Shown here: positions 1 to 39,937 of the stretch, in pieces | How the letters are laid out: each line of letters begins with the position of its first letter | How positions within the stretch are numbered: position 1 is the first letter of the stretch | IMG/VR virus record: IMGVR_UViG_3300043449_000688 | Location: 1 to 39,937 of that record | Origin: a virus | Strand: one strand, 5' to 3' | DNA length: 39,937 nucleotides | Program-made: the position numbers and the translations under genes | Notes under the pieces: generated by a model | Seen by the model: the letters and a program-made list of their open reading frames with translations, nothing else | What the model was told of the DNA's origin: nothing | The model's database searches: none

Positions 1-111
1 TTTGGGACCGGCACTTACCTGCCGTTGGCGTTTCAAACCGGTGGCAGCGAACGGGCCCGCATCGACACCTCCGGCAGGTTGCTGGTTGGTACGTCTACTG
101 CTCGTAACAAC
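1..111 (+). repeat. Direct repeat, copy of 39372-39482
   Basis: Bases 1-111 are identical to 39372-39482 by eye, after which the sequences diverge (ATGTATGG here, TTCTTCAA there). It encodes the fibre repeat ERARIDTSGRLLVG. Together with the end repeat it marks either a closing overlap of a circular assembly or two structural variants of the fibre. Confidence 0.9.
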
Positions 112-1122
112 ATGTATGGCGCATCGTACTCGCCAGCTTTTCAAGTAGAAACGGCAGGGACATTTACGGAGCGGACAGTTAGCTTTGGCTACAGCGGAAA
201 TGACAACGGCGGGGCGATTCTTACTCTTCTTACAAGCAGGGGAACCACTGTCGGATCAAATACTCTTGTTCAAAGCGACGACGAGTTTGGGAAGGTCAGC
301 TTTACCGGCACTGATGGAGCGAAGGCTATTCCTGGCGCTCAAATTGCTGCCTATGTAGACGGTACCCCGGGCACTAACGACATGCCGGGCCGCCTAGCTT
401 TCCTTACCACCGCCGACGGAGCAAGTGCCTCAACTGAGCGGATGCGAATCACGAGTGCTGGCGCTGTCGGCGTCAACCACGACAGCACAACTGGCTCCTT
501 CGTAGGGAGCAGGGGGTTTTCAATCCTTTACGGGGCGTCATCCACTAGAGGTGGCTTTATCTCGGGGCATAGCGACATAGGCCTGTTTGTTAATCGCGCT
601 ATCACCGACGGCAACGTAATTGAAATACGCCAAGACGACATCACAGAGGGTGCAATCTCTGTCTCAGGTACCACCGTCACCTACGGCGGCGGCCACTTGG
701 CTCGCTGGTCTCAACTCCCCAACGATGGCGACCCCTCTGATCTGCTCAAGGGCACCGTCATGTCCAACCTGGATGAGATGTGCGAGTGGGGCGAGGAGGA
801 CAACGAGCAGCTCAACAAGACAAAGGTGAGCGATGTTGAGGGTGACGCCAATGTGGCAGGCGTGTTTGTCTCCACGTCGTTCGACGAGAATGGCCCTCTG
901 GACTTCTTCGTGGCAATGACGGGTGACATGATCATCCGCATTGCTGATGGGGTCACGGTGCAGCGCGGTGACCTGCTCATGTCTGCTGGAGATGGCACAG
1001 CCAAGCCCCAGGGCGATGACATCGTACGCAGCAAGACCGTTGCAAAGGTGACTTCAACCAACGTCACCTGCACTTATGACGATGGCAGCTACTGCGTGCC
1101 TTGCGTGCTGATGGCTTGCTGA
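1..1122 (+). CDS. Tail fibre, C-terminal part (5'-partial; continues from 38871)
   Basis: Open from the first base in frame 1 and ending at TGA 1120-1122. It is in the same reading frame as the fibre gene starting at 38871 if the 72-base match 108-179 = 39866-39937 is used as the join; that would give a protein of about 669 aa. Repeated motifs of the ERxRIxxxGRLLVG kind and GTPGxNDMPGRL are visible, typical of phage fibre shafts. The last ~130 residues (from GHLARWSQ to the end, VPCVLMAC) form a Cys-rich cap; I recall close relatives in many marine phage fibres. It resembles the GD-rich folds of C-terminal trimerisation or autoprocessing domains, but I cannot confirm autoproteolysis. Role: distal receptor-binding fibre. 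Codon use around 130-260 is more AT-rich than in neighbouring genes. Confidence 0.85.
   Translation, partial: FGTGTYLPLAFQTGGSERARIDTSGRLLVGTSTARNNMYGASYSPAFQVETAGTFTERTVSFGYSGNDNGGAILTLLTSRGTTVGSNTLVQSDDEFGKVSFTGTDGAKAIPGAQIAAYVDGTPGTNDMPGRLAFLTTADGASASTERMRITSAGAVGVNHDSTTGSFVGSRGFSILYGASSTRGGFISGHSDIGLFVNRAITDGNVIEIRQDDITEGAISVSGTTVTYGGGHLARWSQLPNDGDPSDLLKGTVMSNLDEMCEWGEEDNEQLNKTKVSDVEGDANVAGVFVSTSFDENGPLDFFVAMTGDMIIRIADGVTVQRGDLLMSAGDGTAKPQGDDIVRSKTVAKVTSTNVTCTYDDGSYCVPCVLMAC
108..179 (+). repeat. Direct repeat, copy of the window end (39866-39937)
   Basis: Seventy-two bases match the last 72 bases of the window exactly. Frame is preserved across the match, supporting circular closure inside the fibre gene. 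Confidence 0.9.
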
Positions 1123-1165
1123 GGCCCACTGGCCTTGCTTACTGATCACCCCGCCCATCTCACCC

Positions 1166-1591
1166 ATGACCACCACGTTTACATGGAGCATCACGCAGGT
1201 AAGGCGAGAGATTGCTGACGGCTACGTATTCCAAGTCGAGTACCTGGCTACAGCAGCTGAAGGCGGGCTTGCAAGCAGCTGGGTAGGCAGCGTGGATCTG
1301 CCGCGGCCAGAGGGAGAGATGATCTCCTTCTATGCGTTGACTGAAGACCTGATGCTGGATTGGGTGCAGCAACAGCTTGGCGAGGATGGGGTCAACAAGG
1401 TCCTGTCTACCTTGCAAGCTGGCATTGACCAGCAGAAGGTCGTCACGGTTGCCACTGGTCTCCCGTGGCTGATGGAAGCGCCTGACACTGTCATGGTCCG
1501 TGCCCGTGATGAACTGGGCCAATACATCGGGGATGACCCAGTTACCCCCGAGAATGAGGCCTACGTCGAAGTCCCCCTTTCTGAAGCCTGA
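1166..1591 (+). CDS. Conserved hypothetical protein downstream of the tail fibre
   Basis: 141 aa, starting at ATG 1166 after a C-rich leader (ATCTCACCC) without a Shine-Dalgarno. The N-terminus TTTFTWSI, a central GSVDLPRP block and LDWVQQQLGE are the pattern of a small family common next to phage tail genes (I recall it as a DUF, probably DUF7936). No membrane segment, signal peptide or catalytic motif is visible. Its stop TGA overlaps the start of the next gene (TGATG), so they are translationally coupled. A virion or fibre-associated role is inferred only from position. Confidence 0.75.
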   Translation: MTTTFTWSITQVRREIADGYVFQVEYLATAAEGGLASSWVGSVDLPRPEGEMISFYALTEDLMLDWVQQQLGEDGVNKVLSTLQAGIDQQKVVTVATGLPWLMEAPDTVMVRARDELGQYIGDDPVTPENEAYVEVPLSEA

Positions 1592-1725
1592 TGGCCGTAC
1601 GCAGCAAGACCGGCACTGCTCGCATCGAGCACGTCCCTGGCAAACCCAAGAAGACCCGGCAAGGCCAGGGCCAGCACAGCAGGCCTAAAGGAACTCGGAA
1701 AAAAATGAGAGGCCAGGGGCGGTAG
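1591..1725 (+). CDS. Small very basic conserved protein
   Basis: 44 aa (ATG 1591, TAG 1723-1725), rich in Lys, Arg, Gly and Gln: starts MAVRSKTGTARIEHVPGKPK and ends KKMRGQGR. It overlaps the previous stop by one base. Proteins of this size with the same GTxRxxxxPGKPKKT start recur near fibre genes of cyanophages, from memory, which together with coupling supports it being real. Charge suggests nucleic-acid or packaged-DNA binding, but that is inference. Confidence 0.65.
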   Translation: MAVRSKTGTARIEHVPGKPKKTRQGQGQHSRPKGTRKKMRGQGR

Positions 1726-1731
1726 TACCCG

Positions 1732-1772
1732 GCTGGCCTGTTGCTGGGTAATCTGCGCAGGAGCAGGCCAGC
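1732..1772 (+). promoter_or_regulatory. Long hairpin just upstream of the 1781 gene
   Basis: GCTGGCCTG (1732-1740) pairs perfectly with CAGGCCAGC (1764-1772), extended by a G.T and a T-A pair. The loop holds an AGGAG (1759-1763) 17 bases before ATG 1781. No U-tract follows, so it is more likely an mRNA processing or translation-control element than a terminator. Confidence 0.5.
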
Positions 1773-1780
1773 GCACCCGA

Positions 1781-2005
1781 ATGTTTGAAACACTCGCCGC
1801 CGCGGGCATCGTCGGGACCGTCGGAGCCCTGTGGAAGATCGCCATGGAGAACGTGGCCATGCGTACCGGCCTAAAGGTCGGCATGGATGCGGTCATCCAT
1901 GAGCTGAAGTCCCTAAGGGACGAGCTGAGTAAAGACATCAGGACCCTTGAGGAGGACATCAAGGACCATGAGTTCAGGCTTCGGGACCTGGAGAAGAAGC
2001 CATGA
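1781..2005 (+). CDS. Small protein with N-terminal hydrophobic segment and coiled coil (holin candidate)
   Basis: 74 aa. Residues 4-20 (TLAAAGIVGTVGALWKI) are hydrophobic and could span or lie on the membrane; residues ~35-72 are a charged heptad-like coiled coil ending RLRDLEKKP. Small size, position after the fibre genes and before the endolysin unit, and the single hydrophobic helix fit a lysis-associated protein, comparable in place to T7 gp17.5. The hydrophobic stretch is short and includes a Lys, so holin is only a candidate. It overlaps the next gene by 4 bases (ATGA). Confidence 0.6.
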   Translation: MFETLAAAGIVGTVGALWKIAMENVAMRTGLKVGMDAVIHELKSLRDELSKDIRTLEEDIKDHEFRLRDLEKKP

Positions 2006-2229
2006 GTCCCCTGGAGCAGTCCCTTGAAGGCCAGCTGGCACAAGAGGCTCGCCAACGGGAGCTGCTTCAGATGTATGAGGACGGAGAGTACGGGGACTTG
2101 CTGGCCGCGGCGGAATTGCTGAATGTGGCGCTGGGACAACAGCAGACCATCAGCAAATGGCTGGCCAAGGAAGCAGCGGATAACCTTGGCGAGGCATGGC
2201 AAGCATCACGGAGGAACTGTGCAAGCTGA
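2002..2229 (+). CDS. Hypothetical small helical protein
   Basis: 75 aa, starting at ATG 2002 inside the previous stop (ATGA coupling). The sequence is acidic and Gln/Glu/Leu-rich, predicted all-helical (LEGQLAQEARQRELLQMYED), without membrane segment. No family recognised. It sits in a four-gene run of overlapping small genes (1781-2428), suggesting a shared late/lysis role. Confidence 0.6.
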   Translation: MSPLEQSLEGQLAQEARQRELLQMYEDGEYGDLLAAAELLNVALGQQQTISKWLAKEAADNLGEAWQASRRNCAS

Positions 2230-2428
2230 AACTGAAGTGCTGGTTGGTCTGGGGCTGTTCGTCGCCAGTGAATTGATCGGCATGAGCCGGTTGAAGTCCA
2301 ACAGCGTGCTGCAGCTGGTGTTGATGACAGCTCAACGGGCATTTCCGTATGAGCTGAAGCGCAAAGAGTTGGAGCAAGAGGCTGAAGCACCTGTGCGTCG
2401 CACGACCACCAGGCGTCGTCGTCAGTAA
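2219..2428 (+). CDS. Small membrane-associated protein with basic tail (alternative holin candidate)
   Basis: The GTG start at 2219 is chosen because CGGAGGA (2209-2215) lies directly upstream, a strong ribosome site; an upstream in-frame ATG at 2123 lacks one. This gives 69 aa. Residues ~5-21 (EVLVGLGLFVASELIGM) and ~29-40 (VLQLVLMTAQRA) are hydrophobic; the C-terminus is strongly basic (RRTTTRRRRQ). The LVGLGLFVxSExIGMxxLKSNSVLQL pattern recurs in marine cyanophages, from memory. A hydrophobic N-terminus with a charged tail is compatible with a holin. The stop overlaps the convergent lysin gene by 7 bases. Confidence 0.65.
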   Translation: MQAETEVLVGLGLFVASELIGMSRLKSNSVLQLVLMTAQRAFPYELKRKELEQEAEAPVRRTTTRRRRQ

Positions 2429-2991
2429 TCCCACCTGACACGTGGTTTGCCGGGCCTTATGCCTTGATGGATGAACCCCTTAGGGGCTCCATAGCCCAGG
2501 GAGTAAGGCCATTCCTTATCGGCCCACCTCTGGAGGGTGTAGACGGACACGCCGTCCAGGTACCAGTCGATGGCGCCCTTATCGGGAGCGTTGTACAGGT
2601 GTTCCGACTGGGATGAGCCACCTACGGAAAGGTTGATCGCTGGTGGGCGGTAGCCACTGGTGATGATGATCGGCTTCCTGAAGTAGTCGCGGGCCTTCTG
2701 GGCGAATTGGCAGAGGAACAGGGCCGTATTGCACTGGTACTGGTACTTGAAGCGCCGTGCTTCCGACTGCAGCGTCAGCTCCCCGTACGTGATGCTGGGC
2801 GTCAGCTTGTAGGAGAAGGGCGAGGAGGGCCTGAAAGGGTCCTGTGCGCCGCTGGAAGCCGCCCGATACAGCTCTGCGAAGTCAGAGAGCTGCTCGGGGG
2901 TCAACTGGCCTTGTAGGGCGTTCCAGGCGGCAATCTGATGAGGCAGTGCTTCGTAGTGCTTGGCCGCATCAGTGAGGCGGATGGTGCTCAT
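2422..2991 (-). CDS. Endolysin, peptidase M15 (D,D/L,D-carboxypeptidase-like) family
   Basis: 189 aa. The C-terminal half carries the M15 zinc-peptidase signature: GYRPP (113-117), S129-E130-H131, D142 in GAIDWY and H175 in FIHQG. These are the two His and one Asp zinc ligands plus the SxH context used by phage peptidoglycan endopeptidases and VanY-like enzymes. The N-terminal ~80 residues are an uncharacterised helical domain. Predicted role: cleave peptide cross-links for lysis, in place of the T7 amidase (gp3.5), which is absent. It starts at ATG 2991, overlapping the stop of the upstream minus-strand gene by ATGA, and is the last gene of the terminase unit. Confidence 0.85.
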   Translation of the reverse strand: MSTIRLTDAAKHYEALPHQIAAWNALQGQLTPEQLSDFAELYRAASSGAQDPFRPSSPFSYKLTPSITYGELTLQSEARRFKYQYQCNTALFLCQFAQKARDYFRKPIIITSGYRPPAINLSVGGSSQSEHLYNAPDKGAIDWYLDGVSVYTLQRWADKEWPYSLGYGAPKGFIHQGIRPGKPRVRWDY

Positions 2992-3236
2992 GGGGCAACA
3001 GCGGGGTCTTTAGGGAAGATTTGCGGCGTCGGCACCTCAAAGGGGAGCTGCTCCCAGACGTCGTGTTGCACAGCGACGTCCCAGGCCTGCTCTTCACTGA
3101 AGGCCATGACGATGGTCTGGAAGGATCCTTTCACCTTCTCGCCGCCGTACCCAACGAACATGCCAGGCAGGCGAATGACAAAGGCCCGTGGGCGCTTGGG
3201 TTTAGGTGCGAGCTGTGGTGATCCAGGATCCGCCAT
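2988..3236 (-). CDS. Hypothetical protein between terminase and endolysin
   Basis: 82 aa from ATG 3236 (MADPGSPQL); a longer reading from 3296 would run deep inside the terminase gene and is less likely. Overlaps terL by 35 bases and the endolysin by 4. Pro-rich, with a central RAFVIRLPGMFVGYGG stretch and no clear transmembrane helix. In T7 this location relative to terminase holds spanin genes (18.5/18.7), but I see no lipobox or signal anchor, so function is unknown. Confidence 0.65.
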   Translation of the reverse strand: MADPGSPQLAPKPKRPRAFVIRLPGMFVGYGGEKVKGSFQTIVMAFSEEQAWDVAVQHDVWEQLPFEVPTPQIFPKDPAVAP

Positions 3237-4935
3237 CTTTCTTTGGAAGATCCGCAAGGCTGAACCCAAGAAAGCGAGCATCGACGGCACCTTCAAGTTC
3301 TCCGCGGTGTGCCGCCAGTTCTAGGTCCCACAGCTCCAGCTTTCTTTCCTTCATCGCCCGGTCTTCATCAACTGCAAGGCTCTCGTTCCAGTACTGGATG
3401 GCACCAGCCAAGGCATCAAGGCGGTCATCGTGCTGCAGGCAGCCCTTATCGACGGTGATGTGGGTGAGCTGGTGGAACAGCTGGTAGGCCAGGCGCTTCT
3501 CAATGGCGTCGTCATCCCGCCCTTTGCAGTCGTTCTCCACCACAGAGCGGTTGACGACCAGGCGGTGTTGGTTGAGGACCGGCTCCATCGCATTGATGAT
3601 CCGCCGTTCCTTCTGCACGTTGCTGCGCACCGGCTCGATGGTGCATGGGTGATGCAGTTGCAGGTGTGGCTTGAGGAGGTTCTCCAGCATCCCTTGGCCG
3701 AACTGGTCCTCCAAGAGGATCAAGTTGACTTTGTGGCGCTTGGCGGCCTGTGCCATGGCGACCAGGACGTCATCGGTGTAGCCATCACGGAAGGCACCGA
3801 CGTCGAGGACATACAGGTTGCCGTTCAGGTGGGCGACGATGGCGTATGCGGTCTCGTCTTGGCCGCGGCCTGAGGGGTCAATGAACATGACGCAGCCCTG
3901 GAAGGGCAACCACTCGCCGTGGATGTACGCAGGGCGGTGGTAGTAGTCACCTGTGAAGCCAACAGCTGGCAGATCAGCGATGCGGTACTCGGCACCAGAG
4001 GACCACACGAGCTTCTCGGGGGCGTGATCTGACACCTCCAGCACCATGAGGTCCGCCAGCTTGAGTGGGAACCGCTCCAGGTCCGACAGGGTGGTGTCGA
4101 GTTGGAACTGCAACGCAAACGCTGACCGCCCGTAGGAGGTCTCCCGCTCCAGCAGGTCCAGCTCAGAGAAGCGATCAGGGTCTGTGGGCTTGTTGACCAG
4201 CTCCTTGGGTGGAGACACCAGGCATGGCGCCAGGTTTTCGCCGTACTTCTCTGGCTTGACGGGGTACCGGGATGGCCAGATGCGGGTGAGAAAACCCCGT
4301 GGGGCCAGCTTGGTGTAGATCGACTCCTCCGACTGGGGTGTGCCGAGGTACACGATGCGGCCATTGGGCTTGAGGATGGCGTTGAACTCACCCACTGCTG
4401 CCAGCAGCTTCTCCCGCATCCCCACCGACCAGCTGGTGGTGGGTGTTTCGACGTCGTCCGCAAGGATCAGGTCAGCCCGGGAGCCTGTCAGCTGACCAAA
4501 GATGCCCACGGACTTCACCGATGGGCTCTGGTCGGGTTGTGCAGGCCGTACATCGAAGCGGTTGGATGCTGCCCGTTGCTCATCCCGATCAGGGTCCAGG
4601 CATTGAAGGATGGGCATCTCACGGATCAACCGGAGACAGAACTGCGCAAAGTCATCAGCCCGGGTCTTAGAGGCTGACACCACCATGATCTTGAGCTGTG
4701 GGTCGTTCCGCAGTAGCCACAGCACATAAGCGGCACTGATCCAGGACTTACCCACACCCCGGAAGGCTTGGATGATGGTTCGATTGCCCCCGCCTTGGAG
4801 GTACTGGGCAATGTCCAGCTGGATGGGAGTGGGGTCCGGCAGGCTCAGGTGCCGCCAGACGACCACCAGGAAGTACTTGAAGTCTGAGGCGAAGGGCTCA
4901 GGAAGCTGATGGAAGGCAGTCCTGGCCCTTGCCAT
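3202..4935 (-). CDS. terL: Terminase large subunit (T7 gp19-like)
   Basis: 577 aa, near the 586 aa of T7 gp19. An N-terminal ATPase with Walker A AFRGVGKSW (57-65, Lys63) and Walker B LILADD (156-161) is followed by an RNase H-like nuclease domain with FIDPSGRGQDET, LLEDQFGQG and DRLDAL, supplying the metal-binding acids. It translocates DNA into the prohead and cuts concatemers. ATG 4935 overlaps the terS stop (TGATG on the minus strand). Unlike T7, this gene runs opposite to the virion genes. Confidence 0.96.
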   Translation of the reverse strand: MARARTAFHQLPEPFASDFKYFLVVVWRHLSLPDPTPIQLDIAQYLQGGGNRTIIQAFRGVGKSWISAAYVLWLLRNDPQLKIMVVSASKTRADDFAQFCLRLIREMPILQCLDPDRDEQRAASNRFDVRPAQPDQSPSVKSVGIFGQLTGSRADLILADDVETPTTSWSVGMREKLLAAVGEFNAILKPNGRIVYLGTPQSEESIYTKLAPRGFLTRIWPSRYPVKPEKYGENLAPCLVSPPKELVNKPTDPDRFSELDLLERETSYGRSAFALQFQLDTTLSDLERFPLKLADLMVLEVSDHAPEKLVWSSGAEYRIADLPAVGFTGDYYHRPAYIHGEWLPFQGCVMFIDPSGRGQDETAYAIVAHLNGNLYVLDVGAFRDGYTDDVLVAMAQAAKRHKVNLILLEDQFGQGMLENLLKPHLQLHHPCTIEPVRSNVQKERRIINAMEPVLNQHRLVVNRSVVENDCKGRDDDAIEKRLAYQLFHQLTHITVDKGCLQHDDRLDALAGAIQYWNESLAVDEDRAMKERKLELWDLELAAHRGELEGAVDARFLGFSLADLPKKDGGSWITTART

Positions 4936-5177
4936 CAGGCAGCCCTACGGGGCTTCATCTGGACCACCTTCTCCAGGTCCGGCAAAGACGACACCAGGTC
5001 CCCAAATGGTGTGGCTTCCACTGGCTGGGCACTGATGCCGTTGGACTTCAGGAACCGCTCCAGCACCGACAGCTCACTGCTGCTGATGGTCCCTTCATCC
5101 AGCTTGATCTTCAGGTGCTGAGCCAGCCCTGCATGGAGATCAGCGAGGAGCTTGTTGGGATCGTCTTTACGGGCCAT
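4935..5177 (-). CDS. terS: Terminase small subunit (T7 gp18-like)
   Basis: 80 aa (T7 gp18 is 89). The start ATG at 5177 is fixed by AGGAGGG a few bases upstream on the minus strand; the in-frame extension to 5261 is a spurious Gly/Cys-rich run. The helical region NKLLADLHAGLAQHLKIKL then SSSELSVLERFLKSNG has the pattern seen in cyanopodovirus small terminases. It is the first gene of the minus-strand unit terS-terL-unknown-endolysin and faces a large gene-free region that must hold its promoter. Confidence 0.85.
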   Translation of the reverse strand: MARKDDPNKLLADLHAGLAQHLKIKLDEGTISSSELSVLERFLKSNGISAQPVEATPFGDLVSSLPDLEKVVQMKPRRAA

Positions 5178-5352
5178 GGACCCTCCTCGTTGGAAATGGT
5201 TGGGGGAGAGAGCCTGTGGTCTTATCCCTCCCCCGCAGCACCCACCACAGGCACCAGACACACCATAGCGGTACGACGTCCCCCCAGGTCAACAAGGGCC
5301 CTAGGGACACCAGTACGCACGTACCAAGCAATAGTAGATAAAGAACTTATCT

Positions 5353-5366
5353 GGGGGGGCCCCCCC
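5353..5366. repeat. Perfect G7C7 palindrome
   Basis: Seven G followed by seven C with no spacer, in the middle of the gene-free region. Such a homopolymer palindrome is prone to assembly error and could mark a cleavage or recombination site. Confidence 0.7.
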
Positions 5367-5376
5367 TACTTAGGTT

Positions 5377-5395
5377 AACCATGGTCTACCTAGGT
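5377..5395 (+). repeat. 19-bp direct repeat, left copy
   Basis: AACCATGGTCTACCTAGGT, identical to 5491-5509. It is built from two near-identical 8-bp palindromes (ACCATGGT and ACCTAGGT) separated by CT, and overlaps a third palindrome GGTTAACC at 5374-5381. The two copies bracket two hairpins. Confidence 0.9.
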
Positions 5396-5400
5396 CAATA

Positions 5401-5419
5401 GGTGTAGCTCTGCTACACC
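5401..5419 (+). other. Perfect hairpin I between the 19-bp repeats
   Basis: GGTGTAGC, loop TCT, GCTACACC: an 8-bp stem with a 3-base loop and no U-tract following. Confidence 0.7.
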
Positions 5420-5451
5420 GGTACAGGTCCACTGCGTAGCCAGGGACAAGA

Positions 5452-5469
5452 GATGGGCGGTAGCCCATC
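5452..5469 (+). other. Perfect hairpin II between the 19-bp repeats
   Basis: GATGGGC, loop GGTA, GCCCATC: a 7-bp stem with a 4-base loop. Lies 32 bases after hairpin I. Confidence 0.7.
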
Positions 5470-5490
5470 CGCAGTCCCCAATGCACCTAC

Positions 5491-5509
5491 AACCATGGTC
5501 TACCTAGGT
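5491..5509 (+). repeat. 19-bp direct repeat, right copy
   Basis: Exact copy of 5377-5395. Immediately downstream begins the AT-richest part of the region (5509-5545). Confidence 0.9.
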
Positions 5510-5684
5510 AATAAGTAATCTCCTTATGTATTCCTATAAAAGACAGCAAGGAGAACAGCCAGACAATTAACAGCCAAACAGCCATACAACCTCTGTTCAA
5601 TTAAGTACAACGGGGGGAGCCGGGGTGGGCCGAATTTTGGTCCGAAAATGCGAGGGGCCTTACGCCTATGTGCCTGGGCCAGCT

Positions 5685-5701
5685 ACCCCCCTCCAGGGGG
5701 T
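5685..5701 (+). other. GC-rich hairpin
   Basis: ACCCCC, loop CTCCA, GGGGGT: a 6-bp stem without a U-tract in the gene-free region. Confidence 0.45.
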
Positions 5702-5806
5702 GCCTGGTCGGACCTGAGAGGGCCAGGGGGGGTGCCATGCAACAAGGCCCCGCAACACGGAGCCCTAAGCCCTTGGTATGACAGGGATCCCAGGGGACTG
5801 CAGATC

Positions 5807-5825
5807 CCTAGGGGGCCTAGGTTTT
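5807..5825 (+). terminator. Short intrinsic-terminator-like hairpin
   Basis: CCTAGG, loop GGG, CCTAGG, then TTTT. The stem is only 6 bp, so this is a weak candidate; it would stop rightward transcription before the early genes, for example read-through entering from a concatemer junction. Confidence 0.4.
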
Positions 5826-6020
5826 GAGAATGATTCCCAGTCTCCCTGGTCACCTGAGCAGGCCTGAGTAAGCGAGGGAGATGTACGCCGCCCCTTCAAC
5901 CCAGTCCACCTCAGTGGACCTTGGCGCTCGAAACGGCCTGGGCTGGCCACACCCCCAGATCTGGTGCTAGGTTGGATACAGGCAAGGGAGACCAGGCCGA
6001 CCCACCACGCAACACCTGCC

Positions 6021-6215
6021 ATGTACGTGACCTACGAAGACAGCGTGCTCGATCACGCCGACCACCACGGCAACCTGAGCCGTGGGGACGCAGCCAAGCT
6101 TCTTCAGGACCACGGCTTCACCCTGGACGACCTCTACGAGGACAGCCATGGGGTTAGCTGGGTCCACCTGGACGAGCGCAACGCCGAGGCCCTGCTGGCC
6201 TGGCTTGGCTACTGA
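6021..6215 (+). CDS. Early hypothetical protein 1
   Basis: 64 aa, acidic. ATG 6021 (MYVTYEDSVLDHADHHGNLS) is preferred over an in-frame ATG at 5964 because it sits 12 bases after ACCCACCAC, the same spacing as in the 6281 and 10323 leaders. His/Asp-rich N-terminus; C-terminal ERNAEALLAWLGY helix. No family recognised. As first gene of the early block it is a candidate for host takeover or anti-defence, by position only. Confidence 0.65.
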   Translation: MYVTYEDSVLDHADHHGNLSRGDAAKLLQDHGFTLDDLYEDSHGVSWVHLDERNAEALLAWLGY

Positions 6216-6243
6216 TCTCAGCCCGGAGCCCTTCGGGGTTCCC

Positions 6244-6280
6244 TGCTGGGCTCACCAGCACCCACCACGCACCTAGACAG
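6244..6280 (+). promoter_or_regulatory. Leader element A1: stem-loop + ACCCACCAC
   Basis: TGCTGG, loop GCTCA, CCAGCA (6244-6260), then ACCCACCAC (6260-6268) and CACCTAGAC (6270-6278) just before ATG 6281. No Shine-Dalgarno. Nearly the same element precedes the 7278 gene. Confidence 0.7.
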
Positions 6281-6667
6281 ATGACCGCAACTCTTTACCC
6301 CTGCGACTACTCCCACCAGCTGCACACCATCTCCACGGATGACAGGCATCGGGTGACCGTCCGGCAGATCATCGACGCCATCGACGCTTGGGTGCAGTTC
6401 AATCTGCAGACTGAGCACGGCCTGGCCATCAACGGGCAGGAAATTTACTGGCTCGACTACGCCGAGGGCCAGGGCCACCAGGTACCGGCTCACACCGGCC
6501 CGCTGCTACGGCTTGGCGTCCGGCCCGGCAGCAATGAGGGCTGGATCCTGGCTGCTTACGTTGAAGGCAAAGCCACGCCAATTCTGAGCGCCAAGCTTTG
6601 GACCTTGGACGCTGCCTGCCAGCTGATGGCTGCCCTGACCCGCGCCAGTGCTGACTGCCTGGTTTGA
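6281..6667 (+). CDS. Early hypothetical protein 2
   Basis: 128 aa from ATG 6281, preceded by leader element A1. Soluble and mixed alpha/beta by composition: RVTVRQIIDAIDAWVQFNLQ is an amphipathic helix, and GWILAAYVEGKATPILSAKL looks like beta strands. No signal peptide or catalytic motif recognised. Function unknown. Confidence 0.7.
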   Translation: MTATLYPCDYSHQLHTISTDDRHRVTVRQIIDAIDAWVQFNLQTEHGLAINGQEIYWLDYAEGQGHQVPAHTGPLLRLGVRPGSNEGWILAAYVEGKATPILSAKLWTLDAACQLMAALTRASADCLV

Positions 6668-6697
6668 CCCTCTCCCAGGGCCCACACCGGGTCCTCT

Positions 6698-6774
6698 GAG
6701 GGGCTCACCCTCCCGCTCTGGCGTCAGCCAGCAGGGAGGGCCCACCCTCACCCACCACACCGCACCTAGACAAC
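6698..6774 (+). promoter_or_regulatory. Leader element B1: three tandem stem-loops + ACCCACCAC
   Basis: GAGGG-GCTCA-CCCTC (6698-6712), CTGGC-GTCA-GCCAG (6718-6731), GAGGG-CCCA-CCCTC (6736-6749), then ACCCACCAC (6750-6758) and CACCTAGAC (6763-6771) before ATG 6775. Every loop ends in CA. Confidence 0.7.
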
Positions 6775-7068
6775 ATGGACACCACGTACAACGGCTGGCG
6801 CAACCATGCGACGTGGGCCATTGGCCTGCATTGCATGGACTCCGTCGTCAGCTGGATCTGCGATGACCTGGACAGCTGGGGCAAGGATGACGACCTGGAC
6901 TCAGCCGTCGCCTTGTTTCAGGATCTTTTGGCTGAGCAGATCGAAGCGTCTGGCGTGGCCACGTATCCCCTGCTTTGGGATCTGCTGGATACGTCAGACA
7001 TTGATTGGTACAGCTTGGCTCGACATGCCCTCGAAGCAGCTGAGATCCCTCAACTGGTTGAGGCCTGA
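6775..7068 (+). CDS. Early protein with NGWxNxATW motif (phage DUF family)
   Basis: 97 aa. The N-terminus TTYNGWRNHATWAIGL matches the TYNGWxNYxTW signature of a small acidic family widespread in phages (I recall DUF7249). Acidic and helical, ending in an LARHALEAAEIPQLVEA helix. Function unknown. Followed after 3 bases by a small membrane-protein gene with which it probably shares a transcript. Confidence 0.75.
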   Translation: MDTTYNGWRNHATWAIGLHCMDSVVSWICDDLDSWGKDDDLDSAVALFQDLLAEQIEASGVATYPLLWDLLDTSDIDWYSLARHALEAAEIPQLVEA

Positions 7069-7071
7069 GCC

Positions 7072-7203
7072 ATGCGCCAATTCCTGACTGTGCTGGCCAC
7101 TGCTGCAGGTTCCGCCGTCCTATGGGCGGCCACCCTGCACGAACTGGCCAAAGCCCCGGTGACCCACACCGGAACCCAGCCCTACCACCAGGTAGACCGC
7201 TGA
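7072..7203 (+). CDS. Small single-pass membrane protein
   Basis: 43 aa from ATG 7072, three bases after the preceding stop. Residues 4-22 (FLTVLATAAGSAVLWAATL) form one membrane helix or an uncleaved signal anchor; the remainder is a short polar tail. Position among early genes suggests an envelope-acting protein such as superinfection exclusion, but that is speculation. Confidence 0.5.
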   Translation: MRQFLTVLATAAGSAVLWAATLHELAKAPVTHTGTQPYHQVDR

Positions 7204-7233
7204 TCCCATCACGGAGGGGCCCCGGCCCTTCCC

Positions 7234-7277
7234 TGCTGGGTTCACCAGCACCCACCCACCCATACCCACACCGACCG
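7234..7277 (+). promoter_or_regulatory. Leader element A2: stem-loop + ACCCACCCA
   Basis: TGCTGG, loop GTTCA, CCAGCA (7234-7250), then CCCACCCACC before ATG 7278. Same stem as A1 with a single loop change (C to T); no Shine-Dalgarno. Confidence 0.65.
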
Positions 7278-7505
7278 ATGCAAACCACCATCCGCCTCGG
7301 CTACTACCTCACCCCCCAGGAGCACGACGACAGGGCCAACAGCTGGGCCGACACCGCATCCCGCACCATCGCAGCTGGCCACCCTGTCACCATCGAAGGG
7401 ATCGACTGGCAGCCTGCCTGCCAAGCTCACGGCTTCTACGGCGCCATCCTGAAAGTGAAGGCGGCACACCGCCAACGCAAAGCGGCAGCCGCGGCCAACA
7501 CCTGA
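7278..7505 (+). CDS. Early hypothetical protein 5
   Basis: 75 aa from ATG 7278, chosen over an upstream in-frame ATG (7122) because of leader A2 and because the upstream part overlaps the 7072 gene. Starts MQTTIRLGYYLTPQEHDDRA and ends in a basic, Ala-rich tail (RQRKAAAAANT). No recognised family. Confidence 0.6.
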   Translation: MQTTIRLGYYLTPQEHDDRANSWADTASRTIAAGHPVTIEGIDWQPACQAHGFYGAILKVKAAHRQRKAAAAANT

Positions 7506-7535
7506 CTCTCTCCCAGGGGGCATCCCGCCCCCTCT

Positions 7536-7577
7536 GAGGGACTCACCCTCACCCACCACCACACACCCCTAAGAACC
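7536..7577 (+). promoter_or_regulatory. Leader element B2: stem-loop + ACCCACCAC
   Basis: GAGGG, loop ACTCA, CCCTC (7536-7550), directly followed by ACCCACCAC (7551-7559) and then ATG 7578. Shares flanking CTCTCCCAGGG with B1 (about 6669-6680 and 7507-7518). Confidence 0.7.
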
Positions 7578-7760
7578 ATGGCCTTACGTCTGGACGCGGT
7601 GCGTCGCATCGCCTCTGACCTGGATTACACCGTCGAGCGGGCAGCCGTAGACCACGGCCTGCCCATGCACGATGTGTGGGACGCAGATGACCACTACCTG
7701 GGGCGCCTCACCCTGCGAGGGTTGCGCCTGCTGATTGGCTCTGTGTCTGAGCAGGATTAA
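7578..7760 (+). CDS. Early hypothetical protein 6
   Basis: 60 aa from ATG 7578 after leader B2. Starts MALRLDAVRRIASDLDYTVE; the first helix plus a GRLTLRGLRLLIG segment gives a small mixed-charge protein without membrane segment. No family recognised. Confidence 0.6.
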   Translation: MALRLDAVRRIASDLDYTVERAAVDHGLPMHDVWDADDHYLGRLTLRGLRLLIGSVSEQD

Positions 7761-7832
7761 GAACCACAACAACGCCAGGTCCAGCCACCTCTCGCCGGGG
7801 CAGGCTGGGCCCGGTTCAACCCACCACCACCC

Positions 7833-8084
7833 ATGAAGAGATTCATTGTGTTGGCCCTGGCCATTGTGTTGGCCCCGGTCACAGCATCAGCCGATGACTT
7901 GCGTTCCTCTATCACTGACTTCTGCGCTGCCATCGTGGATGCCAACCAGATGGGCATCAGCGCAGCTCCTGGCACTGTGTTTGCAGAGCGCATCATCCGC
8001 CGCGCTAAGTCGGACTACAGCTACGTCGAGCTATGGCACCTGGCCAAAGGCATGGGCATCCCGTCCTGCCGTGCCATGTGGTGA
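7833..8084 (+). CDS. Early secreted protein (signal peptide)
   Basis: 83 aa from ATG 7833, 5 bases after an ACCCACCAC (7819-7827). A textbook signal peptide spans residues 1-20: MKR, hydrophobic FIVLALAIVLAPV, and TASA before DD. The mature ~63 residues carry two Cys (C31, C79) that could form a disulfide in the periplasm, and a helical core. An early phage protein sent to the envelope could block superinfection or modify the cell surface. Cyanophages and cyanobacteria both have small secreted proteins with similar C-termini (HLAKGMGIPSCRAMW), but I cannot assign a family. Confidence 0.75.
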   Translation: MKRFIVLALAIVLAPVTASADDLRSSITDFCAAIVDANQMGISAAPGTVFAERIIRRAKSDYSYVELWHLAKGMGIPSCRAMW

Positions 8085-8086
8085 CC

Positions 8087-8275
8087 ATGAAAGGACCTGC
8101 TCATCACCTGCTGTTGCAGGCAGCAGCCCGCCTCAATGCAGACGGGCACGTCGAACTGGCAGCAGACATCCTGCAGCTGGCCAGGCAATGGACACCGGAA
8201 TCAGAGCAGCAACTCGTTGGTCATCCCAATGTGTTGCCACTGCAGCAAGGCATGGAGCCCTTGCATGACACGTGA
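8087..8275 (+). CDS. Early hypothetical protein 8
   Basis: 62 aa from ATG 8087, two bases after the previous stop. HLLLQAAARLNADGHVELA and ADILQLARQWTPE form two helices. Soluble, function unknown. Its last 11 bases overlap a possible membrane ORF starting at 8265. Confidence 0.55.
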   Translation: MKGPAHHLLLQAAARLNADGHVELAADILQLARQWTPESEQQLVGHPNVLPLQQGMEPLHDT

Positions 8276-8423
8276 CGTCGCACTGAACACGGCCACCATT
8301 GTGTTGGTCCTTTGGTCCCTCGTCGGACTGGCTCACCAGATGAGCCACCCACCTACACCCACCCCACCTATTCCCCATGACACAAGAACCCACAGACCTG
8401 CAGCTGGCCCAGCTCTACCGTGA
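8265..8423 (+). CDS. Possible small membrane protein overlapping both neighbours
   Basis: 52 aa from ATG 8265. Residues ~8-24 (NTATIVLVLWSLVGLAHQ) form one membrane helix; the tail is Pro/His-rich low complexity because it reads through the C-rich leader of the 8377 gene. Overlaps its neighbours by 11 and 47 bases. The hydrophobic segment argues for reality, the tail composition against a conserved full length. Confidence 0.4.
   Translation: MTRDVALNTATIVLVLWSLVGLAHQMSHPPTPTPPIPHDTRTHRPAAGPALP
8328..8346 (+). promoter_or_regulatory. Leader-type stem-loop upstream of the 8377 gene
   Basis: CTGG-CTCA-CCAG (8328-8339) or, as an alternative fold, GGCTCA-CCAGA-TGAGCC (8330-8346), followed by ACCCACCTACACCCACC before ATG 8377. 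A degenerate member of the leader family, here inside a reading frame. Confidence 0.4.
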
Positions 8424-8529
8424 CTGGTGGAAGGACAGCTACGGCACCAGCCCCAACTCACAGGCCACCGTCATTGCCATTGCATGGGCCCGCCATGTGT
8501 TGGCTACCCAAGAGGCAGGCAATGACTGA
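8377..8529 (+). CDS. Early hypothetical protein, WWKDSYG motif
   Basis: 50 aa from ATG 8377. The core AQLYRDWWKDSYGTSPNSQA and a following AIAWARHVLAT helix match a small family I remember from marine Synechococcus phages. Ends with TGA overlapping the next ATG (ATGACTGA), so translation is coupled. Function unknown. Confidence 0.6.
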   Translation: MTQEPTDLQLAQLYRDWWKDSYGTSPNSQATVIAIAWARHVLATQEAGND

Positions 8530-8731
8530 CCTTTCCTCCTCTGCTCAGGCGGTGCTGGATGCCTTTTGGAAAGGCCTCATGTACCCAGACGATCTGAATG
8601 GAAGCAACATCGCCGCGGCCTTGCGAGCTGCTGCGGAGCAGTTGAGCTACGCCAGGGGGCCTGGCCTTGTTGTTGACGTTGACGACATCCTCGCTATTGC
8701 CACTGAGCTGGAGGCCTATGTCGATGACTGA
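8522..8731 (+). CDS. Early hypothetical protein, IAAALRAAAEQL motif
   Basis: 69 aa from ATG 8522 (MTDLSSSAQAVLDAF). IAAALRAAAEQL is the hallmark of a short family abundant in marine Synechococcus and their phages, from memory. Acidic C-terminus (LEAYVDD). Overlaps both neighbours by 8 bases using the same ATGACTGA junction, so it sits in a translationally coupled chain. Function unknown. Confidence 0.7.
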   Translation: MTDLSSSAQAVLDAFWKGLMYPDDLNGSNIAAALRAAAEQLSYARGPGLVVDVDDILAIATELEAYVDD

Positions 8732-9017
8732 CACCCAAGTGATGGCGACGCTGCGCAATGAGCTGCTCAACGCCATGTATGCCACCTTCCCCAGGCCGTT
8801 GGACAAGCGGACATTGGGAGAGGAGTGTCGGACTCGGTTCCTGACACGGGATAAGCAGTGGTACACCGACGCCCTCAACGAACAAGTGAAGGTGCTGGAG
8901 TACTCGGGCCTGGTCCGCCCGTCCAATGGGGGCTACACCCTCACGGAACGGGGACGCATGGACAGGCAACAGGCTGCCCGCTTCTTCCCTGTCACCACAC
9001 CACCCGATGCGGCATGA
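8724..9017 (+). CDS. Early winged-helix-like protein
   Basis: 97 aa from ATG 8724, which shares the ATGACTGA junction of the upstream gene (an alternative ATG lies at 8718). NEQVKVLEYSGLVRP followed by GGYTLTERGRM is the recognition helix and wing pattern of a winged-helix fold, as in small DNA-binding regulators. A role in early transcription control is plausible but unproven. Overlaps the next gene by ATGA. Confidence 0.6.
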   Translation: MTDTQVMATLRNELLNAMYATFPRPLDKRTLGEECRTRFLTRDKQWYTDALNEQVKVLEYSGLVRPSNGGYTLTERGRMDRQQAARFFPVTTPPDAA

Positions 9018-9301
9018 CCACTGACACCAACGCCATGCTGGCCGAGAGAGGCCAGCGATACGGTGACTTCATGGGCCATGCCCAGGTCACCATGAGTCTG
9101 AAGCTGGCCATCCGCAGCCATGTGTACAGCAAAGACATCAAGATGCAGCCCGACCAATGGGAAGCACTGGACATGATCTGCCACAAGATTGGTCGGATCG
9201 TGAACGGTGACCCCAACTACGTGGACAGCTGGCAAGACATTGCTGGCTACGCATCCCTGGTTTCCAACCGCTTGAGTGGCAATGACCTCCCCTTCGGATG
9301 A
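9014..9301 (+). CDS. DUF6378-like conserved phage protein
   Basis: 95 aa from ATG 9014. ERGQRYGDFMGHAQ, then WEALDMICHKIGRIVNGDPN and DSWQDIAGYASLV match a conserved all-helical family found in many phages (I recall DUF6378). The HxKIxRI and DxxxDIAGY pattern resembles MazG-like/NTP pyrophosphohydrolase helices, so nucleotide-pool control is possible but unproven. Member of the overlapping early chain. Confidence 0.8.
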   Translation: MTTDTNAMLAERGQRYGDFMGHAQVTMSLKLAIRSHVYSKDIKMQPDQWEALDMICHKIGRIVNGDPNYVDSWQDIAGYASLVSNRLSGNDLPFG

Positions 9302-9518
9302 CCTGCTGACTCGGTGCCTTGCCGAGTACTGGGACCCCAAGCACAGCGTTGCTGTGTTGCGCAGCCGTAGCCGGATGCGTGGTGTGGTTCAGCTGCTGGC
9401 TGATGAGCTGCGCAGCTGGGCACCTGATGAAGGGCAGGCCAGGATCTGCCACCTGGCCATCAACGAGGTGGCCGACCGTTTACTCCGTGACACCCAAGAC
9501 GATGCCTTACCAACCTGA
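9282..9518 (+). CDS. Early hypothetical protein 13
   Basis: 78 aa from ATG 9282 (a GTG at 9276 is possible), overlapping the previous gene by 20 bases. Helical and Arg-rich: SRSRMRGVVQLLADELRSW and AINEVADRLLRDTQ. No family recognised. Confidence 0.6.
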   Translation: MTSPSDDLLTRCLAEYWDPKHSVAVLRSRSRMRGVVQLLADELRSWAPDEGQARICHLAINEVADRLLRDTQDDALPT

Positions 9519-9660
9519 ATGGCGACAAGAGGATGAGCAACGGGTGCGCTCGATGGAGTGCCTCTACCTCATTGACCAACGCGACAAGTCTGACCACCCA
9601 CGCCGCCACACCTACACCGGGTTGTGGGAGCAGTACCGGGGGCAGAAGGCCAATGGCTAA
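9502..9660 (+). CDS. Early hypothetical protein, HTYTGLWEQYR motif
   Basis: 52 aa from ATG 9502 inside the previous gene's end. Strongly charged: ECLYLIDQRDKSDHPRRHTY then TGLWEQYRGQK. The H-x-YTGLWxxY pattern recurs in small cyanophage and cyanobacterial proteins, from memory. Overlaps the next gene by 8 bases. Confidence 0.55.
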   Translation: MPYQPEWRQEDEQRVRSMECLYLIDQRDKSDHPRRHTYTGLWEQYRGQKANG

Positions 9661-9892
9661 GCGCGAGAACTACGTCCTCACCTGGCAGGAGGACGACCGC
9701 CCTGTCATTGGTGAAGGACTGAGCCGCACTGCCAACATGACCGACCCGTTGTGGCTGGTGGATGTGGAGTTTGGCGCTGGCCCTCGCATGAAGAGCACCG
9801 TACGTGCAGCCAACAAAAGGGATGCACTGAAGTACGCAAAGAATCGCCACCCCAAAGCATCAAGCATCAACGTAATTGGCCGAGCCCGATGA
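9653..9892 (+). CDS. Early hypothetical protein 15
   Basis: 79 aa from ATG 9653, with an AGAAGG upstream that can act as ribosome site. Alternating beta-like stretches (YVLTWQEDDRPV, WLVDVEFG) end in a basic helix NKRDALKYAKNRHPKA. Coupled by ATGA to the next gene. Function unknown. Confidence 0.6.
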   Translation: MAKRENYVLTWQEDDRPVIGEGLSRTANMTDPLWLVDVEFGAGPRMKSTVRAANKRDALKYAKNRHPKASSINVIGRAR

Positions 9893-10236
9893 CACCATCT
9901 ATTCCCACTATGGACTACTTGCCTGAGAATGTGCACGACATCGTGCAATCAAAACCAACCAGCATGGACGCAGACAAGGAGGGACAGGTCTTGTACTTCC
10001 ACCCACGTCTTGGCTGGTACTCCGCTAACTGGACGTACGTCTTGCACACAGGTACGACACACTGGACCTACTGCCCTGAGCGCCCGCCTGTATCTGATGA
10101 AGATCCAAAAGCCCTGCGCCGCAAGGCGTTTGACGCATGGGCTTCATCGTTCGAGATTGAACTTACTGCTCCAACGAAAGCCTTTGCTGAGCTGGTATGG
10201 AACGCAGCATGGAACAAATTAAAGCCTGTCAATTAG
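9889..10236 (+). CDS. Early hypothetical protein 16
   Basis: 115 aa from ATG 9889 (ATGA overlap). Aromatic-rich middle (FHPRLGWYSANWTY, THWTYCPE) and a C-terminal AFAELVWNAAWNKL helix. Base composition is slightly poorer in GC than its neighbours. Last gene of the early chain; the following 86-bp gap carries a host-type promoter candidate for the integrase. Confidence 0.65.
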   Translation: MTPSIPTMDYLPENVHDIVQSKPTSMDADKEGQVLYFHPRLGWYSANWTYVLHTGTTHWTYCPERPPVSDEDPKALRRKAFDAWASSFEIELTAPTKAFAELVWNAAWNKLKPVN

Positions 10237-10262
10237 GATCCCTATACACGCTTATTGTTATC

Positions 10263-10290
10263 TTGACCTGCCCGCATTAGGGCAAATACT
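10263..10290 (+). promoter_or_regulatory. Sigma-70-like promoter with dyad in its spacer, upstream of integrase
   Basis: TTGACC (10263-10268), a 16-base spacer, then AATACT (10285-10290). The spacer is itself an inverted repeat TGCCC-GCATTA-GGGCA (10269-10284), a natural operator position. It could separate integrase control from the early chain. Confidence 0.45.
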
Positions 10291-10322
10291 GACCAACCAC
10301 CACCCACCACAGGAACACCACC

Positions 10323-11408
10323 ATGAAGGGGAAAGCCAGAGACGGGATACGCCAGCGTGGCAACAGCTACCTGGTTGACGTCACCGTCCAAGGTGAGCGA
10401 CGTACTGCCACCTACCAGAGCTACGAAGAAGCGGTCATCGGACGGCTGCAGCTGGAAGCTGAGCTGCGTGGTGCGGTGATCAAGCGGGAGGTGGCAGCAA
10501 CCACCGCCAGCTGGACCATGAAGAAGGCGTACGACACCACGCTGGAGATGCGGTGGCGTGACACCAAGAACGAAGTGAAGGCAGCCCGTAATGCACGGGA
10601 CGCTGTGTCGTTCTTCGGCAACGACCGACCCATGGATTCCATTCGGATGGCTGACGTGGATGAGTACGTCAAGCACCTGCGCAAGAAGAGCAACAGCCCG
10701 GGCACCATCAACCGCAAGCTGGCCAGCCTGTCGGCCATGTTCACCGATGCCGAGGAGCGGGGTGGCTGCATCAAGAAGCCACGGCTGATCCGCCAACCGG
10801 AGCCCACGCATCGCATCCGGTACCTGTCGCCAGAAGAGGAGCAGCTACTGGCCAGCTTGATGATTCAGTGGAATCAACCGGCTGTGCTGGAAGCCATCAC
10901 CGTGCTGCTCGATACGGGCATGAGGGTGGGCGAGCTGCTCAACCTGCAGATCAAGGACATCGACCTGCGGGAGAACATCATCTCCATCTGGCAGAACAAG
11001 GGTGACCTGCCCCGCTCTGTGCCCATGACCCATCGGGTGCGGGAGATCATCGCTGGTCGGTGTGCTGCCAGCCGCGGCCTGGTTTTCTACAACCTGACCC
11101 GTGAAACCTTGCGGTACTACTGGGATCGGGCACGGTCAGCCATGGGCCTGGACGATGACGACCAGTTTGTGCCTCATGCCCTGCGCCACACCTGCGCCAC
11201 CCGGTTGGTGCAGTCAGGCGTCAGCCTGTACGTGGTGCAGAAGATCCTTGGTCACAGCTCCATCCAAGTCACAGAGAAGTACGCACACCTGTCCCAGCGC
11301 GAGCTGAAGGATGCCATCAAGGTGCTGCAAGGGACCGTCATCCCCGCCCTGCAACCTGTTGCGAAGCCCGCAACATTTGTTGCCGAGGCGATGGCAGCCC
11401 ATCGCTAA
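10323..11408 (+). CDS. int: Tyrosine recombinase / phage integrase
   Basis: 361 aa from ATG 10323, 12 bases after ACCCACCAC (10302-10310). An N-terminal arm-binding region, a SAM-like core-binding domain (about 55-140), and the catalytic domain with R201 (TGMRVGELL), H285 and R288 (HALRHTCATRL), H311 (LGHSSIQV) and the nucleophile Y320 (EKYAHLS). All core catalytic residues I could check are present, so it looks active. It is directly followed by a tRNA-derived segment, the expected attP. Cyanopodoviruses such as P-SSP7 carry an integrase in the same place before the RNA polymerase. Confidence 0.95.
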   Translation: MKGKARDGIRQRGNSYLVDVTVQGERRTATYQSYEEAVIGRLQLEAELRGAVIKREVAATTASWTMKKAYDTTLEMRWRDTKNEVKAARNARDAVSFFGNDRPMDSIRMADVDEYVKHLRKKSNSPGTINRKLASLSAMFTDAEERGGCIKKPRLIRQPEPTHRIRYLSPEEEQLLASLMIQWNQPAVLEAITVLLDTGMRVGELLNLQIKDIDLRENIISIWQNKGDLPRSVPMTHRVREIIAGRCAASRGLVFYNLTRETLRYYWDRARSAMGLDDDDQFVPHALRHTCATRLVQSGVSLYVVQKILGHSSIQVTEKYAHLSQRELKDAIKVLQGTVIPALQPVAKPATFVAEAMAAHR

Positions 11409-11410
11409 GT

Positions 11411-11510
11411 CATTGATTCTGGTGGGCCCCCCGGGAGTCGAACCCGGCACCAACGGATTATGAGACCCGGGCTCCACCAGGTCAGTGCTTGCCATGCAAC
11501 CCATTGATTC
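11411..11510. repeat. 9-bp direct repeats flanking the attP-like segment
   Basis: CATTGATTC occurs at 11411-11419 and again at 11502-11510, bracketing the tRNA-derived core. Such repeats can be integrase arm-type sites. Nine bases is short enough to be chance. Confidence 0.4.
11420..11464 (-). other. attP: Putative attP: 3' half of tRNA-Met(CAU)
   Basis: On the minus strand the segment reads as a tRNA 3' half: anticodon loop CTCATAA (CAU anticodon, 11458-11464), TCCGT, variable loop, T-arm CCGGG-TTCGACT-CCCGG, GGGGCCC, discriminator A and encoded CCA (11420-11422). The 5' side does not complete the anticodon stem and no 5' acceptor strand is present, so it is not a whole tRNA. A D-arm-like GGTGGAGC just beyond (about 11471-11478) may be chance or a longer match. 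A tRNA 3' half beside an integrase is the standard attP layout; integration would restore the host tRNA gene. Confidence 0.8.
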
Positions 11511-11519
11511 CCCACGCAA

Positions 11520-13958
11520 ATGTCTGGCCCATCGGGCGCAATCCCCGCGTCCCCTTCTCCACCTTGTTGCCGAACGGAGGACGATCAGCTCGCCCTGGAG
11601 CAGGAGATGCTGCAGCTGGGGGCGGATCGTATCAGCCTGCTCACCAACCGCCGCCGCCTGTTGCGCATGGAGTCCCTGTCCAACTACGGGCAGAGCCTCA
11701 CCGTTGCAGGCATCGACCAGGTGATTGACGTCCTGCGCTATCACCGTCGTCAGATCAGAGATGGGGGAGCAGGCCCCCGCTACGCCCACCTGCAGCCCCT
11801 GCTTCAGCTGGCCCCGCACAAGGTGGCTGCTGTCGCCTTGCGGGTGATCGTTGACTCCATCACCCAGGTCAGCAAGCAGCACGCCCTTGCCTACGAGGTG
11901 GCGGACAAGCTGTGGATGGAGACCATGCTGGCCCGGGCCACCATGTGGGAGCGGAAGAACCACAAGCAGCGCCGGATGCGGTTGAAGTGCAAGACCGCCG
12001 ACATCCTGCGCATGAAGAACACCATCATCTGGACCCCGCAGGAGCGGCTGAGTGTTGGTGTCTTCCTGATCCAGCTCATTGCCCAATACACCGGGCTGAT
12101 CGCTGTCACCTTGGAGCAGAGCGCCTGTCGCAAGGTGCGCAGGGTGCGAGCCACTGATGCCTGCATCGCCTGGATCCGGGAGATGGAGGAGCAGGACAAG
12201 ATGCTCTGCCCCTTCACCCTGCCAATGGTGATACCGCCGCGGCCATGGGAAGGGGTGATGGAAGGTGGCTACCTCAATGCCATGCACATCAACCCCACCT
12301 TGATGAAGGAGGACCCGGAGCTGGTGGCCGCCAAGGTCACAGGCACTGAGCCCTTCATCCAAGCTGCCAACCACCAGCAGTCAGTGCCGTACCGGGTGAA
12401 TGGCTGGGTGCTGGAGCAGCTGCAGCTGGCATGGGACAAGGGCCTGGAGATCGGATCACTCATGCCACGTGAAGGGTGGGAGGTGCCGCCCTACCCCAAG
12501 CACCTGCCTGATGACCACCCCGACGTGACGCAGTGGAAGTTCAACGCACGCCAGATCCATGACCGCAACGACAAGACCAGGAACAAGCGCATCGCTACAG
12601 CCAAGCTGCTGTGGGTGGCACGGCGGATGGAGAGCGAGCCATCCATCTGGTTCCCCATGCAGCTGGACTTCAGGGGTAGGTATTACTACCGGCCTGGGTT
12701 CCTCAACCCACAAGGCAGCGACATGGCCAGGGCCCTGCTGCTGTTCGCCAATGGCACGCCCATCACCACCGACGAGGAGGCCAACTGGCTGCGCATCCAT
12801 GGCGCCAACTGCTACGGGTACAGCAAGACCAGCTGGCAAGCACGGCTGGACTGGGTGCATGAACACCAGCTAGAGATCGAGGCGACAGGTCGTGATCCCT
12901 GGCGGACGGTTGAGTTCTGGTCCAGGGCTGACGACCCGTGGCAGTTCCTTTCTTTCTGTCGCACGTACCAGGAGTTCAGCCACCAGGGCTACGGCTACAT
13001 CTGCCACCTGCCTGTCGTCCTGGACTGCACCTGCTCTGGCATCCAGCACTACGCCGCACTGCTCCGCTCTGAGGAGATGGCGCAGCTGGTGAACCTACTC
13101 CCGTCAGAGCAACCGCAGGACATCTACACCGTGGTGCTGAACCGGGTGCTGGCCCAGGTGCGCAAGGACGCAGAGGATGGCGACCCTCATGCCACCAGCT
13201 GGTTGCAGCTGCAGCCTGATCGCTCACTGCTCAAGCCCGTGGTGATGACCACGCCGTACTCAGCCACACGTCGGGCGATCTTTGGGTTCTGCCAGAGCTG
13301 GGCCTTTGATCGCACGGTTGAGCTGTACGGCATGGATGGCTGGTGCTTCAAGAAGGGAGCAATGGCAGCCATGCACTACATGACCACCATCGTCTGTCGA
13401 GAGACGGCGGAGGTGATCGGCCCAGCCAAGAAGGCGATGCACTGGCTGAAGCAGGTGGGTCGGCTGGCTGGTGAGCACGACATCGAGCTGTCGTGGACTG
13501 CGCCGTCAGGGCTACCGGTTCACCAGAGGTACATGGACTACCGAGGCGTGCGCATCAAGCTGCATCACCTGTCCCCGGTGTCGATGGACCTGCTGTCCAA
13601 CCACATCCCCGATGGGCTCAGCCCCAAGCGGATGGGCAATGGGCTCAGCCCCAATGTCATCCATTCACTGGACGCCAGTCACATGGCGTTGTCCACCATC
13701 GACGCCTTCAGCAATGGCGTACACAACCTGGGAGGAATCCATGATTGCTTCAGCACGACCCCCGCCGAGATGGCACAGGTGCGCAACTCAGTGCGCAATG
13801 CCTTTGCTGCCATGTACCAGCACGACTGGTTCTCCACCATCACTGGTGAACTTCTGCGACAGATCCCCCTGGATCTTCAGCACAAGCTTGCCCCTGTTCC
13901 CAAACTATCCCGGCTGGACGTCACCACTGTTCAGCACGCTGACTACTTCATCACATGA
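11520..13958 (+). CDS. T7-type single-subunit DNA-dependent RNA polymerase
   Basis: 812 aa (T7 gp1 883). The catalytic set is intact: D502 in VLDCTCSGIQHY (T7 D537), R568 and K572 in RSLLKPVVMT (T7 R627, K631), Y580 in TTPYS (T7 Y639) and D742 in GIHDCFST (T7 D812). The QLALEQE near residue 25 aligns with T7 LAREQLALEHE, so the N-terminal domain is short but complete. ATG 11520 has no Shine-Dalgarno; an internal ATG at 11607 behind a GGAG is a less likely alternative because it would cut into the conserved start. It transcribes the replication and virion genes. It follows the attP, as in other cyanopodoviruses. Confidence 0.96.
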   Translation: MSGPSGAIPASPSPPCCRTEDDQLALEQEMLQLGADRISLLTNRRRLLRMESLSNYGQSLTVAGIDQVIDVLRYHRRQIRDGGAGPRYAHLQPLLQLAPHKVAAVALRVIVDSITQVSKQHALAYEVADKLWMETMLARATMWERKNHKQRRMRLKCKTADILRMKNTIIWTPQERLSVGVFLIQLIAQYTGLIAVTLEQSACRKVRRVRATDACIAWIREMEEQDKMLCPFTLPMVIPPRPWEGVMEGGYLNAMHINPTLMKEDPELVAAKVTGTEPFIQAANHQQSVPYRVNGWVLEQLQLAWDKGLEIGSLMPREGWEVPPYPKHLPDDHPDVTQWKFNARQIHDRNDKTRNKRIATAKLLWVARRMESEPSIWFPMQLDFRGRYYYRPGFLNPQGSDMARALLLFANGTPITTDEEANWLRIHGANCYGYSKTSWQARLDWVHEHQLEIEATGRDPWRTVEFWSRADDPWQFLSFCRTYQEFSHQGYGYICHLPVVLDCTCSGIQHYAALLRSEEMAQLVNLLPSEQPQDIYTVVLNRVLAQVRKDAEDGDPHATSWLQLQPDRSLLKPVVMTTPYSATRRAIFGFCQSWAFDRTVELYGMDGWCFKKGAMAAMHYMTTIVCRETAEVIGPAKKAMHWLKQVGRLAGEHDIELSWTAPSGLPVHQRYMDYRGVRIKLHHLSPVSMDLLSNHIPDGLSPKRMGNGLSPNVIHSLDASHMALSTIDAFSNGVHNLGGIHDCFSTTPAEMAQVRNSVRNAFAAMYQHDWFSTITGELLRQIPLDLQHKLAPVPKLSRLDVTTVQHADYFIT

Positions 13959-14587
13959 GCAACTACAACCTGATCGACAAGATCCGCCTGACCACCCCGA
14001 CCTGCAAGTTCCAGTACCCCAAGCTCATCGAGCCTGAGACCAAGTTCAACCCTGAAGGTGCCTACAAGATCACCTGCCTGATCGACCCCAGCGATGCCGA
14101 CCCCGTGGCCACCGCCTTGGATCAGCTGCTGGAGAAGCACAAGGAATCCCTTAAGGCCCAAGCCCCATCCCAGAAGTTCAAGCTGGCTGACCTGCCCTGG
14201 GCTTTTGAGGAGATCGACGGCACGCCTTACTTCGTCGTGAAGGCGAAGATGAAAGCCAAAGGCATCGACCGTGATGGCCGTGCCTGGACCAGTGCACCTG
14301 CCCTGTTCGATGCCAAGGGCCGGGCAGTCAAGGACCGTGACTCCCTCAAGGGAATGTGGAACGGCACCGTCGGCAAGGTGTCCTTTGAAGCCTGCCCCTT
14401 CTATCAAGCTGCCATTGGTGCTGGCATTACCCTGCGCCTCAAGGCCGTCCAGGTGATCAGCCTGGTTGAGAGTGGTGGCAGCGCAGAGAGCTACGGCTTC
14501 GGAGAAGAGGACGGCTGGTCGCCCAGCCAGGAGGCGGCGGTCCCGTTCGATGCCAGTGGCACCGGACTTGAGGATGCCGACTTCTAG
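13955..14587 (+). CDS. Single-stranded DNA-binding protein (T7 gp2.5-like)
   Basis: 210 aa (T7 gp2.5 232). Overlaps the RNA polymerase stop by ATGA. The OB-fold region begins KIRLTTPTCKFQYPKLIEPE, with PEGAYKITCLI as a core strand; the C-terminus is acidic and ends in Phe (GLEDADF), the hallmark tail by which gp2.5 contacts replisome partners. Protects ssDNA and coordinates primase-helicase. With no phage polymerase visible, its tail must meet host enzymes or the phage helicase only. Confidence 0.9.
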   Translation: MSNYNLIDKIRLTTPTCKFQYPKLIEPETKFNPEGAYKITCLIDPSDADPVATALDQLLEKHKESLKAQAPSQKFKLADLPWAFEEIDGTPYFVVKAKMKAKGIDRDGRAWTSAPALFDAKGRAVKDRDSLKGMWNGTVGKVSFEACPFYQAAIGAGITLRLKAVQVISLVESGGSAESYGFGEEDGWSPSQEAAVPFDASGTGLEDADF

Positions 14588-14957
14588 GTACCGCTCCAAG
14601 TTTGAAGCGGCAGTCGCTGCCTCATTAAACAAACGGGGCCTTCCCTTTAATTACGAAGGGCAGGCCCTGCCTTACAAGATCGAAGCTGTCTACACACCGG
14701 ACTTCATCCTGCCCAATGGGGTGATCGTGGAGACCAAGGGCCTGTTCGATTCCGACGACCGTCGCAAGATGGTTGCCGTGAAGGACCAGCACCCTCACCT
14801 TGACATCCGCCTTTGCTTCATGAAGGCAGACGTCAAGCTCTCACGTGCACCCCGTTCCCTCACGTATTGGCAGTGGGCGGAGCGGCAGGGCTTCCTCTGG
14901 TGTGAAGGCCACATACCCACCACCTGGTTCGATGCCATCCAAGTTCCTCAAGCATGA
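14574..14957 (+). CDS. Endonuclease I, Holliday-junction resolvase (T7 gp3-like)
   Basis: 127 aa from ATG 14574 (behind GAGG), overlapping the SSB gene by 14 bases; T7 gp3 is 149 aa. Motifs: SKFEAAVAASL (Glu of the active site), YTPDFILPNG (Asp) and VETKG (Glu and Lys), equivalent to T7 E20, D55, E65, K67. Resolves branched DNA before packaging and helps degrade host DNA. Overlaps the next gene by 26 bases. Confidence 0.92.
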   Translation: MPTSRYRSKFEAAVAASLNKRGLPFNYEGQALPYKIEAVYTPDFILPNGVIVETKGLFDSDDRRKMVAVKDQHPHLDIRLCFMKADVKLSRAPRSLTYWQWAERQGFLWCEGHIPTTWFDAIQVPQA

Positions 14958-16542
14958 GCCGTGTCCCGAGTGCGGGAGCAAGGACAACTTCGCCCGCTAC
15001 GACGACGGCCACGGTCACTGCTTTGGGTGCGGCCATCAAGATCAACCACCACGTGATGCACCACCCCCACGCATGGCACCACTGCCACCACCCAAGACAC
15101 CGCTGATTGAGTTCATCTCCATCAAGGCCCTGAACAAACGGGGCATCTCTGAGGAGACCTGCAAGCTGTTCAACTACGGCACGTCCACCATGCGCGGCCA
15201 ACCCGTGCAGGTGGCTGAGTACCGCAACCAGAAGGGTGACGTCGCTGCCCAGCACGTCCGCTTCCCGGACAAGAAGTTCAGCTGGACAGGGGATACATCC
15301 AACATGCAGCTATGGGGCCAGCACCTGTGGCGTCAACACCACGGCAGCGGCACCAACCTCTTTGTCACCGTGACAGAGGGAGAGATCGACTGCATGTCAG
15401 TCAGCCAGGCGCAAGGCAACAAGTACCCGGTGGTCTCCCTGCCCAACGGTGCCCAGTCCGCCAAGAAGTACCTGGCTGCCAATGCCACCTGGCTGTCGCA
15501 GTTCAGCCGCATCGTGCTGTGCTTCGACAACGATGAGCCTGGCCGCCAGGCTGCAGAAGAGGCGCTGACAATCCTGCCGCTGGGCAAGGTGGCCATCTGT
15601 CACCTGCCTCGTAAGGATGCCAACGAGATGCTGCAGGCAGGCGAAGGCCAGCAGCTGCGTGACCTGCTGTGGAAGGCCACCCCTTCCCGCCCGGATGGGA
15701 TCGTCAATGCCGCTGAGCTATGGGATGAACTCATCCGCCCTGGCGCTACGGCGGTGTGCTCCTACCCCTGGCCCCAGTTGGATCGCATGACCCATGGGTT
15801 CAGGAAGGGGGAGATGACGACGCTTGCTGCTGGCTCTGGCATCGGCAAGTCATCCATCTGCAGGCACATCGCCCATCACTTCCTGCGCAACGGGATGAAG
15901 GTGGGCTACATCGCCCTGGAGGAATCCATCCAGCGCACCATGCAAGGCATCGTGGGTCTGGAGCTGAGCAAGCCCATCCACCTGGACCCGGGCCTGGCCA
16001 CTGAGGCGGAGGTACGGCAAGGCTTTGACAAGGTGTTCGGCACCGGTCGCTGCCTGCTGTACGACCACTTCGGATCCATGGACCCGGACCACCTGATCAA
16101 CAAGATCCGGTACCTGGCTGATGGCGAAGGCGCTGACCTGGTGGTGCTGGACCACCTGACCATCGTGATCAGTGGGCTCACTGACCTGGATGAACGCCGT
16201 GCCATCGACGTCACCTGCACCAAGTTGCGCCAAGTCGTGGAGCAGACAGGTGTCGGCCTGATCCTGGTGTCCCATCTCAAGCGGCCAGAAGGCCGCGGCC
16301 ATGAGGAGGGGGCACAGACTTCCCTGTCCCAGCTGCGTGGCAGCCATGCCATTGCACAGCTGTCGGACATGGTGATCGGAGCGGAGCGCAACCAGCAAGG
16401 CGATCCCTCTGAACGCAACGAGTTGCAGCTGCGTGTTCTCAAGAACCGCTTCTCGGGTACCACCGGCCTGGTGGACAAGCTGCTTTACGACCAAGACACC
16501 GGGCGCCTTGTCGTCCCCATGTCCTCCTACTTCGGAACCTAA
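14932..16542 (+). CDS. DNA primase-helicase (T7 gp4-like)
   Basis: 536 aa from ATG 14932 (T7 gp4 566). N-terminal zinc ribbon C11, C14, C30, C33; Toprim primase motifs VTEGEIDCMS and LCFDNDEPGR; RecA-like helicase with Walker A GSGIGKS (301-307) and Walker B LVVLDHL; late motif LRGSHAIAQLSD. It unwinds the fork and makes primers. In T7 it works with gp5 polymerase, which is not encoded here. An upstream in-frame start (14845) is discarded because it lies deep in the gp3 gene. Confidence 0.95.
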   Translation: MPSKFLKHEPCPECGSKDNFARYDDGHGHCFGCGHQDQPPRDAPPPRMAPLPPPKTPLIEFISIKALNKRGISEETCKLFNYGTSTMRGQPVQVAEYRNQKGDVAAQHVRFPDKKFSWTGDTSNMQLWGQHLWRQHHGSGTNLFVTVTEGEIDCMSVSQAQGNKYPVVSLPNGAQSAKKYLAANATWLSQFSRIVLCFDNDEPGRQAAEEALTILPLGKVAICHLPRKDANEMLQAGEGQQLRDLLWKATPSRPDGIVNAAELWDELIRPGATAVCSYPWPQLDRMTHGFRKGEMTTLAAGSGIGKSSICRHIAHHFLRNGMKVGYIALEESIQRTMQGIVGLELSKPIHLDPGLATEAEVRQGFDKVFGTGRCLLYDHFGSMDPDHLINKIRYLADGEGADLVVLDHLTIVISGLTDLDERRAIDVTCTKLRQVVEQTGVGLILVSHLKRPEGRGHEEGAQTSLSQLRGSHAIAQLSDMVIGAERNQQGDPSERNELQLRVLKNRFSGTTGLVDKLLYDQDTGRLVVPMSSYFGT

Positions 16543-16748
16543 TGAACTGCCCCGCCTGTGGTCACGGCACCACCCGTGTGCTCAACACCCGCCACGACAC
16601 CGCTGAAAGCATCATCCGCCAACGCATCTGCCAAGGCTGCGCCCACTACTTCCACACCGTGGAGGTGGACCTGAAGCCTGGCTCTGTGTACTGGACCGGC
16701 AAGACCATGGCCCGGCATGACGGGGCCAAGCACATCAAGATCTCCTGA
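16542..16748 (+). CDS. NrdR-like zinc-ribbon protein
   Basis: 68 aa, coupled to gp4 by TAATG. Four-Cys ribbon C3, C6, C30, C33 with TTRVLNTRHD and IIRQRICQGCAHYFHTVE between and after, close to the N-terminal zinc domain of the ribonucleotide-reductase repressor NrdR but without its ATP-cone. It may be a DNA-binding regulator or accessory. No ribonucleotide reductase gene is present in the window, so it would have to act on the host's. Confidence 0.75.
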   Translation: MNCPACGHGTTRVLNTRHDTAESIIRQRICQGCAHYFHTVEVDLKPGSVYWTGKTMARHDGAKHIKIS

Positions 16749-17032
16749 TGGCTGACGAGCGCCCCTCCTATTGGTCCACCCCTGACCGCAAGACCAGCAT
16801 CACCGTCGTCCACTACAAGGACAGCAGTGCCACCGGCTTTGTGGTCTTCACTGAAGGCAAGACGGCACAGCTCTGTGCCACTGCCAACGAAGCAGCCAAG
16901 GCCATCAAGTGGCCAGGCAACCTGCCAACTGGGGCGGCTGCCCGAGAGTTCCTGGGCCACTGGGGCTACGTGCCACCGGCCAAGAAGCAGCCCACGCCTG
17001 AGCCCAACGACAACACCAAAACCATCATCTGA
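16748..17032 (+). CDS. Hypothetical protein in the replication block
   Basis: 94 aa, coupled by TGATG to the zinc-ribbon gene. Beta-rich middle (ITVVHYKDSSATGFVVF) and a disordered Pro/Lys tail (PPAKKQPTPEPNDNTK). It sits where T7-like phages carry gene 5 (DNA polymerase) between gp4 and gp6, but has no polymerase motif and is ten times too small. Function unknown. Confidence 0.7.
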   Translation: MADERPSYWSTPDRKTSITVVHYKDSSATGFVVFTEGKTAQLCATANEAAKAIKWPGNLPTGAAAREFLGHWGYVPPAKKQPTPEPNDNTKTII

Positions 17033-17035
17033 ACC

Positions 17036-17794
17036 ATGACACTGCTGATTGATGCTGACTGGCTGGTCCACTCCGCTTGCGCGGCGTGCGAGTGCGACAT
17101 CCGATGGGATGAATGGGTCAACACCCTGCACCTAGAGCAGTCCGACGTGAAGGACTTCGTCTCGATGCGGGTATCGCAATGGCGGGACCTGACCCGTGAT
17201 GACGAGGTGGTGATGTGCTTCTCCGACTACCCCACCTTCCGGCATGACATACACCAGGAGTACAAGGCCAACCGGATTGGCAAGCGCAAGCCCCTGGGCC
17301 TGCGAGACATTCGCAAATGGGTAGGCGAGAACTACGAGAGCAGGGTGTGCGCTGGCCTGGAGGCTGACGACACCATGGCCCTGCTGGCTACTGGTGGGAT
17401 GTACACCAACCCAATCATCGTCTCCATCGACAAGGACATGCGGACGGTCCCCTGCTCACTGCTGGCCGGGGATCAAGTGGAGACTGTCACCCTGCTGGAA
17501 GCCAACCGCACCTGGATGAAGCAGGCATTGACTGGTGACACGTCGGACAACTACCCCGGGATCAAAGGCGTGGGCCCGGTTAGCGCAGAGAAGATCCTGG
17601 GTCCGGCCAGCACCTTGCCGGAGATGTGGGAGACCGTGGTTGTTGCCTACCAAAAGGCGGGGCGAACCATGATGGATGCGCTCATGAACGCACGCATGGC
17701 CAGGATCCTGCGCCATGGCGACTATGACTTTCAGACTGGAGAGATCCAGTTGTGGGACCCCGACCGTGACCCTGCGATGAAGACCAATGGATGA
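17036..17794 (+). CDS. 5'-3' exonuclease (T7 gp6 / flap-nuclease family)
   Basis: 252 aa (T7 gp6 300). Metal-site acids appear in LLIDADWL, CFSDYPTFRHD, LEADDTMALLA and SIDKDMRT, and the helix-hairpin-helix motif in GDTSDNYPGIKGVGPVSA. Removes RNA primers and degrades host DNA to feed phage synthesis. Four bases after the preceding stop; overlaps the next gene by 8. Confidence 0.92.
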   Translation: MTLLIDADWLVHSACAACECDIRWDEWVNTLHLEQSDVKDFVSMRVSQWRDLTRDDEVVMCFSDYPTFRHDIHQEYKANRIGKRKPLGLRDIRKWVGENYESRVCAGLEADDTMALLATGGMYTNPIIVSIDKDMRTVPCSLLAGDQVETVTLLEANRTWMKQALTGDTSDNYPGIKGVGPVSAEKILGPASTLPEMWETVVVAYQKAGRTMMDALMNARMARILRHGDYDFQTGEIQLWDPDRDPAMKTNG

Positions 17795-17969
17795 CGACAC
17801 CCTCTGGCCCCCGATTGATGAGGCCCTGATCAAGAAACTGGATCAGACATTCCCGGACAAATGCCCGGACATCACTGACCGGAAGCGGGCAATCTGGATG
17901 AACGCTGGCGCCCGCAAAGTGGTCCGCATGTTGCAGGCCGTTTATCTTGAGCAGCAAGAGCTGGTCTGA
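17787..17969 (+). CDS. Conserved small protein between exonuclease and virion block
   Basis: 60 aa from ATG 17787. CPDITDRKRAIWMNAGARKVV followed by a VRMLQAVYLEQQ helix is the IWxxAGxRxVV pattern I remember in cyanopodovirus proteins at this exact position. Acidic N-terminus. Function unknown; its conserved position suggests a role at the switch from replication to morphogenesis. Confidence 0.7.
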   Translation: MDDDTLWPPIDEALIKKLDQTFPDKCPDITDRKRAIWMNAGARKVVRMLQAVYLEQQELV

Positions 17970-17971
17970 TC

Positions 17972-18259
17972 ATGTGCTCCAAACCCAAGATCCCCAAGCC
18001 TGACACCAGGTTGCAGGAGCAAAGCCTGGAGCTGCAGAAAGAGCAGCTGCAGATGGCCAAGGAGAACTCGCGCCAGCAGAACGCCATGGCCATCCGCAAC
18101 ATGCAGATGGCTTACGCACCCCCGCCACCCAAGCCCAACCCCACGGCACAGGTGGCGGCACTGCCGTTGGATTCCGGTGACCGCATGGTGTACCGGGGCA
18201 CAGGGCGTCGTCGGCTGCGGACTGACAGGTCCTATTCCACCCTCGCCATTCCCAGGTAA
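17972..18259 (+). CDS. Virion-block protein, T7 gp7.3-like candidate
   Basis: 95 aa. Starts MCSKPKIPKPDTRLQ, then a Gln-rich coiled coil (30-45), PPPPKPNP linker and a basic end GTGRRRLRTDRSYSTLAIPR. T7 gp7.3, a tail/host-range protein just upstream of the portal, has a comparable disordered body and an Arg/Lys/Ser C-terminus, but sequence similarity is low, so the call rests on position and style. Confidence 0.6.
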   Translation: MCSKPKIPKPDTRLQEQSLELQKEQLQMAKENSRQQNAMAIRNMQMAYAPPPPKPNPTAQVAALPLDSGDRMVYRGTGRRRLRTDRSYSTLAIPR

Positions 18260-18264
18260 GAGCC

Positions 18265-18693
18265 ATGTGTACTGGATCCTCTTCCGGCACCAAGACTTTT
18301 CTGTCGTCGCCCCTGTCCATCTTCTCCAAGCCAGTCAGCCCATACGCCAGCAACTACGGCTATGGCGCTGCAAGCGGCCCCTCGGCCATCACTGAGGACG
18401 AGCGGGAGTGGTACATCGGCAATGGCTACGGCGATCCGCTGGCCACCACAGGCGCCACCGCTGCGACGTCTGGTCGATACGTGACGTCCGGTCGCAACAC
18501 GAGCTACATCGAACCAACTGCAGCTAACCCCGGGTACTACCAGGGCGTCGGGACTGAGGCCCGCAATGCCTACCTGCGTGCCCTGGCTGATGCTGATGTT
18601 GTGCGTCAGCAGACGGCCTTGTACTCCTCTGCACCCAAGGCTGCAGGCAGCACCATGACCTACGCCGGTAGCGCCCTCGGTATCCCCGCATAA
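18265..18693 (+). CDS. Virion-block hypothetical protein
   Basis: 142 aa, starting MCTGSSSGTKTF. Rich in Ser, Gly, Ala, Tyr (ASNYGYGAASGPS), low complexity with a helix EARNAYLRALADADVVRQQ. The composition fits a disordered virion protein. Second of three consecutive genes whose products start Met-Cys. Function unknown. Confidence 0.65.
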   Translation: MCTGSSSGTKTFLSSPLSIFSKPVSPYASNYGYGAASGPSAITEDEREWYIGNGYGDPLATTGATAATSGRYVTSGRNTSYIEPTAANPGYYQGVGTEARNAYLRALADADVVRQQTALYSSAPKAAGSTMTYAGSALGIPA

Positions 18694-18699
18694 CAAGCC

Positions 18700-19170
18700 A
18701 TGTGCGTCCCATCCAACGTCAAGCCAGGTCCCGCCAACGTCCCTGCTGGGGCGAAGGGGGCAGCGATGGGGCGCACCCCCGTCTATGCCGAAGGCAAACC
18801 TGAGACCTATGGCAGCAGCATGGCAGCCATGCCAACGGCAGCCAGCGACACCGCAGGTGATGTTTCCCGCGGCGCTGTCGATGTTTCTGGTCGCCGGATG
18901 CCCGTCCTTCCTGAGCAAGCCAGTGACACCGCACGTCGTGCAGTGGCCGGTGAGTTCCGTGGTGCGGGCAAGGACGGCATCCTCAACGAGCCAGGCGGTG
19001 GCAACGGCAAAGGCAAAGGTCCTAAGGAAGACCTAGGCGATGAGCCCGCAGCAGGCAATGCTGGGCGCAGGCGTCGGCGCATTGCACCACGCATCAACGA
19101 ACCGGAAGCTCCCACTCCGGTGTACATGCCGCAGGTCCGTAGGCGCCGCGGCCTAAGCATCCCCCGCTAA
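18700..19170 (+). CDS. Virion-block basic disordered protein
   Basis: 156 aa, starting MCVPSNVKPGPAN. Gly/Ala/Arg-rich, with two Arg runs (GRRRRRIAP, VRRRRGLSIPR). Its C-terminus RRRRGLSIPR echoes the end of the 17972 product (LRTDRSYSTLAIPR), suggesting an ancient duplication or shared C-terminal signal. Coupled to the portal by TAATG. Function unknown; likely a minor head or tail protein. Confidence 0.65.
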   Translation: MCVPSNVKPGPANVPAGAKGAAMGRTPVYAEGKPETYGSSMAAMPTAASDTAGDVSRGAVDVSGRRMPVLPEQASDTARRAVAGEFRGAGKDGILNEPGGGNGKGKGPKEDLGDEPAAGNAGRRRRRIAPRINEPEAPTPVYMPQVRRRRGLSIPR

Positions 19171-20888
19171 TGGACCTCAACCTCACCAGCAACATCGACC
19201 GGCAGTCGAAGCCCTACGGCGAATCCGAAGGGCGCACTGCTGCATCCCGGTACCACCAGCTGGTGACACACCGGAACCCGTACCTGGATAGGGCGCGGGA
19301 CTGCAGCAAGGTCACCATCCCGATGCTGGTGCCCGATGACATCAAGGGTGATCACGGCGCCCTCAAGACCCCGTACCAATCCCTTGGTGCACGGGGCGTG
19401 AACTACCTGGCCAGCAAGCTGCTGATCACCCTGTTCCCACCCAACAGCGCTTTCTTCAAGCTGGAGATTGACGACCTGGCTCTGCGTGTCGAGGAGCAGG
19501 GGCCGGAGCTGAAGGCTGAGTTCGACCAGGCCCTGGTCAACGTGGAGCGGGCTGTCATGTCCGCACTGGAAACCGCCAATGGCAGGGCATCCCTGCATGA
19601 AGGGTTCAAGCACCTGCTGGTGGCTGGCAATGTCCTGCTGTACGTGCAGGAGGACGGCATCAAGGTCATCCACCTGAACCGCTACGTGGTCTGCCGTGAC
19701 CCCATGGGCCACGTGACTGAGATCCTGGTGGAAGAGGAGGTGTACCCCGAGGCCCTGCCTGATGGGTTCCTGCCCGAGGAGGAGACCGAGGACGACGGCA
19801 AGTCTCCTACCCAAAAGTCGGTCAAGCTCTACACCCACGTCGAGTACGAAGACGGCAAGTGCCATTGGTGGCAGGAAGCCAAAGGCAAGGAGATCCCTGG
19901 CACCCATGGCATGTGCGATGAGGACGTGTCGCCTTGGATCCCCCTGCGCTTCAACCGGGTGGACGGGGAGGAGTACGGCAGGGGCTACGTCGAGGAGTAC
20001 TACGGCGACCTGCTGGCACTGGAGTCCCTGTATCAGGCAATCCTGGAAGGCAGTGCTGCCGCGGCCAAGATCCTGTTCCTGGTCAATCCCAACGGCACCA
20101 CCCGTCCACGCACCCTGGCCAATGCACCCAATGGCGCCATCGTCCAGGGCAATGCAGCTGATGTGACCGTGATCCAGAGCCAGAAGGCTCAGGACCTGCA
20201 GATTGCATCGAACACCATCGAGCGCATTGAAGGTCGGCTGCAGTTCGCCTTCCTGCTGAACACCGCCATCCAACGACCAGGCGAGCGGGTGACAGCAGAA
20301 GAGATCAGGTACATGAGCCAGGAGCTGGAGGCTGGCATCGGTGGCCTGTACTCGATCCTGACCCAAGAGCTGCAGCTGCCACTGGTGCGTCGCCTGATGC
20401 ACGTCCTGCGCAAGCAACGCAAGCTCAGCCCCTTCCCCAAGGGTGAGCAGTCCGGTCGCCCGTTGGTGAATCCCAAGCCGGTCACTGGCCTGGAAGCCAT
20501 TGGCCGCGGCGATGACCGCAACAAGTTGGTGGAGTTCATCACCACTGTCGGCCAGGTGCTGGGCCCTGAGGTGATGCAGCGGTACATCAACATGGATGAA
20601 GCCTTGCGGCGCCTGGCCAACAGCGAGTCCATCGACACCACCAACCTGGTGAAGACACGGCAGCAACTGGAGGAGGAGGCAGCAGCTGCTCAGCAGCAAC
20701 AAGAGTCAATGCAACAGCAAGCAATGCAACAGCAGATGATGTCTGATGGACTGAAGTCGCCAGCTGTTGCCAAGCTGGTAGACAACTTCGCTCAACAAGG
20801 AGGACTCAATGCCCCGCCCGAAGGAATCCCCGGTCTCCCCGGAGCAGGACAACAGCCCCAAGGTCTCCCTGATGGCGGGCCCGGCTGA
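19170..20888 (+). CDS. Portal / head-tail connector (T7 gp8-like)
   Basis: 572 aa (T7 gp8 536). Recognised from LVTHRNPYLDRARDCSKVTI, GARGVNYLASKLLITLFPP and the conserved ERVTAEEIRYMSQELEAGIG near residue 370. C-terminus is Gln-rich (AQQQQESMQQQAMQQQMM), likely lining the tunnel or contacting DNA. Forms the dodecameric vertex through which DNA is packaged. Its last 80 bases are overlapped by another gene (20809). Confidence 0.95.
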   Translation: MDLNLTSNIDRQSKPYGESEGRTAASRYHQLVTHRNPYLDRARDCSKVTIPMLVPDDIKGDHGALKTPYQSLGARGVNYLASKLLITLFPPNSAFFKLEIDDLALRVEEQGPELKAEFDQALVNVERAVMSALETANGRASLHEGFKHLLVAGNVLLYVQEDGIKVIHLNRYVVCRDPMGHVTEILVEEEVYPEALPDGFLPEEETEDDGKSPTQKSVKLYTHVEYEDGKCHWWQEAKGKEIPGTHGMCDEDVSPWIPLRFNRVDGEEYGRGYVEEYYGDLLALESLYQAILEGSAAAAKILFLVNPNGTTRPRTLANAPNGAIVQGNAADVTVIQSQKAQDLQIASNTIERIEGRLQFAFLLNTAIQRPGERVTAEEIRYMSQELEAGIGGLYSILTQELQLPLVRRLMHVLRKQRKLSPFPKGEQSGRPLVNPKPVTGLEAIGRGDDRNKLVEFITTVGQVLGPEVMQRYINMDEALRRLANSESIDTTNLVKTRQQLEEEAAAAQQQQESMQQQAMQQQMMSDGLKSPAVAKLVDNFAQQGGLNAPPEGIPGLPGAGQQPQGLPDGGPG

Positions 20889-21012
20889 CGTCCCACAGCC
20901 TGGTCCGTCCACGGAGATCGTCATCAAAGACGTTCCCCGCAAGCCCGTCCCTGAACCGGCACCTGCCCCCGAGGTGGTGTACGGCGATGACGGCTCTATC
21001 ACCATCAAGTGA
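20809..21012 (+). CDS. Small Pro-rich protein overlapping the portal gene
   Basis: 67 aa from ATG 20809, inside the portal gene in another frame. AAGGAGG a few bases upstream is one of the best ribosome sites in the window, which argues the overlap is real. The product is Pro/Val/Lys-rich and probably disordered (VPRKPVPEPAPAPEVV). It lies between portal and scaffold. Function unknown, possibly an assembly factor. Confidence 0.65.
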   Translation: MPRPKESPVSPEQDNSPKVSLMAGPADVPQPGPSTEIVIKDVPRKPVPEPAPAPEVVYGDDGSITIK

Positions 21013-21017
21013 CACTC

Positions 21018-21842
21018 ATGCCTGAACCCATCACATTCACTGAACAAGACACGCCCGCACTGTCTCCCGAAAACGTGGAGATGCTGCAAGCCGAAGAGTC
21101 AGGGGAGGAATCCCCTGGCTTGCTGGCTGGCAAGTACAAGACCGTCGAAGAACTGGAGAGGGCGTACAAGGAAGCCCAGCGCAAGCTGAGCCAACCCCGC
21201 CAAGCCGAGGCTGAGGATGACTCTCAAGCCGAGGAGGAGGAAGGGGAGGAAGCCGAAGAGGCCCCTGCCCAATCCGCCAAGGAGGTCTACGGCGACCTGA
21301 TTGGTGGCCGGTTGGAAGAGGCGGGCATCGACTTCTCCGACATGAACACCCGCTGGCAACAGACGGGTGAACTGACCGGCGATGACTACACCGCCCTGGA
21401 AGAGGCTGGCTTCACCAAAGACATGGTGGACGCCTACCTCTCTGGTCTGCAGTACAAGGCCACGCAGGAAACCCAGCTGGCCATGCAGCAGGTGGCTGAA
21501 GTCAAGGCCGAGTACGGCGGCGAGAAGGGTTACGGCGAGATGCTCCAGTGGGCCAAGAGCAACTTGGACCAGTCGGAGATCGACGCCTTCAACGAGATCG
21601 TCAACACCAGCACCAACATCAAGGCGGTGAAGTTGGCGGTCTCTGGCCTGTATGCCCGGTACAGCCAGGCCACTGGTGGTCGTGAACCCAAGCTGCTGGG
21701 TGGTCGGTCACCCAAGAGTGGCGGGGAGAAGTTTGAATCCACCGCCCAGGTGGTGGAGGCCATGTCGGATCCCAAGTACAAGACCGATCCTGCATACCGC
21801 CGCAAGGTGGAGGAGAAGCTGGCCAGGTCCAGCATCATGTGA
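21018..21842 (+). CDS. Scaffolding protein (T7 gp9-like)
   Basis: 274 aa from ATG 21018; a GTG at 21009 overlapping the upstream stop is an alternative adding three residues. Highly acidic: LERAYKEAQRKLSQPR followed by a Glu-rich run (about 70-90), then helical C-terminal half with FESTAQVVEAM and DPAYRRKVEEKLARS, the capsid-binding end typical of gp9-like scaffolds. Directs prohead assembly and then leaves. Followed by a strong terminator. Confidence 0.9.
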   Translation: MPEPITFTEQDTPALSPENVEMLQAEESGEESPGLLAGKYKTVEELERAYKEAQRKLSQPRQAEAEDDSQAEEEEGEEAEEAPAQSAKEVYGDLIGGRLEEAGIDFSDMNTRWQQTGELTGDDYTALEEAGFTKDMVDAYLSGLQYKATQETQLAMQQVAEVKAEYGGEKGYGEMLQWAKSNLDQSEIDAFNEIVNTSTNIKAVKLAVSGLYARYSQATGGREPKLLGGRSPKSGGEKFESTAQVVEAMSDPKYKTDPAYRRKVEEKLARSSIM

Positions 21843-21857
21843 GCAGGGAAACCTTGC

Positions 21858-21889
21858 AAAGCCCCGGTCCCTGAGTCCGGGGCTTTTTT
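21858..21889 (+). terminator. Intrinsic terminator after scaffold
   Basis: AAAGCCCCGG (21858-21867), 9-base loop, CCGGGGCTTT (21877-21886), with TTTTTT at 21884-21889. A 10-bp stem and U-run: high quality. Confidence 0.93.
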
Positions 21890-22019
21890 CTTTGCAAATC
21901 AGGTGCTTACACTGCAGTCACCTAGACCCACTCACAGAAGCGACGGCCCTCTGCGGAGGACACCCTGAGTGAACGGGAGGGAGGTCGGGTAACAACCCAC
22001 TTTCCTTAGGAGTCCTTCA
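21890..22019 (+). promoter_or_regulatory. Capsid-gene leader with likely promoter
   Basis: 130 bases between a terminator and the capsid start. Contains CACCTAGAC (21919-21927), also found before early ATGs at 6270 and 6763; a small CCTC-TGCG-GAGG hairpin (about 21950-21961); and TAGGAG just before ATG 22020. Capsid transcription past the upstream terminator needs read-through or a promoter here. Confidence 0.5.
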
Positions 22020-23003
22020 ATGGCTGCCCCTGACTTTTCAGCCTCACGGCTTGGCCTTATCAACAACGCTGGCGGTGGCACCTTCGCAGGTGACAACGCC
22101 ATGTTCCTCAAGGTGTTTGGCGGGGAGGTGCTTACTGCCTTCCGTAAAGCCACCATCTTTGAGCCCCTGCACACCGTCCGCACCATCAGCAGCGGCAAAT
22201 CGGCACAGTTCCCGATCATTGGTCTGACCAGCACTGCGTACCACACCCCTGGCACGATGCTGACTGGCAACCAGATCAAGCACGCCGAGGCCGTCATCAA
22301 CATTGATGACAAGCTGGTGAGCAACGTGTTCCTGGCTGACATCGAAGAAGCCAAGAACCACTACGACGTGCGTGCTCAGTACACCACTGAGATGGGCAAC
22401 GCCCTGGCCTATCGCTTCGACCAAAACATCGCAGCGATGATCGCCAAGGCAGCTCGCACTGCCACCAACTTCAACACCGACCTGCCCGGTGGTACCCGCA
22501 TCAAGATCGTCGCCACTTCCAAGGCTGCGATCACTGGTGCTCAGCTGGCCACTGCACTGTTCAGTGCAGCCCAGAAGATGGATGAGAACAACCTCCCCGA
22601 GAACGACCGCTACTGCGTGCTCGCTCCTGCGGAGTACTACAAGCTCGTCCAGGAGACCAACGTCATCAACCGTGACTGGGGCGGCGCTGGTGCCTATGCC
22701 GACGGCACCGTGCTGAAGGTGGCTGGCATCACCATCCTGAAGTCGAACCAACTCCCCACCACCAACCGCTCTGCGGCTACCGGGGAGAACAACGACTACA
22801 GCGCCGACTTCACTTCCTGCGTCTCGCTCTGCTTCAACAAGCAGGCCGTGGGCACCGTGAAGCTGATGGACCTGAAGATGGAGCAAACCGGCTCCGACGT
22901 GCACGCCCTGTGGCAAGGCACCTTCATGGTTGGCTCGATGGCACTGGGCACCGGAATCCTCCGTCCCGACTGCGCCGTCGAGATTTACACGGCCACCAGC
23001 TGA
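22020..23003 (+). CDS. Major capsid protein (T7 gp10A-like)
   Basis: 327 aa (T7 gp10A 345), HK97 fold by family. Starts MAAPDFSASRLGLINNAGG; conserved FGGEVLTAFRKATIFEPLH, GKSAQFPIIG, EGxxI-like INIDDKLVSNVFLADIEEA and DRYCVLAPAEYYKLVQ. ATG 22020 follows TAGGAG. No slippery site or frame extension like gp10B is seen; a terminator follows directly. Isolated from its neighbours by terminators on both sides, consistent with separate, high expression. Confidence 0.96.
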   Translation: MAAPDFSASRLGLINNAGGGTFAGDNAMFLKVFGGEVLTAFRKATIFEPLHTVRTISSGKSAQFPIIGLTSTAYHTPGTMLTGNQIKHAEAVINIDDKLVSNVFLADIEEAKNHYDVRAQYTTEMGNALAYRFDQNIAAMIAKAARTATNFNTDLPGGTRIKIVATSKAAITGAQLATALFSAAQKMDENNLPENDRYCVLAPAEYYKLVQETNVINRDWGGAGAYADGTVLKVAGITILKSNQLPTTNRSAATGENNDYSADFTSCVSLCFNKQAVGTVKLMDLKMEQTGSDVHALWQGTFMVGSMALGTGILRPDCAVEIYTATS

Positions 23004-23012
23004 TGGTTCAGT

Positions 23013-23042
23013 GGGGGCCTACGGGCCCCCTTTTCCTTTTTT
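23013..23042 (+). terminator. Intrinsic terminator after capsid gene (T-phi-like)
   Basis: GGGGGCC (23013-23019), tetraloop TACG (UNCG class), GGCCCCC (23024-23030), then TTTTCCTTTTTT. Same position as the T7 T-phi terminator after gene 10. Confidence 0.93.
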
Positions 23043-23057
23043 CGTTGGAGCTGATCC

Positions 23058-23666
23058 ATGACACAAGCACGCACCAGCTTCCTAGAGGCGGTCAACCGGG
23101 TGCTGCAGATGATGGGGGAAGCTCCGATCAACAGCCTGGAAGGGCAGTACGGCCTGGCACAGCAAGCTCAGGACGTCCTGGATGACGTGAGTCGCCAGGT
23201 ACAGGCCGACAGCTGGTCCTTCAACACCGACCGGCACAAGACCCTGTCCCGCAGCGTGAGCAACGAGATCCCGGTGGGGACCAACGTGGTGCGGGTGGTG
23301 GTGGATTCATTGGAGTACCCCGGGGTGGACGTCGTCCAACGTGGCGCCAAGCTCTATGACCGCATCGCCAACAGCTACGTCTTCGACAAGGACCTGAAGG
23401 CAGACGTCACCTACGTCCTGGAGTGGGAAGAGCTGCCCGAGTACGCCAGGCAGTACATCACGGTGCGGGCTGGGCGGGTGCTGCAGGAGTCGATCATCGG
23501 CAGCGCTGACCTGTCCCGGATCAACCAGCAGCAGGAAGCAGAAGTTCGGGCCATGTTCCTCGATGAGGAGACAGTGGTGAACGATCACAGCATGATCACT
23601 GGGAATCCCAACCACAGCTCTGGATTCCTGCCTTACATGCCTGTGCAGGCCCTGCGTCGCCGGTAA
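23058..23666 (+). CDS. Tail tubular protein A (T7 gp11-like)
   Basis: 202 aa (T7 gp11 196). ATG 23058 after TTGGAG. SFLEAVNRVLQMMGEAPINS at the N-terminus, DVSRQVQADSWSFNTD and LPEYARQYITVRAGRVLQES are the strongly conserved gatekeeper motifs of the family. Forms the ring joining portal to nozzle. Confidence 0.95.
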   Translation: MTQARTSFLEAVNRVLQMMGEAPINSLEGQYGLAQQAQDVLDDVSRQVQADSWSFNTDRHKTLSRSVSNEIPVGTNVVRVVVDSLEYPGVDVVQRGAKLYDRIANSYVFDKDLKADVTYVLEWEELPEYARQYITVRAGRVLQESIIGSADLSRINQQQEAEVRAMFLDEETVVNDHSMITGNPNHSSGFLPYMPVQALRRR

Positions 23667-23669
23667 GCC

Positions 23670-26300
23670 ATGCCTCTCGTCACCAGCACCATCCCCAACC
23701 TGATCAATGGGGTTAGCCAACAGCCTGCATCACTGCGGCTGGCATCTCAGGCTGAGCAGGTCGTGAACTGTATGCCCAGCCCAGTGGAGGGGCTGAAGAA
23801 ACGGCCACCCAGTCATCACGTCAAGCGCCTGTTCACTGGCACCGTCGGTACCCGCAGGCCCTTTGTGCACGTGGTGGACCGGGATGAGAACACCCGCTAC
23901 ATGATCCTGCTGCAGGACAACAACATCCGGGTGTTTGACCTGGATGGCAACGAGAAGACCGTCAGCAAGCCCAATGGCACCGGCTACCTGGACATTGCAG
24001 GCGAGCCGTCGCAACAGTTCCGCGTGGCGTCCGTGGCGGACTACACGTTCATCGTCAACCGGGAGAAAACAGTCACCCTGCTCAGCGACCTGTCGCCTGG
24101 TTCTGGCAGCAAAGGCCTGGTGTTCATCCGCAGTGCGGAGTACGACTGCACCTACCGGGTGAAGGTGGGCACCACGGAGGTGACGTTCAAGACGGCACCT
24201 GCGGGCGGCAAGAACATCAGTGCCAGCTACAGCCAGAGCCTCACCACAGTCACCGTGACTGCTACCGCTCACGGCCTAGTCAATGGCGACACCGTCACGG
24301 TGACGCCGCTGACCGGTGATGGCGCCTCCGGGACGTACACGGTGGTCAGCGCCACCACAAACACTTTCCAGTACACCGCCGCCCAGTCACAGACCACCAG
24401 CGGCAACTGCACGGTCAACTACAACCCAACGCTCTCCACCACGGAGATTGCCCTGCAGCTGAAGACTGCTCTGTCAACTGCGCTGGGCGGCAGCTGGACC
24501 GTCACCAACCAGGACTACGTGATCGTCATCGTCAAGAACGACGGCGCCGACTACACCCTGGCCAGTGGGGACAGCCGCAATGGTGAAGCGACGGTGCCCA
24601 TCAAAGGCACGGTGCCCGGGCTGACGGACCTGCCGACCATCGCCCCGCATGGATTGACCATCAAGGTGCAGGGCTCACAGGAGACCGAGTACGACGACTA
24701 CTACATCGTCTTTGAGGCCACAGCTGGCAGCGGCACGGGCCCTGGCCAGTGGCGGGAGACGGTGGCCCCTGGCATCCAGTACAAGTTGGATCCAGCCACC
24801 ATGCCCTATGTGCTGGTGCGGGAGGCTGACGGCACCTTCACGTTTGAGCAGTTCGGCTGGAGCCCCAGGTTGTCCGGTGACACCAGCGTGTCGCCCAATC
24901 CATCGTTTGTCGGGGTGACGATCAACAACATCACCCTGTTCCGCAACCGCCTGGTGCTGCTGGCTGATGAGAACGTGATCCTGTCGGCAGCGGATGAATA
25001 CGACCGCTTCTTTCCGGAGACGGTGCAGACGGTGGTGGACAGTGACCCCATCGACCTGACCTGCGGCGGCAACCGGATCAACTTCCTCCTGTCGGCCATC
25101 CCATTTGCCAGCACCTTGATGCTGTTCAGTCGGCATGGCCAGTTCCGCCTGGACAGCGGCACGTACACGGTGCAGAACCTGACGCCCAAGACGGCCAACA
25201 TCACGCAGATGACGGCCTTTGAAATGTCGTCTGACGTCGATCCAGTGGCGGCAGGTCGGACCATCTACTTCTCCATCCCCCGTGGGGACTTCAGCGGGAT
25301 CCGGGAGTTCTTCCTGCCGGAAGCCAGCAGCCCAATCCCCAACTCCGAAGAGGTGACGTCTTCAGTGCCCAGGTACGTCCCGGCCAACCTGAGCACGATG
25401 ATCGCCACCATCAGTGAGGAGGCCATCGTCGCCATCAGCAAGGACCAACCCAAGCGGCTGTACCTGTACAAGTTCTTCTTCCAGGATGAGGAGAAGCTGC
25501 AGAGCGCCTGGTCCTACTGGGAGTACGAAGGGGCCAAGACTTTGCTGGGTGCTGACTTTGTGGACAGCGACCTGTACCTGGTCGTCGAGTACAGCGATGG
25601 GGTCTATCTGGAGAAGACCGTCATCCGTCCTGAGAACGTGGACCCTGGTGCTCCCATCGAGCTGCTGGTAGACCGCAAGGTGGATGAGACGCTGTGCACC
25701 AAGGCCATCACGTCCAGCCCCACTGCCGTGGACGTGCAGACAACGATCACGTTGCCGTACCCGATCAACAGCGGCAGTCGGATGATCGTGGTTGGGCGGT
25801 ACGCCACCACCAACACCATCCAGGCGGGCCAGGTGATCGAGCCCATCAGCCAGACCAGCAACACGCTGACGGTGCGGGGCAACCTGACGGCTGCCAAGTT
25901 CTACATCGGTGAGCGGTACGACATGCTGTACGAGTTCAGCACCCAGTACCTGAAGGAGCAGCCCCCTGGCGGTGGCATGGCAGTGATCAGTGGGCCGCGG
26001 CTGCAGCTGCGCACCTGGACCATGATCTTCGACCAATCTTCAGCGTTCCAGATCCGGGTGACGCCACGGACCAGGGAGCCGCAGGCGTTCCCGTACACCT
26101 ACCCCTACGGGACCATCGGCTTGGGTGACAGCGATGAGGTCCTGGGCCAGCTGAACCTGAAGACCAGCAAGTTCCGGGTGCCGGTGTTGACGCAGAACAT
26201 CGACGCCAAGGTGGAGATCCTGAGTGACAGCCCCCTGCCCTGCCGGATGCAATCGGCGGAATGGGAGGGTTGGTACCACACCCGCTCGCAACGCCTGTGA
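23670..26300 (+). CDS. Tail tubular protein B / nozzle (T7 gp12-like)
   Basis: 876 aa (T7 gp12 794). Begins IPNLINGVSQQPASLRLASQ and contains FGWSPRLSGD, NRLVLLADENVILSAADEYDRFF and PRLQLRTWTM, all typical. Residues about 193-250 (TVTATAHGLVNGDTVTVTP onward) look like an inserted beta domain of a kind common in tail proteins, which partly explains the extra length. Forms the hexameric nozzle to which fibres attach. Confidence 0.94.
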   Translation: MPLVTSTIPNLINGVSQQPASLRLASQAEQVVNCMPSPVEGLKKRPPSHHVKRLFTGTVGTRRPFVHVVDRDENTRYMILLQDNNIRVFDLDGNEKTVSKPNGTGYLDIAGEPSQQFRVASVADYTFIVNREKTVTLLSDLSPGSGSKGLVFIRSAEYDCTYRVKVGTTEVTFKTAPAGGKNISASYSQSLTTVTVTATAHGLVNGDTVTVTPLTGDGASGTYTVVSATTNTFQYTAAQSQTTSGNCTVNYNPTLSTTEIALQLKTALSTALGGSWTVTNQDYVIVIVKNDGADYTLASGDSRNGEATVPIKGTVPGLTDLPTIAPHGLTIKVQGSQETEYDDYYIVFEATAGSGTGPGQWRETVAPGIQYKLDPATMPYVLVREADGTFTFEQFGWSPRLSGDTSVSPNPSFVGVTINNITLFRNRLVLLADENVILSAADEYDRFFPETVQTVVDSDPIDLTCGGNRINFLLSAIPFASTLMLFSRHGQFRLDSGTYTVQNLTPKTANITQMTAFEMSSDVDPVAAGRTIYFSIPRGDFSGIREFFLPEASSPIPNSEEVTSSVPRYVPANLSTMIATISEEAIVAISKDQPKRLYLYKFFFQDEEKLQSAWSYWEYEGAKTLLGADFVDSDLYLVVEYSDGVYLEKTVIRPENVDPGAPIELLVDRKVDETLCTKAITSSPTAVDVQTTITLPYPINSGSRMIVVGRYATTNTIQAGQVIEPISQTSNTLTVRGNLTAAKFYIGERYDMLYEFSTQYLKEQPPGGGMAVISGPRLQLRTWTMIFDQSSAFQIRVTPRTREPQAFPYTYPYGTIGLGDSDEVLGQLNLKTSKFRVPVLTQNIDAKVEILSDSPLPCRMQSAEWEGWYHTRSQRL

Positions 26301-26770
26301 CCGCCTACAACCGCAAAAGCAAGCTGAAGGACATCCTGGCGGTGGCCAACAACATGCGAGCAGCTGACGTCGCTGAAGTTCATGCGGCTTCAGGGCGTGA
26401 GCCCAAGGAGGTGCTGCTGCAGTGCTTCTTTGAGGGGAAGCCGTGCCTGACCATCTGCGACACCAACGACATGCCCGTGGCCATGTGGGGCGTGGTGCCA
26501 GTCAGCGAGATGGTGGGTGGCGTCTGGCTGCTGGGCACTGACGCGCTGGTGAAGGACAGCAAAACCAGGATGGGATTTCTGCGGCAAGCCCGTGCCGCTG
26601 TGGATCAAGTGCAGGAGGAGTACCCGGTGCTGGCCAACTGCGTCGATGCACGGAATAAGGTTCACGTCAGATGGCTGCAGTGGATGGGTTTCACGATCAT
26701 CAAGGAGCATCCAAACTATGGAGCAGAAGGTCGAGCGTTCTTGGAGTTCGTGAGGATGCGCCATGTGTGA
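26297..26770 (+). CDS. gp13-like protein with acetyltransferase-like (GNAT) fold
   Basis: 157 aa from GTG 26297, which overlaps the gp12 stop (GTGA); an upstream in-frame start at 26261 is inside gp12 and not needed. MRAADVAEVHAASGREPKE, PVAMWGVVP and WLQWMGFTIIKEHPNYG are the pattern of T7 gp13, whose family has a GNAT-like fold. In T7 gp13 is needed for head completion. Whether it has acetyltransferase activity is unknown. Confidence 0.85.
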   Translation: MTAYNRKSKLKDILAVANNMRAADVAEVHAASGREPKEVLLQCFFEGKPCLTICDTNDMPVAMWGVVPVSEMVGGVWLLGTDALVKDSKTRMGFLRQARAAVDQVQEEYPVLANCVDARNKVHVRWLQWMGFTIIKEHPNYGAEGRAFLEFVRMRHV

Positions 26771-27512
26771 ACCCATCTCCATCACGCTTGGCGTCATCAG
26801 CGCAGGCCTTGGCATCGCGCAGTCGGTTGCCGCCTACCAGGGTGCCCAGCAGCAGATCGCCTACCAGAACATGGTGGCCGATCAGAACTACCAGTATCAG
26901 CAGATGCAGGTCAGCTCCGCACGGAGCTTTGAGGACCTGAAGGAGCAGCAGCAGAACTTCCTGATGGAGCAGAACGCCTTGCTGGCTTCTGCTGCCTTTG
27001 GCGATGACATTGCCAGCCTCAACTCCCGCTTCATGCAGGAGGAGGAGGCAGCAGCGCAGAAGCGACAGGAGGCTCTCAAGGGCAGGGCCCAGGCATCAGG
27101 TGAAGTGCGGTCCTCTGGACGCCTTGGCCTGACCATCGACAACCTGATTGCTGACGTCTACCGGCAGCAGGCCCAGTACGACTACGCCGTGGGTCGGAAC
27201 CTGGCCTTCACCGGCAGTCAGATCCAAGACCAGAAACGAGCAGCGACAGCGCAGTACGCCAGCAGGTTGAATCAGTACCAGCCGTACCTGAAGCAGCCGT
27301 ACCTGGATCCGTTGAAGCCAATCCCAATGGCCAAGCCGAGTGCCTTGCCGTACTTCCTGCAGGGGGCGTCGAGTGTGGTGGGCGCAGCAGGCAGTGCGTA
27401 CAACATGGCGGGCGGGTTGCCCAAGCCACCAGGTGGCGGATCAGGGTCGTTCACCTACAGCGGCCCCAACTATTCCGGTGCGTTCAAGTCGCCCGGACGC
27501 TCCGCTTACTAA
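26763..27512 (+). CDS. Internal virion protein (T7 gp14-like)
   Basis: 249 aa (T7 gp14 196). Starts MCEPISITLGVISAGLGIAQ, a hydrophobic N-terminal helix expected of the ejection protein that enters the outer membrane; then Gln-rich coiled coil (QQIAYQNMVADQNYQYQQMQ) and GEVRSSGRLGLTIDNLIADV. Gly/Pro-rich C-terminus. Overlaps gp13 by 8 bases. Confidence 0.88.
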   Translation: MCEPISITLGVISAGLGIAQSVAAYQGAQQQIAYQNMVADQNYQYQQMQVSSARSFEDLKEQQQNFLMEQNALLASAAFGDDIASLNSRFMQEEEAAAQKRQEALKGRAQASGEVRSSGRLGLTIDNLIADVYRQQAQYDYAVGRNLAFTGSQIQDQKRAATAQYASRLNQYQPYLKQPYLDPLKPIPMAKPSALPYFLQGASSVVGAAGSAYNMAGGLPKPPGGGSGSFTYSGPNYSGAFKSPGRSAY

Positions 27513-27515
27513 GCC

Positions 27516-30251
27516 ATGGCACGCATCTCCACCGGCCAGAACTACGGCCCCACCGGTCGCAAGACCTCACAGCGCCTGCTCGGTGGTGGCGACATGCCAT
27601 CCATTGGCGGGGAGATCGCCCGGGGGCAAATGGCACCAGCGGCCATCCAGCCGCAGGCCAGCCCGGTCAACACCATGGTCAACGTGGGCCAAGGCCCGCA
27701 GCTCGGTGGCCCTGTTGCCGTGCCGCGGCCACCGGATGTGCCAGCTCCCAATGGCGACATGGCAGCACTGGCCAGGTCCCTCGGCAGCTTCAACCAGGCG
27801 CTGGGTGTCGTCGGTGAGTCGTACGTCGAGTATCAGAAGCAGCAGGAAGGTGCAGCCAAGTTGCGTGGTGAAGCTGCTGCAGCACAGCTCAGCCGCTTTG
27901 GTGCCTTCAAGGATTACGGCGAAGCACTGCGGGCAGTGGAGAAGCGGGCAGAGACGGATCCCAGCGTCGTACCACTGCTGACTGAACTGCGGGCCCTGGA
28001 TCCCCGTGCCTTGCCGTATGCGCAGGAGAACATCCAGGACGCATTGGCCAAGACCCGCATCTCATCGCTGCAGTCGGACGTCGAGAACACGATCAACCTG
28101 CCGGATGGTCGGAGCCTGGAATCGGTAAGCCCGGATGACCCAGCGTTCTTTGAGCTGGTGACGTCAAGGGCGATGCCTGCTGGGTTGATGCCCTCGGTGT
28201 ACGCCAAGAACAAGGACGCCTACTACGCCTCCTTTGGCGCAGCCCGGTCAGCCCAAGCCAAGCGCTATGCCGTCTACAAGGACGAGCAGATCAAGGTTGG
28301 CTTCAGCCAAGGTGTGAGTGGCGACCTGGCCCAGCTGTATGCCGGTCAGATCAGCTCCGATGACCTGGGAGCCAGGCTGACCGGACGGCTCAATGAGCTG
28401 TATGCCAACAGCAGCCCATCGGTGTACCGCGACATGCGGGACAAGCTGCCCAAGAGCCTCGCAGAGGCCGCTGTGGCCGCCGCTGGGGGCGATCTACAGG
28501 CCCTGGACCGGATGGGCCCCATCCTGGGTGATGCCCTGGAGAAGGTCCTTGCAGGGCCCAATGGCGGCACGCCGTTAATTGATCAATACGGCAAGCCTCG
28601 CCAGGCCGTCATCAATGACTTCTACCGGGAGCTGACTCAAGGGCTGAGCACCGACCGTGAGCTGCAGGACAAGATCGAATCCGCCCGCGGTGAGGACGCA
28701 GCTGACAACGACATTCAGCAGTACCTGCCACCTGAGGTGCTGAATAACCCAGCAGAGCTGCAGGCCCGCCTGGATGCCCTGCCCCAACGTGCAGTGCTGC
28801 TGTTCCCCAATGACCCGGAGGCGCAACTGGCGTACCAGAACCGGGTGCAGACCTTTGCGACCAACCGCAGCAGGGCATACATCGCCCCGATTCAACGGGA
28901 CAACGCGGCGATGGAGTACGCCAACCAGGCGATGAACCCCTCCAGTGATCCCACTGCTGACATCCAGCGGTACACGCAGATGTTCCAGAGCCGGTTGATT
29001 GATGAGTCGGACTACAAGGGCCTGGTCGCTGGTGCCCGGTCTCGCAACGAGAAGCGCAATGACCGCAACTACGAAACCCTGCGGGGTCTGCAGCGTGACC
29101 TGCAGTCGCAGCTGACGGAGCAGTTCAAGCTCACCACTGAAGGTGACGGCACCCCTGCTGTGACGCCTCAGGAGGCAGTGCAGATCCGCAAGACAATGGG
29201 CGAGCTGTACAGGGAAGGAGAGAAGTTGATCCTGCAGAACCCTGGCGCCAACCTGGACCAGCAACTGGGTGGGCTGTACGAGAACCTGACGATGCCAGCC
29301 ATCGACAGGGGGCAGAGGAAGGCTCAGCAGCCTCTGTACCAGTCACCAGAGGCCATCTCCGGCATGTTTGGCCCTGGTCGTGGTGATGCTGCTGATAACG
29401 CCAAGCGGCGGCGGCAAGCAGAGACCGCACCGATGTACCCGTTGGGCCGGATGGAGAAGCAGCTGGATGACGTGCTGACTGGCAAGCCGTTGGATGACGC
29501 CACCAAGAAGATCCTGCAGCGGATCGACATGAAGCCCAGTGAGTTCTTCATCAGGCAGATGCAGCTCCAGGGGGTGCCATTGGACCCTGAGGTGCAGCAG
29601 CAACTGCGCAAGCTGGATGGCAGCGACCAGGTGTCGTCAGCCCTGCCGATGGGCGGTGGCTCTGGCGGCATGGGGATGATCATGCCCGGACGCACGGCCA
29701 GCATGGCCCAGCGGCTGTGGAAGCAATGGAGCACTGCGATGAACAGCGCAGTAGCACCACCAGCACAGGCGAGGGGTAGCTCCCCTTTTACGGCTAGCGC
29801 CAGCGTTCCCGTTGGCCGCGGCAGCAGGCAGCAAGCCATCAAGCAGGCAGCTGGGCAGCTGGGCATCAGCCCAGTGCATCTGGCGGCAGTTATGTCGCTG
29901 GAAACCGGTGGCACCTTCAACCCTGGAATCGTCGGTGGCCAGGGCGGCAACTATCGCGGCCTGATCCAGTTCGGCCCCAATGAGCGCAAGACCTATGGCT
30001 ACCGCGATGGCATGAGGTTTGAGGACCAGGTGCTAGGCCCTGTCGTCCGCTACCTCAAGGCAAGAGGCGTCAAGCCAGGCCACGGAGCGCAAGAGATTTA
30101 CGCAGCAATCTTGACTGGCAACGTGGCCAACATCGCCAAAGGCGGCCTGGATTGGAAAGATTCATTTGGCACCTCCGTAAGGAAGGCCCTGCCCAGCCTC
30201 ACCCAGGGAGGGCATTATCAGAATGCAGTGCGCTTCCTCCGCGGGACATAA
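27516..30251 (+). CDS. Internal virion protein (T7 gp15-like) with C-terminal lytic transglycosylase-like domain
   Basis: 911 aa (T7 gp15 747). Residues 1-~740 are helical with many Gln/Ala, as in the ejection-tube protein; residues ~760-905 form an added domain: QAAGQLGISPVHLAAVMSLE with Glu796, GGNYRGLIQFG, and RTYGYRDGM-like KTYGYRDGMRFEDQ, the catalytic Glu plus GLxQF layout of lysozyme-like transglycosylases. In T7 the muralytic domain is at the N-terminus of gp16, so it has moved here. Locally opens peptidoglycan during DNA entry. Confidence 0.88.
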   Translation: MARISTGQNYGPTGRKTSQRLLGGGDMPSIGGEIARGQMAPAAIQPQASPVNTMVNVGQGPQLGGPVAVPRPPDVPAPNGDMAALARSLGSFNQALGVVGESYVEYQKQQEGAAKLRGEAAAAQLSRFGAFKDYGEALRAVEKRAETDPSVVPLLTELRALDPRALPYAQENIQDALAKTRISSLQSDVENTINLPDGRSLESVSPDDPAFFELVTSRAMPAGLMPSVYAKNKDAYYASFGAARSAQAKRYAVYKDEQIKVGFSQGVSGDLAQLYAGQISSDDLGARLTGRLNELYANSSPSVYRDMRDKLPKSLAEAAVAAAGGDLQALDRMGPILGDALEKVLAGPNGGTPLIDQYGKPRQAVINDFYRELTQGLSTDRELQDKIESARGEDAADNDIQQYLPPEVLNNPAELQARLDALPQRAVLLFPNDPEAQLAYQNRVQTFATNRSRAYIAPIQRDNAAMEYANQAMNPSSDPTADIQRYTQMFQSRLIDESDYKGLVAGARSRNEKRNDRNYETLRGLQRDLQSQLTEQFKLTTEGDGTPAVTPQEAVQIRKTMGELYREGEKLILQNPGANLDQQLGGLYENLTMPAIDRGQRKAQQPLYQSPEAISGMFGPGRGDAADNAKRRRQAETAPMYPLGRMEKQLDDVLTGKPLDDATKKILQRIDMKPSEFFIRQMQLQGVPLDPEVQQQLRKLDGSDQVSSALPMGGGSGGMGMIMPGRTASMAQRLWKQWSTAMNSAVAPPAQARGSSPFTASASVPVGRGSRQQAIKQAAGQLGISPVHLAAVMSLETGGTFNPGIVGGQGGNYRGLIQFGPNERKTYGYRDGMRFEDQVLGPVVRYLKARGVKPGHGAQEIYAAILTGNVANIAKGGLDWKDSFGTSVRKALPSLTQGGHYQNAVRFLRGT

Positions 30252-30254
30252 GCC

Positions 30255-33200
30255 ATGCCCACTCAAGTCATCAAAGATCCCCAGACCGGTGAGGAGCGGA
30301 GGGTCTACGTGGCCCCCGCGGGCATGGGTCAACAACCCAAGGCTGCAGAGAGGCCCAAGGCGCAGCCCAAGCAGGACAACCCGCTGGTTGGCTTGATGAA
30401 CATGACACCCATCGGGTGGATGTCTCAGCTGACAGGCAACAGCATCGACAGCATTGGCACTGCAGTCTCCGAATACCAGAAGACAGGCGACCTGGGAAAG
30501 GCCATCAACAAAGGCCAGCAGCAATACGCCAAAGGATTGGAAGGGCCCGGTGTTGTCAAAGGGGTGACCCGCACCTTGGCCAACGCAGGGCGGAACATCC
30601 TGCAGGAAGCCAGCGACTTTGTGACAGCGGACCTACCCGCTGCCTTTGGCGACACGTCGATCAAGCCCACCACGGCGGAGAACCCAGACGCACCGTTCCT
30701 GGGGATCATGCCTGCCTTGCCAAAGGCCAAGAGCAGCGGCGCTGCTGAAGACCTGGCCACTGGCTTGGTGCAGGCAGGCATTGAGTGGCTCCCTGCTGCA
30801 CGTGTCGTAGGGCTTGCTGGCAAGGCCCTGAAGGTGCTGCCTGGTGCAGCCAAGGTGGGTCAAGGCATCAATGCAGTCCAGGCCGCCGCCAAGAACCCAG
30901 TCGCCAAGGCGCTGGTCAGCAACACGCTTTCAAAAGCTGCTGCCACGGGTGCCGTGGTGGACTTTGCGGGCTTCGACCAGCACGGTGGCCGCCTGACGGA
31001 TGCCATCGACAGAGCCACTCAAGGCACGCCATTCAACGCCCTGGCCATCGACTACCTGAAGTCCGACCCCAAAGACGTGGGAATGGAAGGCAGGCTGAAG
31101 AACGCCCTGGAGGGCGGCCTGTTTGGCACGGCCCTGGAAGGTGCACTGCGCACCATGCGCGTGGCCAGGAACTACAACTGGTGGCGCCGTGCCCCAGAAG
31201 CCGAGAAGCCTGCAGCTGCTGAAGGACTGCGCAAGGCGACGCAGGACCTGGAGATCGAAGTCGCCAGGCAGTCGTACACCATTCCCGATCCGTGGAATGA
31301 GGCCACGCTGCCTGCCGTCCCAGGCCAGCCACCTGCACCCCGGGACATGAGCCCCCCGGTCCTGTCGGATGTAGCTGAAGTCAACCCGCAGGAGATCGCT
31401 GTTGACCCACAGCGGTTCCAATTCAAGGCTGCAGGCCTGGTCACAAAGTCCGGCGCCAGCGGCTCCCTGTCGGGCTCCACCGGTTACAACCCGATGCTGG
31501 GTGGCGTCGTCAGCGTGTGGCGTGACCCTGCCGATGGCGTCACCTACGTGGTCAATGGCCACAACCGGCTGAAGCTGGCCAAGGAGAGCGACTACGACAA
31601 GCTCCTGGTCCGCTACATCGACGCACCCAACGCAGAGCAAGCACGGGCACTGGGGGCCCTGCAGAACATCGCAGAAGGCCAAGGCACCCCCGTGGATGCC
31701 GCCAAGTACATGCGGGACACCGGGGAGACCGCGGAGTCCATGGCAGGCAAAGGCGTCAACCTGAGCGGTCCGGTGATCGCCAAGGCCATCCCGCTGAGCC
31801 GCCTGCCGCAGAACCTGTTTGACAAGGTGGCTACCGGCCAGCTGGAGCTGAGCAAGGCCGTGGCCCTGGGCACTGAAGCCCTGGACCCACAGGTCATCAA
31901 CGACGTCGCCACGCAGGCAATCAAGCGCAAGTGGTCGGCGGAGAAGATCACCCAGGCCATGCAGGAGGCACGGTTTGCGCAGACGCAGACGCAAGGTGGT
32001 GACCTGCTGAGCCTGCTGGGTGATGAGTGGGCCAGCAAGACCAGCAACTTCAACCAGCTGCTGGACGTACGCACGGAGGCCTTCAAGTCACTGCGCGAAG
32101 AGATGGTTGCGCTGACGTCAGCAGCGCGGGAAGGCCGCCGGGGGATCCTGGAGTCTGCTGGCAACGTCATCGACGTCGAAGGCAGCCAGGTGGCACGTGG
32201 CCAGGCTGCACAAGCGGTTGAGGTGTTCAACCGGGTGACGGGCTACGTGGGCCCTGTGCGTGACCTGCTGAATGAAATGGCAGGGCAGGTCGGTGGCAAG
32301 CGCACGGCCAAGGCGGTGGTGGGCGAGAACCTGGACCGCTTGCGTCAAGCCATTGATGACGAGATCAATGGACCCGCCCTGCCCCTGGAGCAGGTCCCTG
32401 CACCTGCAGCTGTCGTTGATGCTCCTGCCCCTGAGCCGAGTGTCCCAAGTGCGGGAACTTCAGCGCCTGCTGCTCCTGCAGTAGAGGCTCCCGTTGCTCC
32501 TGCTGGCCCCACGGCTCAAGAGATCCAGGAGCTGGACACCGTGCTGTCGCGCTCCATGGCCAACCTGTCGCCACAGCAGCGGGTGCTGGTACGCAACCAG
32601 ATGCTGCAGCAGAAGTACGCCCCGCAGGTGGCCGAAACCGTTGAAGCCCCTCCTGCTCAGATGATGGCCGAGGAGCCCCCGACCCAAGCGGTGGATCAGG
32701 CTCCAGGCTCAGGCGATGAGCCTCCCATCCCTCCCACCCCACCGGTCGTCGTCGAGCCCCCGCCGATGGATGACGGATGGGCCCGTCAGCTGGTGGACCA
32801 GATGGCGCAGCAACGGCAGGCCCTGGAGGACGGCAGCGTCACCATGAATGACCTGCTGGAGAACAACGTCCAGAAGTTCCAGAGCCCCAGTGGCGCCACC
32901 GCCTACGTGCCTAGTGCACCCGTCAATGCCATCCAGGCATACCGGGCCTTCAGCGACGTGTTCACCCGGCCTGATGCCACTGGCATCCCGGTGATGAGCT
33001 TTGAGCGGGTGCAGGCTGACACCGAGACCTGGCTGGCCAAGAACAACTACGACGGTCAGGCAGTGCTGGACAACCTCAAGCAGCTCAGCGGGCCCCTGTC
33101 GAACTACCAGGACAACCTGGTCGCTTTGCGGGGAGCGCAGCTCTACACCGATCACGCCAACCTGCAGGCTGGTGTTGCCGCCAACAAGTGGCTGAACGCT

Positions 33201-35885
33201 GGAGCTGATGAGACTGCAGACATTGGCCAACTGACGGCTGAGCTGTTGACTGCCGCGGCCCAACAGAAGGCCGCCAACATCGCTCTGGAAAGCGTCACCC
33301 GGCCCATCGGCCAGCTGCTGTACAGCCTGCAGGGCCCACGGCCACGGCCTGGCTCCCTGCCGTTTGATGGCTCCGTACCGCAGACCCGGCCCCTGGCTGA
33401 TCAGCTGGAGGAAGCACTGGAGGTGGAAGCACAGGTGCCTGTTGCTGACAGCATCGGCAAGGCCCTGAGCCCTGAGGCTGAGGAGGCCATCCTCACAGGC
33501 GCCTACAGCCCGCAGGTGTTGGCTGAGATGGACCAGCTGGCCCGTGCCATGGCGCAGTCCGCTGTCACCCCAGGCTTTGCCAAAGGCTTCTGGAAGCAGG
33601 TGAACGAAAGCGTGGCCCTTGGCGCCCGGGGTGTGGTGATCTACCGCGCCAGCCAGCTGCTGTCGTCTGGTCTGACCCTGTGGTCCAACACCATCAACAA
33701 CGCTCTCCGCCTGGTGCAGTTGCCATTGAGCCAAGCAATGGGTGCAGGCATCCAAGGGCAATTCGGTCGGGCATCGCAGTCGCTGATGATCTACGGCCAG
33801 TACGTCAGCAACCTGCAGAACGCTCTGCGGTTGGGTGTCGAGTCATTCAAGGCAGGCCGCGGCCTGTATGACCTTGACGAGACCAGCGTGGACTTCCTGG
33901 ACAAGCTGGCCAAGCAAGACATGCAGGAGTCCCTGCTGCCTGGTGCAAAGGCCAGTGGTGAGTGGAGCCTGGACACCATGCCTTGGCTGGATGTGCAGGA
34001 CAAGTCCAACTGGGCCTTGGCGCAGAAGCGGATCTGGCAGGCGCTGAACCTGTCCACCCGCACACAGGTTTCGCTGGACACCTTCTTCAAGACCCTGGCT
34101 GGCCAGTCCTTTGAGTACGTGCGCAACATCCAGCCCGGCCTGGATCGCGCCATCCAGCAAGGCCTGACTCCCGGCAGCAGGGAGGCGTGGTCCTTCGCAC
34201 GTGACTACGCCCAAGCGGCAGTGGATCGTGCCACCAGGGACGTCGCCATCAATGGCCGCACCATCCTGGATGCGGTGATGACCAGCCCGCAGGCACAGAC
34301 CGCCATGCGGTACGCCACCTTCACCGACGACATCTGGGCGCAGATGGGCCCCAGGACCTACCAGGAAGGGCTGCAGCAGGCTGAAGCGCGGGGGCTGCAA
34401 GGTGATGCAGCGGAGAGCTTCGCCCGCAAGTACATCGAGAGCACGGGTGACGTTCCGTTCTTTGGTCGGACGTTCAGCATGATGCCTGCTGCCTGGCAGA
34501 AGCTGATCGACTTCAGCCCACTGTTCAGCATCATCCAGCCGTTCAACCGCACCCCTGGTGACATCGTGAAGTCAGTGGCGCGGATGACCCCAGGCGCCAA
34601 CTTCTTTGTGGACACCTGGTGGCGGGACATCAACAGCGAAGACGCCTTCGCCCGGGATCGCGCCATTGGTGACCTGGCCCTTGGCGCCGCTGCCATCTCC
34701 CTGGGCACCATTGCCATGACGCAGGGTCGGATGGAGTTCACTGGAGGTGGCCCTGCCAACCCGATTGCCCAACGCAAGTGGCGGGATGAAGGCAAGCAGC
34801 CCTACTCCTTCCGCGTGAAGGTGGGCGAGGACGACAACGGCAAGCCGATCCTGAGCGAGTGGGTGTCGATGCGGGTGTTTGAACCCTTCAGCAGCCTGTT
34901 CGGCGCTCTGGCTGACTACCAGGAGATCGCCAACAAGCTGCCCAAGGAAGCACGGGAACGGCTGGGCTCTGCGTTGACCATGGACCTGATGACCGCAGTG
35001 GGTGCAGGCCAGCTCAACAAGACCTACTACCAGGGCTTCAGCGAGCTGTACGAGGCCGCTATGGGCATCGGAGAGGTGGACATCGGCCCCAACCGCCGTA
35101 ACCCCGTGGAGCGGTACCTGTCGCGGATCATTGCGTCGATGGTGCCAAGCAGCTCTGCCTTGCGTGCTGGTCGTCGCATTGAGGACCGCACAGCCCGTGA
35201 CATCCCACCCAGCACAGAAGAAGGTGGCATCGCCGGGATGCCGATGCGGATGTTCCAGGAGACCCTGGGCGAGATCAAGAACATGGTGCCCGGCTGGTCG
35301 GAGCAACTGCCCCCGCGGCTCAACTGGGTCACTGGTGCACCCATCGTGCTGAGTGGCGTGATGGGTGATCAGTACCTGCCACCTGATCAGCCGTGGCTGT
35401 CGTTCCTGTTCCAGTACGTGCCCTGGTCGCCCTTCCAGAAGGCCCCTAAGGCTGATCCAGTGCTGATGGAGATGGCCAGCCTGTCAGGGCGTGGTGCCAC
35501 CTTCCGGGGGCCCACCAACACCGACTTCGGCAAGGAGCTGCGATTGGATCCGGTGATGTTCAACGAGTACGTGAGCACCACTGCCAACGTGCGGGATCAG
35601 TTCGGACGGACCATCCACCAGGCGCTGGAGCAGCTGATCAACTCGGACTACTACAAGTCCCTGCCCACCGAGGAGATCAGCACCACGGTGATGAGCCAGC
35701 GAGCAGCTGCCATCGACCTGGAGGTCTCCAGGTTCCGCAAGTTGGGGCGTGATGCGTTCCTGTCCAACCACCCTGAAATCCAAAGGGAGGTGAAGACCAT
35801 CGAGGGGCTGAACAACGACGTGAAGTACAGGCTTAAATACGGGCAACCCATAGACGTGAATGGGTTTGTAGAGGGACTCCGCTGA
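30255..35885 (+). CDS. Giant internal virion protein (T7 gp16-like, polyvalent) with ParB-like domain
   Basis: 1876 aa (T7 gp16 1318). Regions by eye: disordered Pro/Lys start; helical 50-330; ParB/sulfiredoxin-like domain about 370-560 with NPQEIAVDP and VVNGHNRLKLAKE (GHNR 435-438); two Pro/Ala linkers (about 712-765 and 795-845); helical C-terminal half with DVQDKSNWALAQKRIWQALN, SPLFSIIQPFNRTPGDIVKS and a hydrophobic stretch DLALGAAAISLGTIAM. The C-terminal half resembles large polyvalent-protein domains and T7 gp16. It should be packed in the head core and ejected first. The transglycosylase of T7 gp16 is missing here and sits in the gp15-like protein. Coupled to the next gene by TGATG. 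Confidence 0.88.
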   Translation: MPTQVIKDPQTGEERRVYVAPAGMGQQPKAAERPKAQPKQDNPLVGLMNMTPIGWMSQLTGNSIDSIGTAVSEYQKTGDLGKAINKGQQQYAKGLEGPGVVKGVTRTLANAGRNILQEASDFVTADLPAAFGDTSIKPTTAENPDAPFLGIMPALPKAKSSGAAEDLATGLVQAGIEWLPAARVVGLAGKALKVLPGAAKVGQGINAVQAAAKNPVAKALVSNTLSKAAATGAVVDFAGFDQHGGRLTDAIDRATQGTPFNALAIDYLKSDPKDVGMEGRLKNALEGGLFGTALEGALRTMRVARNYNWWRRAPEAEKPAAAEGLRKATQDLEIEVARQSYTIPDPWNEATLPAVPGQPPAPRDMSPPVLSDVAEVNPQEIAVDPQRFQFKAAGLVTKSGASGSLSGSTGYNPMLGGVVSVWRDPADGVTYVVNGHNRLKLAKESDYDKLLVRYIDAPNAEQARALGALQNIAEGQGTPVDAAKYMRDTGETAESMAGKGVNLSGPVIAKAIPLSRLPQNLFDKVATGQLELSKAVALGTEALDPQVINDVATQAIKRKWSAEKITQAMQEARFAQTQTQGGDLLSLLGDEWASKTSNFNQLLDVRTEAFKSLREEMVALTSAAREGRRGILESAGNVIDVEGSQVARGQAAQAVEVFNRVTGYVGPVRDLLNEMAGQVGGKRTAKAVVGENLDRLRQAIDDEINGPALPLEQVPAPAAVVDAPAPEPSVPSAGTSAPAAPAVEAPVAPAGPTAQEIQELDTVLSRSMANLSPQQRVLVRNQMLQQKYAPQVAETVEAPPAQMMAEEPPTQAVDQAPGSGDEPPIPPTPPVVVEPPPMDDGWARQLVDQMAQQRQALEDGSVTMNDLLENNVQKFQSPSGATAYVPSAPVNAIQAYRAFSDVFTRPDATGIPVMSFERVQADTETWLAKNNYDGQAVLDNLKQLSGPLSNYQDNLVALRGAQLYTDHANLQAGVAANKWLNAGADETADIGQLTAELLTAAAQQKAANIALESVTRPIGQLLYSLQGPRPRPGSLPFDGSVPQTRPLADQLEEALEVEAQVPVADSIGKALSPEAEEAILTGAYSPQVLAEMDQLARAMAQSAVTPGFAKGFWKQVNESVALGARGVVIYRASQLLSSGLTLWSNTINNALRLVQLPLSQAMGAGIQGQFGRASQSLMIYGQYVSNLQNALRLGVESFKAGRGLYDLDETSVDFLDKLAKQDMQESLLPGAKASGEWSLDTMPWLDVQDKSNWALAQKRIWQALNLSTRTQVSLDTFFKTLAGQSFEYVRNIQPGLDRAIQQGLTPGSREAWSFARDYAQAAVDRATRDVAINGRTILDAVMTSPQAQTAMRYATFTDDIWAQMGPRTYQEGLQQAEARGLQGDAAESFARKYIESTGDVPFFGRTFSMMPAAWQKLIDFSPLFSIIQPFNRTPGDIVKSVARMTPGANFFVDTWWRDINSEDAFARDRAIGDLALGAAAISLGTIAMTQGRMEFTGGGPANPIAQRKWRDEGKQPYSFRVKVGEDDNGKPILSEWVSMRVFEPFSSLFGALADYQEIANKLPKEARERLGSALTMDLMTAVGAGQLNKTYYQGFSELYEAAMGIGEVDIGPNRRNPVERYLSRIIASMVPSSSALRAGRRIEDRTARDIPPSTEEGGIAGMPMRMFQETLGEIKNMVPGWSEQLPPRLNWVTGAPIVLSGVMGDQYLPPDQPWLSFLFQYVPWSPFQKAPKADPVLMEMASLSGRGATFRGPTNTDFGKELRLDPVMFNEYVSTTANVRDQFGRTIHQALEQLINSDYYKSLPTEEISTTVMSQRAAAIDLEVSRFRKLGRDAFLSNHPEIQREVKTIEGLNNDVKYRLKYGQPIDVNGFVEGLR

Positions 35886-38350
35886 TGGCCTACTCCTACG
35901 TCGTCTACGCCGGGAACGGGGCCACCACGCAGTTCCAAGTTCCCTTCCCGTTCCTGCGTCGGGAGCACATCAGCTGTCGGGTGGATGGCGTGGTGACGTC
36001 GTTCACCTGGGCCAATGACAGCACCATTGCCATCAGCCCTGCCCCAGCCAATGGGACGGAGATCAGGTTGCGGCGTGTCACGCCATTGGATGAGGCATTG
36101 GTGGACTTCACCGATGGCTCCACCGTGGTGGCCGCTGACCTGGACACCAGCAACCTGCAGCACCTGTTTGCTGAGCAGGAGCTGGATGACACGCAGCGAG
36201 AGAGTTTTGAACTCATCTCCACCACGGAGATCAGCGTGGGCGACCACCGGCTGAGTGACCTTCTGGATCCGGTTGACAACCAGGACGCTGTCACCAAGAA
36301 CTGGCTGGGCATTGACACCCGCCTGGTGCGAACCACGGGCGATCAGATCATTGATGGCGCCAAGACCTTTCTGGACCCGGTATCAGGCCCTTCCCCATCC
36401 AGCCTGAGCAACTTTGCCACCAAGGAATACGTCGATGGCATTGCGCTTGGTGACGATCCTGCTGGCCGCCTGGATGCGTGGTACTTCGGGACCACACCGC
36501 CTGCCAACCCGGCCCCTGGTGACAACTGGATGGATTCGGCCACTGGCCGGACCTTCACCTGGGTGGATGACGGCAACAGCGCGGCGTGGGTTGAAGCCCT
36601 GAGCGTTGCTGCTGTTGGCGAAAAGGGTGATACGTCGTTGTGGCGGCAAGGTGCTGGGGTGCCCAGCAACAGCCTCGGCGTCAACGGTGACTTCTACCTG
36701 AACACCAGCAACGGAAACGTCTACGGGCCTAAGGCCAGCGGGGTGTGGGGCAGCGTCATCTTCAACATTGCCCAGGGCCAGACGGGTGCGACAGGTGCCA
36801 CGGGCCCTGCAGGCACTGCAGCCACGGTGTCGGTGGGTACCACCACCACGGGCGCTGCAGGCAGTAGCGCCACTGTCACCAATAGCGGCACCAGTAGCGC
36901 TGCCACGTTCAACTTCACCATCCCCCGGGGTGACACGGGAGCAACGGGTGCAACAGGCCCACAAGGCCCGCAAGGGGCTACAGGCGCTACGGGGGCCACG
37001 GGGCCACAGGGCCCTGCGGGCGCCACAGGGGCTACTGGAGCTACCGGTGCCACCGGCCCACAGGGCCCAGCTGGTGCAGATGGCGACGATGGCATTGGCG
37101 TTCCCGCTGGTGGCACCACCGGCCAGGTGCTCGCCAAGAAGACCAACACCGACTACGACACCGAGTGGGTGGCGCAAACGGGTGGCGGTGGCGGCAGTGG
37201 CACGGTCACCAGCGTGGGCCTGTCACTGCCCGGGATCTTCTCGGTCAGCGGTTCACCGGTCACCACCAGCGGCACACTGACCGGCTCCTTGACCACACAG
37301 TCGGCCAACCAGGTGTGGGCAGGGCCAAGCACTGGCTCTGCTGCTGCACCCACCTTCCGGTCGCTGGTGGCAGCAGATGTGCCAGACCTCAGTGGCACGT
37401 ACCAGCCCCTGGATTCCGACCTGACTGCTGTTGCAGGGCTCAGCTCCAACGGCTTGGTGGCACGCACTGGCAGCGGCACAGCCTCAGCACGCAGCATCGC
37501 CAGTGGGTCAATCATCTCCGTCACCAACGGTGATGGCGTCAGTGGCAACCCAACCGTCACCACCAGCATGGGGACGGGCAAGCTGCTGGGCCGGAGCACA
37601 GCTGGCACCGGGGTGGCGGAAGAGATCACCATCGGCTCCAACCTCACCCTGTCAGGTGGCACGTTGTCGGCCACAGGTGGTGGTGGTGGTGGCACCTACA
37701 CCGTCAGTGCCACGGCTCCCAGCAGCCCAGCCGCTGGTGATGAATGGACCGATTCAGATGACGGCATCACCTACCAGTACGTCAACGACGGCAACACCAG
37801 CCAATGGGTTGAGCTGGGCCCGGTAGGCGTGGTGGGTGCCCCGGGAACTGACGGCACCAATGGGGCCGCGGCAACCATTGCGGTAGGCACCACCACTACA
37901 GGTGCAGCAGGGAGCAGCGCAAGTGTCACCAACAGTGGCACCAGCAGCGCTGCCACCTTCAACTTCACCATTCCCAGGGGGGACACCGGGCTCACGGGCA
38001 ACACCGGCCCACAGGGGCCGATGGGGCCCAAGTCGATCACGATTGTGAGCCCCACTGCCACGGAAAAAGTGGTGATGTTCTTCACCAACACGGCGCTGAC
38101 GGTCGCTCAGATCCGCAGCGTGATCATTGGTGGCACCAGCGTCACCTTCTCGATCCGGTACGGCACGGACATCAGCGGCAGCGGCACTGAAGTGGTGACC
38201 AGTGGCATCACCTGCAACAGCACCACAACAGGCGTGAGCACCACGTCGTTCAACAACGCCTCCATCCCGACAAACAACTTCGTCTGGCTCACCACCAGTG
38301 CGGTGAGTGGCTCTGTTTCATCCCTGCACGCTTCTGTGATCTTCAGCTGA
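35885..38350 (+). CDS. Tail fibre with T7 gp17-type N-terminus and collagen-like repeats
   Basis: 821 aa. Residues 1-~150 (YVVYAGNGATTQFQVPFPFL, DGSTVVAADLDTSNLQHLF, ELDDTQRES) are the nozzle-binding domain of T7 gp17. Then a GDNWMDSATGRTFTWVDDGN module, collagen-like Gly-X-Y tracts (about 298-308 and 348-407), a beta-rich region, a second GDEWTDSDDGITYQYVNDGN module and a second short Gly-X-Y tract. A TIPRGDTG-containing block (TTTTGAAGSSATVTNSGTSS start) is duplicated at about 36838-36945 and 37888-37992. It anchors the fibre complex to the tail. Confidence 0.92.
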   Translation: MAYSYVVYAGNGATTQFQVPFPFLRREHISCRVDGVVTSFTWANDSTIAISPAPANGTEIRLRRVTPLDEALVDFTDGSTVVAADLDTSNLQHLFAEQELDDTQRESFELISTTEISVGDHRLSDLLDPVDNQDAVTKNWLGIDTRLVRTTGDQIIDGAKTFLDPVSGPSPSSLSNFATKEYVDGIALGDDPAGRLDAWYFGTTPPANPAPGDNWMDSATGRTFTWVDDGNSAAWVEALSVAAVGEKGDTSLWRQGAGVPSNSLGVNGDFYLNTSNGNVYGPKASGVWGSVIFNIAQGQTGATGATGPAGTAATVSVGTTTTGAAGSSATVTNSGTSSAATFNFTIPRGDTGATGATGPQGPQGATGATGATGPQGPAGATGATGATGATGPQGPAGADGDDGIGVPAGGTTGQVLAKKTNTDYDTEWVAQTGGGGGSGTVTSVGLSLPGIFSVSGSPVTTSGTLTGSLTTQSANQVWAGPSTGSAAAPTFRSLVAADVPDLSGTYQPLDSDLTAVAGLSSNGLVARTGSGTASARSIASGSIISVTNGDGVSGNPTVTTSMGTGKLLGRSTAGTGVAEEITIGSNLTLSGGTLSATGGGGGGTYTVSATAPSSPAAGDEWTDSDDGITYQYVNDGNTSQWVELGPVGVVGAPGTDGTNGAAATIAVGTTTTGAAGSSASVTNSGTSSAATFNFTIPRGDTGLTGNTGPQGPMGPKSITIVSPTATEKVVMFFTNTALTVAQIRSVIIGGTSVTFSIRYGTDISGSGTEVVTSGITCNSTTTGVSTTSFNNASIPTNNFVWLTTSAVSGSVSSLHASVIFS

Positions 38351-38835
38351 TGACTGTCCTCAGGCCTAACTCCAACATCACCCAGACCAGCTACACGGGT
38401 GGCTTTGCCGACATTGATGAGGTCACGGCATCTGACGCCGACCTGGCCTTTGGGGCGATCAACAGCGCCACCCCCGTGCTGGAGGTGGGCACGAGCAACC
38501 CAGCTGCATTGCCAGGCGGGGCGACAGGAGTCGTGCGGTGGCGGTCGGCCATCCGCAACGGCAACGCCACCATTGGCAGCGGCAACGCGATCACGGGCAC
38601 CTGCATCCTGCTGCAGGGCTCAACCACCATCGCCAGCGATGCGTACACCGCAGGCAACTGGAGCACCAGAGAGTTCACGTTCACCCTGTCCAGCGTGACG
38701 GACTTCAATGACCTGCGGTTGCGGTTCACGCAGACGGCATCGGGTGGATCCAACAACACTCAACGCACGGGCCTGGCCGTGAGCTGGGCGGAGATTGACA
38801 TCCCCGATCCCAGGCGGGTGTTTGTCATCACCTAG
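38350..38835 (+). CDS. Tail/fibre-associated beta-rich protein
   Basis: 161 aa, coupled by TGATG to the gp17-like gene. Starts MTVLRPNSNITQTSYTGGFA; small-residue and beta-strand rich (ILLQGSTTIASDAYTAGNWS, SWAEIDIPDP), resembling jelly-roll or carbohydrate-binding accessory proteins. No enzyme motif. Likely an adaptor or tip protein by position between two fibre genes. Confidence 0.7.
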   Translation: MTVLRPNSNITQTSYTGGFADIDEVTASDADLAFGAINSATPVLEVGTSNPAALPGGATGVVRWRSAIRNGNATIGSGNAITGTCILLQGSTTIASDAYTAGNWSTREFTFTLSSVTDFNDLRLRFTQTASGGSNNTQRTGLAVSWAEIDIPDPRRVFVIT

Positions 38836-38870
38836 GCCGCCGCTACCTTTACATCACGGAGGACTGACCC

Positions 38871-39937
38871 ATGCCGCTTGATTTCCCCACCAGCCCATCA
38901 CTGAACCAGACGTACACCTTTGGTGGCCGCACCTGGAAATGGAATGGCACCGGCTGGCAGCTGGAGTCGCCACTGGTGACCACCGCTTCAATTCAAGATG
39001 CAGCGGTCACCACCGCCAAGATTGCGGACGGTGCAATCACCACCGCCAAGATCGCAAATGGCGCGGTAGCACCGGCTGACCTGAGCACAGGTGGGCCTAG
39101 CTGGGACACCAGCGGCAACCAGACCGTCACCGGCAACGTCACGCTGAGTGGTGCTGGCAAGTCATTCCGCGGGGACTTCAGCAACGCCACGGTGGCCAAC
39201 CGGGTGTGGTTCCAGTCCACCACCACCAATGACTTCACCGTGGTGGGTGCGCTGCCCAATGGCACCAGCACAGCGTCCGCCTTCATGGCGACCAACAACT
39301 CCACGCCTACCAACGCCAGCATCGGCTCTTTGATCGCCGGTAGCGCGTCGGTGATCCTGGAGTCCAGCAGGTTTGGGACCGGCACTTACCTGCCGTTGGC
39401 GTTTCAAACCGGTGGCAGCGAACGGGCCCGCATCGACACCTCCGGCAGGTTGCTGGTTGGTACGTCTACTGCTCGTAACAACTTCTTCAATGATGTCAAT
39501 AATACCCACAAATTACAAATTGAAGGCACAGATTACACCGCAGGCCTTTCGCTGATAAATAATAACACAAGCATATCCGATGGCACAAACGTAGTTATCT
39601 GCAAAAGTGCCGGGGCCAGTGTGGGGTCTAATGTATTAGTGAGAAGTGGGGAAACTCTTGGTGGAGTTGCTTTTTTAGGAAATGATGGGTCTGAGTTTGT
39701 AACAGCCGCTAGTATTAACGCTTCTATAGATGGCACCCCTGGCGCTAACGACATGCCGGGACGCCTGACCTTTAGCACCACCGCCGACGGATCGGCTACC
39801 CAGACCGAGCGGATGCGGATTGACAGTGCTGGCAGGTTGTTGGTTGGTACGTCTGCTACTCGTACCAACATGTATGGCGCATCGTACTCGCCAGCTTTTC
39901 AAGTAGAAACGGCAGGGACATTTACGGAGCGGACAGT
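38871..39937 (+). CDS. Second tail fibre, N-terminal part (3'-partial; continues at window start)
   Basis: ATG 38871 is preceded by CGGAGGA. Open to the window end (355 full codons); frame continues at base 180 via the 72-base match. N-terminus DFPTSPSLNQTYTFGGRTWK with WKWNGTGWQLE is a common cyanophage fibre attachment domain, followed by tandem TTAKIADGAI-type repeats and shaft repeats ERARIDTSGRLLVG and ERMRIDSAGRLLVG. Bases 39483-39720 are clearly AT-richer, with atypical codons (ATA, TTA), a sign of mosaic exchange in the receptor-binding part. Confidence 0.88.
   Translation, partial: MPLDFPTSPSLNQTYTFGGRTWKWNGTGWQLESPLVTTASIQDAAVTTAKIADGAITTAKIANGAVAPADLSTGGPSWDTSGNQTVTGNVTLSGAGKSFRGDFSNATVANRVWFQSTTTNDFTVVGALPNGTSTASAFMATNNSTPTNASIGSLIAGSASVILESSRFGTGTYLPLAFQTGGSERARIDTSGRLLVGTSTARNNFFNDVNNTHKLQIEGTDYTAGLSLINNNTSISDGTNVVICKSAGASVGSNVLVRSGETLGGVAFLGNDGSEFVTAASINASIDGTPGANDMPGRLTFSTTADGSATQTERMRIDSAGRLLVGTSATRTNMYGASYSPAFQVETAGTFTERT
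39372..39482 (+). repeat. Direct repeat, copy of 1-111
   Basis: Identical to the first 111 bases of the window, then diverges. Fibre repeat R1. Confidence 0.9.
39866..39937 (+). repeat. Direct repeat, copy of 108-179
   Basis: Identical to 108-179 for 72 bases up to the window edge; preceded by repeat R2 (GGCAGGTTGTTGGTTGGTAC), a diverged version of R1. Confidence 0.9.

Follow-up and report, generated by a model that had tools for sequence, protein, structure and literature searches.

Small early genes of viruses of aquatic cyanobacteria are separated by a new, widespread family of structured RNA elements, in which one arm can pair with either of two others and the upstream stop codon forms part of one of the two alternative helices. 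The family was recognized in a virus record of the T7-like temperate cyanophage type, whose 39,937 bases constitute the window analyzed here and contain four copies. The element is best read as a bistable intercistronic RNA that would be gated by the terminating ribosome and would insulate neighboring genes and/or control mRNA processing.

The Phage and Its Gene Set

In addition to a tyrosine integrase and a T7-like RNA polymerase (Table 1), the window encodes a primase/helicase, an exonuclease, T7-like head and tail genes and a leftward terminase. Its nearest cultured relatives are the P-SCSP1 phages of Prochlorococcus (50% identity for the RNA polymerase, 74% for the terminase), a clade described as having no DNA polymerase gene (PMC9860041), and none was detected among the window proteins tested. 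The large virion proteins have matches to families of internal virion proteins, peptidases and tail proteins, and an N4-type virion polymerase was not found among them. A megablast search with window positions 4800-12800 against phages returned no match.

Several further features of the record were observed. A partial tRNA gene, its 3' half from the anticodon region (CAT) through CCA, is located directly behind the integrase gene at 11421-11472 and is likely to represent attP. It is common to the related contigs L001, L003, L004, and L122, while L123-L129 carry a different, Leu(UAA)-like tRNA 3' half (TTTAAGTC), so that related integrases apparently use different tRNA sites. A perfect 19-bp direct repeat, AACCATGGTCTACCTAGGT, at 5377-5395 and 5491-5509 lies in a 740-bp gene-free region ahead of the early genes and may serve as a regulator site or belong to the genome end. 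A tandem 18-bp repeat, CATTGTGTTGGCCC(T/C)GG, is found within an early gene (7844-7879), and words like ATGTGTTGGCC recur across early genes here as well as in L001 and L004.

Architecture of the Element

The full element comprises about 48 nt, starting at the UGA stop codon of the upstream gene. This codon is followed by one base, arm A (6 nt), a short internal loop, hairpin P2, the dinucleotide CU and arm A' (6 nt), and then by one base, UCA, arm A'' and an A/C-rich leader. UGA and arm A pair with A' and UCA to form helix P1, which encloses the strong hairpin P2. Arm A' can also pair with A'' just downstream to form hairpin P3, and P1 and P3 are mutually exclusive as they share this arm. The length of P2 is variable and its loop reads UNCG in 46 of 88 copies. 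In the alignment, a near-continuous helix emerges that carries a conserved internal loop (5' NC, 3' CU) and a conserved mismatch between the base after UGA and its partner (C.C, U.U, U.C or A.C).

The first-pass annotation had described a single motif, a short stem-loop joined to the leader, in front of the early genes. The reported hairpin is real and corresponds to P3, the 3' half of the element, and the stems named (TGCTGG/CCAGCA at 6244 and 7234; GAGGG/CCCTC at about 6698, 6735, and 7536) are present; helix P1 at the stop codon, hairpin P2 and the fact that the two folds exclude each other had been missed. The stem reported at about 6736 also exists, but it holds the far partner of the copy at 6665, which carries an inserted hairpin. 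The masked fold of this copy (see below) pairs A' with the far CCCTC, which accounts for the reported stem.

No intrinsic terminator (GC-rich hairpin and T run) was found at the four window copies, where A/C-rich sequence comes next, and no promoter-like site was found within or beside them. A different, simpler hairpin of early genes, GGCCCCA-NCNA-TGGGGCC, is placed in several relatives between the stop codon and the A/C leader, which it directly precedes (L031 5844, L126 7120, L128 2719, L129 5775).

Table 1. Elements, leaders and associated features in the window. R1 is the covariance model of the element; SD, Shine-Dalgarno sequence.
Feature	Position	Strand	Details
9-mer ACCCACCAC	5240, 6000, 6260, 6750, 7551, 7819, 10302, 14915	+	three further copies on the - strand
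TGCTAGGTT, extended -10-like sequence	5965-5973	+	upstream of the 6000-6020 leader
A/C leader without element	6000-6020	+	ahead of first early gene, ATG 6021
Element copy 1	6213-6259	+	R1 69.9 bits, E 2.2e-14; UGA 6213-6215 (gene 6021-6215), A 6217-6222, P2 6225-6242, A' 6245-6250, then loop/UCA to 6254, A'' 6255-6259; P1, 6213-6222 with 6245-6254; P3, 6245-6249 with 6255-6259
A/C-rich SD-less leader (ACCCACCAC)	6260-6280	+	copy 1 to ATG 6281
Element copy 2	6665-6749	+	R1 52.1 bits, E 3.0e-10; 6665-6712 lengthened by insert; UGA 6665-6667 (gene 6281-6667), A 6669-6674, A' and UCA 6698-6707, near A'' 6708-6712; inserted second hairpin CCCTCCC 6708-6714/GGGAGGG 6734-6740; far A'' 6745-6749 (CCCTC, beside leader), pairs with A' in masked fold
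A/C-rich SD-less leader	6750-6774	+	copy 2 to ATG 6775
Element copy 3	7201-7249	+	R1 72.2 bits, E 6.3e-15; UGA stop of gene 7072-7203, A 7205-7210, P2 within 7211-7234, A' and UCA 7235-7244, A'' 7245-7249
A/C-rich SD-less leader, ACCCACCCACCC variant	7250-7277	+	copy 3 to ATG 7278
Element copy 4	7503-7550	+	R1 59.8 bits, E 4.7e-12; UGA stop of gene 7278-7505, A 7507-7512, P2 within 7513-7535, A' and UCA 7536-7545, A'' 7546-7550
A/C-rich SD-less leader	7551-7577	+	copy 4 to ATG 7578
A/C leader without full element	7819-7832	+	ATG 7833; stop of upstream gene is TAA
TTGACC-N16-AATACT promoter-like site	10263-10290	+	upstream of integrase leader
A/C leader without element	10302-10322	+	before integrase ATG 10323
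Tyrosine integrase gene	10323-11408		
T7-like RNA polymerase gene	11520-13958		

Comparative Evidence for the Fold

Relatives were gathered via their RNA polymerase, capsid and integrase proteins, and these revealed that the conserved unit begins at the upstream stop codon. A 63-copy alignment was assembled from motif scans of viral contigs and a descriptor search. In this alignment, 93.9% of the P1 and P2 cells are paired, as compared with 74.8% in shuffled and at most 54% in slid controls, 11 of the 16 pairs vary on both sides, and cells with two-sided changes number 164 versus 49.5 in shuffles. Pairing of P3 in a fixed register amounts to 89%, which is an underestimate because A'' is shifted by 2-3 nt in some copies. 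RNAalifold recovered the UGA-UCA pairing, P1 and P2 unprompted. The motif scans had selected on P3 and not on P1 or P2, which were nonetheless present.

The model found 88 distinct copies in T7-like cyanophage contigs, which contain 17 different A' sequences; P1 is kept in 87 of them (at least 5 of 6 pairs) and P3 likewise in 87 (at least 5 bp). Swapping A' between classes lets the pairing fall to 1.1% for P1 and 7.2% for P3. The covariation of the stems that had initially been noted is consequently borne out in relatives. A combined scan for P1, P2 and P3 in contigs fetched by protein and not by motif identified four hits in the window, 13 in relatives (11 of them supported by the model) and six in cultured phages, while reversed sequences gave none. 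Scan hits in L201 and on the minus strand of L198 (both in the cultured set) and, among the relatives, on the minus strand of L122 and at L123 7933 are probably chance or antisense matches, and motif hits without TGA or P2 (e.g., L136, L156, L166, L176, L182) were judged to be chance. At the level of sequence comparison, it is established that P1, P2 and P3 pair, that the three arms covary and where the element is located.

Gene Boundaries and Spacing

The stop codon UGA provides the first three bases of the element in 77 of 88 copies, and in the remaining 11 the stop lies 1-12 nt upstream. In 78 of 86 cases, 23-33 nt separate UCA from the next AUG. Stop-codon readthrough was considered and rejected, since the distance from UGA to AUG is spread over all three frames (37/28/21) and the length of P2 varies. 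The genes next to the 88 copies fall into 44 protein groups on the downstream and 44 on the upstream side, and homologs from different phages bear different A' arms. Therefore, the element goes with gene boundaries rather than with any specific gene. Judged from these sequences, the pattern resembles that of shuffled cassettes, yet complementarity rather than sequence is conserved.

Predicted Bistability

Folding was computed on isolated RNA, a treatment that ignores ribosomes, proteins and kinetics, and a mask over the first 12 nt was used to mimic a ribosome with UGA in its A site. The mean free energy was -25.9 kcal/mol for the free and -24.1 kcal/mol for the masked RNA, which places the two states less than 2 kcal/mol apart. 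Upon masking, the probability of P3 exceeded 0.5 in all 88 copies, as compared with 51 of 264 shuffled controls (19%), while free folding gave a probability above 0.5 for P1 in 61 of 88 copies. These calculations support the energetic bistability of the modeled element. In the window copies, leader and AUG are unpaired to a similar extent in the two calculated states (0.58-0.76 vs. 0.49-0.76); neither fold hides the start site and none of the arms overlaps the start codon.

The A/C-Rich Leader

The 9-mer ACCCACCAC occurs 11 times in the window, against 0.86 +/- 1.03 expected from dinucleotide shuffles, and none of 100 shuffles reached 11 copies. This excess had been set beforehand as a check of the first-pass annotation, whose 9-mer positions and spacing were all confirmed, the ATG being located exactly 12 nt past the 9-mer at 6021, 6281, and 10323. 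The claim that early genes lack SD sequences held as well: an SD-like tetramer, even a loose one, is present in just seven of 86 element-linked leaders, whose mean A+C content is 84%, and a purine-rich anti-SD complement 5-12 nt before the AUG is not a feature of these leaders. Late genes preceded by a gap (e.g., 22020, 23058, 38871) carry AGGAG or GGAG, and the major capsid gene is among these late users.

Stem-loop and 9-mer had been joined into one motif; both are present, but they are two separate features, since the 9-mer is also found without the element at 6000 and 10302, behind promoter-like sequence. The -10-like sequence TGCTAGGTT is conserved as TGCTAGGAT in L001 and as TGCTAGGGT in L004, with the same layout in both. 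In cyanobacteria, SD-free genes show C/A signals near -15 and weak structure (PMC5397173; PMC3121790). As the early leaders match this pattern in the position of their C/A signals, the absence of an SD and the low structure around the AUG, the ACCCACCAC leader is by analogy best read as ordinary host-style SD-independent initiation, distinct from the element. In contrast to the cyanobacterial leaders, a near-identical 9-mer is repeated here within one early operon and late genes of the same phage use AGGAG/GGAG.

The orphan ACCCACCAC copy at 5240 is enclosed by an inverted repeat, GCCTGTGGT...ACCACAGGC (5213-5252), which precedes the GAGGAGG of the leftward small terminase gene and belongs to the 5' region of this gene. 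Both the copy and the repeat are conserved in the relative L001 near 2323, before the small terminase gene on the opposite strand.

Distribution

Apart from the four window copies, R1 gave about 120 matches in related contigs, including some from overlapping records. The search of whole records covered 13 cultured phages and 12 viral records; 15 of these 25 contained hits. Wherever gene positions were read, hits are confined to the early region, adjoining terminase, integrase or RNA polymerase genes, and T7-like phage genes are present on the contigs examined at the protein level. The cultured carriers are S-RIP1, S-CBP3, and S-SRP02 (two strong copies and one weak). P-SSP10 probably carries one copy, which keeps all three arms and reached E 0.022 in one search but fell below notice in another. 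P-SCSP1u, which is the closest of the cultured relatives, gave no significant R1 hit, and neither did eight further cultured cyanophages or six more distant T7-like contigs (polymerases 26-29% identical). R1 was built mainly from GC-rich copies and may therefore miss AT-rich versions. Four copies are located at 1987-3791 of L145, a relative of 42% GC, where an A' variant, GATGTC, is accompanied by A and A'' arms that match it and offers a handle for tracing the element into low-GC phages.

A BLAST search with 62-65 nt of the element against phages and plasmids yielded chance matches only; consequently, the copies in cultured phages were reached solely by the structure-based search. Two scans across bacterial genomes turned up no prophage, their sole match being one unrelated tRNA. 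No Rfam 15 family was matched at E<=1 by the elements in the window, L172, L142, L184, and L145, and the S-SRP02 genome paper leaves hairpins and terminators unmentioned (PMC8790148). The family appears to be undescribed in Rfam and in the open-licence papers found.

A Proposed Model of Ribosome-Gated Insulation

In the proposed model, UGA and the next 7 nt would pair with A' and UCA whenever the stop codon is unoccupied, and P1 would form one long hairpin over P2. A ribosome terminating at UGA would cover arm A, whose last base is nucleotide 10 of the element, while P2, beginning at about position 13, would lie roughly at the expected downstream edge of this ribosome. Arm A' would thereby be freed to pair with A'' in P3. 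The A/C-rich leader would remain outside the helices in both folds and could accommodate one 30S initiation footprint. A stable helix right behind the stop would bar terminating and post-termination ribosomes from the next SD-less start, the start site itself being accessible irrespective of stop occupancy, and the prevailing fold may decide whether nucleases cut the boundary or leave it protected.

Structure just behind a stop codon was found to reduce translational coupling (screen reviewed in PMC12548453), and post-termination ribosomes accumulate in 3' regions when recycling fails (PMC7538156). Both observations make insulation the leading idea, and we assign a probability of roughly 0.5 to the reading that the element mainly insulates adjacent early cistrons, with cutting or protection of the boundary possibly also following the fold. 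Against insulation and gating stands that P1 is the favored free fold in only 61 of 88 copies, and gating would be weaker or absent in the 11 copies whose stop lies upstream of the element. With the start site hidden in neither fold, the sequence also displays no output of a switch. Moreover, a pure insulator needs one stable hairpin, yet A'' is kept, which implies a further role and shows the second fold to be of importance. The initial suggestion that the element acts on translation or processing at the RNA level holds up as a class of explanation; as to the specific function, gating by ribosomes in vivo is inferred, as are insulation and processing, if any.

Alternative Explanations and Known Systems

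By analogy with the RNase III sites between T7 early genes, the element might serve as an mRNA processing or stability site, a reading that we regard as unlikely, although it comes closest among the alternatives. The helix of P1 and P2 would be cut or would shield the 3' end of the upstream mRNA, while the fold of P2 and P3 would block cutting or shield the 5' end of the downstream mRNA. Like the T7 sites, the element is an intercistronic helix in the early polycistronic mRNA of T7-like phages; its internal loop, its never-pairing base mismatch in an otherwise near-continuous helix, the absence of a U-tract and the existence of two folds that would be very different substrates fit such a role. 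Processing alone leaves the constant spacing from UCA to AUG unexplained, and unlike the T7 sites the element is bistable with a third complementary arm and tied to a UGA stop. The fixed distance to the AUG and the attenuator-like three-arm layout with a stop codon in the first arm are accommodated by control of coupling, in which upstream translation would flip P1 to P3 and thereby raise or lower initiation at the next AUG. This is improbable in view of the start codon lying outside the arms and of the similarly unpaired leader and AUG in both calculated states. As neither fold hides the start site or forms a terminator, a classical attenuator output is unsupported. The comparison with trp/pheA-type leader RNAs is nonetheless instructive: in both, alternative hairpins share one arm (each helix being kept here in 87 of 88 copies), and a ribosome over the first arm selects the other fold, as masking does here by prediction. 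In contrast to these attenuators, the element is located between genes and not in a leader-peptide region, includes the stop codon within a helix, has neither a terminator with a U-tract nor a hidden start site, its leader being about equally open in both folds, and occurs at up to four boundaries per genome. On the basis of the predicted folds, it belongs to the class of alternative RNA structures gated by ribosomes, its position being new and the outputs known for that class being absent.

It is very improbable that the element acts chiefly at the DNA level, as a recurring palindrome at module boundaries that lets small early genes shuffle by recombination. The many flanking protein groups and the differing A' variants of homologous genes agree with this idea, but recombination would favor sequence identity, whereas the arms diverge while three-way complementarity is kept; the constancy of its orientation and of its position at the stop codon and the absence of a promoter also argue against it. 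The PeSL cassettes of T4-type phages, defined as an early promoter joined to a stem-loop (PMC4503421), for which such shuffling has been proposed, are likewise recurring stem-loop modules between small, variable early genes. They differ from the present element, which belongs to a different phage family, diverges in sequence with its pairing kept and has no early promoter joined to it at the four window copies. A cis-acting RNA role in transcription, through antitermination, pausing or a hairpin promoter, is hardly credible: two adjacent hairpins do recur in early transcripts, but a U-tract terminator is found at no copy and the strict tie to the stop codon would be left unexplained. Hairpin promoters exist in N4-like phages. 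The single-strand hairpin promoter considered in the first-pass annotation is disfavored here, as the phage carries a T7-like RNA polymerase, the only one found, and an N4-type virion-encapsidated enzyme was not seen among its large virion proteins, and as the elements are located only at gene ends and keep complementarity with 17 arm sequences. A promoter for the phage RNA polymerase was also considered and rejected; the guessed late-promoter word occurs no more often than by chance and the elements are only early. The Rfam cyanophage motifs manA, wcaG, and PhotoRC-II are structured RNAs of cyanophages as well, but they precede metabolic or psbA genes in other phages (PMC2864571) and none of them matches the element.

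Implications

The element bears on the question of how neighboring genes of one mRNA are kept translationally separate in systems that often lack SD sequences. With a stop codon inside a conserved switch that is repeated at several boundaries, this question can now be tested. The broader proposal that a self-contained bistable class around the stop codon senses terminating ribosomes at every early boundary and converts this into a local output falls a little short of an even chance. If true, such a new class of intercistronic RNA would have spread through T7-like cyanophages and would determine whether mRNA is cut or protected, or would act on initiation, with no need for ligands, proteins, terminators or a sequestered start site. 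The element would also be a compact candidate part for gene insulation in synthetic cyanobacterial operons. It represents an abundant and strongly supported RNA structure in well-known aquatic phages, published genomes included.

Follow-up and report, generated by a model that had tools for sequence, protein, structure and literature searches.

A T7-like podovirus genome without a DNA polymerase gene, from a lineage whose gp4 lacks the acidic C-terminal tail

The T7-like podovirus genome described here (IMG/VR record IMGVR_UViG_3300043449_000688; 39,937 bp, 61% G+C, analysed over its whole length and called the window below) has no DNA polymerase gene of its own, and gp4, the primase-helicase, has lost its acidic, Phe-ending tail across the lineage to which the window belongs. 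The T7 replisome, built around its polymerase, is the standard textbook example of a minimal system, and a family-A DNA polymerase is usual, though not universal, in T7-like podoviruses (Autographiviridae in the broad sense). The account that we consider probable as a whole is that gene 5 was lost a single time in a monophyletic lineage, that a host polymerase copies the DNA, that tethering by gp4 was lost, that the host belongs to the Burkholderiales, and that the genes now in the gene 5 slot are accessory. The polymerase-less trait is already known from the published MPP-C cyanopodoviruses, the nearest isolates; new here are the loss of the gp4 tail across the polymerase-less lineage and the attachment-site evidence for a betaproteobacterial host.

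Genome closure and the missing gene 5

The window is an essentially complete genome. Its last 72 bases (39866-39937) are identical to bases 108-179, and bases 1-111 to bases 39372-39482. Joining the contig ends yields a single open appendage protein of 669 aa, whose gene is the source of the end overlap: its 5′ part lies at 38871..39937 on the plus strand and continues after closure at bases 180-1122. Since the overlaps are exact and the appendage frame is open, the genome closes, with some ambiguity within the repeated tail-fibre region. Relatives of 38-40 kb share the layout and also lack a polymerase, and an incomplete contig is ruled out by the exact overlaps together with the equal size of these relatives; the preliminary description had taken the window to be a whole genome, and nothing large is missing from it. 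T7-type portal, scaffold, capsid, tail tube and terminase genes are all present, the terminase large subunit (TerL; 3202..4935; phrog_38, 2e-114) being encoded on the minus strand, like that of P-SCSP1u.

The replication genes lie on the plus strand and begin with a T7-type single-subunit RNA polymerase (RNAP; 11520..13958; PF00940, 1e-84; phrog_414, 7e-185). A gp2.5-type SSB follows (13955..14587; phrog_112, 1.5e-28), then a gp3-type endonuclease I (14466..14957, with a probable true start near 14574; PF05367, 4.8e-34) and a gp4-type primase-helicase (14845..16542, with a likely start at ATG 14929; phrog_239, 4e-183) whose catalytic motifs are intact in alignment. Beyond the slot come a gp6-type 5′-3′ exonuclease (17036..17794; PF02739; phrog_107, 1.2e-62) and a 60-aa conserved phage protein (17787..17969; phrog_4970, 5.6e-8) that also occurs in polymerase-bearing phages. 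The SSB, gp3, gp4 and gp6 homologues had been named in the preliminary description, and all four are confirmed at their positions by these profile matches.

Profile searches of the whole record in six frames gave no match to family-A (PF00476) or family-B (PF00136) polymerases, which bears out the earlier statement that gene 5 is absent and that a 68-aa zinc ribbon and a 94-aa protein are all that its slot encodes. None of 52 records (two MPP-C isolates plus 50 close relatives) and none of 28 P-SCSP2-type records matched PF00476, and a family-A polymerase is absent in all 80 further records of the window's lineage; in neighbouring lineages that carry the polymerase, the identical search detected it in every one of 21 records. 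Polymerase-less loci have -165 to 1341 bp between the gp4 and exonuclease genes, vs. 1822-3709 bp in polymerase-bearing loci, where the polymerase sits in this slot in 82 of 83 cases. A split or frameshifted gene 5 was ruled out by profile and tblastn searches with both halves of the split polymerase of P-SSP7. Likewise, no gene emerged as a clade-wide substitute for gene 5; RNAP, SSB, gp4, and exonuclease, the core replication genes that the clade has in common, also occur in polymerase-bearing relatives.

It is very unlikely that the phage encodes a polymerase that escaped recognition through its divergence, or one that lies in a part missing from the record. In favour of this explanation, some of the small ORFs and of the virion ORFs lack an assigned function, and the contig ends fall in the repeated tail-fibre region. 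However, the large ORFs with a protein-family match, which include those of sufficient size, belong to other families (RNAP, integrase, helicase, terminase, and virion proteins), and the control records, the exact end overlaps and the polymerase-less relatives of like size and layout all speak against it, as does the loss of the gp4 docking tail, which agrees with a real and old loss of the polymerase.

The gp4 tail and the copying of phage DNA

In T7, the acidic tail of gp4 and its terminal Phe are required for polymerase binding (PMC12230644; PMC12593628). The gp4 of the window ends in ...GRLVVPMSSYFGT, without an acidic, Phe-ending tail. Among distinct C-termini, 94 of 98 from phages with a polymerase end in Phe, vs. 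0 of 54 from phages without one (these 54 being drawn from 175 polymerase-less loci), and mean net acidity of the tail is 3.5 vs. -0.1. Each of 49 distinct gp4 tails listed for polymerase-less phages nevertheless has a Phe among its last six residues, and this terminus may retain a residual docking role. The SSB of the window keeps an acidic, Phe-ending tail (...LEDADF). SSB tails end in Phe in 84 of 88 polymerase-bearing and 70 of 70 polymerase-less phages, so that tail retention in SSB is not specific to the latter.

When a gp4 tree was computed with the C-terminal 25 residues removed, the polymerase-less phages grouped as a single clade (support 1.0, stem 0.51); the tree and the tail counts both leave out loci L423-L449. 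Most likely the lineage is monophyletic, gene 5 having been lost once and the phages having then diversified without it. Loss of the polymerase and loss of the gp4 tail each occurred once, on the same stem; the link between them therefore stands on one event, and a raw Fisher P for the association ignores phylogeny. No independent second polymerase loss by which to test the link was found among the lineages sampled. From these sequences we infer that gp4 in the polymerase-less lineage has given up the T7 mode of polymerase tethering. Authors describing the MPP-C phages reported no molecular trace of how replication had changed (PMC9860041). The disappearance of the docking tail along that branch supplies one, and what was simply a missing gene becomes an altered interface that can be tested.

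Given the absence of gene 5, the DNA is very probably copied by a host polymerase. The preliminary description had drawn the same consequence, which had already been proposed for MPP-C phages (PMC9860041). Replication would start as in T7, with transcription by the phage RNA polymerase; gp4 would unwind and prime, SSB would coat the DNA, and gp6 and gp3 would process it, while chain synthesis would fall to the host, with the Pol III holoenzyme a likelier candidate than Pol I. The host polymerase would be engaged by a route other than that of T7, possibly through the SSB tail or at an uncoupled fork. Recruitment of host DNA polymerase I, a family-A relative of gp5, as the replicative enzyme docked by gp4 or SSB seems to us rather unlikely. 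Like the lost gp5, Pol I is a family-A enzyme; it was listed first by the MPP-C authors (PMC9860041) and could work with the retained gp6-type exonuclease, but the gp4 tail that docks a family-A polymerase has been lost, Pol I is mainly a repair enzyme of low processivity, and no clade-wide candidate for a processivity factor was seen.

Occupants of the gene 5 slot

The first occupant of the slot is a 68-aa NrdR-type zinc ribbon without the ATP-cone (16542..16748, plus strand; PF22811, 3.4e-12) and the second a 94-aa orphan without a family match (16748..17032, plus strand). Both are small and lie exactly where gene 5 would be, and the preliminary description had put them forward as adaptors bringing host polymerase to gp4. 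We consider this extremely unlikely, and the proposal is not upheld. Of 175 polymerase-less relatives, 115, both MPP-C isolates among them, have a slot shorter than 60 bp, as do all 80 MPP-C-type loci, and the 94-aa protein was found at four loci, in a few close relatives; such natural absence is a strong argument against a general role. Moreover, the zinc ribbon is of the NrdR type and is found next to thyX in nine relatives, in keeping with a role in dNTP supply. The slot genes are most likely accessory genes of nucleotide metabolism or regulation.

Integration site, host and known relatives

The window phage is most likely a temperate-capable T7-like podovirus. A tyrosine integrase (10323..11408, plus strand; PF00589, 7e-32) adjoins an attP core (11420..11464, minus strand) that equals the 3′ segment of a Burkholderiales tRNA-Met(CAU), CCA included, at 45 of 45 positions. 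The core matched with at most two mismatches in 35 of 300 Burkholderiales genomes vs. 3 of 398 Pseudomonadota genomes drawn evenly, the comparison covering bacteria other than cyanobacteria. Two relatives (L005 and L006) carry a compensated two-base T-stem variant in attP, as expected if attP tracks the host tRNA. Because of the full tRNA-Met match, a betaproteobacterial (Burkholderiales) host appears likelier than a cyanobacterium. A gp4 scan of 84,980 genomes for lysogens returned only distant relatives (at most 46% identity), and a 60-kb relative with possible host flanks (L013/G009) is chimeric, combining two T7-like phages.

A picocyanobacterial host, with a coincidental attP match, is improbable. 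TerL, the major capsid protein (MCP) and RNAP are closest to those of a Prochlorococcus phage, and cyanobacterial tRNA-Met genes were outside the comparison; against this stand the attP matches and the compensated variant, as well as a G+C content of 61% vs. 34-39% in MPP-C isolates. The earlier suggestion that the window is a member or relative of the polymerase-less cyanopodoviruses thus holds for relationship, MPP-C phages being the nearest isolates (TerL 74%, MCP 75%, gp4 58%), while membership among cyanophages is made less likely by the Burkholderiales-type attP. If a betaproteobacterial host is correct for this large, high-G+C sister group, the trait is not peculiar to cyanophages, and betaproteobacteria are far easier experimental hosts. 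We would tentatively go further, as a possibility short of even chances: a polymerase-less T7-type system would then exist in two bacterial phyla, with gp4 linked to the replicase of the host in a novel way that is general enough for both Prochlorococcus and Burkholderiales; the link might be made by the SSB tail or by the short conserved end of gp4 ([Y/F]FG-type).

MPP-C cyanopodoviruses are an abundant marine lineage without a DNA polymerase, for which use of the host enzyme was proposed (PMC9860041, Cai et al. 2022). In the gp4 tree the window falls in a clade sister to the MPP-C isolates (support 0.956 for the isolates, 0.975 for the window's group), and P-SCSP1 shares more identity with the window across nine core proteins (40-75%) than with P-SCSP2 (25-52%). 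Like the window, the P-SCSP1 group has a T7-like module without gene 5, a gp4 without the acidic Phe-ending tail, and TerL on the minus strand (identities to the window: TerL 73-74%, MCP 75%, RNAP 51%, gp4 58%). It differs in size and composition (37.8 kb and 38.7% G+C vs. 39.9 kb and 61%) and probably in host (Prochlorococcus for P-SCSP1), and the window, unlike this group, has an integrase with a Burkholderiales-type attP and a slot filled by the zinc ribbon and the 94-aa protein. MPP-C genomes span 37.3-37.9 kb, whereas the window is larger, at 39,937 bp with overlapping ends; they lack auxiliary metabolic genes, and psbA, hli, mazG, rnr, talC and thyX were not seen among the window ORFs scanned, some small ORFs lying outside the scan. 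P-SCSP2 resembles the window in lacking gene 5, in carrying an integrase before RNAP and in its gp4 without an acidic Phe-ending tail, although the nine core proteins share only 27-54% identity. Roseobacter phage CRP-125, Pelagibacter phage HTVC120P, Rhizobium phage Pasto and P-SSP7 have the same order of RNAP, SSB, endonuclease, gp4 and exonuclease, but carry gene 5 between the last two and an extended gp4 tail with a terminal Phe. Coliphage T7 itself shares gp1, gp2.5, gp3, gp4 and gp6 homologues with the window, but also requires gp5 with thioredoxin, held in place by the tail of gp4 (PMC12593628).

Polymerase content and completeness of the genome

The genes that the preliminary description had named in a T7-like replication module were re-derived and then identified by profile, and a six-frame search of the whole record found neither a family-A nor a family-B DNA polymerase. 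The polymerase-sized ORFs in the window are assigned to other products: RNA polymerase, integrase, TerL, portal, scaffold, capsid, tail tubes, internal virion proteins, a tail fibre that carries the T7 N-terminal domain, and an appendage protein. One internal virion protein (1876 aa; 30255-35885, plus strand) shows weak similarity to a ParB-type HTH (PF17762), and part of it matches phrog_21. A 147-aa early-region protein (8858-9301, plus strand) matches phrog_17775 (9e-26) as well as a phrog annotated as phosphofructokinase.

The window ends overlap, with 39866-39937 identical to 108-179 and 39372-39482 identical to 1-111; the overlap falls inside a repetitive appendage gene, so that its exact length is uncertain. 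Joining the ends yields a continuous 669-aa appendage ORF, in which 38871-39937 runs on into 180-1122; the contig ends had split this gene (38871-39937 and 1-1122). This gene has internal repeats, and a 387-bp stretch of the end copy is missing from the start copy, which suggests variable repeat number. A missing block the size of gene 5 is not indicated, and relatives of 38-40 kb, themselves near-complete, match the window in content.

The gene-5 slot in related phages

By gp4 (58%) and TerL (74%), the window is closest to the P-SCSP1 phages, polymerase-less MPP-C isolates, and related contigs number at least in the hundreds among the matches listed. The family-A polymerase profile PF00476 had no match in the first 52 records searched (50 relatives and two MPP-C isolates) or in any of 28 P-SCSP2-type records; the identical search found it in all 21 neighbouring records. 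The gap between gp4 and the exonuclease gene is -165 to 1341 bp without polymerase versus 1822 to 3709 bp with it. In a gp4 tree built without the last 25 residues, all polymerase-less phages form one clade (support 1.0, stem 0.51).

In the window, the slot (16543-17035) encodes a 68-aa protein, which over residues 1-41 matches the NrdR zinc ribbon (PF22811, 3.4e-12), and a 94-aa protein for which no family was found by profile. The earlier proposal that these are polymerase adaptors was not supported: the slot is shorter than 60 bp in 115 of 175 polymerase-less loci, including all 80 of MPP-C type, and the two proteins cannot be general adaptors. The zinc ribbon is what the 73 high-G+C slots surveyed usually contain; the 94-aa protein occurs in eight of them, and 13 are empty. 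Nine, including that of relative L030 (7815-9160), hold thyX (flavin-dependent thymidylate synthase) with the zinc ribbon, once with an HNH endonuclease as well, the thyX and HNH names being given by eye rather than by profile. A regulatory or dNTP-supply role would be a better guess for the zinc ribbon.

Remodelling of the gp4 terminus

T7 gp4 binds gp5 via its acidic C-terminal tail, and the Phe at the end of this tail is essential (PMC12230644; PMC12593628). Among distinct gp4 C-termini, 94 of 98 from polymerase-bearing loci end in Phe, with a mean net acidity of 3.5 over the last 15 residues; none of the 54 from polymerase-less loci does (mean -0.1), and these have short endings such as VPMSSYFGT or VYENTFGDL. 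The catalytic motifs are intact in aligned gp4 representatives, and a Phe-ending SSB tail is retained in both sets (84/88 and 70/70). The raw Fisher P for the link between tail and polymerase (7e-37) overstates the evidence, because the polymerase-less phages are one clade and hence one event. The pattern is nonetheless more in keeping with a real, old loss of polymerase than with a gap in the assembly or an overlooked gp5-like enzyme.

In these phages, then, the polymerase gene is absent and the gp4 terminus is remodelled. In T7, gp4 primes and unwinds while gp5 synthesizes with thioredoxin; here a host polymerase would take the place of gp5. We favour host Pol III, with about even confidence, since it is the processive replicase, since SSB-type tails are a known means of attracting replicase subunits in bacteria, and since host Pol I, a less likely substitute, would presumably depend on docking of the type that gp4 has lost.

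Attachment site, host and relation to MPP-C phages

A 45-nt tRNA-like core, the putative attP, lies between integrase and RNAP (11420-11464, minus strand). It is identical to the tRNA-Met 3′ segment in several genomes of one order, Burkholderiales. A Burkholderia belongs to this order (its 16S is 99.7% identical to that of B. pyrrocinia), and the genome in which an exact match was first found has 16S 89.9% identical to Burkholderia. With at most two mismatches, the core occurs in 35 of 300 Burkholderiales genomes versus 3 of 398 evenly drawn Pseudomonadota, and ARAGORN calls intact core sites tRNA-Met. A Bordetella avium prophage has the same kind of site adjoining its integrase. The core is unchanged in relatives L012 and L013, and L005 and L006 share a compensated two-base variant that keeps T-stem pairing. 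This tRNA-Met evidence suggests that the host is more likely betaproteobacterial than cyanobacterial. A gp4 scan of 84,980 genomes found no lysogen with a close gp4, the matches being distant relatives (46% or less). Genome G455 (contig C2, 502282-511107) carries two exact core copies 8.8 kb apart, with only one whole tRNA, which suggests a small element integrated at this same type of site. The 60-kb IMG/VR record of L013 (G009; L337-L339) was considered as a phage with host flanks; this was rejected, because the record is chimeric and combines two different T7-like phages.

The MPP-C isolates are joined in the gp4 tree (0.956). Without the high-G+C phages they may not be a natural group, because nine core proteins of P-SCSP1 resemble those of the window more closely than those of P-SCSP2 (e.g., RNAP, 51% vs. 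25%). The endolysin, TerL and TerS genes of the window (2422-5261) are on the minus strand, opposite to the rest of the genome, and TerL of P-SCSP1u is likewise on the minus strand. The MPP-C paper makes no mention of the gp4 C-terminus (PMC9860041). The absence of polymerase is a real feature of an already known kind. Two additions, loss of the gp4 docking tail and a probable host among the betaproteobacteria, are new relative to the literature that was searched.
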